Origin: a virus
IMG/VR virus record: IMGVR_UViG_3300033153_006092
Coordinates: 1 to 50,021 of that record
Length of the DNA stretch: 50,021 nt
Reading direction: 5' to 3' (one strand)
Positions 1-50,021 of the stretch are shown here, one piece after another. Position 1 is the stretch's first letter. Every line of letters starts with the position of its first letter. A program made the position numbers and the translations under genes. Below the pieces are notes generated by a model. It did not search any database, was not told the DNA's origin, and saw only the letters and a list, made by a program, of their open reading frames with translations.

Positions 1-95
1 TGACATTCTATACACTGAGGCAAGTTCCGCAGATGCTGGTGTTGATATTCGTATCGGTCGCTACCAGGATGGCGTGGCCCTGGATGACGATTATT
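1..95. repeat. Terminal direct repeat from circular assembly
   Basis: Bases 1-95 are identical to bases 49927-50021. The repeat lies inside one reading frame that continues without a stop from the right end into the left end, so the molecule closes into a circle of about 49,926 bp. An exact repeat this short inside a coding region is best explained as the overlap left when an assembler closes a circular or circularly permuted genome. It is unlikely to be a physical phage end. Read mapping across the joint would confirm it. Confidence 0.95.
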
Positions 96-274
96 TCGAT
101 ATTACAACATCGGAAACGAGCAAAAATTTAGGCTATAAGAAACGCATTGATACTGCCAGTCTCACGCATTATCAACTTGCCGCCGGTGACGCGGTAACAG
201 TGGGAACTGCTGGCGGGAAAGTAGGAACTGGCGAGGTGCGTATAGTGTTATACTTTGTTTTAAGTGCACAATAA
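1..274 (+). CDS. Tail spike, C-terminal end (continues from right end of window)
   Basis: This is the last part of the tail spike whose upstream portion lies at 48932-50021; the frame is open across the circle joint and stops with TAA at 272-274. The piece encodes a beta-rich C-terminal domain ending in VRIVLYFVLSAQ. The ATG at 74 is internal and should not be used as a start. In phage spikes the C-terminal domain usually drives trimerisation or binds the receptor; that role is inferred here. The next gene's ATG overlaps this stop, but its better start is 292. Confidence 0.85.
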   Translation, partial: DILYTEASSADAGVDIRIGRYQDGVALDDDYFDITTSETSKNLGYKKRIDTASLTHYQLAAGDAVTVGTAGGKVGTGEVRIVLYFVLSAQ

Positions 275-291
275 TGACAGTGAGGGCTTTA

Positions 292-558
292 ATGACTGAG
301 GAAGAAAGAATATTTATAGAAGGTTTATTTGATAACTTAAAAGAAGATATAAAAGAACTAAGGGGCGATGTAAAAAACTTGCCTTGTAGTGAGAGGGGTG
401 AGAGATTAAGTACATTAGAGGCTGTTCAAACTGCTAAAGATAAATACAATGATATAGCAAGGGAAAATAAAACACTTAGTATTAGAAAATGTCTTTTACT
501 ATTTGCTGTTTTTCAGCTTATATATATGGCGGTTAATTTATGGGTGAGTGCAAGATGA
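292..558 (+). CDS. Small coiled-coil protein with C-terminal membrane segment, possible lysis protein
   Basis: The product is about 88 aa starting MTEEERIFIEGLFDN. It has a charged helical part with a spacer (KNLPC) and a predicted coiled coil, then one hydrophobic segment near the C-terminus (CLLLFAVFQLIYMAVNLWV) and a short basic tail. This layout resembles XhlA-type haemolysin/holin-associated proteins, but the match is by architecture only. I chose ATG 292 over ATG 274 because GAGGG at 282-286 is well spaced for it. It sits directly after the tail spike and just before two other small genes, including a second membrane protein at 1049, so a holin/antiholin pair is possible. Confidence 0.6.
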   Translation: MTEEERIFIEGLFDNLKEDIKELRGDVKNLPCSERGERLSTLEAVQTAKDKYNDIARENKTLSIRKCLLLFAVFQLIYMAVNLWVSAR

Positions 559-1052
559 TGGATTTTGATATTTTAGCAGGTACAGGTAAACTTATTATAG
601 ACAATAAACATAGTTGGGGTGATCAACTTAGGATTGTTAATAAGTATAGTTATTGCCTAAAAATATTAAGGTTGAAATATCCTAATATAAAAGGTAGTTA
701 TCATAAACATCTTAAAAAGAGAGAAACGTGGTTTGTATTAGAAGGGGTTGTGTATGTTAAAATTCTTAGAAATGAATCTGATGGTATCGAATATTTAACT
801 TTATATCCTGGTGATAAATTAGATATAAGTGATGATAAACCTCACCAATTTTGGTGTTCTGTGCCGTCTATAATTATTGAAGTTTCTACCCATGATAATG
901 ATAAAGATACTTATAGGTATAATGAAAAGGATGGGGAGTTTTATAATGAAGATGGTGATAAATATATTTCTAAAAAGGATCAAATGAAGGCGTGGCATAA
1001 AGAGTTAGAAAATGATTATAGAAAACATATATTAGGATTTCCAAAACCATGA
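555..1052 (+). CDS. Cupin-fold protein, sugar-isomerase-like
   Basis: The product is about 165 aa. A single cupin barrel is visible: GSYHKHLKKRETWFVLEG supplies the first metal-site histidines and glutamate, and YPGDKLDISDDKPHQFW supplies the second motif with its histidine. This H-x-H...E...H pattern is that of metal-binding cupins such as type II mannose-6-phosphate isomerases and related sugar epimerases. The C-terminal third (about residues 115-165) is highly charged and unrecognised. The start at 555 is favoured by GGGTGAG at 541-547, and it overlaps the previous stop. Given the sugar island at 5183-12376, a role in sugar metabolism is attractive but unproven; it could also be a structural or regulatory cupin. 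Confidence 0.65.
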   Translation: MMDFDILAGTGKLIIDNKHSWGDQLRIVNKYSYCLKILRLKYPNIKGSYHKHLKKRETWFVLEGVVYVKILRNESDGIEYLTLYPGDKLDISDDKPHQFWCSVPSIIIEVSTHDNDKDTYRYNEKDGEFYNEDGDKYISKKDQMKAWHKELENDYRKHILGFPKP

Positions 1053-1237
1053 CAAAAGAACCATTGGGTTTACCAAAAGGTAGTATACGGGCAATAATAG
1101 CAGTACTGATTGTTGTGTCAGTAATTGTTGCAATTTTTATAGGTGAATCAGAAAGCGTTAAATCTCTTACTCCTATTGCCGGTATGGTAATTGGGTATTA
1201 CTTTGCACAAAGATCAAATAATAAAACAGGAGACTAA
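1049..1237 (+). CDS. Small membrane protein, holin candidate
   Basis: The product is 62 aa. After a short N-terminal stretch (LGLPKGSIRA) it has a strongly hydrophobic helix (IIAVLIVVSVIVAIFIG), a polar loop, a second weaker hydrophobic segment (IAGMVIGYYFA) and a charged C-terminus. Two membrane segments and this size are typical of class II holins, but such small proteins cannot be assigned by sequence alone. Its ATG overlaps the cupin stop by four bases (ATGA), so it is probably translationally coupled. The endolysin is far away on the other strand (24409-24762), so late expression of this gene would set lysis timing if it is the holin. Confidence 0.55.
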   Translation: MTKEPLGLPKGSIRAIIAVLIVVSVIVAIFIGESESVKSLTPIAGMVIGYYFAQRSNNKTGD

Positions 1238-1239
1238 AA

Positions 1240-2169
1240 ATGTTTTACAAAAAAGCGGATGGTAGTATTATAGATGAACAAGGAAATGCGGTCACAAATA
1301 TTGTATTAAACACAGATGGTAGTTATACAGATTCAGAAGGTAAAGTTGTTGAGGTACAAACAGAGGCATCTGCTCAACCAACAATAGCAGATTTACAAAA
1401 TGAGTTAATTGAGGTAAAACGGCAAAATACTTTATTGAAAGGGAAAGCGCAAGATTTTGATGTATTGATGCAGGATAGGGAATTTGCCCAATGGGCGTTA
1501 GATAGAAGTCAACGTGATCTATCTAATAAACCAACACAGCAGGTTCAGCAACCTGTAAATCAACAACAGCCAAATGATAATCCATTTGCAGAATACCAAG
1601 ATGCCGAAGGTTTGCAAACATTGACTAATACAATTACCCAGAATGTATTAGATGCAATTAGCCCACGTTTTGAAGCAATAGATAAAACAATAGGTCAGAA
1701 GTTTGAACCATTATTGCAAAATCTTTCACAAAATAGAATTGAAGCTGATTTTAATGCTTTAGTACAACAGGCTGCAACCAATAAAGAATTTTATCCTATT
1801 GATCCTACTTCGATTAGAAAACAAATAGATTATGAAAGGCAAAAAAATCCTAATTTAAATATGCAACAGGCGTATGATTTAACTTGTGCAACAATGAATA
1901 GAGAGGGGTTAATAACTCGACCTCCTATTCAGACAATGGGAAGCGGTTCTCAGGAAGGTGGTCAAGGAGGAAATATATTAACTAGACCTGCTGGTGGGCA
2001 AACCACTATAAAAGCTGATGCAGGTAAATCAACGTTGGACAAGGCATTAGACGCTAAAAATAAAGGTGGTGATGAAAATCAAAGGCGTAGTGTCAATGAT
2101 ATTATAGCTGAGGCTGCTAAACAGATGGAAGATAGTGGCAACCCGATTGATATTAGTGAATTATCTTAG
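1240..2169 (+). CDS. Capsid scaffolding protein (probable)
   Basis: The product is 309 aa, acidic and glutamine-rich with low-complexity stretches (QQVQQPVNQQQPNDN) and predicted coiled coil around residues 50-85 and 125-190, then a Gly-rich flexible part. These features, together with its place immediately before the major capsid gene, fit a phage scaffolding protein. No protease motif is seen, so it is unlikely to be a protease-scaffold fusion. The start at 1240 has AGGAG about eight bases upstream. Function is inferred from position and composition. Confidence 0.7.
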   Translation: MFYKKADGSIIDEQGNAVTNIVLNTDGSYTDSEGKVVEVQTEASAQPTIADLQNELIEVKRQNTLLKGKAQDFDVLMQDREFAQWALDRSQRDLSNKPTQQVQQPVNQQQPNDNPFAEYQDAEGLQTLTNTITQNVLDAISPRFEAIDKTIGQKFEPLLQNLSQNRIEADFNALVQQAATNKEFYPIDPTSIRKQIDYERQKNPNLNMQQAYDLTCATMNREGLITRPPIQTMGSGSQEGGQGGNILTRPAGGQTTIKADAGKSTLDKALDAKNKGGDENQRRSVNDIIAEAAKQMEDSGNPIDISELS

Positions 2170-2180
2170 GAGTAAAAATA

Positions 2181-3308
2181 ATGATACTGTTATTGGCTAT
2201 TTCTCTTATTGCATTTGGTATACTACTAAGTGTAGCTACCGCATATGCAGATATAACACAAGGCCAAAAAGATGAACTTCTAGCCACCACTTTACAGCTA
2301 CAAGAAACTGAGTTAATTAAACATACCTATTTGGAAAATCCTATATATGTTTTCTTTTCTAATAGTAGATATACTAAAAAAGTAAAAGGTGGTCATGAAA
2401 TTCGGTTTCCGGTTGTACTTGATAAATCGGACACTTTTGATTGGTTTGGTGTTGGAAGTACATTTAATCCACAACCTAAAAAGATATTAGGTTGGTCACA
2501 TACGGAATTAAAACAGGGTGCAGGTCATGTTACTTTTGAAGATGTAGAATTGTGGCAAGCCAGTGGCCCTGGTAATTTTGTAGGAATGGTAGAAGCAAAG
2601 ACTGAGGAACTTGAACAGTCTATAGGCGAGTCATTGAATTTGACTGCTTGGGGAGATGGAACAGAGGATGGTGGATTAGCACCTACTGGTTTGACTGGTC
2701 ATATTCCTAATCCGCCTACAAGTGGTACATATATGGGTCATGATTTGTCTACAGAAAATTGGGGTAGATGTTGGTATAATGATAATGAGACTATTGGCCC
2801 ACATTCATTGACAAGCCCAACTGGTAATGCCCCGCATACAGAAGGTGCAATAGGAGATATAAGTGATAGATATCCACTTATAATAGATTCTCTTAACCTT
2901 ATGTATGCTTCATGTGTTAGTAATAGTGATAATAAAAGTGATATTTTTCATATTACCGATTTGCAGACACAATTGTGGTATAAACAAATTCCATTTAGAT
3001 GCCCCGGTTTTGATATAGGTGTAACAGAGGGGCCATTTAATATTGGAATTGAAACTGCTCATTTTATGGGTTCGCCAATTATTCCAGATACAGTTGATAA
3101 TGGTGCAATAGAAGGCGAGTGGCGTATGGTTAATATGCGGTATTACAATATGTATATTGACACTGACCATTTCTTCAAATGGGTTGGGCCACGTTCTCCT
3201 TATAATGCTCTAAGAACTTCAAAGTATCTGGTTGTGCGTTTCCAATGGGTTAACAAATTCCCAAGAAAGCAAGGGCTTTTAGTCGGAATAGCTACTTGGC
3301 AGGCTTAA
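2181..3308 (+). CDS. Major capsid protein with unusual hydrophobic leader
   Basis: The product is 375 aa. The body matches the phage capsid family that starts with a DELLATTL-type helix, followed by a segment on extended arms (GGHEIRFPVVLDKSD), a helix with KTEELEQSIGESL and GDGTEDGG, which is the HK97-like fold used by many short-tailed phages. Unusually, about 23 hydrophobic residues precede this (MILLLAISLIAFGIL... ending ATAYA), looking like a signal peptide with an AYA|D cleavage site. The start at 2181 has AGGAG eight bases upstream and no good in-frame start lies closer to the conserved part, so the leader appears real. It follows the scaffold and precedes a decoration-like gene. Confidence 0.8.
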   Translation: MILLLAISLIAFGILLSVATAYADITQGQKDELLATTLQLQETELIKHTYLENPIYVFFSNSRYTKKVKGGHEIRFPVVLDKSDTFDWFGVGSTFNPQPKKILGWSHTELKQGAGHVTFEDVELWQASGPGNFVGMVEAKTEELEQSIGESLNLTAWGDGTEDGGLAPTGLTGHIPNPPTSGTYMGHDLSTENWGRCWYNDNETIGPHSLTSPTGNAPHTEGAIGDISDRYPLIIDSLNLMYASCVSNSDNKSDIFHITDLQTQLWYKQIPFRCPGFDIGVTEGPFNIGIETAHFMGSPIIPDTVDNGAIEGEWRMVNMRYYNMYIDTDHFFKWVGPRSPYNALRTSKYLVVRFQWVNKFPRKQGLLVGIATWQA

Positions 3309-3320
3309 CTGGAGGATATT

Positions 3321-4193
3321 ATGGGTCAGAAATTTGAACAAAAACGAAACGAGGTTACATTTCAATATAATCTTGACCAATGTGAAACTTGGACAAATTA
3401 TATTACGTACCCTCAGAGATTTGCTGGTATGCGAGTCGGTGCTGATCGTTGGGAAAATGCCATGATGGGCGATGGTGTTTATAGACGTATTAGAGTAAAT
3501 GGGTTGGCAAAGTTTAGATGGGTATGCAACCGTTCTGGTAATACGCTCACAAGAGGGACTTTGGTTTCTTTTAAGAGGGCTACTTGGACAGCAACTAGTG
3601 GTTCTACTTCTACGGTTGTTGCCGCAGTTGGGTCATTTGTAGAAGATGAAAATCTGTGGGATAATTTAATTGTTTTGCAAGATGCTGGTGGTGCCGGTGC
3701 GGCACCTGAAGGTGAAGCCGGTATTATAGTAAAGGCAAAACTTAATACCGCAGAGACACATATTACTTTTACTTGTAGAACACCCGCCGCTAGTGGATTA
3801 TTCTCTGCGGCACCAGCTGCAGGTGATACTGGTGTTATTCGTTCTCGTTATAATATTATACCAATAACTGCTACAGATGGGATAGAGCAATTTGCTGGTG
3901 TGGTTGTTAGAGAAGATGGCATACCTGATAATTCATTTGGTTGGGTATGTTATGAAGCCGATGAAATTGAGATTAAATTGAAGGCTGGTACTGGTGTAAC
4001 AGCTAATCTTGGATTTATGGCTGCTGACGATGCTGACGGTTCCACTATAGCAAAGGCGAGAATAATAAATTCAACTGGTACTGACCTTGTTGGCGGTAAG
4101 GTACTTGGTACTGTATTGGAAACTATTGCCAATGATATTGCTGCTGATGTTGCTTGGTGTAGATTGAAGGCAGTTGGTGCTGACGAAGCATAG
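3321..4193 (+). CDS. Capsid decoration or minor head protein (probable)
   Basis: The product is 290 aa, rich in Ala, Gly, Thr and Val, with a C-terminal half of short beta strands (ITATDGIEQFAGVVVRED, DEIEIKLKAGTGVTANLGF, GGKVLGTVLETI). This composition resembles head decoration proteins found just after the capsid gene. N-terminal residues 1-70 are different and aromatic (FQYNLDQCETWTNYITYP). It is preceded by GGAGG at good spacing. A hairpin follows the stop at 4204-4225. The family is not firmly recognised; position and composition are the main evidence. Confidence 0.6.
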   Translation: MGQKFEQKRNEVTFQYNLDQCETWTNYITYPQRFAGMRVGADRWENAMMGDGVYRRIRVNGLAKFRWVCNRSGNTLTRGTLVSFKRATWTATSGSTSTVVAAVGSFVEDENLWDNLIVLQDAGGAGAAPEGEAGIIVKAKLNTAETHITFTCRTPAASGLFSAAPAAGDTGVIRSRYNIIPITATDGIEQFAGVVVREDGIPDNSFGWVCYEADEIEIKLKAGTGVTANLGFMAADDADGSTIAKARIINSTGTDLVGGKVLGTVLETIANDIAADVAWCRLKAVGADEA

Positions 4194-4203
4194 ATGTATT
4201 TGA

Positions 4204-4225
4204 CGGGGCGGCTTTTGTCGCCCCG
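4204..4225 (+). terminator. GC-rich hairpin after capsid genes
   Basis: CGGGGCG (4204-4210) pairs perfectly with CGCCCCG (4219-4225) around an eight-base loop, right after the decoration gene stop. No T-run follows, so it may be a weak or attenuating terminator, or an RNA-stabilising 3' end that keeps capsid message abundant relative to the genes downstream. Confidence 0.55.
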
Positions 4226-4245
4226 CAACAACTTGGAGAATATAA

Positions 4246-4851
4246 ATGGACGATAAATTAGCGGTTAAAAATGCGGAAATTGTTATAGTGAAGGGTACTC
4301 AAGAACCGCCTGTTGGAAAGTTGTATTATGGTTTACCATTAGAAAACGGTTTGACTCCAGTGATGATGCGAAGAGTTAGACGATCTGGGAAAAATAAGAA
4401 AATATCTGATAGAGTGGTATGGTATGAAAAGAAGATAATGCAAGAGAATGGGTTAGTAGTGCCATTAAGGGCGCATATAGTAGTTGCGCCAACAGAAAAA
4501 GAAATAGAGGCAAACGCCCTTTATCCAGTAGCAATATTTAATATCAGCCGTGCTAGATTTGATGGTATAATGAGAATAAAAAGGTGGAAAACTTTTCCTT
4601 TTTTAAATGATAATGGAGTACCCTATATGGTAACTAACGGAATATTAAAACCATTTTCGTTTGTAATTGTAAATAATAATTATATTCCCAATGAGCTACC
4701 AAACGGGAATACAGATGATGGAAATTGGCAAGTTGGTGCGCCTGTAACAGGCCAATATATAATAGAGTTCTTTAACAACTTAATAGAAAAAGCTAAACCA
4801 TTAGTTTATTCTACACAGGTTGCTAAAGCAATAGAGGCTAAAACAGAATAA
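4246..4851 (+). CDS. Unknown structural-region protein
   Basis: The product is 201 aa and is not recognised. It mixes basic stretches (MMRRVRRSGKNKKISDRVVWYEKK, residues about 40-63) with beta-rich segments and ends in a charged helix. No signal peptide or membrane segment is seen. It lies between the decoration gene and a tail-collar-like gene, starts with GGAG at good spacing, and its stop overlaps the next ATG. A head completion or connector role would fit the position, but nothing in the sequence shows it. Confidence 0.6.
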   Translation: MDDKLAVKNAEIVIVKGTQEPPVGKLYYGLPLENGLTPVMMRRVRRSGKNKKISDRVVWYEKKIMQENGLVVPLRAHIVVAPTEKEIEANALYPVAIFNISRARFDGIMRIKRWKTFPFLNDNGVPYMVTNGILKPFSFVIVNNNYIPNELPNGNTDDGNWQVGAPVTGQYIIEFFNNLIEKAKPLVYSTQVAKAIEAKTE

Positions 4852-5204
4852 TGATATTGACAATAGGAAAACAAAGAGCGGCATCTGTATTAACTAACAA
4901 TTCGTATATTACTCATCTTGCGGTAGGTGATGATGATACGGATGAGACAGCTGGTGATTTAGCTCTCGGTAATGAGATATACCGAGTTGCTTTAACTACG
5001 GTATCACAGAATGATCAGGTATGTTGGGGCGTTGCTACTATAACAGCTAGTGATATTGGTGCTGGTTCTTATACTATTAAAGAGTTCGGTTTTGTCGATG
5101 CGGCAAGTGGAGGCCATTTTCAATGCAGAGTGGTGTTAGATACAGGAATAACTATAACAGGCGCTCAGAAACTAATAATAGTATGGGGCGAAGTGTTTCC
5201 GTAA
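4851..5204 (+). CDS. Small tail-fibre/collar-type domain protein
   Basis: The product is 117 aa. The pattern ITHLAVGDDDT...LGNEIYRVALTT...ATITASDIGAGSYTIKEFGFVDA...KLIIVWGEVF resembles the N-terminal domain of phage tail-collar fibre proteins, where short repeats of this kind form the attachment point of a fibre. Here the domain stands alone. The start overlaps the previous stop (TAATG) and the last 22 bases overlap the start of the glycosyltransferase gene at 5183. It is probably a virion protein, but the exact site is unknown. Confidence 0.6.
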   Translation: MILTIGKQRAASVLTNNSYITHLAVGDDDTDETAGDLALGNEIYRVALTTVSQNDQVCWGVATITASDIGAGSYTIKEFGFVDAASGGHFQCRVVLDTGITITGAQKLIIVWGEVFP

Positions 5205-6172
5205 TAGAGAGAATAACCCGAGGTTTTGGTGATGGGATAATGCTTCGTCCTGCTATTATTGGATATATGAAAAAGTACCCTACTTATGATGTTAAGTTAC
5301 ATATAAGAGAACCAGAAGCATGTGTGTTTGAGGATATTGAAGGTTTAGATATTGTACCTATATCAACATTTTCTAAAAGTAAATCGGTTATAAGTGATAA
5401 AGATTCTATTACTAGAGCCAAAAGAAATAGATTAAAGCGTTATAATTATTCTAAACAACTTATAGAAGGTTATAATAATCCTATTATATATAGAGTATCC
5501 GAATCTTGCGCCAAGTATGAAATGGAACATATAGATAATGTTGATAAGTCTAGGCAAGAAATTTTTTGTGATGAACTTAATGTACAATTTGATATGGCAA
5601 ATTACAATGTTAAATTTTCTTTAGAAGAAGAACAATTTGCAGATGATTTTCTTGGTGGTATAAGTAGAGCTATTGGTATTCATATACAAACTGCAGATAG
5701 TTGGCGTGATTATAGATATATGTATTTAAGAAAGCGCCAAACAAAAATGTGGGATTTGGTAGATTATATAGCCAAAAGATTTAATGGTTATATAATAACT
5801 TTTGACAAAGATTGTAAATATGAAGGGAGGCAAAAGAATGTAAAATCTTTGGCTAATGTAACGTTTAGGCAGGCATGGGTTGTAATGTCTAGGATGCTTT
5901 TAGGTATTGGCCCAGATTCTGCTGGAATTCATGCTTTTGGTTCGACATTTGTTCCAACTTACGGATTATTTGGCCCGACTAATCCTAGACACAGGATGCT
6001 TTATCCTTACGTTGGTTGGCCAGATAAAGGAGATTGTCCATTTGGTAAACAATATTGTTGGTATAATTATTGTCAAAATAATGGAAAACCAATGGTATAT
6101 TGTTTGAATAGGCGGTCAGTTAAATACTATTGGGATGATATAAAGCGGAAAATGGGGAGGTTTATAAAATGA
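5183..6172 (+). CDS. Glycosyltransferase family 9-like (heptosyltransferase-like)
   Basis: The product is about 329 aa. Features of the GT-B heptosyltransferase type are an N-terminal loop RGFGDGIMLRPAI and, late in the protein, LLGIGPDSAGIHAFGSTFVPTYGLFGPTNP, the nucleotide-sugar region typical of GT9 (PDSG..H.A...G.P...LFGPT). The C-terminal 60 residues are Cys/Trp/Tyr-rich (CPFGKQYCWYNYCQNN) and may bind metal. A longer frame opens at 5123, but the first residues there overlap the previous gene and look unrelated; ATG 5183 fits the family. This is the first gene of the modification island, and its stop overlaps the next start by four bases. Confidence 0.75.
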   Translation: MGRSVSVIERITRGFGDGIMLRPAIIGYMKKYPTYDVKLHIREPEACVFEDIEGLDIVPISTFSKSKSVISDKDSITRAKRNRLKRYNYSKQLIEGYNNPIIYRVSESCAKYEMEHIDNVDKSRQEIFCDELNVQFDMANYNVKFSLEEEQFADDFLGGISRAIGIHIQTADSWRDYRYMYLRKRQTKMWDLVDYIAKRFNGYIITFDKDCKYEGRQKNVKSLANVTFRQAWVVMSRMLLGIGPDSAGIHAFGSTFVPTYGLFGPTNPRHRMLYPYVGWPDKGDCPFGKQYCWYNYCQNNGKPMVYCLNRRSVKYYWDDIKRKMGRFIK

Positions 6173-6852
6173 GATTTTTTAGGCGGTCACAGGTAAAACA
6201 AAGTTATATATCTTATGTTTCAGAGCGGTCTGTTAGAGGTTTACATGATACAATTTTAAGAACTGAAGAACCAAAATATTGTTTAGAAATAGGTTTGAAT
6301 GGTAAAAGTGAAGATTGTATTACATTAGATCTTGGTTCAAAAGCTGATATAGTTGGAGATATTAGAGGTGCTTTTGCACAACATGGTGGATATAAACCTG
6401 TTGAAGAAATTGAAAAATTGCCATTAGATTATTTTCATCTTATTAAAGCGGTGCATGTTATTGAGCATATAGAATGGTTGTATCAACAAGTAATGTTTGA
6501 CTGGTTTTTTGATTTAATTGCACCAGGCCACTATCTTTATGTAGATACGCCAAACTTAGATTATATTATTGAGATATATAATAATGGTATTCAGTCCATG
6601 AATAAAGGTAACAAGTTAGAATATCCAATGTCTGACCATCCAGATTTTACAAAAGATAGGTATATAGAGAATTTTACACCATGGGTTAATTATAAGATAT
6701 TTAGTGGTTGTAGTCCTGGTGATTATCATCATACCTGTTTGAATAGTATTTGGTTGGGTAATCTTCTACATGCCGCTGGTTTTGAAAATATAAAAATACA
6801 TAGTGGTAGGTCATTGATTGCTATTGCTATGCGACCGAAGGAGAGCTTGTAA
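6169..6852 (+). CDS. SAM-dependent methyltransferase (class I-like)
   Basis: The product is 227 aa. A shortened SAM-binding region is suggested by YCLEIGLNGKSEDCITLDLGSKADIVGDI, followed by LIKAVHVIEHIEWLYQQVMFDWFFDLIAPGHYLYVDTPN. The HVIEH motif and the following PG turn are hallmarks of type 11/predicted sugar-pathway methyltransferases. The glycine-rich loop is weak, so the cofactor site may be altered. A good Shine-Dalgarno (GGGGAGG) precedes the ATG. Its neighbours suggest a sugar as substrate, though a protein or lipid cannot be excluded. Confidence 0.7.
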   Translation: MRFFRRSQVKQSYISYVSERSVRGLHDTILRTEEPKYCLEIGLNGKSEDCITLDLGSKADIVGDIRGAFAQHGGYKPVEEIEKLPLDYFHLIKAVHVIEHIEWLYQQVMFDWFFDLIAPGHYLYVDTPNLDYIIEIYNNGIQSMNKGNKLEYPMSDHPDFTKDRYIENFTPWVNYKIFSGCSPGDYHHTCLNSIWLGNLLHAAGFENIKIHSGRSLIAIAMRPKESL

Positions 6853-8285
6853 TGGCTATTAAATTAAATTGCGGTGCAGGCGGAGTTATTCTTTCAAAAG
6901 AAGATGGTTGGATAAATATTGATATTAGGCAATTAGATGGTATAGACCTGGTATTAGATTTGGAAAACAATGATTTTCCATACGAAGATAATTCGGTAGA
7001 TGAAATTAGGTTACAAGATTTTTTAGAACATTTGAGTAAAGATAGGCAATTACCGTTTTTAAATGAAGTACATAGAGTAATGAAATTAAATGGTAAATTA
7101 TTTATTCAGTTACCAGATTTGGAAACATTATCTAAACGGTATTGTAATGTTTTAGAAAACCCTACTAAGCTACAACACCCTTTAGATGCCTATCAATTAT
7201 CGAGTGCTTTATATGGTGGACAGGAATATGAAGGGAATTTTCATAAGTGGGGTTATGACCAATATACGCTTAGTCTTATATTAGAAGAAGTTGGGTTCTC
7301 AATTAGAGAGATAGGTTCTGACGGTGGTCAAAATTTGTTATGCCATGCTCAGAAAAGTCCTGCCGCATTTTATATAATGATTAGTGGTGGTTTGGGCGAT
7401 TGTTTACAGATATATTTCTCTAATCCACCATACTGTAATCATGAGGATTTAAAGGGAGTAAATTATTTTCCTACTGGTCAATTGTTGGCAAGTTTATGGC
7501 TTAAACGTTTGAAAAGTTTTAAGTTGAAACATCCTAATAAATCGGTGTATTTGATTATAGAATCACATAATCCTTCGGCTATAAGGTTCTTTGATAATGT
7601 ACCATATATAGAAGGTTGTATATCTAAACCTTGGGATTTACCTAAACCGTGGGAAGAAGATAAATGGAGTCAGGTGCATTTTGGTTTATACAATTTAGAA
7701 CATTCGTATAATCCAGAATTATATGAACCAGAAGAAGCCAAAGTATATTTGTCATCTTTAGAAGAAATGCAAGTAGATACTATTGTTAATAAGGGTGATT
7801 ATATTATTGTTCATCCATTTTCTGGCGTGTCTAGGGATAGGCAAGCTATTAACCAAGATCAGTATAAAGAGATTGTAAAGAAAATTATTAAGAAAGGTTT
7901 GAACGTTGTTGTTATAGGTGGTAGTTATAAGACTAATGTAGTTGGTAAGAAATATAATATAACAGAACAATTTGATATGAAGTGTGACGGTTTAATCAAT
8001 TTGGTGAATAAGAGTAGTATTGCTGTTACGGTTGAACTTATACATAGGGCAAAAGGTTTCATAGGAACTCATAGCTCTATGGTTCTTATGGCTTGGTATA
8101 AATCATTGCCAACAGTTTGTATTGTGCCAATGTACCATGATGGTGGTCAACCATGGGAAGAGTTTTTTGCCGATGAAGTTAATCCTACTACTTGGGGTAA
8201 TAGGCAACCATTTAATAAAACTGTCATGGTTGAAGATAGAGATATAGTTGATTTAGATGAAATAGTGGAGTGGGTGGTGAAATGA
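6852..8285 (+). CDS. Fused methyltransferase - GT9 glycosyltransferase
   Basis: The product is 477 aa with two domains. Residues about 1-170 form a predicted sugar methyltransferase (LNCGAGGV...GWINIDIRQLDGIDLVLDLE, DFLEHLSKD, EVHRVMKLNGKLFIQLPD). Residues about 175-477 begin with ISGGLGDCLQIYF and carry YIIVHPFSGVSRDRQAI, VVIGG and FIGTHSSMVLMAWYKSLPTVCIVP, the core of GT9 heptosyltransferase-like enzymes. Such fusions suggest sequential transfer and methylation of one sugar. The gene starts one base within the previous stop and has GAAGGAGAG upstream. The substrate is unknown. Confidence 0.75.
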   Translation: MAIKLNCGAGGVILSKEDGWINIDIRQLDGIDLVLDLENNDFPYEDNSVDEIRLQDFLEHLSKDRQLPFLNEVHRVMKLNGKLFIQLPDLETLSKRYCNVLENPTKLQHPLDAYQLSSALYGGQEYEGNFHKWGYDQYTLSLILEEVGFSIREIGSDGGQNLLCHAQKSPAAFYIMISGGLGDCLQIYFSNPPYCNHEDLKGVNYFPTGQLLASLWLKRLKSFKLKHPNKSVYLIIESHNPSAIRFFDNVPYIEGCISKPWDLPKPWEEDKWSQVHFGLYNLEHSYNPELYEPEEAKVYLSSLEEMQVDTIVNKGDYIIVHPFSGVSRDRQAINQDQYKEIVKKIIKKGLNVVVIGGSYKTNVVGKKYNITEQFDMKCDGLINLVNKSSIAVTVELIHRAKGFIGTHSSMVLMAWYKSLPTVCIVPMYHDGGQPWEEFFADEVNPTTWGNRQPFNKTVMVEDRDIVDLDEIVEWVVK

Positions 8286-9328
8286 TATTAGGATTTTTAG
8301 GGTATGGAGAAGATAGTTTTTTCCATAGCGGAACAAATAAATGGATAGAGCCTAATGCTAACGATAGGTTTCCTAATATAGGTGTGTGGGGGCCGAATTC
8401 AAATGCTGTATATAGAAGGTTATATCCTAATGATCCATTTGTTATGTTAGTTACTAAAGACCCTAATCTTGAATTTGCTAATAGGTGTGATTTTATTATA
8501 TTTCAATCTTCTACAGGGCAAGACCCGTTATTCTTAGAACATTGCGATAAAATTGAAGTGCCTATAATTCATTGGCAACATGGTGGTTATGAAAATATGG
8601 TACAATTATCGTATGGTGCTGTTTTACGAAATAAGCAATGTATGGATAAATGTGATTTGGTTGTCACTACAGACCATAGATATGTGTCTCTTTATAAAAC
8701 GTGGACTAAAACACCTGTTATATATTGCCCGCTGCCTTATCCTGTTAATTATGCACTTAAAACTTTATCTAAAAGTGTAGATATTGAATATGATTTATTT
8801 ATACCGTATGGTATAAATATGACATATAATAATAGAAGAAATGGTTATGTCATGTCAGCGGTTGCTGATAAAATTATTACAAATGTAGAAAGTTTTAATA
8901 ATTGTTTAATGATAGATAGTGGTAATACTGATAAGTCGTGCGATTTTTTGCAACAAATGGGGTTCCAAAATATTACTATAATTGACCGTAAAAAATATAG
9001 TGAATATCTATTATCATTGAGTAGATGCAGGGTAATTATAAATTTAGATAGACACATGGCTTGTGGTAAGGTTGCTATTGATGCTGCTTTGGCTCGTAAA
9101 CCTGTTATAATGTCTAACCGAATTCCTTATGCCCAATATATATATAGTGGTATAAAATTACAAGACCCATTTGATGTTGATGCGGCATTGGCAACCGCAG
9201 AATTGATTCAACGAGGTGGGTGGGAACAGTCTTGGATAGATATGGCTTTTAACAGAGCACAGGATTTTAGTATGGAGAATGTTGGTAAGATATTGGAGGA
9301 AGCAGTTGGAAATCTTAAATTTAATTAG
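8282..9328 (+). CDS. GT-B-type glycosyltransferase (probable)
   Basis: The product is about 348 aa. It starts with MILGFLGYGEDSFFHSG and contains an acceptor/donor-like layout: HWQHGGYENM and CDLVVTTDHRYVSLY in the N-terminal half, and YLLSLSRCRVIINLDRHMACGKVAIDAALARKPVIMSNRIPYAQYIY in the C-terminal half, which resembles the donor-binding end of GT4-like enzymes (E/D...A.g.PVI.S). The usual EX7E is not exact. ATG 8282 overlaps the upstream stop as ATGA and is preferred to GTG 8270. Family placement is by pattern only. Confidence 0.6.
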   Translation: MILGFLGYGEDSFFHSGTNKWIEPNANDRFPNIGVWGPNSNAVYRRLYPNDPFVMLVTKDPNLEFANRCDFIIFQSSTGQDPLFLEHCDKIEVPIIHWQHGGYENMVQLSYGAVLRNKQCMDKCDLVVTTDHRYVSLYKTWTKTPVIYCPLPYPVNYALKTLSKSVDIEYDLFIPYGINMTYNNRRNGYVMSAVADKIITNVESFNNCLMIDSGNTDKSCDFLQQMGFQNITIIDRKKYSEYLLSLSRCRVIINLDRHMACGKVAIDAALARKPVIMSNRIPYAQYIYSGIKLQDPFDVDAALATAELIQRGGWEQSWIDMAFNRAQDFSMENVGKILEEAVGNLKFN

Positions 9329-10076
9329 TGCAGGTGAATGGTTAAATGGGAAACGTAAGGCTACCTATGAATCTTATATACAATGGTCAAAAAATAATGA
9401 TAGTGTAATTCAAGTATCATATCCAAGAAGCGGCAGACATTGGATTGAATCAATAATAAAGTGGAATTTATTAGGCAAAGATGGTTGTGCGGATATACAA
9501 AACTTTGACCCAAATAATTCTAAACATTATTATTTTACTCATGTAAAAAATTGGCCGGCATTTGATGCTAATGGTAAATATGTTTATTTGATACGTGACC
9601 CAAGAGATGTATTTGTGTCCTTTATGTATTACCGAACTTGTATAAAACAGTCTTTGACAGTAGAACAATCTTTCAATGATTATGATTTTCTTGGTAAAGA
9701 GGTTAAGTCGTGGAAAAATATGTTACAGGTTTTTATTGAAACTGATTGTATTATTATTCAGTATGAAAGGATGTGTTTGTACCCTAAAATAGAATTGAAT
9801 AGGATAGCCAGATTTATTGGTGTAGATATGGTGGATAATATTGACTGCCGTGATAATGGTCATTTTATTTATTATAATCCAGATAAACCTTGTCAACCAA
9901 TAAAGAAACCTTTTGAGTCAAATATAGAGAGATATAATATCAGATGTTTGACATGGCAAAAAAATCCAAGATTTACCAAAAAACATTTTGATATTATTTG
10001 GGGTGCATTGAAAGATATAATACCATACTTTGGTTATTTAGAAAACGGTCATTCGCTAAATTTATTAGAAAGGTAA
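9306..10076 (+). CDS. Sulfotransferase (PAPS-dependent)
   Basis: The product is about 256 aa. Two cofactor motifs of sulfotransferases are clear: VSYPRSGRHWIESII (5'-phosphosulfate-binding loop, usual form YPKSGTTW) near residues 38-51, and YLIRDPRDVFVSFMYY (3'-phosphate-binding region) near residues 94-109. It would move sulfate from PAPS to a sugar or other hydroxyl group. The open frame begins at ATG 9279, but GGAGGA five bases before TTG 9306 makes that the more likely start; either way it overlaps the preceding glycosyltransferase. PAPS would have to come from the host, since no sulfate-activation genes are present. Lys of the loop is replaced by Arg. Confidence 0.85.
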   Translation: MEILNLISAGEWLNGKRKATYESYIQWSKNNDSVIQVSYPRSGRHWIESIIKWNLLGKDGCADIQNFDPNNSKHYYFTHVKNWPAFDANGKYVYLIRDPRDVFVSFMYYRTCIKQSLTVEQSFNDYDFLGKEVKSWKNMLQVFIETDCIIIQYERMCLYPKIELNRIARFIGVDMVDNIDCRDNGHFIYYNPDKPCQPIKKPFESNIERYNIRCLTWQKNPRFTKKHFDIIWGALKDIIPYFGYLENGHSLNLLER

Positions 10077-10081
10077 AACTA

Positions 10082-10810
10082 GTGAGATTTTCTGTTATTA
10101 CTATTATTGCTAACCTAGATAAATATAGAAAATATAATTTTGATAAATGTGTTACACAATGGTTAAATCAAGACTTTGATGATTATGAATTTATATGCGT
10201 AGAAATGTCATATAAAAAAGATTTTTATATTCATGGTAATTATAATTACTATAGTGTGATTGGTGACGAATTCAAACGTGGTTGGTTGTTGAATGTTGGT
10301 GCAAAGAAATCTAAAGGCGATATATTAGTATTTGCTGATTCTGATATATTGGTACGAAAAGATTATTTAACTAAAGTTGACAATTGGTTTAAAATTGGTA
10401 TGAAAAGCGCAATAGGATTAAACCAATTGATTAGATTAAATCAAGATGGTTCAATTAAAACTTCTTGTATTGCTTCTATAAAAGGGGCGGCTGGCGGTAT
10501 AAATATATTTGATTCTCATTTCTTTTTTAAGTTATTTGGTGGTTGGAATGAAACGTTTACTTTTGGTGACGGTAATGATAATGATGGGATGTTCAGGGCA
10601 GAAGCCGCAGGTGGTCATGTAAAAATATTTCCAAGTCCAGTTATTCATCTTTGGCATCCTGGTAAAAAACATGGTATTAAAAATATGGAATTGTGGTTAT
10701 ATACACAACGGTATCCCGAAATAGTTACAGAAAAGATTTTGGAATTGGGTATTGGAAAAGACAAACCTACGGTTTATAATATTGAGGAATTGAAAAGGTT
10801 AACTAAATGA
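10082..10810 (+). CDS. Glycosyltransferase family 2-like
   Basis: The product is about 242 aa. It starts VRFSVITIIANLDKYRKYNFDKCVTQWLNQ and carries NVGAKKSKGDILVFADSDILVRKDYL, the GT-A fold with its DSD metal-binding triad, then GAAGGINIFDSHFFFKLFGGWNETFTFGDGNDNDGMFRAEAAG, typical of the galactosyl/polymerase-type C-terminal part. GTG 10082 is the likely start because GAAAGG lies eight bases upstream; an open frame from 9998 overlaps the sulfotransferase and adds unrelated residues. Its stop overlaps the next start (ATGA). It would add one sugar, probably using a nucleotide-diphosphate sugar from the host. Confidence 0.75.
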   Translation: MRFSVITIIANLDKYRKYNFDKCVTQWLNQDFDDYEFICVEMSYKKDFYIHGNYNYYSVIGDEFKRGWLLNVGAKKSKGDILVFADSDILVRKDYLTKVDNWFKIGMKSAIGLNQLIRLNQDGSIKTSCIASIKGAAGGINIFDSHFFFKLFGGWNETFTFGDGNDNDGMFRAEAAGGHVKIFPSPVIHLWHPGKKHGIKNMELWLYTQRYPEIVTEKILELGIGKDKPTVYNIEELKRLTK

Positions 10811-11370
10811 ATATACAAGGATGGATGAGTCAATCAGAACTTATGTGGTTACAAACTATGTCAAAATCAATGCCATCTAATTCTTTAATAGTAGAAGTTG
10901 GAACATGGAAAGGCAGAAGTACGGCCGCTATATGCAATGCCTTAAATAAAAAGAGCACTTTTGTTACTATTGATACATGGTTAGGTAATAGTAATTTATT
11001 TATATATCAAAATTCATCAGCATCTTTAGTTACTGATATATTTTTAGAATTTTTAGATAATATGAAATTACTGGGTCATAATTTTAAGTGGTATAAAAAA
11101 AATACTTTTGGTTTATTTTATCTAAGAATGAAATCAGTTGAGGCCGCAAAATTATTCGATGATAAAAGTATTGATTGGTTGTTTTTAGATGGTAATCATA
11201 CAGAGGCAGATAAAGATTGTGATGCTTGGGGAGTAAAGATAAAGAGCGGCGGAGTTATATCCGGCCACGATTTTACAAATGACTTTATTAAATTGACTAC
11301 AGATGTGAAACAAAGGTACCCAAATTTATCAGTGGCAACGAATACAGGTATATGGTATTCAACAATTTAA
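10807..11370 (+). CDS. Class I SAM-dependent methyltransferase (Methyltransf_24-like)
   Basis: The product is 187 aa. The SAM-binding loop reads LIVEVGTWKGRSTAAICNAL (residues about 28-47), followed by an acidic residue in TFVTIDTWLG. DWLFLDGNHTEADKDCDAW and IKSGGVISGHDF complete the family pattern seen in macrocin-O-methyltransferase-like sugar methylases. A metal site formed by D/H residues in DGNH and GHDF is likely. It has GAAAAGG upstream and overlaps the glycosyltransferase before it. Sugar O-methylation is the best guess. Confidence 0.75.
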   Translation: MNIQGWMSQSELMWLQTMSKSMPSNSLIVEVGTWKGRSTAAICNALNKKSTFVTIDTWLGNSNLFIYQNSSASLVTDIFLEFLDNMKLLGHNFKWYKKNTFGLFYLRMKSVEAAKLFDDKSIDWLFLDGNHTEADKDCDAWGVKIKSGGVISGHDFTNDFIKLTTDVKQRYPNLSVATNTGIWYSTI

Positions 11371-11383
11371 GGAAAGAAAATAA

Positions 11384-12376
11384 ATGAAAGATAATGAATA
11401 TTCATTATACAAATCTTTGCATCATCAATATGCGCTTAAAAATAAAATACCAGTATTATGCTATTTTTTTATAACGCATAAATGCAATAATAAATGTCCA
11501 ACTTGTTCTTCTCGATATGGTCAAAAGTTTGATGAAAATATAGAAATGCCTATTGAAGATGCGTTACCTTGTTTAATAAAATTGAAAGAGTTAGGACTAA
11601 AAGCTATTTCATTATCTGGCGGTGAGCCGTTGATGCATTCTAATTTTGGTGGTTTTGTAAGAGCCATAATTGGTATAGGATTAGATATTGCGGTTATAAC
11701 AAATGGTAGATTATTATCTAAGAAATATTTAGATGTTTTGAAATGGCTATCTTGGATTAGAGTTTCCATAAATGCAGTAAACCCAGATATATATAAATTG
11801 GTTCATGGTGCAAAAATGCCAGAGAGGTATTTTCTTAATCTAAAAGAGACTATTCCTAAGCTTAGAAAATACGGTGTAACTACTGGTGCTAGTTTTTTAA
11901 TAAATAAAAATAATATACAAGATATGCTTGATGCTGTAATAATGGCAAAAGAAATTGGTTTTGAAACATTTAGATTTAATTATACAAGAGATAGAGATGG
12001 TCTTATCTTTTACAAAGATGAAGATCTTTACAAGATAAAAGATAATTTATCTATCGCTATAAATTATAGTTGTGATAGTTTTAGAGTGCTTCCTTTGTCT
12101 GATAGGTTATTATATAAAATTAGTAAACCGTATACACATTGTTACCAAAGTGATATATCCTTATGTATAACTGCCGATGGCGGTGTATATGCTTGTCCAT
12201 TTTTGGCTAATAATCCACGTGCATTTTATGGTTCGATATATGAAAAATCTATAGATTATATTTGGTTAAACAAAAAAGAAATAGATGTGACTAAATGTCC
12301 TATATGTTGGCAAACAAAGAAGAATGAATTTATGGCATACTTAATGTCTAAACCTACTCATGTTAATTTTGTATAA
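11384..12376 (+). CDS. Radical SAM enzyme with C-terminal cysteine (SPASM-like) region
   Basis: The product is 330 aa. C34-x3-C38-x2-C41 (HKCNNKCPTC) is the radical SAM cluster site, followed by the GGEP motif in LSLSGGEPLMH-type context (ISLSGGEPL). The last 90 residues have several more cysteines (HCYQSDISLCITADGGVYACPF and KCPICW) in a SPASM-like pattern that binds extra iron-sulfur clusters. Relatives act on peptides, sugars or cofactors. In this island it may modify a sugar or a virion peptide. AAGGAAAG lies upstream. It closes the island; tail genes follow directly. Confidence 0.8.
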   Translation: MKDNEYSLYKSLHHQYALKNKIPVLCYFFITHKCNNKCPTCSSRYGQKFDENIEMPIEDALPCLIKLKELGLKAISLSGGEPLMHSNFGGFVRAIIGIGLDIAVITNGRLLSKKYLDVLKWLSWIRVSINAVNPDIYKLVHGAKMPERYFLNLKETIPKLRKYGVTTGASFLINKNNIQDMLDAVIMAKEIGFETFRFNYTRDRDGLIFYKDEDLYKIKDNLSIAINYSCDSFRVLPLSDRLLYKISKPYTHCYQSDISLCITADGGVYACPFLANNPRAFYGSIYEKSIDYIWLNKKEIDVTKCPICWQTKKNEFMAYLMSKPTHVNFV

Positions 12377-12386
12377 GGTGTAAACA

Positions 12387-12572
12387 ATGGCTACATTGAT
12401 ATGGCATAAGGTTGATACATTCTTATCAAAATTACGGTCTTGTCAAAGATGTTATAATCAATCTGGTGATGGTATGATATACTCTTTAGTAGTATACGAC
12501 TACCTTTATTTGACAGAAATTACAACTATTAGTTTAAAGGAAATTGATTCAACAACAGGAGTTAGATGGTAA
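12387..12572 (+). CDS. Small unknown protein
   Basis: The product is 61 aa (MATLIWHKVDTFLSK...) with two cysteines (CQRC) and a hydrophobic middle. It is not recognised. It has AAGGTG at good spacing, sits between the radical SAM gene and the tail adaptor gene, and overlaps the latter's start. It could be a small structural protein or a substrate peptide of the neighbouring radical SAM enzyme; nothing in the sequence decides. Confidence 0.5.
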   Translation: MATLIWHKVDTFLSKLRSCQRCYNQSGDGMIYSLVVYDYLYLTEITTISLKEIDSTTGVRW

Positions 12573-13276
12573 TGTTACTACATCAGATAAGAACAGCCTT
12601 TGCCGCCCGTATAGATAACACAGTGTATTGGACTACCGCACGTCAAAATGCCTTGGCGAATGATGCTATGCGGTCAATAGCTTCTCATTTTGGTACCAGA
12701 ATGAAAGGTTATCAAATATTATATACAGTAGATGGTCAACAACATTATGCTTTACCTGTAGATTTTATTGCCAATGATTTATTATATACTAACACTGATG
12801 AATTGATGCGAAAGATTAAATTTGTTGATAGCCCAGATGAAATATATAGCAAATATTATGACCCTGGTACTTATGAAGGTTCACCAGAACTTGCATTTAT
12901 ATGGCCTATAGATGAACGAGATAATCTATGGCTTTATCCTATACCAGATAAGCAATATACACTAGAATGGTTTTACTATAGAGAAGCACCTGAATTGGTT
13001 AATAATAATGATGAGCCTATGATAGCCAGAGAATTTCATACCTTTATTGTTGATTATATGGAAATGCGAACCAAAGTATTTGATGGCGAAATGAGTGAAA
13101 TGGAATATACGGCACTATGGGAAAAAACCTTAACAAAAATGAGTATGTTTAAAACCGCCAAAATGGCATTGACAGTAGAGAATACACCGGGTAATGCTAG
13201 AAGAAATTTTCCAGTTAGAGCTGGTGATTTGATAGACCCTGCTGATTCTAGCGGTGGAATATGGGGCATATCATGA
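12566..13276 (+). CDS. Head-tail/tail adaptor protein (podovirus gp4-like)
   Basis: The product is about 236 aa. The pattern of a helical N-terminus (NALANDAMRSIASHFG), a strand-rich middle (QHYALPVDFIANDLLYTN) and WLYPIPDKQYTLEWFYYREAPELV followed by helices is typical of adaptor proteins that connect the portal to the tail in P22-like and related short-tailed phages. ATG 12566 and ATG 12572 are both possible, with AGGAG at 12557-12561. It precedes the gp10-like gene, as in many podoviruses. Confidence 0.65.
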   Translation: MVMLLHQIRTAFAARIDNTVYWTTARQNALANDAMRSIASHFGTRMKGYQILYTVDGQQHYALPVDFIANDLLYTNTDELMRKIKFVDSPDEIYSKYYDPGTYEGSPELAFIWPIDERDNLWLYPIPDKQYTLEWFYYREAPELVNNNDEPMIAREFHTFIVDYMEMRTKVFDGEMSEMEYTALWEKTLTKMSMFKTAKMALTVENTPGNARRNFPVRAGDLIDPADSSGGIWGIS

Positions 13277-15045
13277 GAAAGATAAGGTACAAAGATATAG
13301 AACGGTTTGACGGTGGTTTTGTAGATGCTAATTCTCTGGATATTGGAAGCGAGTCTCTGAATATGATCAGATATGCAAGCAATATACGACAGAGAAGCGG
13401 ATCAGCTTGTCCTAGGGATGGACATAAAGTGAAATGTGACTTCACACTTGTTGCAGGAATTACAAATGCTTTACAAGCTGTTTATGAATATAAAAGAGAA
13501 CAGGATGTATTAGGTGTATATTCGCTTTACAGAGCGATTGTATTCAGCACAGGGAATGATATATACTATGTAGAGACAAGCAATCCTAATGTCGCTGTAA
13601 AGATGAATAGCGTTGCAATGAATAACGATATATATTGCGCTAATGCTTTTGACCATTTATTTATTGGGGATGGCGCACATGCTATGAGGGCGTGGAATGG
13701 AAACGACCTTTATCATACTATGTTCGCCGCACCAACTGTTGCATTGTCATGTATTCAAAGCCCTGGTGCTATTACGGGTTATAGAAAATATAAATACACT
13801 TTTTATACACCATCTGGTGGCACATACCCTTATGCTAAAGAGTCTAATGCTAGTGCTGTTATGCAGATACAGTATACTGGTGGACAACGTGGTACAATTA
13901 CTATGCAGTCACCATTCCCTGATAGCCAGATAACAATGTATAGATTATATGCGACAGAGGTTGGCCCAAACCCTGATTTATTAGTAGACTATAATCTTAT
14001 GACTACTCAGGCTAATAATGTATATGTAGATAATTATCCTACTTTTACCGGAGACGCTTTTAGTGATACAGACCGTGGTGTGCCTGATACATATAAATAT
14101 TTATTGTTTGATGGTTCAAGATTATGGGGTGCATATACAGAAGAACATAAGAATGAAATTGGTTGGTCATTAAATGGAAATCCATTCTATTGGCCAGCGG
14201 TTAATTATGAACGTATTGGTATAGATGATGGAGATTTTATAACTGGCTTAGGTATGATAGCAAACATACGGTACATCTTTAAGGAACATTCTATATGGGA
14301 ATGGACTGGTAACCCTGATGTTGCTACTGAAATAGTACCAGTTGCTAGACCTGATGCTAGTCAGAATATGACAAGATTGGCAGTTGGCTGCAAAGACTCT
14401 AGGACACTAACACAATGGGGGAACTCTTTAATATTCAGGTCATCTGATGGTCATGTATATATGTTAACCACCGATAGTATAACACAATTAAGTAGGTATA
14501 TTGGCTCGCAAATTACATTACTAGATTGGGGTGCCAAGGCATGTGTTCATAATGACTATTATATTATATCATCTGGTTTATTGACTTTAGTATGTGATTT
14601 ACGTAAAGGGGTATTTGGGTGGCAAGGATATGATACTGGTGTATATCCAAATTGCTTTTGTATAACTAATGATAATTATTGTATAGGTACAGAGGGCGAA
14701 AAGATAGTTCAGTATTATGATCCAACTGAATACCAAGATTATGGCGAAGATTTTACCAAAGAGATACAGCCGTGCTTTTTAAGAGTTGGTGGTGGGAATA
14801 CACAGTCTCTCTTTAGAAGTATTATAATAGATTCACCTAATCGTGGCGAAGATATAACAGTTGAAGTACATAACGAAAATGGTGTTATAGGTGCCGCTAG
14901 TAGTTTAACATACGAAGATACAGATTCTATATGTTATATACCTAGAGGCGCTAGAGGTGTATTTATGTCTGCAATATTATCATGGACTGAAAAAATTAAT
15001 ATTATAGGTGTATCATACGGGTATCAACCAGTTAGGAGGCATTAA
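13273..15045 (+). CDS. Tail/packaged-DNA stabilisation protein (P22 gp10-like)
   Basis: The product is about 590 aa starting MRKIRYKDIERFDGGFVD. It is all-beta with repeating blade-like segments (YYVETSNPNVAVKMNS, LFIGDGAHAMRAWNG, LLFDGSRLWGAYTE, YIFKEHSIWEWTGN, LIFRSSDGHVYMLT), the pattern of the beta-propeller-like tail hub of short-tailed phages. Length and position after the adaptor agree. The start at 13273 is favoured by GGGG six bases upstream; ATG 13261 is an alternative. It places this phage among podovirus-like forms rather than long-tailed ones. Confidence 0.7.
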   Translation: MRKIRYKDIERFDGGFVDANSLDIGSESLNMIRYASNIRQRSGSACPRDGHKVKCDFTLVAGITNALQAVYEYKREQDVLGVYSLYRAIVFSTGNDIYYVETSNPNVAVKMNSVAMNNDIYCANAFDHLFIGDGAHAMRAWNGNDLYHTMFAAPTVALSCIQSPGAITGYRKYKYTFYTPSGGTYPYAKESNASAVMQIQYTGGQRGTITMQSPFPDSQITMYRLYATEVGPNPDLLVDYNLMTTQANNVYVDNYPTFTGDAFSDTDRGVPDTYKYLLFDGSRLWGAYTEEHKNEIGWSLNGNPFYWPAVNYERIGIDDGDFITGLGMIANIRYIFKEHSIWEWTGNPDVATEIVPVARPDASQNMTRLAVGCKDSRTLTQWGNSLIFRSSDGHVYMLTTDSITQLSRYIGSQITLLDWGAKACVHNDYYIISSGLLTLVCDLRKGVFGWQGYDTGVYPNCFCITNDNYCIGTEGEKIVQYYDPTEYQDYGEDFTKEIQPCFLRVGGGNTQSLFRSIIIDSPNRGEDITVEVHNENGVIGAASSLTYEDTDSICYIPRGARGVFMSAILSWTEKINIIGVSYGYQPVRRH

Positions 15046-15046
15046 T

Positions 15047-15226
15047 ATGGCTGCGGGAAATCATGTTACTAGACGGTCATTAGTTGCTATAACATTACCA
15101 GATAGAACACTTATGCAAATAACAGAGAGTAGAATACGTCAACCCGGTTTCGGAAGTGAACGCCCTAATTGGCAAAGATATGAAAGGCGTGATACAAATG
15201 CCAGAGTGGTTAGAGAAACAAGCTAG
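15047..15226 (+). CDS. Small basic protein
   Basis: The product is 59 aa (MAAGNHVTRRSLVAITLPDRTLMQ...). It is rich in arginine and is not recognised. AGGAGGC ends eight bases before the ATG, the strongest ribosome site in this area, so the gene is probably real despite its size. It overlaps the next small gene by 29 bases. It may be a minor virion protein in the tail/ejection block. Confidence 0.5.
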   Translation: MAAGNHVTRRSLVAITLPDRTLMQITESRIRQPGFGSERPNWQRYERRDTNARVVRETS

Positions 15227-15350
15227 AGCAATATGTGGGAAAACATATAAGCCAGGGACTAAAGCATTTAATACATGCAAATATAAATATATGAAAAGCC
15301 GTGGTTGGAAAAATAAAAAAGTCACATTGAAAAAGAAGGTGAAAAAATAA
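15198..15350 (+). CDS. Small lysine-rich protein
   Basis: The product is 50 aa, starting MPEWLEKQARAICGKTYKPG and ending in a lysine-rich tail (KNKKVTLKKKVKK). Two cysteines are spaced by 14 residues. The basic tail suggests nucleic-acid contact, for example with packaged DNA, but this is inference. The start at 15198 has GAAAGG upstream; a longer frame from 15156 is less likely. The stop overlaps the next ATG by one base. Confidence 0.5.
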   Translation: MPEWLEKQARAICGKTYKPGTKAFNTCKYKYMKSRGWKNKKVTLKKKVKK

Positions 15351-15904
15351 TGGGATTAAAAAGAAACCCCTATAGTGGAGAATTTACATGGGTTAGAGAA
15401 GGAGAAGAAGGTGGACTACCATGGTATTACAAATTAGGTAATATAGCCGCAAGATTACCGGGAGGCCAAATAGCAGGAGATATTTTAGGAGTTAACCCAG
15501 TAATCTCTGAACGACCACCATTACAAACTCGGCCACCGCTGGGGCCAGCGGCAGATCAAGCGGCGCAACAGCAGGCTCAATATTTCCAAAGAATAATGAA
15601 CCAGAACCTTATGCAAAATATTCTACCGGGAATAACTCAAGAATATGGAGCCGCTGGTAGACTAAGAGGTGGTCGTTATCCCGAGGCATTAGGTCAAGCA
15701 GGTATGGAAAATCAGAGATTGATAGCTGGTATGACACAACAGGGTAGTATGGACAGGTTCAAGGCATTGTTAGCCGCTCAGTTACAGCGTGAAGGTATGG
15801 ATGAAGAAAGAGCATGGAGAGAAGCGCAATTAGAAATGGAAGGTGGAACTGATTATACAGATATTGGTTCTAAGATAATGATGCTCTATCTTATGGGAGG
15901 ATAA
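15350..15904 (+). CDS. Probable internal virion (ejection) protein
   Basis: The product is 184 aa with a Pro/Gln/Ala-rich middle (ERPPLQTRPPLGPAADQAA) and long amphipathic helices after it (AQLQREGMDEERAWREAQLE). This resembles the smallest of the ejection proteins that short-tailed phages store inside the head and inject ahead of the DNA. AAGGTG lies upstream. The two following large genes fit the same set of three. No enzyme motif is visible. Confidence 0.5.
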   Translation: MGLKRNPYSGEFTWVREGEEGGLPWYYKLGNIAARLPGGQIAGDILGVNPVISERPPLQTRPPLGPAADQAAQQQAQYFQRIMNQNLMQNILPGITQEYGAAGRLRGGRYPEALGQAGMENQRLIAGMTQQGSMDRFKALLAAQLQREGMDEERAWREAQLEMEGGTDYTDIGSKIMMLYLMGG

Positions 15905-15906
15905 TT

Positions 15907-17160
15907 ATGGCAGTACGACCATATAAAGTAAAACGACCAAGCCCTCTATTACAGTTAGCGACGGGTGCTTTATCTGCTAAACTAGAACATGAAAAAGGTC
16001 TACGTGCCGCAGAAGAAAAGAAGGCATTACTTGAATTTAAGAAACGTGAGCTGGATATAAAAGAAGGCTATAATAAAGGTTTACTATCTCGGCAGGAGGC
16101 CGAGTTAGAATATCAGAAGGCTATAGATGCACAGAAGTTGAAATGGGAACAACAAAAATTCGCCCGTGAACAAGCGGCGGCCAATATGAAAGAAATTGAA
16201 GATAGATACCAAGAAGGTTTAATAGATAAAAGAGAATTTGAACAAGAGAAAACATTAATCAATCTAAAACATAAACAAGCTTTAGAGTTAGCAGAAGCAG
16301 GTGGCGATATAACTTTAGATGTAGAGAAAGGCAAAAAAGAACTAGGTCATGTATCTTATCCTATTCTTGACCCAGAAGAAGAATTATTAAATAGAGAAAT
16401 CCAAAAAGCAAATTTATTAAACCTTCAAAGTCAAATAAAGGCTCGAGATATTGGTATTACACAAGAAGCAGAAAGAATCGCTTTAGAAAGACAACGAATA
16501 GCAAACCAAGAAGAACAATTTGATAAAAACTATCAGGCTAACCAAGAAGAATTTTCTTGGGACAAGGCTATGGATATGTTTAAGTTTATAGAAGATAGGG
16601 TACAATTCCAATGTTCTCAGCAGACCCAATTTGATTTGGCTAAATATAAACAAGAGCTTAGTATTATAGTTAACAAACCATTGTCTTATCAAGGTAGACG
16701 TGCTTTTAATGAAGCATTGTATTGGCAACATGAAGCATTAAGAACAAATGACAAAAGGGATAAGAAAACCGCAAATGCGGCAAACGAAACATTAGAACGC
16801 ATATTAGAAAAAGAAGATAACATAACAATAAAGTTACCAAGATTAGAATACGAATACAAGCCATCATTATTTCACCCCTTTAAATATGAAGTTACACCGA
16901 CTTCTGAAACTACTTATGAAAGGGGCACTACTACACCAAGAAAAATACCTGAGCCAACAAGAACTGGTATATCGCCACAAACTTTCACACCATTTGAAGG
17001 TAAGTCTAAAACATTTATTGATAACCTGTCTACTGATAATAGGTTTACTGATAATGAAGATCGCATAAAATATATTGAAGATAATAAAGAGGCATTGAAA
17101 AAGAAAGGCATAACTGATACTGATATAGATTTAATGATATTATGGTTAAGGAGACAATAA
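15907..17160 (+). CDS. Coiled-coil internal virion protein (probable)
   Basis: The product is 417 aa. Residues about 30-130 and 160-220 are very rich in Glu, Lys, Gln and Ala and would form long coiled coils; a Thr/Pro-rich linker (TTYERGTTTPRKIPEPTRTG) follows before a short C-terminal helical domain. It is the middle of three consecutive genes that look like ejection proteins. GGGAGG lies upstream and its stop overlaps the next ATG (ATAATGG). No catalytic motif is seen. Confidence 0.55.
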   Translation: MAVRPYKVKRPSPLLQLATGALSAKLEHEKGLRAAEEKKALLEFKKRELDIKEGYNKGLLSRQEAELEYQKAIDAQKLKWEQQKFAREQAAANMKEIEDRYQEGLIDKREFEQEKTLINLKHKQALELAEAGGDITLDVEKGKKELGHVSYPILDPEEELLNREIQKANLLNLQSQIKARDIGITQEAERIALERQRIANQEEQFDKNYQANQEEFSWDKAMDMFKFIEDRVQFQCSQQTQFDLAKYKQELSIIVNKPLSYQGRRAFNEALYWQHEALRTNDKRDKKTANAANETLERILEKEDNITIKLPRLEYEYKPSLFHPFKYEVTPTSETTYERGTTTPRKIPEPTRTGISPQTFTPFEGKSKTFIDNLSTDNRFTDNEDRIKYIEDNKEALKKKGITDTDIDLMILWLRRQ

Positions 17161-20100
17161 TGGGTAAGCCATCAATAGATGAATTACTATCTGAAAAACC
17201 ATCAGTAGATGAATTGTTAAGTAAGCCATCAGTAGATGAACTATTATCAGGCACGGCGGCTGAAACCCTTCCGGCACCTCCTGATCTCAAGCAAACTCAG
17301 CCGCCATATACTGGCATTGGGGAGACTTCTCGCATATCTCCGGCGACAACCGCAAAAGGAGTCTCCCCTGCCGCCTCTCCAGAATTATTTTACAATAAAG
17401 AAGAATTAGATAAATTTGTTAAGCAGTATGGTTTAACACAAAAGCAAGGTTTACCATGGTGGGATAAGTTAGGATTTTTTGCTAGAGTAGGTAAACAAGC
17501 TAAGATAAATGCTTATAGTCAGACTCTTCTTGGTGAAGCTAGCGCAAAAATTGCCGGTAAAGTAGCAACAGAAGTTGCTAGGCCATATAATGTATTATGG
17601 CAATCTCTACAAGATGCGGCGGCACTTGCTAGAATAGGTACTCAGTATGCTTTCTTGCGACCACATCCCGGTACCCCTATACAAAAAAGATTACTTGGTG
17701 AAGCAATAACTACTGTTAAGAAGTACCCAGATAGAGTAGTAGATGCGTGGAATCTTGACCCTATTACCAGTCCTTTAGATACTGTTATGACAGGTGCGAT
17801 GAGTCAAGATGATTTAGAAATATTCAAGGCTAATCTAAGCGAAAAACGAATAATAGGCAAAGTATATACTGGTGTTGACCTTGCATCAATGTTAGCAGGG
17901 GATGTTTTTATAGATTATTTATTATTTGGAGTAGGTGGACGTGCGGCTACCAGAGCATTGAGTCTTAGGTCTGCAAGGTTTGCTAGAGCGGCACAAGCAT
18001 TAGCACCTACCAAATATGCAAAAGCATGGAAAGGCCATCCGATGATTGGCAAGATGGTCTTAGGAAAAGAATCTTGGGCTAAACAATTTTCTCGCACATC
18101 TGATTATTTAGTCAGACAAGGTTATGATAGTGTTATATATGATACCATAAAAAGGTCTGTTACACCTAACATTGATGAATTTATAGCACAATCATTACTT
18201 AAACCAAAGGCAGGTTTTCAAGCTGGCCCCAGATATATAGCAGGCGGTAAAGCATATCTCGATGTAGCTGGTAATGTAGTATCAAGAGAATTACCTATTA
18301 GTAAATTTTATATGAATTTGTTAGACCAAATAGATGATGCTGCCAAGAATGTAGATAACCTGACTAAGAATTTAGATGATATTACTAAAGAGAAGGCCAG
18401 ATTATCTACTTTAGCGGATGACATGGGTTTCAATAAACAGAAAACGGTCGAAGATATTTATGATCAATTTGGTCACCCTATAGTGGAACAAGCAGTAGAT
18501 ATACCTACTCGTACCAATATAGAATACTCACTATTAGATGAATTAGATACCTTGTCACGAGCCGAAGAAATGATAACTGAGGCTTTACCAAGAGCACAGA
18601 TATGGAAACAGATGGTAGATTCTAAACGGGTATCTATGCTTAATGGCTCTTTCATAGACTATGAGACTATAACAAGATCGGCTAGAGAAGCATACATTGA
18701 TAGACTTGTTAATTTGCCAAAGAGTGCAGGTGTAATAGCCAAAAAGAAAGGTATAAGTCTAAGTAAAACTATCAGAACATATAAGAAAACCGGTATTACT
18801 AAAACGTATCTACATGGCACTAAAGAACTACGAACTGCTATAAAGGCTGATATAATTAAGGCTATTGAAGCTGTGTCAGATGGTAGAGTGGTTAACTATT
18901 CTTTAGAGAAATTAACCGATGATGAATTTTTGGCATTATTTGATTATATCAATGTTTATACATCTGCACCGGAATCATTCCATAAATGGGCAGGGTTTCT
19001 AACTAAAGAATGGTATAAACATCCTAATCCCCCTTTACCACAAATCTTTGCACCATTCAGATATTGGATGCACAGAAAAGGTTTACGGCAAATACCTGAT
19101 GTTGTCGAACATGCTGATATGATGCAGACAAGAGAAGCTTTGCGGTTTAAAGATGAATGGGATGAAGTTATTGATGGGTGGAAAAAAGTATTCAAGCGCA
19201 AGCCAGAAGAAAAAGATTTTAAGCGGCTATTTGATTTAGCAGAAAACCAACAAGCGGCGTATGATGATGTAGTTAAGAGTTTTACACCATCCCAATTAAC
19301 CGCTGATAGAGTTGTAGCTGACCAATGGATTAGTCTTAGAGATTATTATGGTAGTAAGTTTAAAGCCCAAGGTAAATTCTCTGATGCTATCCCAGAGATA
19401 GAAGATTATGTAACATGGTTTACCAAAAAAGTAGAAGATATACCAATAAGTGAAGAATTTAGATTAAATAGGTTTGTTGAAACATTGAATAGGCGTAGGC
19501 CAAAAGCTATGGATAAAATTACTGTACCTATTCTAAAGAAGCGTGTAAGACATATAGCACCTGAACTTAAGAATTTAGAAAGTGCTTATGTAGATTATCT
19601 TAACTATGCCGCATGGAATTCTAATATGGAACCGGCATTAAGAAAAGCCAAAACTCTTGCGTCATTAACTGGTGATAAAATAGTTATAGATAAAACAACT
19701 AATTGGATTAACTATGCTATTAGAGGTTTGCCAACCAAATATGAAACATGGACAGACTATCATATATCAAACCGGCTTATGGACGCCGTAGAAACTGGCA
19801 CTAAATGGTTACCAGAAAGAATGAGAATCAAAGCACAAGTTAGGTCTACTAAACAGTTGCTAACAGCATGGCGACGTGCTACATATTCTGGTGCTATGAT
19901 AAATCCAACGCCAATGGCCAATAATATACTACAGAATATAATGAATATTGCACCAACAAATGTTAATTCATGGGGACATGGTGTAAAGTCTATGTTTACA
20001 GAGGGCGGGCAAGAGTTAGCAGAAAAGCATAATACCTTATTGTTGCAGAGGATGCCATTGGAAGGCTTTACTGTTACAGATTTAACTAAAGTTGAGAAGT

Positions 20101-20915
20101 GGGGTACTGCTGGCTTTAGACTTGCAGATAGGTGGAATGTAACAGTTGGCTTTAATGGAGCCGCCTATCATTTTGTTAAACGTGGCGGTGATACTAACCT
20201 TAAAATACTACGCCGTTTCGCAGACATAAGTAGTTGGCGTGATACTGATAATGTAATGAAGGCTATTTCTGATGCGATGAGTGCCGGATTATTTAAGGCT
20301 GAAAAACAGTGGGCTAATGATTTAATTAGAACTACACAGTATATATATAAACCATTTGGATTACCGCCATATATGTTTGGACAAATAGGCAGGTCTATGG
20401 GTCAATTTACCACATGGCCATCAAATTATTTTTATTCTTATTTACCACAAATGGTTGAAATGACCGTGACTGGAAAAGCGCCATGGGGTACACTTACTGG
20501 AATGGAGAGACATGCCTTGTTAAGACATTTCTTATGGGCAGAAACTATTGTTACAGCCGGTGGTATAATGGGCTTTGATATGAAGAAACAAAAGACACCG
20601 GGGCCACATCTATTTGGAGATAAATTTACTTTAGTCTCTGGTGCAATGCCGATGGGGGCACCACCACTTCCTACATTTCTTGAAGGATTAACCAGAGGAA
20701 TTTTGTTTGGCATATTAGGTGGTAGTGATAGAGAAAAACAAATAGGATGGTCAAAAATCAAGTCAGGAACAACTTTTGCACCACCAATACTGGCTGGAAA
20801 ATTATGGAAAGTAGGAACAGGAGAGAAACCAGCTAGAACCATTCTGCTGCCTGTATTAGAAGAAGATTCTAGCTGGGATTATAAACCTAGGCGTCCTTCA
20901 CGACCGAGGCGTTAA
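17160..20915 (+). CDS. Large internal virion / DNA-ejection protein (probable)
   Basis: The product is about 1251 aa, the longest intact protein here. It begins with three copies of a nonapeptide (KPSIDELLS, KPSVDELLS, KPSVDELLS; residues 3-30) followed by a Pro/Thr-rich linker, then long mainly helical segments with a few hydrophobic stretches (VDLASMLAGDVFIDYLLFGVGG near residue 245). Its size, place at the end of the late operon and lack of enzyme motifs fit the largest ejection protein of short-tailed phages, which forms a trans-envelope channel. ATG 17160 (AAGGAG upstream) is preferred to 17142. No lytic transglycosylase motif was found. Confidence 0.6.
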   Translation: MGKPSIDELLSEKPSVDELLSKPSVDELLSGTAAETLPAPPDLKQTQPPYTGIGETSRISPATTAKGVSPAASPELFYNKEELDKFVKQYGLTQKQGLPWWDKLGFFARVGKQAKINAYSQTLLGEASAKIAGKVATEVARPYNVLWQSLQDAAALARIGTQYAFLRPHPGTPIQKRLLGEAITTVKKYPDRVVDAWNLDPITSPLDTVMTGAMSQDDLEIFKANLSEKRIIGKVYTGVDLASMLAGDVFIDYLLFGVGGRAATRALSLRSARFARAAQALAPTKYAKAWKGHPMIGKMVLGKESWAKQFSRTSDYLVRQGYDSVIYDTIKRSVTPNIDEFIAQSLLKPKAGFQAGPRYIAGGKAYLDVAGNVVSRELPISKFYMNLLDQIDDAAKNVDNLTKNLDDITKEKARLSTLADDMGFNKQKTVEDIYDQFGHPIVEQAVDIPTRTNIEYSLLDELDTLSRAEEMITEALPRAQIWKQMVDSKRVSMLNGSFIDYETITRSAREAYIDRLVNLPKSAGVIAKKKGISLSKTIRTYKKTGITKTYLHGTKELRTAIKADIIKAIEAVSDGRVVNYSLEKLTDDEFLALFDYINVYTSAPESFHKWAGFLTKEWYKHPNPPLPQIFAPFRYWMHRKGLRQIPDVVEHADMMQTREALRFKDEWDEVIDGWKKVFKRKPEEKDFKRLFDLAENQQAAYDDVVKSFTPSQLTADRVVADQWISLRDYYGSKFKAQGKFSDAIPEIEDYVTWFTKKVEDIPISEEFRLNRFVETLNRRRPKAMDKITVPILKKRVRHIAPELKNLESAYVDYLNYAAWNSNMEPALRKAKTLASLTGDKIVIDKTTNWINYAIRGLPTKYETWTDYHISNRLMDAVETGTKWLPERMRIKAQVRSTKQLLTAWRRATYSGAMINPTPMANNILQNIMNIAPTNVNSWGHGVKSMFTEGGQELAEKHNTLLLQRMPLEGFTVTDLTKVEKWGTAGFRLADRWNVTVGFNGAAYHFVKRGGDTNLKILRRFADISSWRDTDNVMKAISDAMSAGLFKAEKQWANDLIRTTQYIYKPFGLPPYMFGQIGRSMGQFTTWPSNYFYSYLPQMVEMTVTGKAPWGTLTGMERHALLRHFLWAETIVTAGGIMGFDMKKQKTPGPHLFGDKFTLVSGAMPMGAPPLPTFLEGLTRGILFGILGGSDREKQIGWSKIKSGTTFAPPILAGKLWKVGTGEKPARTILLPVLEEDSSWDYKPRRPSRPRR

Positions 20916-21068
20916 TATAATTCCCGAATTCAAGCACTCGACACAACCAACGCCTTTACACTTTGGGCACTCTATTATTACCATATTAGATGATTCCCTA
21001 AGTTGTTTAACCCATTGTTTTGTCCGTTTAATAAGTTGTTCTTTGCTATTCAATTTATTTTCCACCAT
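20898..21068 (-). CDS. Small zinc-ribbon protein
   Basis: This 56-aa frame starts MVENKLNSKEQLIKRTKQW and contains CPKCKGVGCVEC, a CxxC...CxxC zinc-knuckle pattern that chance would rarely give. It overlaps the phosphatase stop by 19 bases and the convergent ejection gene by 18. The ribosome site is weak, so a later ATG (MVIIECPKCK, with AGGGA upstream) may be used. It would be the last gene of the leftward operon. It may be a DnaJ-type or other zinc knuckle; function unknown. Confidence 0.5.
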   Translation of the reverse strand: MVENKLNSKEQLIKRTKQWVKQLRESSNMVIIECPKCKGVGCVECLNSGIILTPRS

Positions 21069-21535
21069 TTTTTGTTAATAGCTGGCCAATATCTAATATC
21101 TTTCAATGGCCTAAAATTAGGGTCTCGTTTTGCTAAATCTTTTGGATAATGTTTAACTAGAATATCCCTGGCTCTTGCATCTGTATAACCTAGTGCCCTT
21201 AATAACTTGTAAGCCACACTGACAGACCTATTTCTACCAGCCGCACAATGAATAAGTAAATGATTTTTACCATCATTCATTGGATGTAGAACCCAACAAC
21301 CAAACGTAGTACAGGTATCCCAAAATTCTGAACCTTTTGGTTGTCCATCGTCTGGTGTATAAAAATGCAAAACTATTATCTCATTGTTAGGTATAAACCT
21401 TATATCACAATCTCTAGTCAAACTAATGATATGAGTTATACCCATATTTAGAACATCGTTCATTGTAGGTTGCTCGTTAATAGCACCACCAACATATATA
21501 TTTTCTTCTGTTCTTAACCTTTGTATTCTTGGCAT
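21050..21535 (-). CDS. Dual-specificity protein phosphatase-like
   Basis: The product is 161 aa. The signature LIHCAAGRNRSVSVAY at residues 94-109 gives the catalytic Cys97 and Arg103 of the HCx5R loop, with a candidate general-acid aspartate at 62-63 (YTPDDGQP). Length matches a minimal dual-specificity phosphatase domain. It would remove phosphate from proteins, nucleotides or lipids; the target is unknown. GGAG precedes the ATG and the gene overlaps its upstream neighbour by one base. Such enzymes are uncommon in phages of this size and may counter host signalling. Confidence 0.85.
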   Translation of the reverse strand: MPRIQRLRTEENIYVGGAINEQPTMNDVLNMGITHIISLTRDCDIRFIPNNEIIVLHFYTPDDGQPKGSEFWDTCTTFGCWVLHPMNDGKNHLLIHCAAGRNRSVSVAYKLLRALGYTDARARDILVKHYPKDLAKRDPNFRPLKDIRYWPAINKKWWKIN

Positions 21536-21819
21536 TAGCTTACTCCTATTAACTTAAATCTAGCAACATTTAACCCTTCGATATATAAATACCCATTCAT
21601 ACTAGGATATATATCATCCCAGAAATGCTTGTATTTGAATGTATAATTACCGGGGTCGTTTTCTATCACCTCAAATTTCCCCCAAACAAAACGACCCCAC
21701 AGCACATTAAAGCCGTATGTCTTGTCATCCACCCCTTTGTATATCACTTTATAATTTACAAACCAGAACCACCACCAGCCACGCATCTTAACTTTCCATT
21801 TACCTAGAATTTTCTCCAT
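21535..21819 (-). CDS. Unknown aromatic-rich small protein
   Basis: The product is 94 aa, strikingly rich in Trp, Phe, Tyr and Lys (GWWWFWFVNYKVIYKG) with alternating strands, suggestive of a small beta barrel. No family is recognised. It has AGGTGAG upstream, overlaps the membrane protein gene before it and touches the phosphatase gene after it, so it is part of the leftward operon. Confidence 0.55.
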   Translation of the reverse strand: MEKILGKWKVKMRGWWWFWFVNYKVIYKGVDDKTYGFNVLWGRFVWGKFEVIENDPGNYTFKYKHFWDDIYPSMNGYLYIEGLNVARFKLIGVS

Positions 21820-22045
21820 CTAACTCACCTTTCATTTCATTATATGCTCGCATCTTCTCGGTGCAATTATCTATTGCAATCTTTAACTTATCTATTTCTG
21901 CCAAGTAAGATTTTACCTCGGTCTCTTTAACTTTGACAACCAAATGCAAAATTAAATTTTCTTTTGCTATACCCCTGGTTATTAAACACATAACTATTAT
22001 AAACAGTATTATAAACCCTACCATAATGTATACAGTTAACGCCAT
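21800..22045 (-). CDS. Single-membrane-segment coiled-coil protein, i-spanin candidate
   Basis: The product is 81 aa. One strong hydrophobic segment at residues 5-24 (VYIMVGFIILFIIVMCLITR) is followed by a heptad-like helical region (VVKVKETEVKSYLAEIDKLKIAIDN). This is the layout of inner-membrane spanins (Rz type), which join endolysin and holin in Gram-negative lysis. The endolysin lies about 2.4 kb upstream in the same operon. No partner lipoprotein was found, so this is a guess from architecture. Confidence 0.45.
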   Translation of the reverse strand: MALTVYIMVGFIILFIIVMCLITRGIAKENLILHLVVKVKETEVKSYLAEIDKLKIAIDNCTEKMRAYNEMKGELDGENSR

Positions 22046-22055
22046 TTTACTTACC

Positions 22056-22541
22056 TCACTTTCTTAATTGTTTTGTAAAAGTTTCTAACGAATAAAAATA
22101 TACTTCACCAAATTTAGAATCAATCGCATACACTCCTTTTTGTAAACACAATTCTAATTCTTTTACCCATAATTCGTTTGTGATATTTGGCCACCAATCG
22201 TATGTATCTGGTGGTTCATTTAACATTACATACAGCGGTGTTCCAACGTAGATAGTACGGCAATCAAGATAACTTACAGAAATTGCCGGGTGTGAAAAAC
22301 CATCTTCATAAAAACTATTATCACAGTGTATGTCAAGACTAGTTAACCATTCTAAATTAAAACCAATCTTTGTTCTACTGCGAGTAGATTTGTGGTCAAA
22401 CCTAATCAAAATATCACCAACACTGGCTAACACATCCCCTTTGTTCTTTCTTCTTGAACCATAATATTCTATAATAGTCCAGCCATATTTTTTTAGGTGC
22501 CTAATTAATCTATACTCTTGTGCCTGTGAATATCTACTCAT
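22056..22541 (-). CDS. Nuclease-like protein, PD-(D/E)xK/Holliday-junction-resolvase-like pattern
   Basis: The product is 161 aa. An N-terminal helix with Glu (QAQEYRLIRHLKKYGW) followed by GSRRKNKGDVLASVGDILIRFDHKSTRS matches the E...GD...D-x-K order of PD-(D/E)xK nucleases such as archaeal-type junction resolvases. The rest is unrecognised. It could cut branched DNA before packaging or act in repair. GGGGTATT lies upstream; it overlaps the previous gene by one base. Confidence in the fold is moderate. Confidence 0.5.
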   Translation of the reverse strand: MSRYSQAQEYRLIRHLKKYGWTIIEYYGSRRKNKGDVLASVGDILIRFDHKSTRSRTKIGFNLEWLTSLDIHCDNSFYEDGFSHPAISVSYLDCRTIYVGTPLYVMLNEPPDTYDWWPNITNELWVKELELCLQKGVYAIDSKFGEVYFYSLETFTKQLRK

Positions 22542-22975
22542 TACAATACCCCCTTTGGTATTATCATATCGCCTACCAGCATAATTTTGCTGGCCAATAC
22601 TGTGCCCTTTGGTAAGTTAGCCAGATACGTATATTTAAAACTCCATTCCCTCTTTATAGTTTCACATATACTTAATACATATACACACGGTATTATATAG
22701 TGGCTTGAAGAACAACTACATCCAAAATCATTATAATAGTAAAATTCTTTAGCCGACAAATATGAGTCAAAGCAAAACAACGGGTAGTTTACAGATGGAG
22801 CCTCAGTCCATTTATAATGATAATATTTTTGGTCAAAGATATATTCACCTGTTCGTGTGATTATATCCTTTACGACACAACTATAGTGTTGAAAGTTTTT
22901 ATACTTTGTTACCTTATAACCAAGTTTATAATTTTCCGGCAAATTTATATTTGAATATAGCTGGTGATGTAACAT
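22541..22975 (-). CDS. Unknown protein
   Basis: The product is 144 aa, rich in Tyr, Lys, Cys and Ser (FGCSCSSSHYIIPCVY), with a strand-rich C-terminus (NLPKGTVLASKIMLVGDMIIPKG). No family or motif is recognised. It lies within the tightly packed leftward operon, abutting the nuclease-like gene by one shared base. Confidence 0.55.
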   Translation of the reverse strand: MLHHQLYSNINLPENYKLGYKVTKYKNFQHYSCVVKDIITRTGEYIFDQKYYHYKWTEAPSVNYPLFCFDSYLSAKEFYYYNDFGCSCSSSHYIIPCVYVLSICETIKREWSFKYTYLANLPKGTVLASKIMLVGDMIIPKGVL

Positions 22976-22987
22976 TATTCATACCTC

Positions 22988-23320
22988 CTAAAATGGTACC
23001 GCATCAGGATTGTCCTTATTATATTGCCTTCTGTATGCTATCTGCCTATCATATTCAATCACCCCCATAGATAGTTGTTCTGTTAATTGGTCTACTTTCT
23101 TAAAGGAAGTTCTAAAATTCCTAAATTTTGTATCTTTTCTAGCCTTAACAAATTCTCCTTCTTTTGGCCAATCAGATTCACCAAATGTAACGCTTAGCCA
23201 TACCAAATATTCTACATCAGTATACTTATCCTTAATTGTATTATACCGGTTAATATATTTTCTCAGTTCATCAGCTAGTTGTAAAGCGACTAGGTTCATT
23301 TGGCCATTATTTCCATCCAT
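22988..23320 (-). CDS. Unknown protein
   Basis: The product is 110 aa, mostly helical and charged (LADELRKYINRYNTIKDKYTD..., YRRQYNKDNPDAVPF). No motif is recognised. GAGG lies before the ATG, and its start overlaps the end of the upstream gene by 25 bases. Probably an early accessory protein. Confidence 0.55.
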   Translation of the reverse strand: MDGNNGQMNLVALQLADELRKYINRYNTIKDKYTDVEYLVWLSVTFGESDWPKEGEFVKARKDTKFRNFRTSFKKVDQLTEQLSMGVIEYDRQIAYRRQYNKDNPDAVPF

Positions 23321-23685
23321 TTCAGAACCTCCATAAATAAATCAACCCCATCCAATGGTTTTATACCGGTTTTTCCTGCTATCATTTCAGCATGTTTATG
23401 ACAATCTTTGTCTAACATCCGATAAATGATACATAATTCACATATATCGCTGTTATAACCATGTTTTTGTTTCATATACGACGCATTATTGCACAATGGA
23501 AAAAGCATACTTTTCTTTAACATCATCTCACCAAATTTTATACTTTGTTCATCGGTCTTAATTAACTTAAATATTTCCATAGTATACAATAATGCTTGAT
23601 ATGGATCGGTTATATACTTAAGTGGTTGTTTTAGCTTAGACGCACGGCCAAAATGTCGTGTCGTAAAGAACTTTCTAAAATTCAT
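23296..23685 (-). CDS. Unknown cysteine-containing protein
   Basis: The product is 129 aa. Its centre has a cluster of Cys and His (FPLCNNASYMKQKHGYNSDICELCIIYRMLDKDCHKH), which could bind zinc; the flanks are helical. A Shine-Dalgarno-like TAGGAATA lies upstream. No known family is recognised. Confidence 0.55.
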   Translation of the reverse strand: MNFRKFFTTRHFGRASKLKQPLKYITDPYQALLYTMEIFKLIKTDEQSIKFGEMMLKKSMLFPLCNNASYMKQKHGYNSDICELCIIYRMLDKDCHKHAEMIAGKTGIKPLDGVDLFMEVLKWMEIMAK

Positions 23686-23711
23686 TTTTTTTTATTCCTA
23701 AATTTAAAGGA

Positions 23712-23924
23712 CTACCCAACCAAAAGTTCTGGGATCGTTTCTGCCTTCAATTCATCATAATTGCATTTGATGCCTGAAATCTTGGCGTCGTTAGTGCCGT
23801 CATCATACCAGTCAACGCCTTTGTAATATTTACATCTGTTACCTGACTCAATGCAATCACATATATCCTGTATACATTTGTTTTTAGGACACTCGATGGC
23901 TATAATAGCATCCAAAATCTTCAT
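23712..23924 (-). CDS. Small cysteine-rich protein
   Basis: The product is 70 aa with six cysteines, most in one run of pairs (ECPKNKCIQDICDCIESGNRCKYYKG). The spacing suggests a metal-binding or disulfide-linked mini-domain. AAGGAG precedes the ATG. The gene sits just downstream of the small membrane proteins near the endolysin. Function unknown. Confidence 0.55.
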   Translation of the reverse strand: MKILDAIIAIECPKNKCIQDICDCIESGNRCKYYKGVDWYDDGTNDAKISGIKCNYDELKAETIPELLVG

Positions 23925-23930
23925 CTTCGT

Positions 23931-24047
23931 TCACGCTCCTTTCTTTTCAATCTTTTTTCGCTTATGTCGCATTTTAGATATAATCCCCCATGCCGTCGCA
24001 ATGCCGAAAAACCCCGCAATAGCAGCCGACAGAATTCTCAATATCAT
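23931..24047 (-). CDS. Short single-pass membrane protein
   Basis: The product is 38 aa: a hydrophobic N-terminal helix (MILRILSAAIAGFFGIATAWG) and a strongly basic tail (KMRHKRKKIEKKG). The ATG at 24047 overlaps the upstream stop and GGGGTGG is upstream; the longer open frame from 24122 is out of phase with this signal. Its size and charge pattern resemble pinholin- or antiholin-like peptides next to endolysins, but this is only suggestive. Confidence 0.5.
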   Translation of the reverse strand: MILRILSAAIAGFFGIATAWGIISKMRHKRKKIEKKGA

Positions 24048-24292
24048 TATAACCACCCCATCAATATAAAAAATAGCCCGGTAACACCTATACCAAATAA
24101 ATACCCTTGTATATCTTTCCAAGCCATATCATGGATATGCAAGTGTTCACGAACCTCATAAAAAACAAAACCTACAGCAAACATGATACTCAATGACGCA
24201 GACCGGGAATGGATTATTACATTGACAATCCCAACCGGGAAATGTAATAAAAACCTTGGCCAATCATGTATGAACCACAATTTCCTTCTCAT
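24047..24292 (-). CDS. Membrane protein next to endolysin, holin candidate
   Basis: The product is 81 aa with two or three hydrophobic segments (FLLHFPVGIVNVIIH, SLSIMFAVGFVFYEV, LFGIGVTGLFFILMGWL) and several histidines (HDWPRF, EHLHIHD). Size and position next to the endolysin support a holin or holin-like role. It is preceded by GGGGGAG about ten bases before the ATG. It overlaps the following small membrane gene by one base. Confidence 0.55.
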   Translation of the reverse strand: MRRKLWFIHDWPRFLLHFPVGIVNVIIHSRSASLSIMFAVGFVFYEVREHLHIHDMAWKDIQGYLFGIGVTGLFFILMGWL

Positions 24293-24298
24293 TTTTAC

Positions 24299-24421
24299 TC
24301 ATTCTCCCCCTTTCCAAATATCTTTCGCAATGGCAAGACTCCCACTGCGAAAGGTAGTGTTCTTCACTCGGTTTGTAAATAAGAAATCCGGTTCACCTAA
24401 TTCTCCTTTCAATATATCCAT
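24299..24421 (-). CDS. Small ORF between endolysin and membrane protein
   Basis: This 40-aa frame (MDILKGELGEPDFLFTNRVK... ending DIWKGGE) overlaps the endolysin stop by 13 bases and ends seven bases before the next gene's start, filling a space that would otherwise be empty in a gap-free operon. Its own ribosome site is weak (GACGGG upstream). No family is recognised. It could be a real small lysis-region gene or chance. Confidence 0.4.
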   Translation of the reverse strand: MDILKGELGEPDFLFTNRVKNTTFRSGSLAIAKDIWKGGE

Positions 24422-24762
24422 ATAACCCGTCCGATCTTGTGGCCGTCCCCCGCATGAATAAAATTTTCCCCTATCCCGATACGAATAAAACCTGCCTTAA
24501 GTAATGCAGTAATAATTTTATACCGAGAACGAGAATCTGTGCAGGCAATATCAGCCGCCAAACCGAATAAATGTTCACTATTCTCTGAACCACTGACTTC
24601 TTTGTTATGTTCGACACAACGATAACCAGATGTAATTACGAAAGGTATGTCTGCAATATCTCTGGCTTTTTGTAATTTACCAACAAAAACTCTTTGCATC
24701 TTTACTTTACCACAACAAGGGCACTTGAATTCTTCTTCGTTAAAGTTTACAGATAACCTCAT
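24409..24762 (-). CDS. Endolysin: M15 peptidoglycan peptidase
   Basis: The product is 117 aa. Zinc ligands of the M15 family appear as His64 (SEHLFGLAADI), Asp71 and His103 (NFIHAGDG), preceded by the typical ITSGYRCVEHNKEV. This fold cleaves D-Ala or L-Ala-D-Glu bonds in peptidoglycan, so it is the likely lysis enzyme. A CPCCGK motif at residues 14-19 near the N-terminus is also common in phage M15 enzymes. No signal peptide is present, so a holin is needed. It lies downstream of the PrimPol-MCM gene and upstream of small membrane proteins, forming a lysis cluster in the early operon. Confidence 0.85.
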   Translation of the reverse strand: MRLSVNFNEEEFKCPCCGKVKMQRVFVGKLQKARDIADIPFVITSGYRCVEHNKEVSGSENSEHLFGLAADIACTDSRSRYKIITALLKAGFIRIGIGENFIHAGDGHKIGRVIWIY

Positions 24763-24780
24763 CTTTGATTATTCTCCTTT

Positions 24781-27759
24781 CTAAAATTCATCTTTTTCAT
24801 CACCTAAAACTTCTGTGGCAGTTTTCAATGACGGCAGATTATCTGCCGGTAACAATGTTTCAATAAAACTTACACCAATAGGTGTTTTTCTATAAGCCGA
24901 TGTAGCTGTAGACTCCAATAATTTCTTACCAGCTAACCAACTTAAACTTTCACGAACATCTTTATCATCCATAGTATTCAATGTCGCTGATATTTCTTTT
25001 GCCTTTATATAAACAGACAACATCAATGCGCTACCTATACGTTCCCAATCATACGGGTATCTATTCTTAAACTGTGTTACTATTTCAGCCATTTGTTCTG
25101 GTGTATAAGCATATTTGGCATAAGCAACAGAATAACCAAAATAATTCATAGCTTCATCACTATATACCTCATTCAAGAAATCATAAGTATATTTAACAGC
25201 TTCATCGGTAACAATAAGTTTATCACCATCTCTGCTATCCATACGAGCCGCCGCCGCTATACTAAATTTTGCTAACTTGAAACGAAAATCACCTGGCTCA
25301 ATTAGTGGTACAGCAGGTATATATTCTTGGCACATACTATTGGATAAAGCTAGTATGGTTTGCTCAACAGATTTTTCAATAATAATATCATCCGGTTTCA
25401 AATTCCATACCCATAGCAAATGATTATGGCATACTTCACCAGAGTATATATCATTATAGACTTTTAGTTCATCTATATCGGCATTTATTATACTATCATC
25501 TACCTGTCCGCTGGCTACTCCAACAGCGGCAGTGAACCGCCTAACGTCCTGTCTTTGTCTTATCAAATCATTAATCGCCATAACAGGAAAACCATAACTT
25601 TTCATAGTTTTACGACCAACTGCATTAGTTATCCATATCATTCTGGTTTGGGCATTAGCTTGACCAAATACCGTTTGTGTTACTACAACTTTACCACTTG
25701 AACGTACATCGGTCAACTCACTAAAATTACCTGATTTAATTAAAGAGTCTAATTCATCAACGGCTACTAACCTTCCATTATATCTAGGAATAACACCCCA
25801 TACTATATAAGGTTGTTCTTTCCCTGTCATTGGTATAGTGTATGTTAATCCAGTTCTCTTGGCTGATTCACCAGACACCTTTATCCCTAAATTATACAAC
25901 TCCATTAAAGATTCTACAATTTTGCTTTTGCCCTGACCAGTGTCACCTATTATTAATAAATCTATCCATCCGTTAACAAGTTCCCTTTGAAACCAAAACT
26001 TGTTGACAGAATGAAATGCAAGATCAACCATTTTAATTAGTAATGACCTACCCCATACTCTAATATGATTATAGGCAAATGTGTCAACAATATGGTTATG
26101 CTTTATAGCATAAGTTTGACCATCCACTGGTCTAAATATTTTCGATTGTTCTTTCATCTCGTCGGTAAAAACAAAGCTGGATAGAGTATCTTTAAGTGGC
26201 TCTGCTTTATCTAATACTAACCGTTTTTTCATTGTCTTATCATTGATATGCAAATAGCCACTAAATGTATAGCTTGTATTAGGTAGTAATCCAAACCCTA
26301 AATAATATGCTTGTTGCCTTATATATCTATCTTCCCTCTCAAAACTATTTGTTACTAATGGCGCTAACATTATAGTCTCACAATTCTTTTGTGTAATCTT
26401 ATATCGCCATGATGTACAAGACCTTTGACCTGGCAAATGTAACATAGATATAATTCTATTCTTGGTAGAAGCAACCGAAGGCTCAAGCCATGTTAATATA
26501 TTCTTAGTCTTGGCTGTTAACTTTACAGTTATACCATCTTTACATTCATTCAATGGACACCCTTCGCATCTATTTATACCTGACTGATCACACCAAACTT
26601 CTATTTCATCCGGTACAGCTATAGTATCATCATTTCTGCCAATAGCCTCGGCATTTATGTATAACCTTTTACCTTGATTTTCTATGTCGAAGGCATTGAA
26701 TAATGTTACTTCAACTTTTTGCTCTAATTTCTCTTGGCACTCTGGTGTACAAATATTTTCCAAACCAGGTATCTGTAGCATACCTCCACAACTAAAGCCG
26801 TACTGTTTACCAGAAAAAACTGTACCTGTTACATATCTAACTTGCTTTCTTAAACTACCTATATCAACTAAACCATCCCTTGTTAAAGTATGCGTGACCT
26901 CTGGTTTAATATTTTCAATCCAGCTATACAACAATGGTCGAGTTTCTTCTATAGAAAGGTTTTGTGATTTGAAATAGGCGGCTAATCTATACATAACCAT
27001 ATTAACTGTACCTAATTCAAACACACCGGCTTCTAATAAAGCCTTGACACACTCTGGCGGCTCGTCAAAATTTACTTCAACGGCTTCCCATGTTTCTGAT
27101 ATATTATATCTTTCTAATTGTTTTTCGGCAACATGGTATATATTAGATAAGTTCTCTAAAGACCTGTCTGGTAATACATAAGACGGTTCCTGCTCTACCT
27201 TAGCCGCCTCCTTTATCTGCTCTAATGTCAGGTTAAATAACTCCTCTGGCAGTAAAGGGGTTTTATATAAACCTGTATCACCATGTATAGTACCGGGAAC
27301 ACGCCACATTCTACGGTGGCTATATACAGTCTCATCTAGGGTATTAAGGTTTAATTCCTTTTTAATCTTACGGGCAACCTGTCTCCATACTTGTGAGACA
27401 TTAACAGCAGGTTTTATTCCAAACATCTTTTCTGGTATAACTATATGGAAACCTTTTTTACCTGAAAAATGTATCTGTATAAATTTGCCAGCTACACCCT
27501 GATTTATCCACCATTCTACCATCTTTCTGGCGTCATTTAATGCACCTTCGCCATCAAAATCAGCATAGAATGGCGCAATAACTGGTTCATCATCGGCTTC
27601 TTCGGCTGATGAAAAGGTCTGGATTGTAGTAAAAATGTGTCTCGACTTGGCTTCCTTTGCCTTCTCTATCCAGACCTCTACCTGTGGCAATGTCATTCTG
27701 TCCCAGTGCTTTCTTCTTTTGCCCTCTTGAGTAACCCTTTGCACATCTTTGTAAAGCAT
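24781..27759 (-). CDS. PrimPol (archaeo-eukaryotic primase) fused to MCM-like helicase
   Basis: The product is 992 aa. The N-terminal third is an AEP primase: YADFDGEG (Asp67, Asp69), HFSGKKGFHIVIP (98-109), LDETVYSHRRMWRVPGTIHGDTG (Asp142, Arg153). A cysteine-rich zone lies near residue 395 (CDQSGINRCEGCPLNEC). The C-terminal part is an AAA+ helicase with Walker A GDTGQGKSK (605-613), GESAKRTGLTYTIP, Walker B RLVAVDELD (Asp668, Glu669) and sensor-like RMIWITNAVG, the order seen in MCM proteins. It would prime and unwind the phage origin. AAGGGG precedes the ATG. No phage DNA polymerase was found, so the host enzyme probably extends. Confidence 0.85.
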   Translation of the reverse strand: MLYKDVQRVTQEGKRRKHWDRMTLPQVEVWIEKAKEAKSRHIFTTIQTFSSAEEADDEPVIAPFYADFDGEGALNDARKMVEWWINQGVAGKFIQIHFSGKKGFHIVIPEKMFGIKPAVNVSQVWRQVARKIKKELNLNTLDETVYSHRRMWRVPGTIHGDTGLYKTPLLPEELFNLTLEQIKEAAKVEQEPSYVLPDRSLENLSNIYHVAEKQLERYNISETWEAVEVNFDEPPECVKALLEAGVFELGTVNMVMYRLAAYFKSQNLSIEETRPLLYSWIENIKPEVTHTLTRDGLVDIGSLRKQVRYVTGTVFSGKQYGFSCGGMLQIPGLENICTPECQEKLEQKVEVTLFNAFDIENQGKRLYINAEAIGRNDDTIAVPDEIEVWCDQSGINRCEGCPLNECKDGITVKLTAKTKNILTWLEPSVASTKNRIISMLHLPGQRSCTSWRYKITQKNCETIMLAPLVTNSFEREDRYIRQQAYYLGFGLLPNTSYTFSGYLHINDKTMKKRLVLDKAEPLKDTLSSFVFTDEMKEQSKIFRPVDGQTYAIKHNHIVDTFAYNHIRVWGRSLLIKMVDLAFHSVNKFWFQRELVNGWIDLLIIGDTGQGKSKIVESLMELYNLGIKVSGESAKRTGLTYTIPMTGKEQPYIVWGVIPRYNGRLVAVDELDSLIKSGNFSELTDVRSSGKVVVTQTVFGQANAQTRMIWITNAVGRKTMKSYGFPVMAINDLIRQRQDVRRFTAAVGVASGQVDDSIINADIDELKVYNDIYSGEVCHNHLLWVWNLKPDDIIIEKSVEQTILALSNSMCQEYIPAVPLIEPGDFRFKLAKFSIAAAARMDSRDGDKLIVTDEAVKYTYDFLNEVYSDEAMNYFGYSVAYAKYAYTPEQMAEIVTQFKNRYPYDWERIGSALMLSVYIKAKEISATLNTMDDKDVRESLSWLAGKKLLESTATSAYRKTPIGVSFIETLLPADNLPSLKTATEVLGDEKDEF

Positions 27760-27982
27760 AGACTTTACCCCTTCTTATAGCACTAAGGGAGCAGATAAAA
27801 TCCCGGCGACAACTTTCTCGGCAGGTATGGTATTCATGAATTTCATTATACATATCGCCGTATTCGTTATCCCAGCATTTTCCGCACTCTCCATCTGTTA
27901 CATAATCTAACAACCTGAGACAAAATTTAGGCGTTCGACTTTGCTTCGGTAACAAGAGGGTCGTTTTCTTCATCTTCTTCAA
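27590..27982 (-). CDS. Cysteine-rich protein overlapping primase start
   Basis: The frame codes 130 aa. The part outside other genes (27760-27926) carries a Cys pattern (FCLRLLDYV, ECGKCWDNEY, YHTCRESCRRDFICSL) that looks like a zinc domain. The remaining 57 residues run out of frame through the first 170 bases of the primase gene and are basic low-complexity sequence, which could be a genuine overlap or an accidental extension. The start lies inside the previous gene. It is probably real at its N-terminus; function unknown. Confidence 0.45.
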   Translation of the reverse strand: MKKMKKTTLLLPKQSRTPKFCLRLLDYVTDGECGKCWDNEYGDMYNEIHEYHTCRESCRRDFICSLSAIRRGKVYALQRCAKGYSRGQKKKALGQNDIATGRGLDREGKGSQVETHFYYNPDLFISRRSR

Positions 27983-28262
27983 CCTCCACTTCTTTTACTA
28001 TAGAAACAGCACTATTTGTGAAGAGGTCATCATAATATTTCGTATGGTGCAATTCTTCAAACCGTGCTTTGAGCATATTCAAATTTCCTATAGTCTTAAA
28101 TTCTTTCACCAAAAAATCTGATAGAATTTGGTTTAAGGCTTCTCTCTCTGACATGCCTACTAATGGTGCATAGTTTTTCAATAAGTATCTAACCTGTTTA
28201 GGAATTGCGTGACTCATATTTTCAATTACAACATCTTTTCTCATTCTTGAATTTTTAGCCAA
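27927..28262 (-). CDS. Small acidic-tailed protein, TTG start
   Basis: The product is 111 aa. A helical N-terminal half (MAKNSRMRKDVVIENMSHAI, YLLKNYAPLVGMSEREALNQIL) resembles small DNA-binding or regulatory proteins; the C-terminus is strongly acidic (VEVEEDEENDP). TTG at 28262 is the likely start because AAGGAG lies eight bases upstream; ATG 28244 is an alternative without that signal. Not assigned to a family. It precedes the Cys-rich and primase genes and may assist replication. Confidence 0.5.
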   Translation of the reverse strand: MAKNSRMRKDVVIENMSHAIPKQVRYLLKNYAPLVGMSEREALNQILSDFLVKEFKTIGNLNMLKARFEELHHTKYYDDLFTNSAVSIVKEVEVEEDEENDPLVTEAKSNA

Positions 28263-28286
28263 TTTTATTTTCTCCTTTTACCTCTA

Positions 28287-29174
28287 CTAAAATATTGTCA
28301 ACTGATGACCAACATTAACTAACATTTTATTCTTCCATAACACTTCGGTTCGTTTATAATCTTTCTTCAATGCACCTGCACCATGGACTACAGATGCTTG
28401 ACATACGGTATCTATTTCAGTAACTTCCCAACCTTCATGCTCTTCAAAAAAGTTATCGTATGTAGCATTATGGTAACCACTCAACAGCACATACCCTTTA
28501 AGATTATGTAATACTTCTAGTAATTCTTTATGTTCACCCCGTGACATTTCTATTCTATAACCAGACTTCACTTCTTTGCCACGCTTAGTATTAGTTCTTT
28601 CTCTACTTTCATGTATATAAGGCGGGTCTGCATATATAAAAGTGTACGGTGTATCATACTTCTGTAAACATTTAACGGCGGGACTATGCTCTATTTGTAT
28701 ACTTCTTAGCCGTTCTACACATTGTGGCAATCTGGCAACAGCAGACAGCCAATTTCTAACAGCATCAGTTGTTCTACCGTGACTCCAACCACCTTTCAAA
28801 TCTCCAGACATAGATTGCCTAGAACGTATAAAAAATTCTACCGCCCATCGCATTTTCTTATCTATTATCTCATGAGTAGGCCATAATTTTAATATCTCTT
28901 TAGCATCCATATATTCTTCTCTGCTATATGGTAGCAGATTAACCAGTTTAATAAATTTATCACCATCATCTCGAAGTACTCTATAAAAGTTTACGATTAA
29001 ACTATCCCAATCATTTAGAATTTCTAACTTGGTAGGTGGCAACGCAAAGAACATTGATGCACCGCCAGCAAATGGCTCTAAATATATATCATACAATTCC
29101 TTCGGCGGAATATGCTCTAACAATTTGCCGGTTAAATGACCTTTCCCACCAAACCACCTCAACGGGCTATTCAT
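28287..29174 (-). CDS. dam: D12-class adenine-N6 DNA methyltransferase (Dam-like)
   Basis: The product is 295 aa. Motif order is that of D12 methylases: RWFGGKGHL (6-14), YLEPFAGGASMFF (31-43, SAM binding), and catalytic DPPY at 183-186 (IYADPPYIHES). It methylates adenine, commonly in GATC, although the site cannot be read from the sequence. No restriction partner is nearby, so it is an orphan methylase that may protect phage DNA or mark it for replication. Its product runs the usual length. GGGGT lies six bases before the ATG. Confidence 0.9.
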   Translation of the reverse strand: MNSPLRWFGGKGHLTGKLLEHIPPKELYDIYLEPFAGGASMFFALPPTKLEILNDWDSLIVNFYRVLRDDGDKFIKLVNLLPYSREEYMDAKEILKLWPTHEIIDKKMRWAVEFFIRSRQSMSGDLKGGWSHGRTTDAVRNWLSAVARLPQCVERLRSIQIEHSPAVKCLQKYDTPYTFIYADPPYIHESRERTNTKRGKEVKSGYRIEMSRGEHKELLEVLHNLKGYVLLSGYHNATYDNFFEEHEGWEVTEIDTVCQASVVHGAGALKKDYKRTEVLWKNKMLVNVGHQLTIF

Positions 29175-29252
29175 TGGATTACCCCTAGTTTAATTTGTTT
29201 TTTTTCTCTTGATATTATAATCTTCATATCAAATCCTATGTGTCTAGAATAG

Positions 29253-29317
29253 CTGTGGGACGTAAAAAATGTAGAATATGACTACTTCTATACACTCAAA
29301 TTTTCAACGTCCCACAG
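29253..29317. repeat. 11-bp inverted repeat before Dam gene
   Basis: CTGTGGGACGT (29253-29263) is matched by ACGTCCCACAG (29307-29317), separated by 43 bases, within the 152-bp gap between the Dam gene and the gene at 29327-29662. The perfect arms could form a long hairpin, an operator or a replication/recombination site. No T-run follows in either direction, so it is not a standard terminator. Confidence 0.6.
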
Positions 29318-29326
29318 ACGCTCTTG

Positions 29327-29662
29327 TTATTGACAGTCCGCAGAATGTTTTTTGACATCCTGCGGAGTCATAGTACCTGACATAGATTCGCTAGGTTTAG
29401 TAGGTATAACATACACTCTATATTGAACCGTGTGGTTATACTCTTTCAATATGGCTATAGCTGCATATATCTCTACATACAACCCTTTCAATGTTGCCTT
29501 CTCACATTTAGACAACGTGGGTTTTCCTTTAGTTTTTTCTAACCTCCTTTCTATATCTTCTTGCATTAAAGACAACCAATTGCTAAAGTCAGCCACTTTT
29601 ACAAGCTGATGTTTAATCATTTCCTCTTTCGGGCAATCAATTCCTATGTCATGTCCGTCCAT
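29327..29662 (-). CDS. Unknown helical protein
   Basis: The product is 111 aa, mostly helical (LSLMQEDIERRLEKTKGKP, YVEIYAAIAILKEYN), ending in a Pro/Ser/Thr-rich tail. No motif is recognised. It is followed on its 3' side by the 152-bp gap carrying an inverted repeat, so a transcript end or processing site may lie there. Early gene of unknown role. Confidence 0.5.
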   Translation of the reverse strand: MDGHDIGIDCPKEEMIKHQLVKVADFSNWLSLMQEDIERRLEKTKGKPTLSKCEKATLKGLYVEIYAAIAILKEYNHTVQYRVYVIPTKPSESMSGTMTPQDVKKHSADCQ

Positions 29663-29679
29663 GTTTGCTTCACTCCTTA

Positions 29680-30486
29680 CTAAAAGTTATCAGCCTCTTC
29701 GGCTTCCTTATCATCAAATTCGACTTCTTTCTCTAACGACAGGTTAAGAAATTCAGCACGAAGTGCCTTAGCATACATTACATCTTGACCCTGGTATAAA
29801 ACTATCTTTGCTAAAGGTGCTAACATTTCACTGGTCACCGGGTCACCAGCAGTAAATTTGCAAATACAGTAATCAAAATTACCAGTCTGTTCGATCAAAG
29901 AGAAGTTGGTGACCACCATAGAATAATGACCATTTACTAGACCAGCCCTATAGTTGCGCCAACTTTTTAGCGATGTAGCTGTAATGGCCATCACAGCGGC
30001 AGAATTCGTTTCCGGGCTATAAAGAAGGAAACGCTGTCCAAGCCTACATTGCTGGCCACGACCTCCTTTGATGTCGCTACCCCATTGGCCCCAAGGACAC
30101 TGTTTGCAGATGTTGCCATTCTGTATTATAGGGCCAACTATCTCTTTCACAGCAGCGGCGGCATCATTTTTTAATGCTTTAGTTAATTCACCAATACCTT
30201 CTTTAAACTCTACTCCCCTACTACCGCATACCGGAAGTGGATCAAAGTAATTCTTGACGGCTTTTTCTTTCTGAGCATTACTGCCGAAAGGCCATAAAGC
30301 CCTAAACTTTTCTATGCCAAGAATAATTGCGTCAAATTCGGTACCATTACCAAATCCGACTGACTGAAATATAGCCGCCTGGTGCTTTATCTTTATGGCC
30401 AGCAACCCGGTTTCGGGTTCTTCATCGGCAGCCTGGTTTAACATATCCTGAACACTTTGTATTTTTGCTGGCAAATTTTCACTCAT
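29680..30486 (-). CDS. Zinc-containing protein with acidic tail, single-strand DNA-binding candidate
   Basis: The product is about 268 aa starting MSENLPAKIQSVQDML. The middle has four cysteines (CKQCPWGQWGSDIKGGRGQQC, then CICKF), suggesting a zinc site, and the last 15 residues are strongly acidic (FDDKEAEEADNF), as in phage single-strand DNA-binding proteins whose tails recruit partners. Its position beside the helicase and primase genes agrees. GGAGGT precedes the ATG at 30486. The family is not recognised, so the binding role is inferred. Confidence 0.5.
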   Translation of the reverse strand: MSENLPAKIQSVQDMLNQAADEEPETGLLAIKIKHQAAIFQSVGFGNGTEFDAIILGIEKFRALWPFGSNAQKEKAVKNYFDPLPVCGSRGVEFKEGIGELTKALKNDAAAAVKEIVGPIIQNGNICKQCPWGQWGSDIKGGRGQQCRLGQRFLLYSPETNSAAVMAITATSLKSWRNYRAGLVNGHYSMVVTNFSLIEQTGNFDYCICKFTAGDPVTSEMLAPLAKIVLYQGQDVMYAKALRAEFLNLSLEKEVEFDDKEAEEADNF

Positions 30487-30994
30487 TATCTTTACCTCCA
30501 AATTCTAACCGCAACTTCTCCATTACGGTCATAGCTGTTGCCCCAAATTCATTGGTCTTGTCACCTTTGTATACTCTTAAAGACCGTACCATCGAAAAGC
30601 CAAGACCGGGTGGCAATACCGCCTCATTTCCATGAGCCTTAACTAAATTACGAACCACATCATCTCGTTCCTTTTTAACTATAACCTCCTTAAGAAACTT
30701 TTCAGCCAGATTGTTATCAAAAATCCATTGCTTAAATAAGGTTTCATCTTCTACTTTGGAATAGATGGTCTTTACCATGCTAATTCTCTGACTATTATCA
30801 GAACAGTTAGCGGTTTGAGTACCTTCGTTATCAAAGGTCTCGGTTATATTTATAGCAAGAGTTTTCAATTCTTTTTTAACCTCCTCTAACTCTCGCTCTA
30901 TCACCTTTTTACGGTTATAAACCAGTATGTATTCATCCGCCATCTGAGCATTTGTCATAATTTGTAGGAAGAACCTTAAATTCCAAATTTTCAT
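30479..30994 (-). CDS. Unknown coiled-coil protein next to helicase
   Basis: The product is up to 171 aa with a coiled coil around residues 27-55 (YNRKKVIERELEEVKKELKTL) and a basic middle. Such proteins beside helicases often help DNA metabolism, but no motif shows it. ATG 30994 has AGGGAG seven bases upstream and would overlap the helicase gene by 62 bases; ATG 30958 is a shorter alternative without a good site. Confidence 0.5.
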   Translation of the reverse strand: MKIWNLRFFLQIMTNAQMADEYILVYNRKKVIERELEEVKKELKTLAINITETFDNEGTQTANCSDNSQRISMVKTIYSKVEDETLFKQWIFDNNLAEKFLKEVIVKKERDDVVRNLVKAHGNEAVLPPGLGFSMVRSLRVYKGDKTNEFGATAMTVMEKLRLEFGGKDNE

Positions 30995-32711
30995 CTATAG
31001 ACTCCCTACATACTAACGGGATTATGGTACTATCTCCTTTCTGGTTAAACCCCGTTATTCTACTTTCTGCTTGGTCATTAGGTTCAAGATAATACATTCT
31101 ATCATAAAAGATAGCAAACTGCGCCGGATTCAAATCATTTCCGGCGGCTACTGACGGGTTCATCAACATTATTTTAGTATTATCTGTAAACCTAAACTTG
31201 TCAACCAATCGAGTTCTATCTTCTGGTTTTACGCTACCATGGACTGATACTATACCATGTTTTTCATATCTGGCGGCTAACATTGCTAACACAGCCTTAA
31301 ACCGACTATAGATAACAACCTTTTTAATGTTATCTAAATAGTCTAACAAAAATTGGTCTATCCATTTGGTTTTTGGGTTACTATCTAACCAATGAGCATA
31401 CCCATGCTGATCATAAAGGAAACCACCTGCCACTTGTGTTAGCTTCTGTAACTTTGGCAAAAAACCGTTTATTTTAATACTAGTCCAGCCATCAGTAGTC
31501 ATCAATTCCGCCCTTAGTAACTCTTGAATATCTTTATGTATCTTAACCTGCTGACTAGTCATATCCAACATCATTGGTGATAATTCTTTACCAAATGTTT
31601 GACCAACATCTTTTCTTAGTGCCCTGATACTAGCTCTGGCTATTCGACTATGTATTTCTTCTAAAGCGCCATGCCTGTAACCAGTCACAAATGAACCATG
31701 AGATCCACTAGATGTCCAGCAATAACTTCCGACAAAATCATCATAGTTTTTGCCGAGTAAATTAGGTACTATCATATTACATGGTCTTGCTACATCAATC
31801 GGCTTATTAGCAACAAAAGTACCAGTTAATCCAAAACAAAACTTGGGTGGATTAGTACCATATATCATAGAACTAATAGCCTGTGTCTGTTTACTAGGAT
31901 TTTTTACCCTTTGTACTTCATCAAGTATTAATCCATAGCTTTTGCCTTCAAGGGCTTTTCTAACATGCTCTATGTCAGCCCTTATACAACTATAGCCTGC
32001 AATCTTAAAGATCGTTGGACTGTTCCACAATTCTATCTTTTTGGCTTTATTGCCTTCTACCACCGTTGACAAAAGTTCAACTTGCCGATTTGTAAATTTA
32101 CTAAGTTCATGTAACCAATTAAATTTAATAGAATTCGGACAAGCCACAATAATAGTATCTACCCCATCTTCTTTATTCTCAAGTTGCTTTAGAAAACTAG
32201 CATAAGCATAAATGATAGTTGGTGGGGTTTTGCCTGTTCGCATTTCTCCGAGGTTAAATCCATACCCTAATACAATATAAAGGGCAAGGGCTTGTAGTTG
32301 ATGATTTTCTAACTTTGGTTCAAAATCATTTGGCTCTAAATCCCAATCCCTGATAACCGCATTGATTACAACCATATCCTGTTCTTTAATACATTTAATG
32401 GAATGTAGTTTATCCTTAGACTCCAACAACCATTGTCTAAGTTCAGGGTCATTCTCAATTTTTCGCATTATTGGTGCAACTAATTCCTTATTGTCAGATA
32501 AGAATAGTTTTGACACCAATAATGGAGACATTTGGTACGTAAAGTTACGGTATAACACATCGTCAACCTCTTTATATGGATTTCTATATTGGTATCGGTA
32601 AGTAAAACCTGCTTCTCGCATTTTGTAGTCTGGGTGCTGTTGGTATACAGCTACTACCAAATTGCTTTGTCGTGGGTTTACTTGTACCTTTGCTACCTTA
32701 ATGACTTCCAT
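30933..32711 (-). CDS. SNF2-family DNA helicase
   Basis: The product is 592 aa. Superfamily 2 motifs are in order: ENHQLQALAL (Q motif, about 135-144), Walker A GEMRTGKT (155-162), DEVQ box in LILDEVQRVKN (261-271), LTGT (295-298) and QAESRITGFNQKG near the C-terminus (motif VI). SNF2-like proteins in phages remodel or unwind DNA during replication or repair. AAAGGAT precedes the ATG. It overlaps the coiled-coil gene after it. Confidence 0.85.
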   Translation of the reverse strand: MEVIKVAKVQVNPRQSNLVVAVYQQHPDYKMREAGFTYRYQYRNPYKEVDDVLYRNFTYQMSPLLVSKLFLSDNKELVAPIMRKIENDPELRQWLLESKDKLHSIKCIKEQDMVVINAVIRDWDLEPNDFEPKLENHQLQALALYIVLGYGFNLGEMRTGKTPPTIIYAYASFLKQLENKEDGVDTIIVACPNSIKFNWLHELSKFTNRQVELLSTVVEGNKAKKIELWNSPTIFKIAGYSCIRADIEHVRKALEGKSYGLILDEVQRVKNPSKQTQAISSMIYGTNPPKFCFGLTGTFVANKPIDVARPCNMIVPNLLGKNYDDFVGSYCWTSSGSHGSFVTGYRHGALEEIHSRIARASIRALRKDVGQTFGKELSPMMLDMTSQQVKIHKDIQELLRAELMTTDGWTSIKINGFLPKLQKLTQVAGGFLYDQHGYAHWLDSNPKTKWIDQFLLDYLDNIKKVVIYSRFKAVLAMLAARYEKHGIVSVHGSVKPEDRTRLVDKFRFTDNTKIMLMNPSVAAGNDLNPAQFAIFYDRMYYLEPNDQAESRITGFNQKGDSTIIPLVCRESIDENLEFKVLPTNYDKCSDGG

Positions 32712-32715
32712 AATT

Positions 32716-33174
32716 TTATCCTTTACTTTTGTGACAGGGCATGTTTGCTCTGCGTCTATCTTGCTCTGCGACTATCAATTTATACTGTGCAATCAATAAT
32801 TTGGTCTGTTCTTCAACCCATTCTTCAAAGTCTAAATGGGCATCATTAAAACCCTTCAACATCATACCACCCTCTTTTTCTGCCTCCTTTCTGTTCTTGT
32901 CGGTAAAAGATTGCGCTTTATCATATAAAACACCATTGCCATTTTCTAATGCAATGTGCCGTCCCTTCATATTCTGGAATTCTATTATTCTAGCACGGTG
33001 ATATGTAACCGAATCTTCATGCTTGCTAGTCACAACTTTAGATAATAATGATACCTCCAATGATATTTGGTCTAATTTAACTTCCATATTCTGTACCATT
33101 GCAAACAAGTTATCAAATGCTGTACCTAACTGGTTTAATTTATCATCTTCACCTAGCAAAATTGGTTTTTCCAT
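32716..33174 (-). CDS. Unknown helical protein ending in a hairpin repeat
   Basis: The product is about 152 aa, starting MEKPILLGEDDKLNQLG, with long helices (FDNLFAMVQNMEVKLDQISLEV) and a C-terminal basic segment. The last residues (AEQDRRRANMPCHKSKG) are encoded by one copy of the hairpin repeat described at 32735-32752, so the repeat seems to have been added to or to have replaced the gene's end. AGGGGG precedes ATG 33174. No family recognised. Confidence 0.5.
   Translation of the reverse strand: MEKPILLGEDDKLNQLGTAFDNLFAMVQNMEVKLDQISLEVSLLSKVVTSKHEDSVTYHRARIIEFQNMKGRHIALENGNGVLYDKAQSFTDKNRKEAEKEGGMMLKGFNDAHLDFEEWVEEQTKLLIAQYKLIVAEQDRRRANMPCHKSKG
32735..32752. repeat. Hairpin repeat copy 1 (stem CAGGGCA/TGCTCTG)
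   Basis: CAGGGCATGTTTGCTCTG folds into a seven-base-pair stem with loop TGTT; one pair is a wobble in this copy. A second half-copy (TTGCTCTGCGAC) follows at 32761-32772. It lies inside the 3' end of the coding sequence 32716-33174. It belongs to a family with copies at 33327, 35313 and 35477, with a related stem at 35668. Confidence 0.7.
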
Positions 33175-33185
33175 TATACTTCCCC

Positions 33186-33374
33186 CTAAATTTGTTTTAG
33201 TTGTTTCGCAACCCATCTGCCTAAATTAGCAGGCAATGGTTTCCCTTCGTTGAAACACTGTACCAATAAATATAGTTGCCGTCTCATGTAACGTATTTGC
33301 CTATTTCTATTGGCTAACTTTTGCGACAGAGCATGTTTGCTCTGCGTCTGTGACAGAATCTGTTTATCAGTCAT
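33186..33374 (-). CDS. Small basic protein carrying a hairpin repeat
   Basis: The product is 62 aa, Arg/Gln/Leu-rich (KLANRNRQIRYMRRQLYLLVQ). Residues about 6-18 (ILSQTQSKHALSQ) are encoded by hairpin copy 2. ATG 33374 is favoured by GGGAG eight bases upstream. The basic helix suggests nucleic-acid binding, but no family is recognised. Confidence 0.5.
   Translation of the reverse strand: MTDKQILSQTQSKHALSQKLANRNRQIRYMRRQLYLLVQCFNEGKPLPANLGRWVAKQLKQI
33327..33344. repeat. Hairpin repeat copy 2 (CAGAGCA/TGCTCTG)
   Basis: CAGAGCATGTTTGCTCTG forms a perfect seven-base-pair stem with loop TGTT, identical at 35313-35330. It lies within the coding sequence 33186-33374. Confidence 0.75.
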
Positions 33375-33442
33375 TGGTTTAACTCCCACCGCTGTTGATG
33401 GCGGTTGTAGCTGCCTACTACAACCGCCATTCGGCTATTCAT
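33371..33442 (-). CDS. Possible 23-aa peptide ahead of 33374 gene
   Basis: The frame reads MNSRMAVVVGSYNRHQQRW and five further codons, ending in TGA that overlaps the next ATG as ATGA. A purine-rich AGAGAGG lies just upstream. The strong hairpin at 33398-33430 lies within it. It may be a leader peptide whose translation affects the downstream gene, or just chance. Confidence 0.3.
   Translation of the reverse strand: MNSRMAVVVGSYNRHQQRWELNQ
33398..33430. repeat. 13-bp perfect hairpin
   Basis: ATGGCGGTTGTAG (33398-33410) pairs with CTACAACCGCCAT (33418-33430) around a seven-base loop, 24 bases before the start of the 33374 gene on the leftward strand. No T-run follows in either direction. 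It could stabilise or regulate the leftward message, for example as an RNase III site. Confidence 0.7.
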
Positions 33443-33573
33443 TGCCTCTCTTGGTGTTTTTAATAGAATATGGCGATGGGTACGTCTATAGCTTAAAGAC
33501 TATAGAATGTTACTCGGCGATACCCGTCACACCATGACTAACTCCTTTCTCCTGCATACTTAACAGGTGTTAT

Positions 33574-33591
33574 CGCTCGGAGGTACGAGCG
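33574..33591 (-). terminator. Short hairpin after 33595-33819 gene
   Basis: CGCTCG (33574-33579) pairs with CGAGCG (33586-33591) around GAGGTA, four to twenty-one bases past the stop of the leftward gene. It lacks a T-run, so it is at best a weak terminator or message-end stabiliser. A second weak structure lies between at 33475-33528. Confidence 0.4.
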
Positions 33592-33594
33592 GTT

Positions 33595-33819
33595 TCAACA
33601 ATCTATTTTTTCCCACTTATACTTTTCTTTGGCATCTTTCAAGAGGGCAGTTATATACGGTTTATCGGCACCTTTGACAAACTTTATTTCAATCGTACCC
33701 CACAGCTTAGAATCTTTGGTTGAGCCATACTGTAATTCTATGCTAATATCCTCATTGGCACTTATAGTCTTAACCGTTTTATGAGTATCAGACTTGATTT
33801 TCATGTAAAGCCTTGACAT
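33595..33819 (-). CDS. Unknown small protein
   Basis: The product is 74 aa with alternating strands (ANEDISIELQYGS, LWGTIEIKFVKG) and a helical C-terminus (ITALLKDAKEKYKWEK). No family is recognised. GGAGGTG precedes its ATG, which follows the repeat-protein gene directly. It is followed by about 200 bases with three hairpins and no sizeable gene before 33374. Confidence 0.5.
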   Translation of the reverse strand: MSRLYMKIKSDTHKTVKTISANEDISIELQYGSTKDSKLWGTIEIKFVKGADKPYITALLKDAKEKYKWEKIDC

Positions 33820-34368
33820 TCAATTCACCTCCCCAAAATCTATACCATCTTCTTCTGTCCAGCCACAACCACATATCCGCTTATGTAATTGCACCATGAA
33901 TGGATAATACTTCCACTTAGCTTTATTATATTTCCGCCTGACTTCATCATACTCCCGCTCGGCTTTATTATACTTCTGCCTGCTTTCATCATACTTCTGC
34001 CTGCTTTCATCATATTTCTGCCTGCTTTCATTATACTCCCGCCGGGCTTCACTATAATTCCGCCCGGCTTTATAATACTTCTGACGGGCTTTATAATACT
34101 TCTGCCCAGCTTCATCATACTTCCGTCCAACTTCATCATACTTCCGCCCAACTTCATCATGCTTTCGCACAACTTCATCATGTTTCTGCCCGACTTCCAG
34201 CAACTCTTCTGGCAAAAGTTTTTCATCTATAAACCGAAATAATTCTAGTCTTATAGATATTTCATTCTCCGGTTTATTTTGTTTAATATATTCCACCCTT
34301 TCGTCATAATCCCAACACCATTCATATAATTCATCATGATGTACATGAAAGGCAAAACCGCTTTCCAT
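33820..34368 (-). CDS. Heptad-repeat coiled-coil protein
   Basis: The product is about 182 aa. Residues about 59-156 consist of 14 consecutive seven-residue units of the type x-x-R/Q-K-Y-D-E, such as VGRKYDE, SRQKYDE and AGQKYYK, which would form a long charged helix. The flanks are an N-terminal acidic part (HHDELYEWCWDYDERVEYIKQN) and a C-terminal GCGWTEEDGIDF. GGAGG lies eight bases before ATG 34368. No gaps interrupt the repeat. It may be a spacer, a DNA- or protein-binding rod or a decoy; unknown. Confidence 0.6.
   Translation of the reverse strand: MESGFAFHVHHDELYEWCWDYDERVEYIKQNKPENEISIRLELFRFIDEKLLPEELLEVGQKHDEVVRKHDEVGRKYDEVGRKYDEAGQKYYKARQKYYKAGRNYSEARREYNESRQKYDESRQKYDESRQKYNKAEREYDEVRRKYNKAKWKYYPFMVQLHKRICGCGWTEEDGIDFGEVN
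33901..34194. repeat. 21-bp tandem repeat block, 14 units
   Basis: On the plus strand, the unit resembles TTCATCATACTTCTGCCTGC and recurs every 21 bases with changes. All six frames show a seven-residue rhythm, so the repeat is at the DNA level, produced by tandem duplication within the heptad-repeat gene. Confidence 0.85.
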
Positions 34369-34793
34369 CACACATACCTCCCTGATTTTATTTGGTCTAT
34401 TTTGTCAAGCAATAACCACTGTTGATGCTTAATAGCCAATTTATGGAAAACCTCAAATGCTTCTTTAGCTTCTCTAAAGGCTTCCCGTGCATCTTTACTG
34501 CATTTATTAAAGGCTTTAATATCTTTTTGCCAAATTGCCCTAGCCTGCATTTGGTCATTATTAGCAGACAGGTAAGCGGCATAACTTATTGCCATTTTAT
34601 TAGCAAGTTTAGCCTTTTGTTTAATAAGGTTATTATATACTTTATTTGCCTTTATGTAACACGCTGACGCATTGACTATTTCAACCGGTAACTCTGTCGG
34701 GTTAACCGGTTCATACTGGTCATTACTAGAATGACCATATATACTCTTGTGGTCAATATTCCAACGTAAGCATAGATGCTGATGTTCTGTCAT
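34368..34793 (-). CDS. Unknown helical protein
   Basis: The product is 141 aa. Residues about 50-130 are a long alanine/lysine-rich helix (AKLANKMAISYAAYLSANN, KDAREAFREAKEAFEVFHKL), likely coiled coil. The N-terminal part (HLCLRWNIDHKSIYGHSSN) is different. AAGGAGG precedes the ATG. It overlaps the heptad-repeat gene by one base and may partner with it. Confidence 0.55.
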   Translation of the reverse strand: MTEHQHLCLRWNIDHKSIYGHSSNDQYEPVNPTELPVEIVNASACYIKANKVYNNLIKQKAKLANKMAISYAAYLSANNDQMQARAIWQKDIKAFNKCSKDAREAFREAKEAFEVFHKLAIKHQQWLLLDKIDQIKSGRYV

Positions 34794-34978
34794 TACTTAA
34801 CCTCCTTTAGTAACTTCCAGTCTACCCCTTCGTTACTCAGTTTATATTGGTGGATAAAGGATAAACAACGGGTTGGATCAATAAACGACAATTTAGGTAT
34901 CAGATAATTCTGTGACCCCTTAACATAGTCATCGCTTGCCAGACAATACAACTTGTGTTTACAGTTTTTGCAATCCAT
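34793..34978 (-). CDS. Small zinc-binding-like protein
   Basis: The product is 61 aa and starts MDCKNCKHKLYCLASDDYVKG, with CxxC and a third Cys within ten residues, a pattern seen in small phage zinc proteins. The C-terminus is unrecognised. GGAGG precedes the ATG; the gene abuts its neighbours on both sides. Confidence 0.55.
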   Translation of the reverse strand: MDCKNCKHKLYCLASDDYVKGSQNYLIPKLSFIDPTRCLSFIHQYKLSNEGVDWKLLKEVK

Positions 34979-35273
34979 TTATCATACCTCCGATGAATAT
35001 TGTTTGGTTGTGACGTGCCTCTTTTTTGCACCAATGCTCAAAATCAAGCGCCTCGATAAAGGTCACCGGTACCCATTTGTTGCGGAGATGCTGTTCCATA
35101 CCTACTGCATACATATAGCAAAATACTTCACAGAAATACTTTACAGGGCTATGGTACAACCCATTAGGCACGTCAAATTGTTGCAATACAGAGTAAGCCT
35201 CAAAGGCATTGGCTACTTCACAATACCAACGAGGACTCGTCTCTGTAACTTGAATATAAACCCTATAGTCCAC
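34959..35273 (-). CDS. Unknown protein with GTG start
   Basis: The product is 104 aa with aromatic and Cys residues (VKYFCEVFCYMYAVGM). No family recognised. The start is GTG at 35273, supported by GGAGGT eight bases upstream. A hairpin repeat copy lies at 35313-35330 in its upstream leader. Confidence 0.5.
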   Translation of the reverse strand: MDYRVYIQVTETSPRWYCEVANAFEAYSVLQQFDVPNGLYHSPVKYFCEVFCYMYAVGMEQHLRNKWVPVTFIEALDFEHWCKKEARHNQTIFIGGMINGLQKL

Positions 35274-35312
35274 TTAGTATACCTCCAAATAGCAGTTATT
35301 GAGCAGTTATGA

Positions 35313-35330
35313 CAGAGCATGTTTGCTCTG
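35313..35330. repeat. Hairpin repeat copy 3 (CAGAGCA/TGCTCTG)
   Basis: CAGAGCATGTTTGCTCTG, identical to copy 2, lies in the leader upstream of the gene 34959-35273. Confidence 0.75.
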
Positions 35331-35476
35331 CGTCTATTACTTTTTTGTATGACCTAACAGATAATTTGGTTATAGTCTAATCTACCACCATTTTAGTTTA
35401 CCTCCCTTCTAAACTTCGTCCACCTAGTATTTCGTGGTTAAATATCTATTATCTAATTAATATCTATCTGTTACGT

Positions 35477-35494
35477 CAGAGCATTCCTGCTCTG
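35477..35494. repeat. Hairpin repeat copy 4 (stem same, loop TTCC)
   Basis: CAGAGCATTCCTGCTCTG keeps the seven-base-pair stem exactly while the loop differs from copies 2 and 3. A kept stem with a changed loop points to selection on, or copying of, the structure. Confidence 0.7.
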
Positions 35495-35569
35495 CGACAA
35501 AGTGTGCCGCTGTTTAATTACAGGTTGTCAATATAACCATTTTTTTATAATTGCTTAGCTGAAATAGAA

Positions 35570-35611
35570 ATAGCGCAACGAGTATAAATAGTTTACAACT
35601 CGTTGCGCTAT
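35570..35611. repeat. 14-bp stem-loop in early leader region
   Basis: ATAGCGCAACGAGT (35570-35583) pairs with ACTCGTTGCGCTAT (35598-35611) around 14 bases. It lies 71 bases downstream of the first early gene on the leftward strand. Leftward it is not followed directly by a T-run; it may be a terminator, an RNA-processing site or an origin element. Confidence 0.7.
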
Positions 35612-35667
35612 AGAATAATCGCTCAAAACTGATAGTACTGTGTGCTAGACTCTACTTGCTTTCTGCG

Positions 35668-35693
35668 GCAGCAGAGCTATTTTACTCTGCTGC
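35668..35693 (-). terminator. Hairpin across stop of first early gene
   Basis: GCAGCAGAG pairs with CTCTGCTGC around eight bases, spanning the TAA at 35682-35684. It shares the CAGAG/CTCTG core with the repeat family. No T-run follows, so termination would be weak. Confidence 0.45.
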
Positions 35694-36602
35694 AGTTATC
35701 TTACTCTCCCTCTCCTTCGCTTCCTTCGCTATCCTGTATAGCTGTTCACTTTCAGGAAGTCCAGCCTCAATACGCTCAATATGCTGCTTCATATTAATTT
35801 TACCAGGAATTAAATTCCCAGCCGGATCTGTGTGACTTGCAATAGCTTTCTTCAACTTCTCATCCGCTATCGATAAAGCATACTCAGTGTTGTTGGCAAA
35901 ACCCGGAACCGATACCCGCTTTCCATTCCCATTCGTTCTTTTGACAGACCTTGCGCTTCCAAAACGAATGTCAAATTTCCAGTCCGGCGTTTCATCGTCT
36001 GGACTATGCTTTGTATAAATAGCATTAACAGATGCGCTTTTCTCTTTGCTGACAAGCTTAGTATCCACACCGTCAAGAAAATGCTCTGCTCTGGACTCTA
36101 GCATAATATCTTGTATGCTGGACTGTAATGCCGGATCATAATACTGACACTGACCGCTGATGACTTGACGATCATCCGCTGTGAGTATATGACTGTCCTT
36201 CCACTTTCTCTGAATAGCAGTTGAACAAGACTGCGCGATAAATGTCTCTGTAAAGCTGTAATAGTCTAGCAAAGTCTTTTCGTGTATTGTGTCCCCTATT
36301 AGTTTAACAGAGACATCTTTGCTAGTCCATTTAAGAGACTCAGTGTCCAGGGTAAAGGATAAAGCTAGCGACTCAACGCTGGATGGAAGTTTCAACAATT
36401 TAACTCCGCTCCTCCAGTTAACTGTGTTAGCTTTTATCCCAATTCTAAGCAGCGACCGCTTTTTCATACGTTCTGCCTCTGCTTTCGACTCTGCAATATC
36501 CTTTTTCTGAGCTTCTACTACTGCCTTCATTTCATCCGAAAGCTTAGACTCGTCAACCGAAGCAATAAGTAACTCTAACTCTTGTGCTGATAGTTTAGCC
36601 AT
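35682..36602 (-). CDS. First early protein, unknown
   Basis: The product is 306 aa. The N-terminal 60 residues are a charged helix (DEMKAVVEAQKKDIAESKAEAERMKKR); the rest is mixed with no recognised motif. It is the first gene after the strongest leftward promoter (36683-36711), with a leader of about 75 bases and GGAG before the ATG, so it is expected to be made early and in quantity. Its place suggests a host-takeover role. Its base composition looks less AT-rich than the small genes that follow. Confidence 0.6.
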   Translation of the reverse strand: MAKLSAQELELLIASVDESKLSDEMKAVVEAQKKDIAESKAEAERMKKRSLLRIGIKANTVNWRSGVKLLKLPSSVESLALSFTLDTESLKWTSKDVSVKLIGDTIHEKTLLDYYSFTETFIAQSCSTAIQRKWKDSHILTADDRQVISGQCQYYDPALQSSIQDIMLESRAEHFLDGVDTKLVSKEKSASVNAIYTKHSPDDETPDWKFDIRFGSARSVKRTNGNGKRVSVPGFANNTEYALSIADEKLKKAIASHTDPAGNLIPGKINMKQHIERIEAGLPESEQLYRIAKEAKERESKITAAE

Positions 36603-36682
36603 TGTTGTATCTCCAAATAGTTTAGACTACCAGTCGTCTGCGATTATTCAGTTGTCAAAGAACAATGTGTTCGATTATTTTT

Positions 36683-36711
36683 ATTATAGCACAGATAGAA
36701 AAATATGTCAA
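36683..36711 (-). promoter_or_regulatory. Leftward early promoter, sigma70 consensus
   Basis: On the minus strand TTGACA (36711-36706) and TATAAT (36688-36683) are both perfect and spaced by exactly 17 bases. Start of transcription should be near 36676, giving a leader of about 75 bases before the ATG at 36602. All early genes down to 20898 lie in this direction. Confidence 0.9.
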
Positions 36712-36731
36712 GAGTAAAAAATATGTACGTA

Positions 36732-36751
36732 AGTGTCAGATTTCTGACACT
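36732..36751. promoter_or_regulatory. 20-bp palindrome, operator candidate
   Basis: AGTGTCAGATTTCTGACACT has nine-base perfect arms around TT, 20 bases upstream of the leftward promoter's -35. Position and symmetry fit a dimeric regulator's site. I did not find a second copy, and no obvious phage repressor gene is present. Confidence 0.6.
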
Positions 36752-36983
36752 GTGTTGCATAAATGATACACTCTGATTTTCACAAATGTTATAAGAAAAT
36801 TAAATATAATTATATCCAAAATATTGCGGTTAGTCAAGATGTAACAAAGTGATATATTATTGATAATTACTTCCAAAAGTATAGCGAACTGTCAAAATAA
36901 AAGTCATATTTTTATATCTGAGATATGCCAATAATCTTGTCTGACTGTGCGACGATAGTTTAGGAATGGTTGATATTAGCTGG

Positions 36984-37006
36984 TTTGTTAATCAAAAATT
37001 AACAAA
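36984..37006. repeat. AT-rich inverted repeat
   Basis: TTTGTTAAT (36984-36992) and ATTAACAAA (36998-37006) are perfect nine-base arms separated by five bases. It lies in the middle of the control region and might be an easily melted origin element or a protein site. Confidence 0.5.
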
Positions 37007-37262
37007 TGTTAAAATATCGTCAAACTGAGACGAAAAATACATATCCAGGATGAAATAGACAAATACAAGAAAGATATAATTACCATATTTATATTTATCG
37101 AAAATCCATGCAATTTCCTTTATTTTTCAATATTTCACTTTAGCTTTTTTTCACAAATGTTAACGGCTCTTTACACAGATTTTAGAAACATATCTAAAAT
37201 ATCTTTACTGGGTACTAAATGCAGGTGATGTAGTATACTATCTTCTGCTTTATAGGTTGCGC

Positions 37263-37350
37263 TTTAATCTCCACCAATTTGCGGAACGATAGTTTAATCT
37301 CCACTAGTTTTTGGAATGATAGTTTAGGATAGTTTAATTTGCCGATTGCT
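37263..37350. repeat. 30-bp direct repeats (iteron-like)
   Basis: TTTAATCTCCACCAATTT at 37263 and TTTAATCTCCACTAGTTT at 37293 start exactly 30 bases apart and continue with matching GGAA(C/T)GATAG. A third, partial unit begins at 37323, and GATAGTTTA recurs at 36953, 37289, 37319 and 37329. Such repeats often bind replication initiators or regulators. Confidence 0.65.
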
Positions 37351-37384
37351 AATAGTCAGGTTTAGTTTTGACAAAAAGCGTCGA

Positions 37385-37479
37385 GACGGTTGCTGCTACG
37401 CTAAAATAGGATAAACTAACCGTCATGCTTCATATAAAATTTTTTTTTATTTTTCGCTCGCCAAGATAGGCGAGCTTTT
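37385..37479 (+). ncRNA. Possible small RNA ending in a terminator
   Basis: GACGGTT (37385-37391) pairs with AACCGTC (37418-37424), and then GCTCGCC (37456-37462) pairs with GGCGAGC (37469-37475) followed by TTTT (37476-37479), which looks like an intrinsic terminator. A TTGACA lies at 37368-37373 but lacks a good -10, so the promoter is not clear. No protein is encoded. The terminator could instead insulate the terminase operon. Confidence 0.35.
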
Positions 37480-37558
37480 CACTATAGGTTATTGACATTC
37501 CGCATTATAACAACAAAAGTGTTATAGAGTCGCATTACGACTGACTTTACAATTTTCC

Positions 37559-37587
37559 TTGACATTTCACACATTTTATGTTATAAT
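37559..37587 (+). promoter_or_regulatory. Rightward promoter, sigma70 consensus
   Basis: TTGACA (37559-37564) and TATAAT (37582-37587) are perfect with 17-base spacing. It drives the terminase-portal-structural genes. Two small stem-loops (around 37506-37526 and 37529-37543) lie just upstream. Because it is a plain host-type promoter, late timing must come from another control. Confidence 0.9.
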
Positions 37588-37636
37588 AATGATATAGCAT
37601 ATTTTACATTTACGACTACGACACAACTCCCTTTTA

Positions 37637-37661
37637 GGGGCAGGGCTAATAACTCTGCCCC
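37637..37661 (+). promoter_or_regulatory. Hairpin in leader of terminase gene
   Basis: GGGGCAG (37637-37643) pairs with CTGCCCC (37655-37661); the ATG at 37671 follows nine bases later with no Shine-Dalgarno in between. The only purine-rich stretch is in the stem itself. The structure may terminate early transcripts or control translation. Confidence 0.55.
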
Positions 37662-37670
37662 GTATATATA

Positions 37671-38075
37671 ATGCCGAGAGAAAACAGATTAGAGGTTGAA
37701 AGTGAACAATCAAAGGCTGTCATACGAGAGCGGCAACTAGAAATAGTTAAGGCTCTTTATCCTGATGATTTAACTCCACAAGAAGTTGGTCAAGAGGCGC
37801 TCAAGCTATTGATGGCTGATTTCAAGGGTGCGCTTACTCCTCCTTTAGAGAATTCGGAGAAAGTTTTTTTAATAAGTTTAACAAAGAAATACACTGCAGA
37901 TGCGCCTAAGGCTATTACTGTAGAGACTAGGACTAGTCCAGAGGAGATGTTATATGAGGCTTTGGCTAATGAAGAACGGTTAGTTAATGAAGCTGTAGAA
38001 AAAGCTGAAGAATTTGGTGAAGCGGCAGATGAAAAGGCTAAGTTGGTAGAAGAATTTGAAAACAAAAAAGAATAA
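37671..38075 (+). CDS. Terminase small subunit (probable)
   Basis: The product is 134 aa. The N-terminal half is helical and charged (QSKAVIRERQLEIVKALYPDDLTPQEVGQEAL) and could hold a helix-turn-helix; the C-terminal 40 residues are a Glu/Ala-rich coiled coil. Position directly before the large terminase, and a 20-base overlap with it, support the call. It would recognise the packaging site. The start lacks a normal ribosome site (see the hairpin at 37637-37661). Confidence 0.6.
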   Translation: MPRENRLEVESEQSKAVIRERQLEIVKALYPDDLTPQEVGQEALKLLMADFKGALTPPLENSEKVFLISLTKKYTADAPKAITVETRTSPEEMLYEALANEERLVNEAVEKAEEFGEAADEKAKLVEEFENKKE

Positions 38076-39540
38076 ATTTACTCGTGGCGAATTATCATTA
38101 CGTCGGCGGGAAATAGTAGATAGGCAGAAATGGTATTGGTTTGATAAGATAGGATGGGAGCCACATCGTGGTCAAATGCCTATGCACTTATCAAAAGCTC
38201 GCAAACGTTTATCTTGTGCTGGTAGGCAGGGAGGAAAAACGGCATGGGCATCAGTTGAGGCATCTGCTTACATGATAGCTGGCCCGTTTAAAGTTTGGTT
38301 TGGAGGTCCCAGCTATGATTTAGTAAGCAGGGAGTGGGAAAATTTTGTTAAGTGTATTCAACATCCGGCAAATCCGCATCGCATCCTTTATCTCAATTCC
38401 AATAAGAACGCAGGAACATTATACTGTAGATTATCTAATGGTTCAATAGCTGAGGGTAAATCATTAGATATTGCGGCAAAGTCGCCTGCTATTGGAGAGG
38501 CAATTGATTTATTTGTTGGGTGTGAATTTGCTCAACAGAGGCACATAGGGGGTGATACTGGTATTTGGAATGGTCAGATTGAAGGAAACTTAATGACTAG
38601 GCGGGGTGATGTAATTATTCCAACTACTCCAAAGGGTAAAGACAAGTGGTTATATCCTTTATTTGAGTTAGGAATGTCAGGTGCTGACCCTGAAGTATTT
38701 TCACATCAGTGGCCATCGTGGGAAAATCCGGCATGGATGGAAGACCCTGTCGCTTTAAGGAGGAGGATGTCAAAGAGGGCATTTGACGAGCAAGTAAGAG
38801 GTTTATTTATTTCATGGAGTGGGGCTATATGGCTTGTTGATTGTATGTATGACCCGGATAAACATATTGAAGAGCCTATACCAAATATACCTAGTTGGTG
38901 GAATAGAATAGAAGTTATTGATCCTGGTTTTTCTGACTGGCTTTTTTGGATTGCGGCTGTTATTGATTCTAGTGGTGATATACATATAGTTGACGAGTTT
39001 CAGGCTAAGCAAATGAGGTGGGAGGATTTGGCTAAGGTAATCTATGAAAAACGAGTAAAGATGTATGGCAAAGACAATTTACCCTCGCACGTTCCAATTT
39101 ATGTTGATCCTGAAAGTCCGAGGGCTAGAAGTGAGTTAGCAAACGCAGGTCTTAAGTTAAATCCTCCCATTTCATTGCAATGTATACCAGCAGTTAATGA
39201 TGTATGGGCTGGTTTCTCTTCTGCCATGGGGTATTTTGGTGGAGACAAAGAGTTCATTTCCAAATCTTGTCCATTAGTAATAGAAGCGTTAGAAAATCAT
39301 GAGTGGAGTGAAAGATATACTGCCAAAGGTAACAGGGTAGAATTAAGAGATGAATATAAACATGCTAGTGATGTAATGAGATATTTACAAATGGTGACTA
39401 TACGGCCATCTATTCAACCTCAACGTATAAAACCAAAGTTCGGTATAGGGTATGATGATTTAATGGTTGGGGTAGACAGCAATGCGATGTCGCCTGGTAT
39501 GCCAATGAGTCAATTTAATCGACTGCATAGGGTGGCTTAA
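38056..39540 (+). CDS. terL: Terminase large subunit
   Basis: The product is 494 aa. ATPase Walker A is AGRQGGKT (residues 55-62); the Walker B strand reads IDLFVGCEFA (150-159) with Cys156 where Asp is usual before Glu157. The nuclease domain shows VIDPGFSDWLFWIAAVI, IYVDPESPRARSELANAG and HASDVMRYL, matching RNase H-like packaging nucleases. TTG at 38056 is the start, overlapping the small subunit. It packages DNA into the head through the portal encoded next. Confidence 0.9.
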   Translation: MKTKKNKFTRGELSLRRREIVDRQKWYWFDKIGWEPHRGQMPMHLSKARKRLSCAGRQGGKTAWASVEASAYMIAGPFKVWFGGPSYDLVSREWENFVKCIQHPANPHRILYLNSNKNAGTLYCRLSNGSIAEGKSLDIAAKSPAIGEAIDLFVGCEFAQQRHIGGDTGIWNGQIEGNLMTRRGDVIIPTTPKGKDKWLYPLFELGMSGADPEVFSHQWPSWENPAWMEDPVALRRRMSKRAFDEQVRGLFISWSGAIWLVDCMYDPDKHIEEPIPNIPSWWNRIEVIDPGFSDWLFWIAAVIDSSGDIHIVDEFQAKQMRWEDLAKVIYEKRVKMYGKDNLPSHVPIYVDPESPRARSELANAGLKLNPPISLQCIPAVNDVWAGFSSAMGYFGGDKEFISKSCPLVIEALENHEWSERYTAKGNRVELRDEYKHASDVMRYLQMVTIRPSIQPQRIKPKFGIGYDDLMVGVDSNAMSPGMPMSQFNRLHRVA

Positions 39541-41220
39541 GTGTTAAATTTATTAGGAAAACCTAAAAGACTTAGAGAATTATCTCAAAAAGATCAATTA
39601 GAATATTGGTCACATAAATTTGAGAACGCCAAACATTTCCGTGAGCCCATGGAAAACAAATGGAATAAATGGGCTAGGATGATTGATGATGAAATATGGG
39701 GCAATAATGATAGAATAGCGCAAGTCAACGAATTAAAATCAGTTATATTTACAATCCTACCGTTTATAATTTTAGAACCTCCAGTAATAGAAATCAGAGC
39801 ATATAATATAAGAGATGTAGAATCAGCGGCTATATGGGAGCGAGTTGCTACATATATAGATCGTCAGTATGATTTATTTTCGGAGTTTATTTGGTGTGTC
39901 TATTCAGCTTTACTATATGGTAGTGGAATTGCCAAGTTGAGTTATTGGGATGATATACTGATTGAGCGACCCACTTGGGGTAGTGGTATATCTGAACCTT
40001 TCGGGATGAATCGAGCGGCATACGCCATTAATAATAATATTACTGAAATATATCCTGATGTCAGGGCGGAACGATGGGAGACACAACGGTATTTGATACA
40101 AACCAGTTTTTTACATATAGATGATATATTAGATAATCCGGGTTATAATAAGAAAGCTAAGAGTAAAGTTAAGCCTACTTATGCCGCCGAGAAGATGGAT
40201 TTCAGTTTACCTCATGTTGAGCAAGAGAGTGAATATGTAAAGGTTTATGAGATACATGATTTTCGTAATGGCAAAGTTATGATTATGTCGGATAATAATG
40301 ATACATGGCTTTATAATGATATTGAACCTTATGGAATAGTTCCTTATGAACATCTTGCATTTATAAACAGGCCTAAATCGGTATGGGGAGATTCGATAAG
40401 TCAAACTATAGAAGGTCATGTTAAAGCTATTAGTGAAAATTTACAGTTTATGAATGATGCTGTGGGTAAAGAGGGAATATTAAAAGTATTGTTGAAACTT
40501 GGGGAATGGCAGGAAACTGATATAGCCAAATTAAATACTAACAAAGATGAAATAATACCTATAATATCAGATAATCTTGAGAATTCTATAAAGGTAGTTG
40601 ATTACAGTACTGCCAGAAAAGATTTTATATTTGAACAACACATGAATACTTTAAGGGAGATAATACGTTCGGTGACAGGCGTAACGCAGCAGGAACGTGG
40701 CGTACATGAAGCTGGTGTTGAAACTAAGTTTGAGGCTAGTATGCTTAAAACGGCATCTGATGTAAGAAATCAGATGCGTAAACGGATGTTTTCAAGGTTT
40801 GCTTCACGGACTATATCTAAACTTCTTTATCTTGTTTCAAGGGAATATCCTAGCGCAAAGATTGCACAGATGGCTGGTCTTGATGAATCATGGGGGTATA
40901 ATATTCAAAGACCATTTGATGCTACTAAATTTGAAGTAGATTATGGTATGACAGCGGCAAATTCAAGAAGTGAACGGTTACAAAATTTAATGTTATTTAA
41001 GAGTTTAGTTGGGGATTATGCTAATCCGGTAATAATAGGAAAGATGGCTGCTGAGGCTATGAATTTTGATTTTGTTTCCGAGATGATGGTATTAGGTTCT
41101 ATGAGTGGTGGCGGTGGAGGAATTCCTGCTGGAGCTGGCGGGGCCGCCGCCGGCGTACTTAATTCAAGGTTATCTCCTAATCAACCTCAACCTGCACAAG
41201 ATATACCAATGGGGATGTAA
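39541..41220 (+). CDS. Portal protein
   Basis: The product is 559 aa. An N-terminal helical region (YWSHKFENAKHFREPMENK...) leads to the clip/stem with SALLYGSGIAKLSYWD, PYGIVPYEHLAFINRPKSVWGDSI and long helices LRSVTGV-type (LREIIRSVTGVTQQERG), the arrangement of podovirus portal proteins. A Gly/Ala-rich tail follows (GGGGGIPAGAGGAAAG). GTG 39541 starts one base after the terminase stop, with AGGGTGG upstream. It forms the ring through which DNA passes. Confidence 0.85.
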   Translation: MLNLLGKPKRLRELSQKDQLEYWSHKFENAKHFREPMENKWNKWARMIDDEIWGNNDRIAQVNELKSVIFTILPFIILEPPVIEIRAYNIRDVESAAIWERVATYIDRQYDLFSEFIWCVYSALLYGSGIAKLSYWDDILIERPTWGSGISEPFGMNRAAYAINNNITEIYPDVRAERWETQRYLIQTSFLHIDDILDNPGYNKKAKSKVKPTYAAEKMDFSLPHVEQESEYVKVYEIHDFRNGKVMIMSDNNDTWLYNDIEPYGIVPYEHLAFINRPKSVWGDSISQTIEGHVKAISENLQFMNDAVGKEGILKVLLKLGEWQETDIAKLNTNKDEIIPIISDNLENSIKVVDYSTARKDFIFEQHMNTLREIIRSVTGVTQQERGVHEAGVETKFEASMLKTASDVRNQMRKRMFSRFASRTISKLLYLVSREYPSAKIAQMAGLDESWGYNIQRPFDATKFEVDYGMTAANSRSERLQNLMLFKSLVGDYANPVIIGKMAAEAMNFDFVSEMMVLGSMSGGGGGIPAGAGGAAAGVLNSRLSPNQPQPAQDIPMGM

Positions 41221-41221
41221 A

Positions 41222-41611
41222 ATGCCTGTATATAGTTATAGATGTAATAAATGTGGTACCAAAATAGATGATTATAGAGAAATGAAAGATCGGAATTGGT
41301 TGACATTATGTACTAGATGTAAAAAAGGTATTTTAGAAAGAGATATGTCAAATGAGCGACCTACCTTATTTGATGATATTGCACCTTATTTTGATTTCTC
41401 TATTGGTGAATATATAAGCGGACGTAGAGATAAGGCAACTAAATATAGAAATGCTGGTATGACTCCTATTGCTGGGCATCATGGTGGAGATACTGTTATT
41501 CCTGAGAAACGCCTATATGGGGATGAACAATACTATGATGAAGTTATTAAGGGCAAACCAAGAACTGATAAAGAAAAGATGATAGATGACCACCTAGAGA
41601 TAGGAGTATAA
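41222..41611 (+). CDS. FmdB-type zinc-ribbon protein
   Basis: The product is 129 aa, beginning MPVYSYRCNKCGTKIDDYREM with a second pair CTRC about 22 residues later, the zinc-ribbon of the FmdB family. The remainder is basic/acidic and unrecognised. Such small proteins occur in phage structural operons near portal genes. ATG 41222 has GGGGATG upstream; the longer frame from 41105 overlaps the portal gene and is rejected. Confidence 0.65.
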   Translation: MPVYSYRCNKCGTKIDDYREMKDRNWLTLCTRCKKGILERDMSNERPTLFDDIAPYFDFSIGEYISGRRDKATKYRNAGMTPIAGHHGGDTVIPEKRLYGDEQYYDEVIKGKPRTDKEKMIDDHLEIGV

Positions 41612-41613
41612 AA

Positions 41614-42147
41614 ATGACGGTCTTTATAAATTGGTTTGACAAACTATTGAGTATGATATTAGTAATGTTTTCTAGCCTTGCGACTACTTTTGTTTATGAT
41701 GCAGACGGCGAACATAGTAATATCAGAGTTGCATATACTGATCCATGTGGCGGGGCATTTACTTTGTCAGCAGGTTCTAAAAATGGCCCGCATGGCTGGA
41801 TAGATTTGAGAAAATGTGGAAAACCTTATGTTGACTGGGTATTAACTACTTATGTTAGTTCTGGTGTAAGGGATGTTGCAGTAAGTATCGATTATGGGCA
41901 AAGGCTCGGCAATGATATGATAATTACTATAACTCAGAAGCAACGAAGTACAGATGCGCCGCTTGATTATGGCCCTAAGCGTGGATATATGAGAATGATG
42001 TTAAATAGACAATATGGTTCTTATGCAAGAATTAGAGAGGTTCAGAATGATGGCGATTGTCTTGTTGCAATACAGTCGCTTTCGCCTTCTACTATGAAAC
42101 CGATTAAATCTATAGGTACTATTGATAATAATGTAGAGGTGATATAA
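41614..42147 (+). CDS. Unknown protein with hydrophobic N-terminus
   Basis: The product is 177 aa. Residues about 1-28 include a hydrophobic segment (LLSMILVMFSSLATTFVY) like a signal peptide or membrane anchor; the remainder is mixed strand and unrecognised (GGAFTLSAGSKNGPHGWIDL, PVKSIGTID-like ends). AGGAG precedes the ATG, and the stop overlaps the next gene's start. It lies in the block of exported-looking proteins. Confidence 0.5.
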   Translation: MTVFINWFDKLLSMILVMFSSLATTFVYDADGEHSNIRVAYTDPCGGAFTLSAGSKNGPHGWIDLRKCGKPYVDWVLTTYVSSGVRDVAVSIDYGQRLGNDMIITITQKQRSTDAPLDYGPKRGYMRMMLNRQYGSYARIREVQNDGDCLVAIQSLSPSTMKPIKSIGTIDNNVEVI

Positions 42148-42617
42148 TGAAAAGGTTAGCAGTTATTATAATACTTCTATTATGTGTAACATTTGGTGTA
42201 GACTCCCAAACTACATATAGAAAGAATTTTCCTGATAGAGGTATAGCCATTACGGGTTATGCCAACCTTAGAACTGCGGCTGTATTAACTACTTCTTATG
42301 TTAATACATCGGCAGTTAAATTTGACCAATATAAGGAACTTTGTTTACTATTTGATATAGTTCAAGGCGGGTTAACATCGTTTGAATATAAGATTTGGAT
42401 TAGCAAAGATGGTAATAAGTGGTATCAGGAGGCTACTGAATCAGTTGCCTCTGGTGTTATTACTGATGCGCCATGTTATTATACTTGTGCTTTATCTAGT
42501 GATGTGGCATATTATAAAGTTATTCCATTTAATGGCAGGTGGATCAAGTTACAGGTTAAAGGTACTGGCATTGTAACAGGGTCAAGTTGTTCGGTACAAT
42601 TGATGGGTTCTTATTAA
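42147..42617 (+). CDS. Exported beta-sandwich domain protein, paralogue of subtilase C-terminus
   Basis: The product is 156 aa. A signal peptide (MKRLAVIIILLLCVTFGVDSQ) is followed by one domain of about 135 residues. It matches the C-terminal domain of the next gene closely (GYPITGYTNLRAAATLS there against GIAITGYANLRTAAVLT here; FDQYKELCLLFDIVQGGLTS against FDEYKSIGILFDITAGGLTS; both end with a glycine/serine-rich strand, VQLMGSY or VQAMGAY). It is probably a binding domain displayed outside the cell or on the virion. AGAGGTG precedes the ATG. Confidence 0.65.
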   Translation: MKRLAVIIILLLCVTFGVDSQTTYRKNFPDRGIAITGYANLRTAAVLTTSYVNTSAVKFDQYKELCLLFDIVQGGLTSFEYKIWISKDGNKWYQEATESVASGVITDAPCYYTCALSSDVAYYKVIPFNGRWIKLQVKGTGIVTGSSCSVQLMGSY

Positions 42618-45248
42618 ATGCGAAAAATCTTATCCTTTATTATAATAGCAATATTATGTGTGTCTGTGTCTGCGGATAAGCCACAGAAGAAGTTTTTTGC
42701 CGAGGATCATATATTAGTAAAATTTAGGAAAACTGCTAATATTGCAAAGATTCATGGAAGAACTAAGGCTAAAAGTATTAAGATTAGAAGAGATATTCAT
42801 CATGTTTCTATTCCTAGGGGTAAAAATGCACAGGTATTAGTGAATCAGTATAAAAATATGCCGGAAGTAGAATATGCCGAATTGGATTATTATGCTTATC
42901 CTGAGCATATACCGAATGATACTAATTTTAATATACAATGGGCATTATCTGGTTCTACTTATGACATAAAGGCTGATGATGCTTGGGATACCACAACTGG
43001 TGATGCGTCTATTATAATTGCAATACTTGATACTGGTATATTAACTACTCACGAAGATATAACTGGTAAGGTTGTAGCCAGTATTAATTATACTGATTCT
43101 ACTTTGACTGATAGTGTAGGCCATGGAACTCACGTAGCAGGTATAACTGCCGCAAATACTAATAATGCCAAAGGAATTGCGGGGGTTGGGTATGATTGTA
43201 AACTTCTAAATGTTAAAGTTATAAATAATGATGGTTTTGGTACATATTCTTGGATTTCTGATGGAATAAAATATGCCGCAGATTATGGTGCTCATGTTAT
43301 AAATTTGAGTCTTTCTGGCAAATATTATTCGTATACCATGGAACAAGCGGTTAATTATGCTTGGAATAAAGGTTGTGTTATTGTAGCCGCCGCAGGAAAT
43401 CAAGCTACTTCTAACAAAAGGTATCCAGCCGCTTTTGCTAATTGTATGTCTGTTGGTGCTGTCGATAGCGATGGAGATATTTGTAGTTGGTCAAATTATG
43501 GTACTTATGTAGATGTATTGGCCCCCGGAGATACTATTCTTTCTACAATAAAGAGTGGTAGTTATAGCACTAAGAGCGGTACATCCATGGCGTGCCCGCA
43601 TGTTTCAGGATTAGCCGGTCTCTTATATTCTATGTCTTATGGTACAAATGAGAGTATAAGAGATAGAATACAAGATACTTCTGACGGGTATGTTTTTAGT
43701 GATTATGGCAGGATAGATGCAGATGCGGCAGTTGCTGGCGCCGTACCAACTTTAAGTTCTATAGTGGTTACGCCAGATGGATATTCGATGCCGGCTACTA
43801 ATACTCAACAGTATACCGCTACTGGTACATATTCTGATAGTTCGACTATGGATATTACTGGTAGTGTTACATGGGCTAGTGCTACTCCTGCTGTTGCTAC
43901 TATTACTGCTGCTGGTTTGGCAACTGGCATTAGTGCTGGCGACTCTATTATATCTGCTACATTAGGTGCGGTTAGTGATAATACAACTTTGACAATTACA
44001 GCGGCTACATTAAGTTCTATAGCTGTTACTCCTGCCGGGTCGACTATTGAGATTGGTTCACAGTTGCAATATACGGCAACTGGCACATATTCAGATGCTA
44101 GTACATCTGATATAACTACCGAAGTTGCGTGGACATCTTCTAATGCTGGTGTTAGTATTGATGCTAATGGATTGGCTACTAGTTTAGATAGTTGTAGTAC
44201 TATAATTACTGCAACATTGGGCGCTAAAAGTGGCAATACGACTTTGACTGTTACTGAGTCGGCGCTGATTTCTATTTCAGTTATACCTAGTTCTATTTCA
44301 ATAGGTGTTACTAATACTAAGCAATTTGTTGCTAAAGGTACATATTCAGATAATAGTAAGGTTATTATAACAGATATAGTTGACTGGTTAAGTTCTTCTA
44401 CTGGCGTGGCAACAATAAATTCCTCTGGCGTTGCTACCGGGGTGGGTGCAGGCAGTACAATAATCTCTGCTAAGTTAGGCGAAGTAACCGGGTATGCCAC
44501 ATTAACAGTATCTGCTTCCGCACCCACTCTTTCCTCAATATCTGTAACTCCGGCTAGTTATACAATATCTATTGGTGCTATTAGAAGCTATACATCTATA
44601 GCCAATTACTCAGATTCTAGTACATTAGATGTTACGGCTAACGCAGTATGGGCTACTTCTAATGCTCTTGTAGCTTCTATATCTGGGCATTTGGCAACTG
44701 GAGTTGCGGATGGCACGGCATATATAACAGCTACTTATGGTGGCAAAACAAGTAATAATGCTTTATTAAGGGTATCAACTAGGTCTATCACTGAAACAGG
44801 TTCACAATCTGCATATCGTTATCAGTTTTCTAAAATTGGTTATCCAATTACAGGTTATACGAATCTTAGGGCTGCTGCTACATTATCAAATCTTTATGTT
44901 GATACAGATATTATAAAATTTGACGAATATAAAAGTATTGGTATATTATTTGATATAACGGCAGGTGGTTTAACTTCTGTGGATTATATAATTTGGACAT
45001 CGTTGGATGGTTATAATTGGTTTCAAGAAGCTGGTGAAGATATTGAATCTGGGGTTATAATAGATATGCCGAGATTCAATTCATTACCTTGTTATTTAGA
45101 TGCAGAATATTATCCGCAAACCGGTGATAGTTTTTCTTATTTTAAGATTGTTCCATATTATGGTAGATATTTGAAATTAACAGTTAAGGGTACTGGAGAT
45201 GTTACTGGTTCTAGCCTATCTGTTCAAGCAATGGGAGCATATCAATGA
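42618..45248 (+). CDS. Secreted subtilisin-like (S8) protease with Ig-like repeats
   Basis: The product is 876 aa. A signal peptide (residues 1-19) precedes an I9-type propeptide (about 25-100) and an S8 domain with Asp138 (ILDTG), His169 (GHGTHVAG), Asn261 and Ser323 (GTSMACPH), the complete triad and oxyanion residue. Four bacterial Ig-like (BIG2) repeats run about 378-722, and a C-terminal domain like the previous gene's product ends the protein. It would digest proteins outside the cytoplasm. The start has a weak ribosome site (GGGTTC). Signal-bearing proteases are very rare in phages. Confidence 0.9.
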   Translation: MRKILSFIIIAILCVSVSADKPQKKFFAEDHILVKFRKTANIAKIHGRTKAKSIKIRRDIHHVSIPRGKNAQVLVNQYKNMPEVEYAELDYYAYPEHIPNDTNFNIQWALSGSTYDIKADDAWDTTTGDASIIIAILDTGILTTHEDITGKVVASINYTDSTLTDSVGHGTHVAGITAANTNNAKGIAGVGYDCKLLNVKVINNDGFGTYSWISDGIKYAADYGAHVINLSLSGKYYSYTMEQAVNYAWNKGCVIVAAAGNQATSNKRYPAAFANCMSVGAVDSDGDICSWSNYGTYVDVLAPGDTILSTIKSGSYSTKSGTSMACPHVSGLAGLLYSMSYGTNESIRDRIQDTSDGYVFSDYGRIDADAAVAGAVPTLSSIVVTPDGYSMPATNTQQYTATGTYSDSSTMDITGSVTWASATPAVATITAAGLATGISAGDSIISATLGAVSDNTTLTITAATLSSIAVTPAGSTIEIGSQLQYTATGTYSDASTSDITTEVAWTSSNAGVSIDANGLATSLDSCSTIITATLGAKSGNTTLTVTESALISISVIPSSISIGVTNTKQFVAKGTYSDNSKVIITDIVDWLSSSTGVATINSSGVATGVGAGSTIISAKLGEVTGYATLTVSASAPTLSSISVTPASYTISIGAIRSYTSIANYSDSSTLDVTANAVWATSNALVASISGHLATGVADGTAYITATYGGKTSNNALLRVSTRSITETGSQSAYRYQFSKIGYPITGYTNLRAAATLSNLYVDTDIIKFDEYKSIGILFDITAGGLTSVDYIIWTSLDGYNWFQEAGEDIESGVIIDMPRFNSLPCYLDAEYYPQTGDSFSYFKIVPYYGRYLKLTVKGTGDVTGSSLSVQAMGAYQ

Positions 45249-47671
45249 AAAAATATTTGTGTTTAATATCTTGTATAATAATAATATTGTGTTATACGGC
45301 TCTGGTTGTTGGTCAGGATAGAGGTTCCAGAAGTCCTAGAGTACCTGACTCTACTACAATAGATGGTGTAGATTCCGGTAGTTTTTTACGCTCTGATCAA
45401 TCAGATGTACATACCTCTGGCGTACTTACTTTGCCGCAGGTAGAAATATCTACATATTGGCGTAGTAAATACCCTTATATAGATGTTACTCATTCAGATT
45501 TTGGTGCAGTTGGCAATGGCGTTGCGGATGATAGAGCTGCTATAGCAGCGGCTGATACTGCCGCTGTTTTGGCAGGCGTTCCATTGTTATTCGCAAATGG
45601 CGATTATAAAATTTCATCGGATATAACCATAGCAAGCGATCTCATCCTTTATCAGGGGGCATTGATAACACCTGATGCCGGTGATACTGTAACGATAAAT
45701 GGGCATATAGATGCTGGCACTTGGTGTATATTTGCGGGTGATGGTTCTATTGCAGGCACTCCCAAGAATGATTTTGTGCGACCAGAATGGTGGGGCGCAG
45801 TGGCTGACGGTTCTACTGATTGCGCTGACGCTTTTGAGAAGGCGATTTTGTTCGCTCATGCGAATAAAGTAGGTGCGGTACAATTATCAGCGGGCGTATA
45901 TTATATTGACAGCGCAAAGACTTTTACAAACGTTAGAGAGGTAACTATACGCGGCACTACTACGAAGCCACAATATACAAGTTCCAGAACGGCAGGTTCT
46001 GCTATAGTATTTAACGGTATTGCCACAGATACGCCAGGATGGAAATTCACAACTTGTAGAGGTTTGGCATTCAAGGATTTTTGGATGTATACCAATGGCA
46101 CAAAGGCGCACTCTGGTATATATCTTGATCAAACGGCAACATCAGTTTTTGACGGCGTAAATATACAGGATTTTACTACAGCGTCAGTGTACATAGATAC
46201 CTCATTTAGTTTAACGTTCCAAAATTGCACATTTTCTTCCAGTGATGCAGGGGTACGTTCTGCTGGTACATGCCAAAATATTACTTTCTTGGGCTGCTCT
46301 TTAATACAAAACACCACCTGTGGAGCCTGGGTGTATGGACAAAATTACACTTTTATTGGTTGTGATTTTGAGGGACAACCGAGAGGAATTGACCAAGAGT
46401 CCTCAGTTGGTAGAGTCGTCAGTAGGGGATGGCTGGTAGAGGGCAATTATTTTGAGGCGATGACTGATAATGCTGTAATGTATTTGGTATTTCATGATTA
46501 TAGTCAATTTGGCCCAGCTTATTTATCTGATTCGGCATACTATATATATTTAAATTCATCCGACCATAATGTTGTAGTAAATTGGAGGGGTGATGTTAAT
46601 ATACAAAGCGCATCGACTGATAATACAATAGTTCATGTCGCTGGCACAGTTACAGATGATGGCGTTGATACTATACAATTAGCTGATATAGACGAGTATT
46701 ATTTACGCAAGGATGGCGCAGTTGCGCTTACAGACCATTGGAAAGCAGGAACGAAGGGCTTACAAATTGCAGGTTTAGGTGTGTCTAAGACAGGTGCAAA
46801 CTACGGCGATGAAGTAGTCTCTAACGGGACTTTTGATAGTGATACTACTGGTTGGACGGCTGTAGTTTGTACGTTGTCAAGCGAGGCAGGCGGACAGAGC
46901 GGCAACTGTTTACAGATACTTAATGCTGCTGGAGGCGGTGGATATGAAGCGCAAGCGAGGCAGGAGATAGCAGTAATTCCATTTTTACGATACAAATTAT
47001 CATTCTATTTCAAAAAAGGCACTGGCTCTTATGGTCGTGTATGGGTGGACAGTACGGAATTTTCACGTAGTCCTACATCCGGTGATTTATATTCTACAGG
47101 TGCACTTTCCGATGTGACATGGACTGAGTATACTGGCGAATTTGTGCCAACAGGTAGTAGTATTTTTCTTATGTTGGAAAGTCATTCGCCTTCAAAAACT
47201 GCTCTATTCGACGAGGTGACTATCAAGCCGATCATAGCTGGCGATCTGGCTGTAGGCAAGGATTTGTATGTGGGTGGCGACTTGACAGTTACTGGCGATT
47301 TTATCACTCCTTATGCCAATGCCGTAACGGTTAGTTCTTCTGGCGCAGATTATACTACTATACAGGCAGCGTTAGACGCCAATGATGCGGGAACGCTGGT
47401 GTTGGTTTATCCGGGTACATACACGGATGACACTATAAATCGATACTCAGATATGCAATTATGGGGCTTATACGGGCTGTCGGATAGAAAATATCAAGAT
47501 GACCATGACTGGGCCGACTACGGCAAAGACTATTATTACCGGCTCCGGTTCGTTGAGGATGCGTTTTGTGCATCTGGGTCTAGTCTGTGCGACGGATATT
47601 GCAGGGGCGCAACCTTCATGTATCGCAGGGACAGGCGATATAAAGATGCACTTTGGTACATTGGATTATGA
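45245..47671 (+). CDS. Tail spike/fibre part 1, pectate-lyase-type, frame shifts near 47437
   Basis: About 730 residues to 47435 appear genuine. A signal peptide (MKKYLCLISCIIIILCYTAL) precedes a pectate-lyase-3-type beta-helix start (DFGAVGNGVADDRAAIAAAD, residues about 87-105), long helix coils, a CBM-like domain near residues 520-650 (GDEVVSNGTFDSDTTGWTA) and a repeated GDLAVGKD linker. After DDTINRYSD the frame gives residues unlike a beta-helix (HDWADYGKDYYYRLRF), whereas the +1 frame opens at 47439 and continues the domain. GGGAG lies upstream of the ATG, and the ATG overlaps the protease stop. Confidence 0.75.
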   Translation: MKKYLCLISCIIIILCYTALVVGQDRGSRSPRVPDSTTIDGVDSGSFLRSDQSDVHTSGVLTLPQVEISTYWRSKYPYIDVTHSDFGAVGNGVADDRAAIAAADTAAVLAGVPLLFANGDYKISSDITIASDLILYQGALITPDAGDTVTINGHIDAGTWCIFAGDGSIAGTPKNDFVRPEWWGAVADGSTDCADAFEKAILFAHANKVGAVQLSAGVYYIDSAKTFTNVREVTIRGTTTKPQYTSSRTAGSAIVFNGIATDTPGWKFTTCRGLAFKDFWMYTNGTKAHSGIYLDQTATSVFDGVNIQDFTTASVYIDTSFSLTFQNCTFSSSDAGVRSAGTCQNITFLGCSLIQNTTCGAWVYGQNYTFIGCDFEGQPRGIDQESSVGRVVSRGWLVEGNYFEAMTDNAVMYLVFHDYSQFGPAYLSDSAYYIYLNSSDHNVVVNWRGDVNIQSASTDNTIVHVAGTVTDDGVDTIQLADIDEYYLRKDGAVALTDHWKAGTKGLQIAGLGVSKTGANYGDEVVSNGTFDSDTTGWTAVVCTLSSEAGGQSGNCLQILNAAGGGGYEAQARQEIAVIPFLRYKLSFYFKKGTGSYGRVWVDSTEFSRSPTSGDLYSTGALSDVTWTEYTGEFVPTGSSIFLMLESHSPSKTALFDEVTIKPIIAGDLAVGKDLYVGGDLTVTGDFITPYANAVTVSSSGADYTTIQAALDANDAGTLVLVYPGTYTDDTINRYSDMQLWGLYGLSDRKYQDDHDWADYGKDYYYRLRFVEDAFCASGSSLCDGYCRGATFMYRRDRRYKDALWYIGL

Positions 47672-48953
47672 TAATACAGGGGAGACGGTTGCTGGCATCA
47701 AATCTCCGGTTGTCTTAGGTACAGGGTCAAATGTCGTATTAAATGAAGTTGATATTGATGTAGATACTCAGGGTGATGCTGCGGCCTCCACCACTGCCTA
47801 TGGCATCAGCACCGGAAAGGTTGAGTTTAGCCGGTGTGAAATTAACGTAACTAATATCCCTGAGACGCCGGGGTCGGGATTGGAAGATACCTATACTGTA
47901 GGGATTGCATATATTACCGATAGCGGCGAACTTGAAATTATTGATAACAATGTTCACGTTAATAACGACGGTTCGACAGGCATTGGTATGTATATTGGCG
48001 GAACGGTAAGTGCAAGAGTTGTTGGAGGGCACTTGCACGTTGAATCCACTTCTGGGACGGCTAACAGTTATTATATCGCAGCCGCCGGTGCGACGGTCAT
48101 CTCTCAGATTGCTGACATTATTGCCGCCGATGGCATAAATAACGCAGGCGGTGGTACATATTCTTATGTTCATTCACAATCTAACGCCAATTGGGAAATA
48201 TCGGGTGATCTGGCTGTAGGGAACGACGCTACCATACTGGGACACCTGACGCCGAAAGGCGATAATATCTATAACGTGCAGGGGTTGAGCTATGGAGCAT
48301 TGGGAGATGGCAGCAATGATGATACTGCGGCAATACAGGCGGCGATTGATGACGCTAATACAGCAGGCGGCGGGATAATATTTTTTCCGAAAGGAACGTA
48401 CAAAATCAGTTCTTCGCTCACGCTATATAGCAATATTATTCTGCAAGGCGTTGGCGGCAGTTCTATAATCAGTCTTGCCATTGGCAATGACGCCATAGCA
48501 GCAACCGGAACAGCATCAGGTTCAGGGCTTGCTCTGGCTTCTGACGCTGACGCAAAGCAGTTTGATGTGGTACTGGCTGATGCAAGTTCTCTATCAGCAG
48601 ATGATTGGATTCGGATATACTCAGACGATGCTTTTGACGGTTCAGCAACGCAAACGCAGTCGGAAATTAGGCAGATTGCCAGTATAGCAGGGAATACATT
48701 GACGCTTGCCGAAAGACTTGCCGCTTCTTACACAGTCGTCAACTCTGCAGAAGTTGAATTATTGACAATGGTGGAAAATATTACTGTGAGGAATCTGAAA
48801 TTTCTCGGCGGTGGCGATGGTGAGAATCAGTATGGGATGACATTTACATATTGTCGCAATCTCAAAATCACAAATTGTGATATTACAGATTTTTATAATC
48901 GTGGGATTCAACTCTGGAGTTGTGTGGTCTTGGTTATGGGATCGCAGTGTTAG
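47499..48953 (+). CDS. Tail spike part 2 (frame-shifted continuation)
   Basis: This frame is open from 47439 (QICNYGAYTGCRIENIKMT...) to a TAG at 48951-48953. It is beta-helix sequence, repeats GDLAVGND, and begins a second pectate-lyase-3 unit (LSYGALGDGSNDDTAAIQAA). It stops inside that unit (RGIQLWSCVVLVMGSQC), while the next frame reads on sensibly. The break lies at TGTGTG (48921-48926), where a two-base gain would explain the shift. Likely one large spike gene broken by two frame changes, real or from assembly. Confidence 0.7.
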   Translation: MTMTGPTTAKTIITGSGSLRMRFVHLGLVCATDIAGAQPSCIAGTGDIKMHFGTLDYDNTGETVAGIKSPVVLGTGSNVVLNEVDIDVDTQGDAAASTTAYGISTGKVEFSRCEINVTNIPETPGSGLEDTYTVGIAYITDSGELEIIDNNVHVNNDGSTGIGMYIGGTVSARVVGGHLHVESTSGTANSYYIAAAGATVISQIADIIAADGINNAGGGTYSYVHSQSNANWEISGDLAVGNDATILGHLTPKGDNIYNVQGLSYGALGDGSNDDTAAIQAAIDDANTAGGGIIFFPKGTYKISSSLTLYSNIILQGVGGSSIISLAIGNDAIAATGTASGSGLALASDADAKQFDVVLADASSLSADDWIRIYSDDAFDGSATQTQSEIRQIASIAGNTLTLAERLAASYTVVNSAEVELLTMVENITVRNLKFLGGGDGENQYGMTFTYCRNLKITNCDITDFYNRGIQLWSCVVLVMGSQC

Positions 48954-50021
48954 ATTCATCGAGAGATTATATAATTAGCAATAATTATATTGCCAGATGC
49001 AGACACGCGGTAGCCCACGGCGGCAATACTTCTGGTGTGCAGAGAAACGGTATTATCAGTGAGAATAATGTTGTAGGTGGTGCTGTTTCCAATGGCGCTT
49101 TTGATACCCACCACACGGCAGAATTTATTACATATGAAAATAATGTTGTTGATGGGATGGGTCTTGCCGCTCCGTCTGGGAACCATTTAACTTTTATTGG
49201 TAATTTCGTTACGCCGCCGATAGATGAGCCTTGTTTTAGCATCTACACATACGGTCATGATATTGAAATCATTGGCAATTATTTTAATGTAGCATACCGA
49301 GGCGTGAATCTCGGCATATCGGAGGCAAAAAATGTTACCATCCGGGGTAATAAATTTTTTGGGACGGATAAATGTTCAGCTACTACTTATGGAGTCTTTT
49401 TAGGGTATGAATGTTTAGATGTGATAATCGAAGGAAACACTTTCGACGGCATGGATTATGGTATCACGCACTCAAACAATAGTGCAGATGCGGATTCATA
49501 TAACCTCAGTATTGACGCCAATACTTTCAGGAACATCGGGACAACGCCAATTTATGTTAAAGCGGAAGGCGGACAGGACATTTATAATGTTCGGATCACT
49601 AATAACATGATGGAAGTTGCGGCAGGTGAGGCTGGGATTTATGTGTTCGACGACGGGACCCAAAAGGTGGAAGGCCTTTTCATAGACGGGAATTATTCTT
49701 ATGACGGCGGGGTGGGGGTTCGCATCGCTGGAACGAATGTTGATAACTGGCGGGTAGGAGAACATTTCGCTACCGGATGTAGTAGCCATCCAGTCCGTAT
49801 TGGGCCAGATGTAAATACTGGCTCTGCGGGTATTCCGGTGATGGCGACAGCGAGCCTTGACCTTTCAGGAGCGGCGACTGACATTGAGGCGTTTATAGCT
49901 CCTGACAATTGCCAGCTTGTCATGTATGACATTCTATACACTGAGGCAAGTTCCGCAGATGCTGGTGTTGATATTCGTATCGGTCGCTACCAGGATGGCG
50001 TGGCCCTGGATGACGATTATT
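48932..50021 (+). CDS. Tail spike part 3 (continues through circle joint to 274)
   Basis: The frame is open throughout and reads GYGIAVLDSSRDYIISNNYI, then repeated right-handed beta-helix rungs (NVTIRGNKFFG, DVIIEGNTFDG, NVRITNNMMEV) typical of capsule- or polysaccharide-degrading spikes. It crosses the joint (position 49927 equals 1) and ends at 274. No start codon or ribosome site serves it alone, so it is the C-terminal part of the spike. Base composition is visibly richer in G+C than the rest of the genome. Confidence 0.75.

Follow-up and report, generated by a model that had tools for sequence, protein, structure and literature searches.

Why should a podovirus-like phage carry, between its capsid genes and the adaptor that joins head to tail, a compact run of genes that read as enzymes making and modifying a glycan? 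Phage particles are usually regarded as bare protein. The window analysed here is the whole stretch of 50,021 nucleotides of IMGVR_UViG_3300033153_006092, probably a complete genome, and the island occupies positions 5183-12376. The preliminary description had reported eight consecutive same-strand genes with ATGA-type overlaps, placed between capsid and tail genes, and all of this was confirmed: eight ORFs lie in a row on the + strand, tightly coupled, with the capsid module upstream (major capsid protein at 2181-3308) and an SU10-type head-tail adaptor downstream (12566-13276). The flanking genes are the following:

540..1052, + strand: small cupin (phrog_7851, 'cysteine dioxygenase')
2181..3308, + strand: major capsid protein, Mx8-type (phrog_9953, 4e-28; tblastn to Mx8/Mx9)
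3321..4193, + strand: 290-aa protein, probable head decoration or structural protein (by position only)
4246..4851, + strand: 201-aa structural-operon protein (by position only)
4851..5204, + strand: 117-aa fibre-like protein (PF23140, 21.2 bits, below the cut-off of 27; phrog_18500, 8e-10)
12387..12572, + strand: small 61-aa ORF between island and adaptor
12566..13276, + strand: SU10-type head-tail adaptor, the downstream border (PF24175, 59.3 bits, 9e-16)
13261..15045, + strand: head-closure or phage-stabilization-like protein, whose homologue adjoins the adaptor in record L170

Regarding the coupling, the first island gene starts 22 nt within the preceding structural gene (4851..5204). Numbering the genes g1 to g8, 4-nt ATGA overlaps were found at g1/g2, g3/g4 and g6/g7, and g2 and g3 share 1 nt (TAATG). 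The g4/g5 overlap is 23 nt, given the choice of TTG 9306, preceded by GGAGG, as the preferred start of g5, and the remaining spacers measure 5 nt (g5/g6) and 13 nt (g7/g8). The island is thus linked to virion genes both by its overlap with a structural gene and by its place between capsid and adaptor. Its G+C content is 6 points below that of the neighbouring genes. A promoter and terminator scan of the sequence gave no surplus over shuffles and is therefore uninformative on the limits of the operon. The phage also encodes pectate-lyase-like tail spikes, and a separate DNA methyltransferase is found at 28287-29174.

The eight genes, all on the + strand, read as follows:

5183..6172, + strand: g1, putative GT9-like glycosyltransferase (PF01075, 14.1 bits, below the cut-off of 22)
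6169..6852, + strand: g2, class I SAM methyltransferase (Methyltransf_23, PF13489, 28.2 bits, cut-off 27)
6852..8285, + strand: g3, methyltransferase-GT9 fusion (Methyltransf_11, PF08241, 24.6 bits, cut-off 21.2)
8282..9328, + strand: g4, orphan, possible GT-B glycosyltransferase (unconfirmed)
9306..10076, + strand: g5, PAPS-dependent sulfotransferase (Sulfotransfer_1, PF00685, 55.5 bits, cut-off 22, 7e-15)
10082..10810, + strand: g6, GT2 glycosyltransferase, GTG start (PF00535, 22.2 bits, cut-off 23.3)
10807..11370, + strand: g7, Methyltransf_24 methyltransferase (PF13578, 56.8 bits, cut-off 26.3, 5e-15)
11384..12376, + strand: g8, radical SAM/SPASM enzyme (Radical_SAM, PF04055, 71.9 bits, cut-off 29.5, 9e-20)

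By their domain scores, the three methyltransferase domains, the sulfotransferase and the radical SAM/SPASM enzyme are firmly identified, and here the earlier assignments stood, with g2, g3, g5, g7 and g8 all above the Pfam cut-offs. The sulfotransferase g5 also matches PDB sulfotransferases and keeps its PAPS-binding motifs (YPRSGRHW and RDPRDVFVS, 5'-PSB and 3'-PB) and a candidate catalytic His; a search for phage relatives gave no match to it, and a sulfotransferase alignment scan added no viral relatives. In g7 the motif EVGTWKGRS is intact, and its nearest solved relative is PDB 6g7d (E=7e-4), which we take to be the mannoside 1-O-methyltransferase MeT1. In g8 the motifs CNNKCPTC (CxxxCxxC) and GGEP are intact, the SPASM domain scores 22.6 bits (PF13186, cut-off 21.5, 1e-4), and the alignment shows an HxNF[VI]-type C-terminus common to other phage radical SAM proteins.

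The glycosyltransferase calls fared less evenly. The GT2 protein g6 and the GT9 half of g3 (PF01075, 20.6 bits, slightly under the cut-off of 22) score near threshold, and the GT9 similarity of g1 is weak. Nevertheless, these two near-cut-off domains, together with the match of g6 to a phage galactosyltransferase family (phrog_1721, 2e-7) and its intact DSD motif, indicate that the phage encodes glycosyltransferases. The earlier 'GT-B-like' label of g4 is unconfirmed, because there was no convincing Pfam, PHROG, NCBIfam or PDB match and the AlphaFold model made without an alignment was useless (pLDDT 32). Furthermore, no relative of g4 was found in 26 island-bearing records, and pairwise comparisons of g4 with the other island glycosyltransferases, and of g1 with the GT9 half of g3, gave nothing usable.

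Is this arrangement a peculiarity of one genome? We defined the slot as capsid, small gene(s), glycan genes and SU10 adaptor, and the same layout was found in other phages. In ctQWt234 (MW202801) the capsid gene and a 123-aa protein are followed by radical SAM, GT2, PhyH, methyltransferase, NodB and GT4 genes and then the SU10 adaptor. In ctKR88 (MW202524) a 165-aa protein precedes a GT2-TPR-GT4 fusion, two further glycosyltransferases (the second a GT4) and two methyltransferases, before adaptor and closure, and one methyltransferase of this island is homologous to the methyltransferase half of g3. Record L116 carries a 124-aa protein, the GT2-TPR-GT4 fusion and a radical SAM gene before adaptor and closure. 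This fusion lies downstream of the capsid gene in all 12 retrieved IMG/VR contigs of the ctKR88-like lineage, and with a dN/dS of about 0.3 in the two pairs with unsaturated dS it is under purifying selection there. Altogether, glycan genes have repeatedly entered this slot, in three or more different capsid lineages, and the island is no chance insertion.

No other phage was found with precisely these eight genes, so the earlier remark that the combination was not recognisable stood for the set itself; it did not stand for the kind of island, since similar ones recur in uncultured podoviruses, phage enzymes are reported to glycosylate mycobacteriophage capsids, and a cultured cyanophage has an annotated cluster of sulfotransferase and glycosyltransferase genes. 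The preliminary description had named absence of the cluster from relatives as a refuting outcome; the cluster is indeed absent from the Mx8-type relatives, whose slot measures 0.6-3.8 kb in 67 cases, whereas other phages with the same layout do carry glycan genes. IMG/VR scans with single proteins (MCP, radical SAM, sulfotransferase, primase) returned almost no close relatives of this phage; adaptor sequences have diverged too far for pattern scans to work, and no stretch of the first MCP alignment was sufficiently conserved.

Regarding g8, GT2 genes are present in 27 of 45 virus records bearing a related radical SAM gene, versus none of 45 Mx8-type records. A GT2 gene lies within 3 kb of the radical SAM relative at 38 of 80 loci in virus records, always on the same strand (38/38). 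Of 80 loci of bacterial relatives, only 6 had a GT2 gene by a phage-derived profile. Elsewhere too, related radical SAM genes lie in head or tail modules: between portal/minor head and capsid genes (L097), soon after the capsid gene (L109), upstream of portal and capsid (L103), or, with a second sulfotransferase, upstream of terminase and portal (L098).

Differently composed sets at the same place in uncultured phages therefore suggest a sugar coating of the particle. Domains, operon coupling and the repeated presence of glycan genes in this slot lend good support to the earlier proposal of a phage-encoded glycan pathway that belongs with the virion genes and includes methylation and, probably, sulfation. 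As for its target, we slightly favour a virion protein, on which late, cytosolic enzymes would assemble an oligosaccharide that is methylated and probably sulfated. Judging from the operon position, the module would be expressed late. Donors would be host sugar nucleotides, SAM and PAPS; they are taken as host-supplied because no donor-making family was matched within the island. Two to four glycosyltransferases would assemble a short oligosaccharide, the three methyltransferase domains would add O-methyl caps, the sulfotransferase would add sulfate, presumably to the sugar rather than to protein, and g8 may alter the sugar or the acceptor by radical chemistry, in whatever order. The likeliest acceptor would be the capsid or a small head or fibre protein encoded directly upstream. 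The candidates there are the 290-aa protein, which matches no family, and the 117-aa protein, which weakly resembles podophage GP4 Gp80 as well as tail-collar N-termini, has weaker matches to tail-fibre PHROGs and gave a poor AlphaFold model without an alignment (pLDDT 45). The cupin gene that precedes the capsid gene is probably an outlying member of the system: its G+C content (29%) resembles that of the island, and homologues lie 3-5 kb from glycan-type radical SAM genes in five records (L107, L114, L115, L117, L143). The benefit may be an altered particle surface that changes adsorption, decay or recognition; the roles proposed earlier, camouflage, stability and superinfection exclusion, are alike possible.

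Two observations speak against a virion target. Island genes also sit away from capsid genes, in L170 on the other strand where the structural module has its distal end, and amid nucleotide-metabolism genes in HTVC008M, a T4-like Pelagibacter phage; and g1 and g4 are weakly or not classed as glycosyltransferases. The late operon position could also serve modification of the host surface, and we regard it as rather unlikely, although worth weighing, that the enzymes remodel host polysaccharide late, for superinfection exclusion or to stop released virions re-binding debris. The glycosyltransferase, methyltransferase, radical SAM and carbamoyltransferase islands of T4-like Pelagibacter phages do resemble LPS-type islands, and the pectate-lyase-like spikes imply that host surface glycans matter to this phage. 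WbuC-like cupins are found in O-antigen clusters, and the cupin has a WbuC match, sub-threshold as is its D-lyxose isomerase match. However, Gtr O-antigen seroconversion, likewise a phage-encoded glycan modification, requires membrane proteins (flippase, lipid-linked transferases), and this island has no flippase, polymerase or lipid-carrier transferase and, by Kyte-Doolittle, no multi-pass or other transmembrane-like protein, the single 1.77 peak of g8 lying within its radical SAM core. Moreover, repeated insertion in the slot in those capsid lineages argues against a host target, and co-transcription with capsid genes would be poor timing for superinfection exclusion.

SPASM radical SAM enzymes are often peptide maturases, and tyrosine can be sulfated by sulfotransferases. 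The island might then be movable cargo of separate protein-modifying enzymes (side-chain methylation or sulfation, SPASM-type peptide maturation) with no single glycan pathway, and peptide maturases are frequent among the NCBIfam matches of g8, none above cut-off. We consider this improbable: no precursor-peptide gene was recognised, g3 joins a methyltransferase to a GT9 domain, and GT2 genes accompany the radical SAM relatives in virus records as described.

It is very improbable that g8, amid unrelated cargo, serves defence or counter-defence as a viperin-like enzyme of the prokaryotic type, in spite of its PADLOC pVip match (5.8e-21) and a viperin as best solved match, as its NCBIfam viperin score is 61.8 against a cut-off of 180, the match is limited to the radical SAM core, the SPASM domain is above cut-off and its relatives are linked to glycosyltransferase genes. 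Some phage DNA-modification pathways do use glycosyltransferases and radical SAM enzymes, yet DNA hypermodification with glycosylated bases is just as hard to credit: the record lacks a thymidylate-synthase-type hydroxymethylase (PF00303; detected in 9 of 14 control genomes), the sulfotransferase and small-molecule-type methyltransferases fit badly, and the DNA methyltransferase gene is separate. We set both of these readings aside, and the Gtr reading with them.

Returning to the virion glycan, we advance only tentatively, and with some doubt, the fuller version: a sulfated, multiply O-methylated, radically modified oligosaccharide on capsid or head fibre, belonging to a widespread, unnamed class of swappable capsid-glycan islands that share one podovirus slot. 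If such islands are common in environmental podoviruses, with O-antigen-like turnover, virion surfaces may be under diversifying selection like bacterial surfaces, which would matter for how virions adsorb, decay and persist in nature. The slot would also give a simple genomic handle, glycan genes between capsid gene and SU10 adaptor predicting a glycosylated podovirus virion.

Known systems resemble parts of the island. PBCV-1 is a giant virus of eukaryotes, and its capsid is unrelated. In this chlorovirus, the virus-encoded glycosyltransferases/methyltransferases A064R and A061L build and O-methylate the capsid N-glycan (PMC9614988). It also has a fusion, GT-GT-MT, which differs from g3 in domains and order, and the part of that account available to us names no sulfation or radical SAM enzyme, whereas both gene types are present here. 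In mycobacteriophages Che8 and Rita, a precedent for a virion target, phage-encoded glycosyltransferases place glycans covalently on the major capsid protein, and in Maravista, an F1 phage, the transferase genes are close to the genome's 3' end (PMC11256854, the former citing Freeman 2023). The likeness is that of a tailed phage encoding its own glycosyltransferases, here for a predicted virion glycan, and the extract of that account names neither a sulfotransferase nor a radical SAM enzyme, both found in this island.

The ctQWt234 and ctKR88 islands occupy the same slot as ours and carry GT2, GT4 and methyltransferase genes and, in ctQWt234, also a radical SAM/SPASM gene, but differ in lacking a sulfotransferase, in their gene sets and in their capsid lineages; the open papers searched held no discussion of them. 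Finally, the cultured cyanophages S-SRM01, S-SKS1 and S-SCSM1 have annotated sulfotransferases, the type of g5. These are large phages, whose sulfotransferases lie outside the capsid-adaptor slot in the stretches viewed and match that of L098 rather than g5, and in S-SRM01 the gene is near a glycosyltransferase, a TPR protein and a nucleotide-sugar epimerase.

The stretch 5183-12376 of the window is occupied by eight genes, all of them on the + strand:

g1: weak GT9 match
g2: methyltransferase domain, firm call
g3: N-terminal methyltransferase domain, firm call, and a GT9 part scoring slightly under the Pfam cut-off
g4: orphan
g5: sulfotransferase, firm call
g6: GT2, scoring slightly under the Pfam cut-off
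g7: methyltransferase domain, firm call
g8: radical SAM (rSAM)/SPASM enzyme, firm call

On inspection of the sequence, g5, g6, g7 and g8 each had intact motifs for binding and catalysis. The closest solved structure to g7 is 6g7d, which we take to be the mycobacterial mannoside 1-O-methyltransferase MeT1 of methylmannose polysaccharide. An account of MeT1 is given in PMC9883506. Of the eight genes, seven start within the preceding gene or at most 5 nt from it, and the start of g1 falls inside a 117-aa structural gene, so that the structural operon seems to run on through the island. The G+C content of the island was 31.4% versus 37.4% for the remaining genes of the module examined, and every island gene was below all the other module genes examined, except a cupin gene (540-1052, 29.2%) and a 61-aa ORF (30.6%). 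The domain calls, the coupling on the + strand and the position bear out the preliminary description of an eight-gene island beside the capsid genes.

In order to compare the slot between the major capsid protein (MCP) gene and the SU10 adaptor gene, we scanned with Mx8-type MCPs and obtained 80 loci, 67 of which had both genes. The MCP-adaptor distance was 0.6-3.8 kb in these 67 loci versus 9.3 kb in the window, and none of the 45 Mx8-type records tested had a GT2 domain, so that, measured against the Mx8-type phages, the island has been acquired. Absence of the cluster from relatives had been proposed as the mark of a chance insertion; this absence holds for the Mx8-type phages, but elsewhere the slot is reused, being filled by glycan genes in three other virus contigs:

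ctQWt234: MCP, 123-aa gene, rSAM, GT2, PhyH, methyltransferase, NodB-like deacetylase, GT4, SU10 adaptor (unannotated ORF at 24303-25001 of MW202801.1, L004, recognised here), closure
ctKR88: MCP, 165-aa gene, GT2-TPR-GT4 fusion, more GTs and two methyltransferases, adaptor, closure
L116: MCP, 124-aa gene, GT2-TPR-GT4, rSAM, adaptor, closure

A further virion-module position was seen in MW202497.1 (L013), where two glycosyltransferase genes lie between terminase and portal (25152-29471).

A scan with the capsid family of ctKR88 and L116 gave 57 loci. The GT2-TPR-GT4 fusion was downstream of the MCP in 12/12 ctKR88-like contigs of an uncultured podovirus lineage (L262-L272, L305; L264 is short, and L268 and L116 are one contig). 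It was missing from all 14 of the more distant loci that had 4 kb or more of downstream sequence. The other island genes differ between the ctKR88-like contigs (additional GT2, GT4, rSAM in L267 and L116). In the two pairs with unsaturated synonymous sites, L270/L271 and L271/L272, dN/dS was ~0.34 and ~0.27 for the fusion, and ~0.09 and ~0.14 for the MCP. Going by the constant presence of the fusion and its dN/dS, this lineage stably keeps a glycosyltransferase next to its capsid gene under selection, with the extras shuffled. No relatedness was detectable between the capsids of the ctKR88-like group and of the window's phage, which makes the window an independent case.

The scan with an rSAM alignment yielded 80 virus loci. 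A GT2 lay within 3 kb of the rSAM gene in 38 of them, on the same strand in 38/38, although the GT2 profile was built from these loci and the count is partly circular. Among the 45 rSAM-bearing records examined for domains, 27 had GT2 and 24 had Methyltransf_23. Several rSAM relatives sit in structural modules:

L097: between portal/minor head and MCP
L109: after MCP, behind a sialyltransferase-like gene
L103: upstream of portal and MCP
L113: after neck genes
L098: with a second sulfotransferase in one cluster (1607-5932), directly upstream of terminase and portal

The L098 cluster is thus another case, independent of the window, in which an rSAM gene and a sulfotransferase gene go together, its sulfotransferase belonging to another subfamily. 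Nevertheless, contig L170 is a counter-example: its glycan island (three GT2, a g3-like methyltransferase, rSAM) is on the other strand, beyond the tail genes, and a g7-like methyltransferase lies elsewhere in the genome. Its closure gene is the sole detected relative of the window's.

Regarding the cupin gene, it is low in G+C like the island and lies outside it, upstream of scaffold and MCP. Five further virus contigs (L107, L114, L115, L117, L143) have a homologue 3-5 kb from their rSAM gene, and the cupin is likely a ninth member of the system. Three profiles touch it: cysteine dioxygenase, WbuC and lyxose-isomerase.

As for mechanism, host sugar nucleotides, SAM and PAPS would feed a short oligosaccharide, attached to a virion protein in the cytosol while particles assemble. 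The acceptor might be the MCP itself or a product of the small genes that separate MCP from island; such genes, homologous or not, are present in each case. The alternative, a Gtr-type envelope route, fits less well than direct transfer to protein because the island contains no membrane flippase or polymerase.

Virion glycosylation encoded by phages is a known kind. Capsid glycosylation has been reported in the mycobacteriophages Che8 and Rita (PMC11256854, citing Freeman 2023); in a chlorovirus, the GT-GT-methyltransferase fusion A064R makes a capsid glycan and adds methyl groups to it (PMC9614988). Cultured cyanophages, too, have annotated sulfotransferases, the one in S-SRM01 lying close to a glycosyltransferase and a nucleotide-sugar epimerase. 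In the open papers searched, we found no description of a sulfotransferase inside a phage virion operon, nor of the capsid-adaptor slot as a recurrent place for swappable glycan islands. The glycan pathway proposed beforehand stands in part, as a new enzyme combination within a known kind, and the reading of a sulfated capsid is plausible from domain identity and position.

The window, 50,021 bases, is the full IMG/VR virus record and, because an exact 95-bp direct repeat stands at both ends (1-95 and 49927-50021), very probably a complete genome that maps as a circle. We recognised the large terminase, SU10-like portal, Mx8-type MCP, SU10 adaptor, pectate-lyase-like tail spikes and primase/helicase; no close relative was present among the phage collection searched. 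Preceded by AGGAG, the MCP begins with a stretch that is hydrophobic and resembles a signal peptide (2181-2250, MILLLAISLIAFGILLSVATAYA); this is unusual in a capsid protein and absent from the aligned Mx8-type MCPs. Between portal and tail spikes, a large protein (42618-45248) carries a subtilase (S8) domain and, after it, several Big_2 Ig-like domains, and is possibly a virion-borne protease. The primase at 24781-27759, with an MCM-like helicase domain, is kin to those of vB_BboS-125 and Bacillus/Microbacterium phages, and the structural genes of this genome are podovirus-type.

Follow-up and report, generated by a model that had tools for sequence, protein, structure and literature searches.

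The DNA analysed here, which we call the window, is the whole of the 50,021-base virus record IMGVR_UViG_3300033153_006092 from IMG/VR. On its plus strand, genes whose ends overlap or abut form one run of about 7 kb, from 5123 to 12376, between the gene for the major head protein upstream (2181–3308, +) and one for a head–tail connector or structural protein downstream (12566–13276, +; phrog_399, E = 1.3e-9). The run opens with a probable GT9-like (heptosyltransferase-like) glycosyltransferase (5123–6172, +; PF01075, E = 0.033, below the cut-off), the true start of which may lie further downstream. It continues with a class I methyltransferase (6169–6852, +; PF13489, E = 1.8e-6) and a protein combining a methyltransferase domain (PF08241, E = 4e-5) with a GT9-like domain (6852–8285, +; PF01075, E = 3e-4, below the cut-off). 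A protein of 352 amino acids (8270–9328, +), glycosyltransferase-like by eye only and matching no family in Pfam, NCBIfam or PADLOC, precedes the sulfotransferase gene (9306–10076, +). Beyond that gene lie a GT2-like glycosyltransferase (10082–10810, +; PF00535, E = 2e-4, just below the cut-off), whose GTG start at 10082 is inferred in a frame open from 9998, a methyltransferase of the Methyltransf_24 type (10807–11370, +; E = 4.6e-15) and a radical SAM/SPASM enzyme (11384–12376, +). The glycosyltransferase matches to PF01075 and PF00535 beside the structural genes all fell below the curated cut-offs. Outside the run, a cupin (540–1052, +), perhaps sugar-isomerase-like, may belong to the same programme.

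The cassette has a GC content of 31.4%, compared with 37.9% elsewhere, and only 2 of 429 overlapping sliding windows of equal length were lower; this AT-richness suggests an acquired module. Apart from the sulfotransferase, its proteins had few relatives among 259 loci. We considered and rejected viperin as an identity for the radical SAM gene: it scored 61.8 bits with NCBIfam against a cut-off of 180, the NCBIfam and PADLOC pVip matches span the shared core only, a SPASM domain is present and other radical SAM families score equally high.

The first and last 95 bases of the record are identical, indicating a complete genome of about 49.9 kb, and the terminase, portal, head and tailspike genes in the window mark it as that of a tailed phage. 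No tRNA genes were found in the 50,021-base record. Among named phages, the terminase and primase have distant relatives only; a scan of viral contigs returned no relative of the terminase, while the equivalent capsid scan gave two distant relatives and none that was close. Several features outside the cassette were also recorded. The stretch 21050–21535 (−) weakly resembles dual-specificity phosphatases (E = 8e-6, below the cut-off), and a 33-nt repeat (ACTTTTGTGACAGGGCATGTTTGCTCTGCGTCT and variants) occurs four times in the early region at 32725–35499, where the copies may be promoter or operator sites. A Subtilase-family protein with Ig-like repeats (42618–45248) adjoins the tailspike genes and is an unusual protease candidate, either virion-associated or secreted. 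The tailspike/beta-helix region comprises three overlapping frames (45245–47671, 47439–48953, and from 48899 through the end and across the terminal repeat to 274), representing either distinct genes or breaks in the frame that may stem from assembly errors. A proposed link by repeat between an ORF at 4851–5204 and the tailspikes was dropped, the repeat being 29 nt only.

The sulfotransferase frame is open from start to stop, as the sequence-only reading had described it, and encodes 256 amino acids from TTG 9306 or 265 from an in-frame ATG at 9279. A probable ribosome-binding site, GGAGGA (9295–9300, +), stands before the TTG at a suitable spacing, whereas the ATG lies within the preceding gene without a well-placed site; TTG 9306 is thus the better start. 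The predicted protein matched PF00685 (Sulfotransfer_1) with E = 8.1e-15 and 55.3 bits, above the curated cut-off of 22 (48.3 bits for the same ORF in the whole-genome search), as well as PF13469 (E = 1.9e-6), and the best matches of a PDB sequence search were sulfotransferases (E = 9.5e-7 for 7d1x). PHROGs and NCBIfam held no family for it.

Both PAPS-binding motifs that had been read from the letters are present and in the right order, namely the 5'-phosphosulfate-binding motif YPRSGRHW (9420–9443, +; residues 39–46 from TTG), of the family form YPxSGxxW, and the 3'-phosphate-binding motif RDPRDVFVS (9594–9620, +; residues 97–105 from TTG). The matches to PF00685, PF13469 and PDB sulfotransferases make the pair more than a chance occurrence. 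Key residues are conserved: in an alignment of the query with 75 homologues, from which homologues outside 180–420 amino acids were left out, all 76 sequences have G52 and R106 (numbering from ATG 9279), and S114 is kept in 75, the query included. H88, in the same numbering, fits the family's catalytic-His column (68/76), while pairwise alignment with the closest relative listed, L146 (described below), shares H83 instead.

Structure prediction, which the sequence-only reading had proposed as a check, recovered a cytosolic sulfotransferase fold. A single-sequence model was dropped (pLDDT 32) in favour of an alignment-guided AlphaFold model built from 63 sequences (pLDDT 76.5, pTM 0.74). Foldseek against the PDB gave 441 matches at E up to 10, of which 60 had E up to 0.001, with a match at probability 1.00 and E = 1.6e-5; the 50 matches listed of the 441 were all sulfotransferase-fold entries, mostly animal and plant sulfotransferases. 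Fold comparison (VIA) aligned 220 residues with 7v1o_B (Z = 14.3, the highest value; r.m.s.d. 4.2), and the model resembles SULT structures with PAP or PAPS bound. The protein therefore shares with the cytosolic SULTs (PF00685; mouse SULT3A1, 7v1o; human SULT1C1, 3bfx) the modelled fold, the 5'-PSB and 3'-PSB motifs and the invariant Arg and Ser. It differs from them in its low identity over the fold match (13–17%) and in its altered C-terminal RKGxxGDW loop. The spacing between its two PAPS motifs, from W to R, is 50 residues, and SULTs have a longer one. Family, motifs and modelled fold together confirm the predicted product of ORF 9306–10076 as a PAPS-type sulfotransferase.

Sulfotransferases are already known from phages. 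The window protein resembles those of Synechococcus phage S-SCSM1 (A0A6M2ZHD0) and Prochlorococcus phage P-SSM7 (E3SP23) in being phage-encoded, with a fold match at E = 9.6e-4 to the former and a weak one (0.15) to the latter. A sequence search of the 'phages' collection gave none at 1e-5 and, among the matches listed, partial ones only (E = 3–7). Matches in plasmids were weak, the best at E = 0.1. Homologues in genome contigs are bacterial and widespread, at no fewer than 75 loci. In excerpts of a study of OM43 phage contigs, two phage genomes are reported to carry Sulfotransfer_3 genes, and phage sulfotransferases are treated as auxiliary genes of unclear function (PMC10580990). What is of interest here is that the enzyme belongs to a divergent subfamily and that its gene setting recurs.

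The closest relative among the homologues listed is the sulfotransferase of viral contig L146 (IMGVR_UViG_3300028835_000281), which matched at 26% identity across nearly its full length (E = 4e-18). A single-protein scan of viral contigs for close relatives gave no match, and a scan with the window–L146 alignment returned L146 again and no other match. As in the window, the L146 gene sits inside a head-gene block, in a run of terminase, Mu-type portal, NAD epimerase, possible glycosyltransferase (a weak match), sulfotransferase, head protease, cement protein and major head protein. It differs in having Mu-type portal neighbours and an epimerase next door rather than methyltransferases and a radical SAM gene. 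In a further contig, L149, a sulfotransferase, radical SAM genes, methyltransferases and an epimerase lie beside a tail-completion gene, and the second of its radical SAM genes is related to that of the window (E = 2e-10).

We then compared 44 sulfotransferase-bearing viral contigs with 25 random viral contigs. The 44 were at least 20 kb long and came from 76 loci, minus the near-copies L100 and L118; L134 stayed in despite encoding nearly the same enzyme as L132, and L146, at 19.6 kb, is not among them. The controls, also at least 20 kb, came from the 80 loci listed of 95 stretches and include one giant of 456 kb. A GT2 match was found in 18 of the 44 and in 2 of the 25 (Fisher p = 0.003), and in 17 of those 18 it lay less than 6 kb from the sulfotransferase, against 6.5 expected under random placement. 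These 44 do not count as independent, as about a dozen carry a single cassette type, and 26 have no GT2 match. The Terminase_6C profile, considered as a gauge of distance from packaging genes, matched in only 7 of the 44 and was set aside. Seven contigs (L091, L092, L094, L095, L096, L097 and L105) carry a recurring phage cassette in which a protein of 865–1,009 amino acids with two GT2 domains stands directly or shortly after the sulfotransferase.

The supply of PAPS bears on the range of hosts. As had been proposed, the genome appears to have no PAPS synthesis genes of its own: APS kinase, PAPS reductase and ATP sulfurylase found no match in the complete virus genome, so that PAPS must come from the host. 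This part of the earlier claim stands; the suggestion that such dependence limits the possible hosts carries little weight, since a search of 14 control genomes found APS kinase in 11 and the need for host PAPS barely narrows the choice. Among the other sulfotransferase-bearing viral contigs, 6 of 44 had an APS kinase match at E up to 0.001, and in three (L123, L132 and L134) the match was strong (E about 1e-47). Their like gene order indicates one lineage, in which the APS kinase lies about 2 kb from the sulfotransferase within a run of glycan-type genes and, at L123:10203–10931, is fused to DUF2061. By sequence, these three contigs represent a phage lineage with its own predicted PAPS-making step.

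On these grounds we consider it probable, though with moderate confidence only, that the gene encodes a soluble, PAPS-dependent sulfotransferase that sulfates a phage-made glycan or small product with host PAPS, most likely decorating the virion and otherwise the host surface. Under this account an enzyme of the Sulfotransfer_1 (SULT-like) fold would be expressed late in infection with the structural genes and would transfer sulfate from host-made PAPS to a hydroxyl of a glycan or other small product. The acceptor would be built by the glycosyltransferases, methyltransferases and radical SAM enzyme encoded around it, and the finished product would be placed most likely on the virion (capsid or tail) or else on the host surface. 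That the sulfotransferase finishes a phage-made glycan in this way is the most economical account. The earlier proposal that it sulfates a sugar product of its neighbours is a reasonable one, favoured by the single abutting run and by the recurrence of phage sulfotransferases beside glycosyltransferases, and tempered by the several neighbours that score below glycosyltransferase cut-offs. There is a partial precedent in mycobacteriophages (Che8 and relatives), where phage glycosyltransferases are thought to decorate the major capsid protein; unlike in the window, excerpts of the two reports name no sulfotransferase in those virion glycosylation cassettes (PMC11256854, PMC12619734).

The same genes could instead serve to alter the polysaccharide or lipopolysaccharide of the host surface in the course of infection, for instance as a barrier to superinfection, with the sulfotransferase acting on a host glycan. 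The GT9-like domains resemble lipopolysaccharide heptosyltransferases, the widespread bacterial homologues noted above fit such a role, and the beta-helix tailspikes of the phage, one of which has a K1-lyase-type domain, make it probable that it encounters a polysaccharide capsule. However, the cassette occupies a late position between head and connector genes, and no flippase or acyltransferase family matched among the scanned neighbours. We regard host-surface alteration as possible but rather unlikely, and from the place of the cassette among head and tail genes we infer that virion decoration is favoured over it.

A role for the enzyme in modifying proteins or in hypermodifying the bases of phage DNA appears improbable. 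Glycosyltransferase- and sulfotransferase-based nucleotide modification systems are reported in phages in a passage citing Iyer 2013 (PMC10829341), and this phage carries a D12 adenine methyltransferase (28287–29174). Against this, the cassette lies in the structural block, away from the replication genes at 24–33 kb, and a search of the genome for a thymidylate-synthase family gene found none, which makes DNA modification less likely.

The C-terminal part of the enzyme departs from the family pattern, a point that had escaped the sequence-only reading. In place of RxGxxGxW it has a variant third PAPS-contact region, FESNIERYNIRCLTW (9912–9956, +), and the region is also shortened; confidence in its model is low, with a mean pLDDT of 40–51 for residues 191–220. 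For the comparison we reduced 153 homologous loci to 143, leaving out 7 near-identical and 3 short ones. Among the homologues listed, 22 of the 69 viral proteins have the strict form and 47 lack it; of the 74 genomic ones, 39 have it and 35 do not. Its absence is thus not unusual, and because the loop is common rather than defining, we did not count this against membership of Sulfotransfer_1. The combination of SGxHW with R[YF]xxxCxxW occurred in the window and L146 proteins only, of 144 sequences, and the two grouped as a clade of their own (SH-aLRT 96), although many branches of this quick tree are weak. At the level of sequence, they make up a small, divergent subfamily in which the third PAPS-loop region is altered, and the fact that L146 keeps the altered region in outline at 26–31% identity speaks for constraint. 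That the gene is a decaying, inactive passenger, its motifs persisting after the cofactor loop was lost, would agree with the missing and shortened RxGxxGxW region but is very improbable given that the frame is open over its full length and keeps both main motifs, that L146 shares the outline and that many homologues likewise lack the strict loop.

A broader and more speculative reading, which we put forward only tentatively, is that unrelated phages have repeatedly placed sulfation modules, made up of a sulfotransferase and glycan-building genes and in one lineage also an APS kinase, in their head and tail blocks, that these may serve to give the virion a coat of sulfated glycan, and that the window and L146 represent a phage subfamily whose PAPS loop was remodelled for such a substrate. 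We found no sulfated phage glycan in print in the open-access literature, outside which most subscription journals fall; if the reading is true, a sulfated glycan coating the virion would be a way of decorating particles that the literature found does not describe for phages. That several unrelated phages have sulfotransferases next to sugar enzymes within their head and tail blocks offers a testable idea of the function of these sulfotransferases. A sulfated glycan on the particle or on the host surface would add negative charge and could alter adsorption, shielding or sensitivity to depolymerases.
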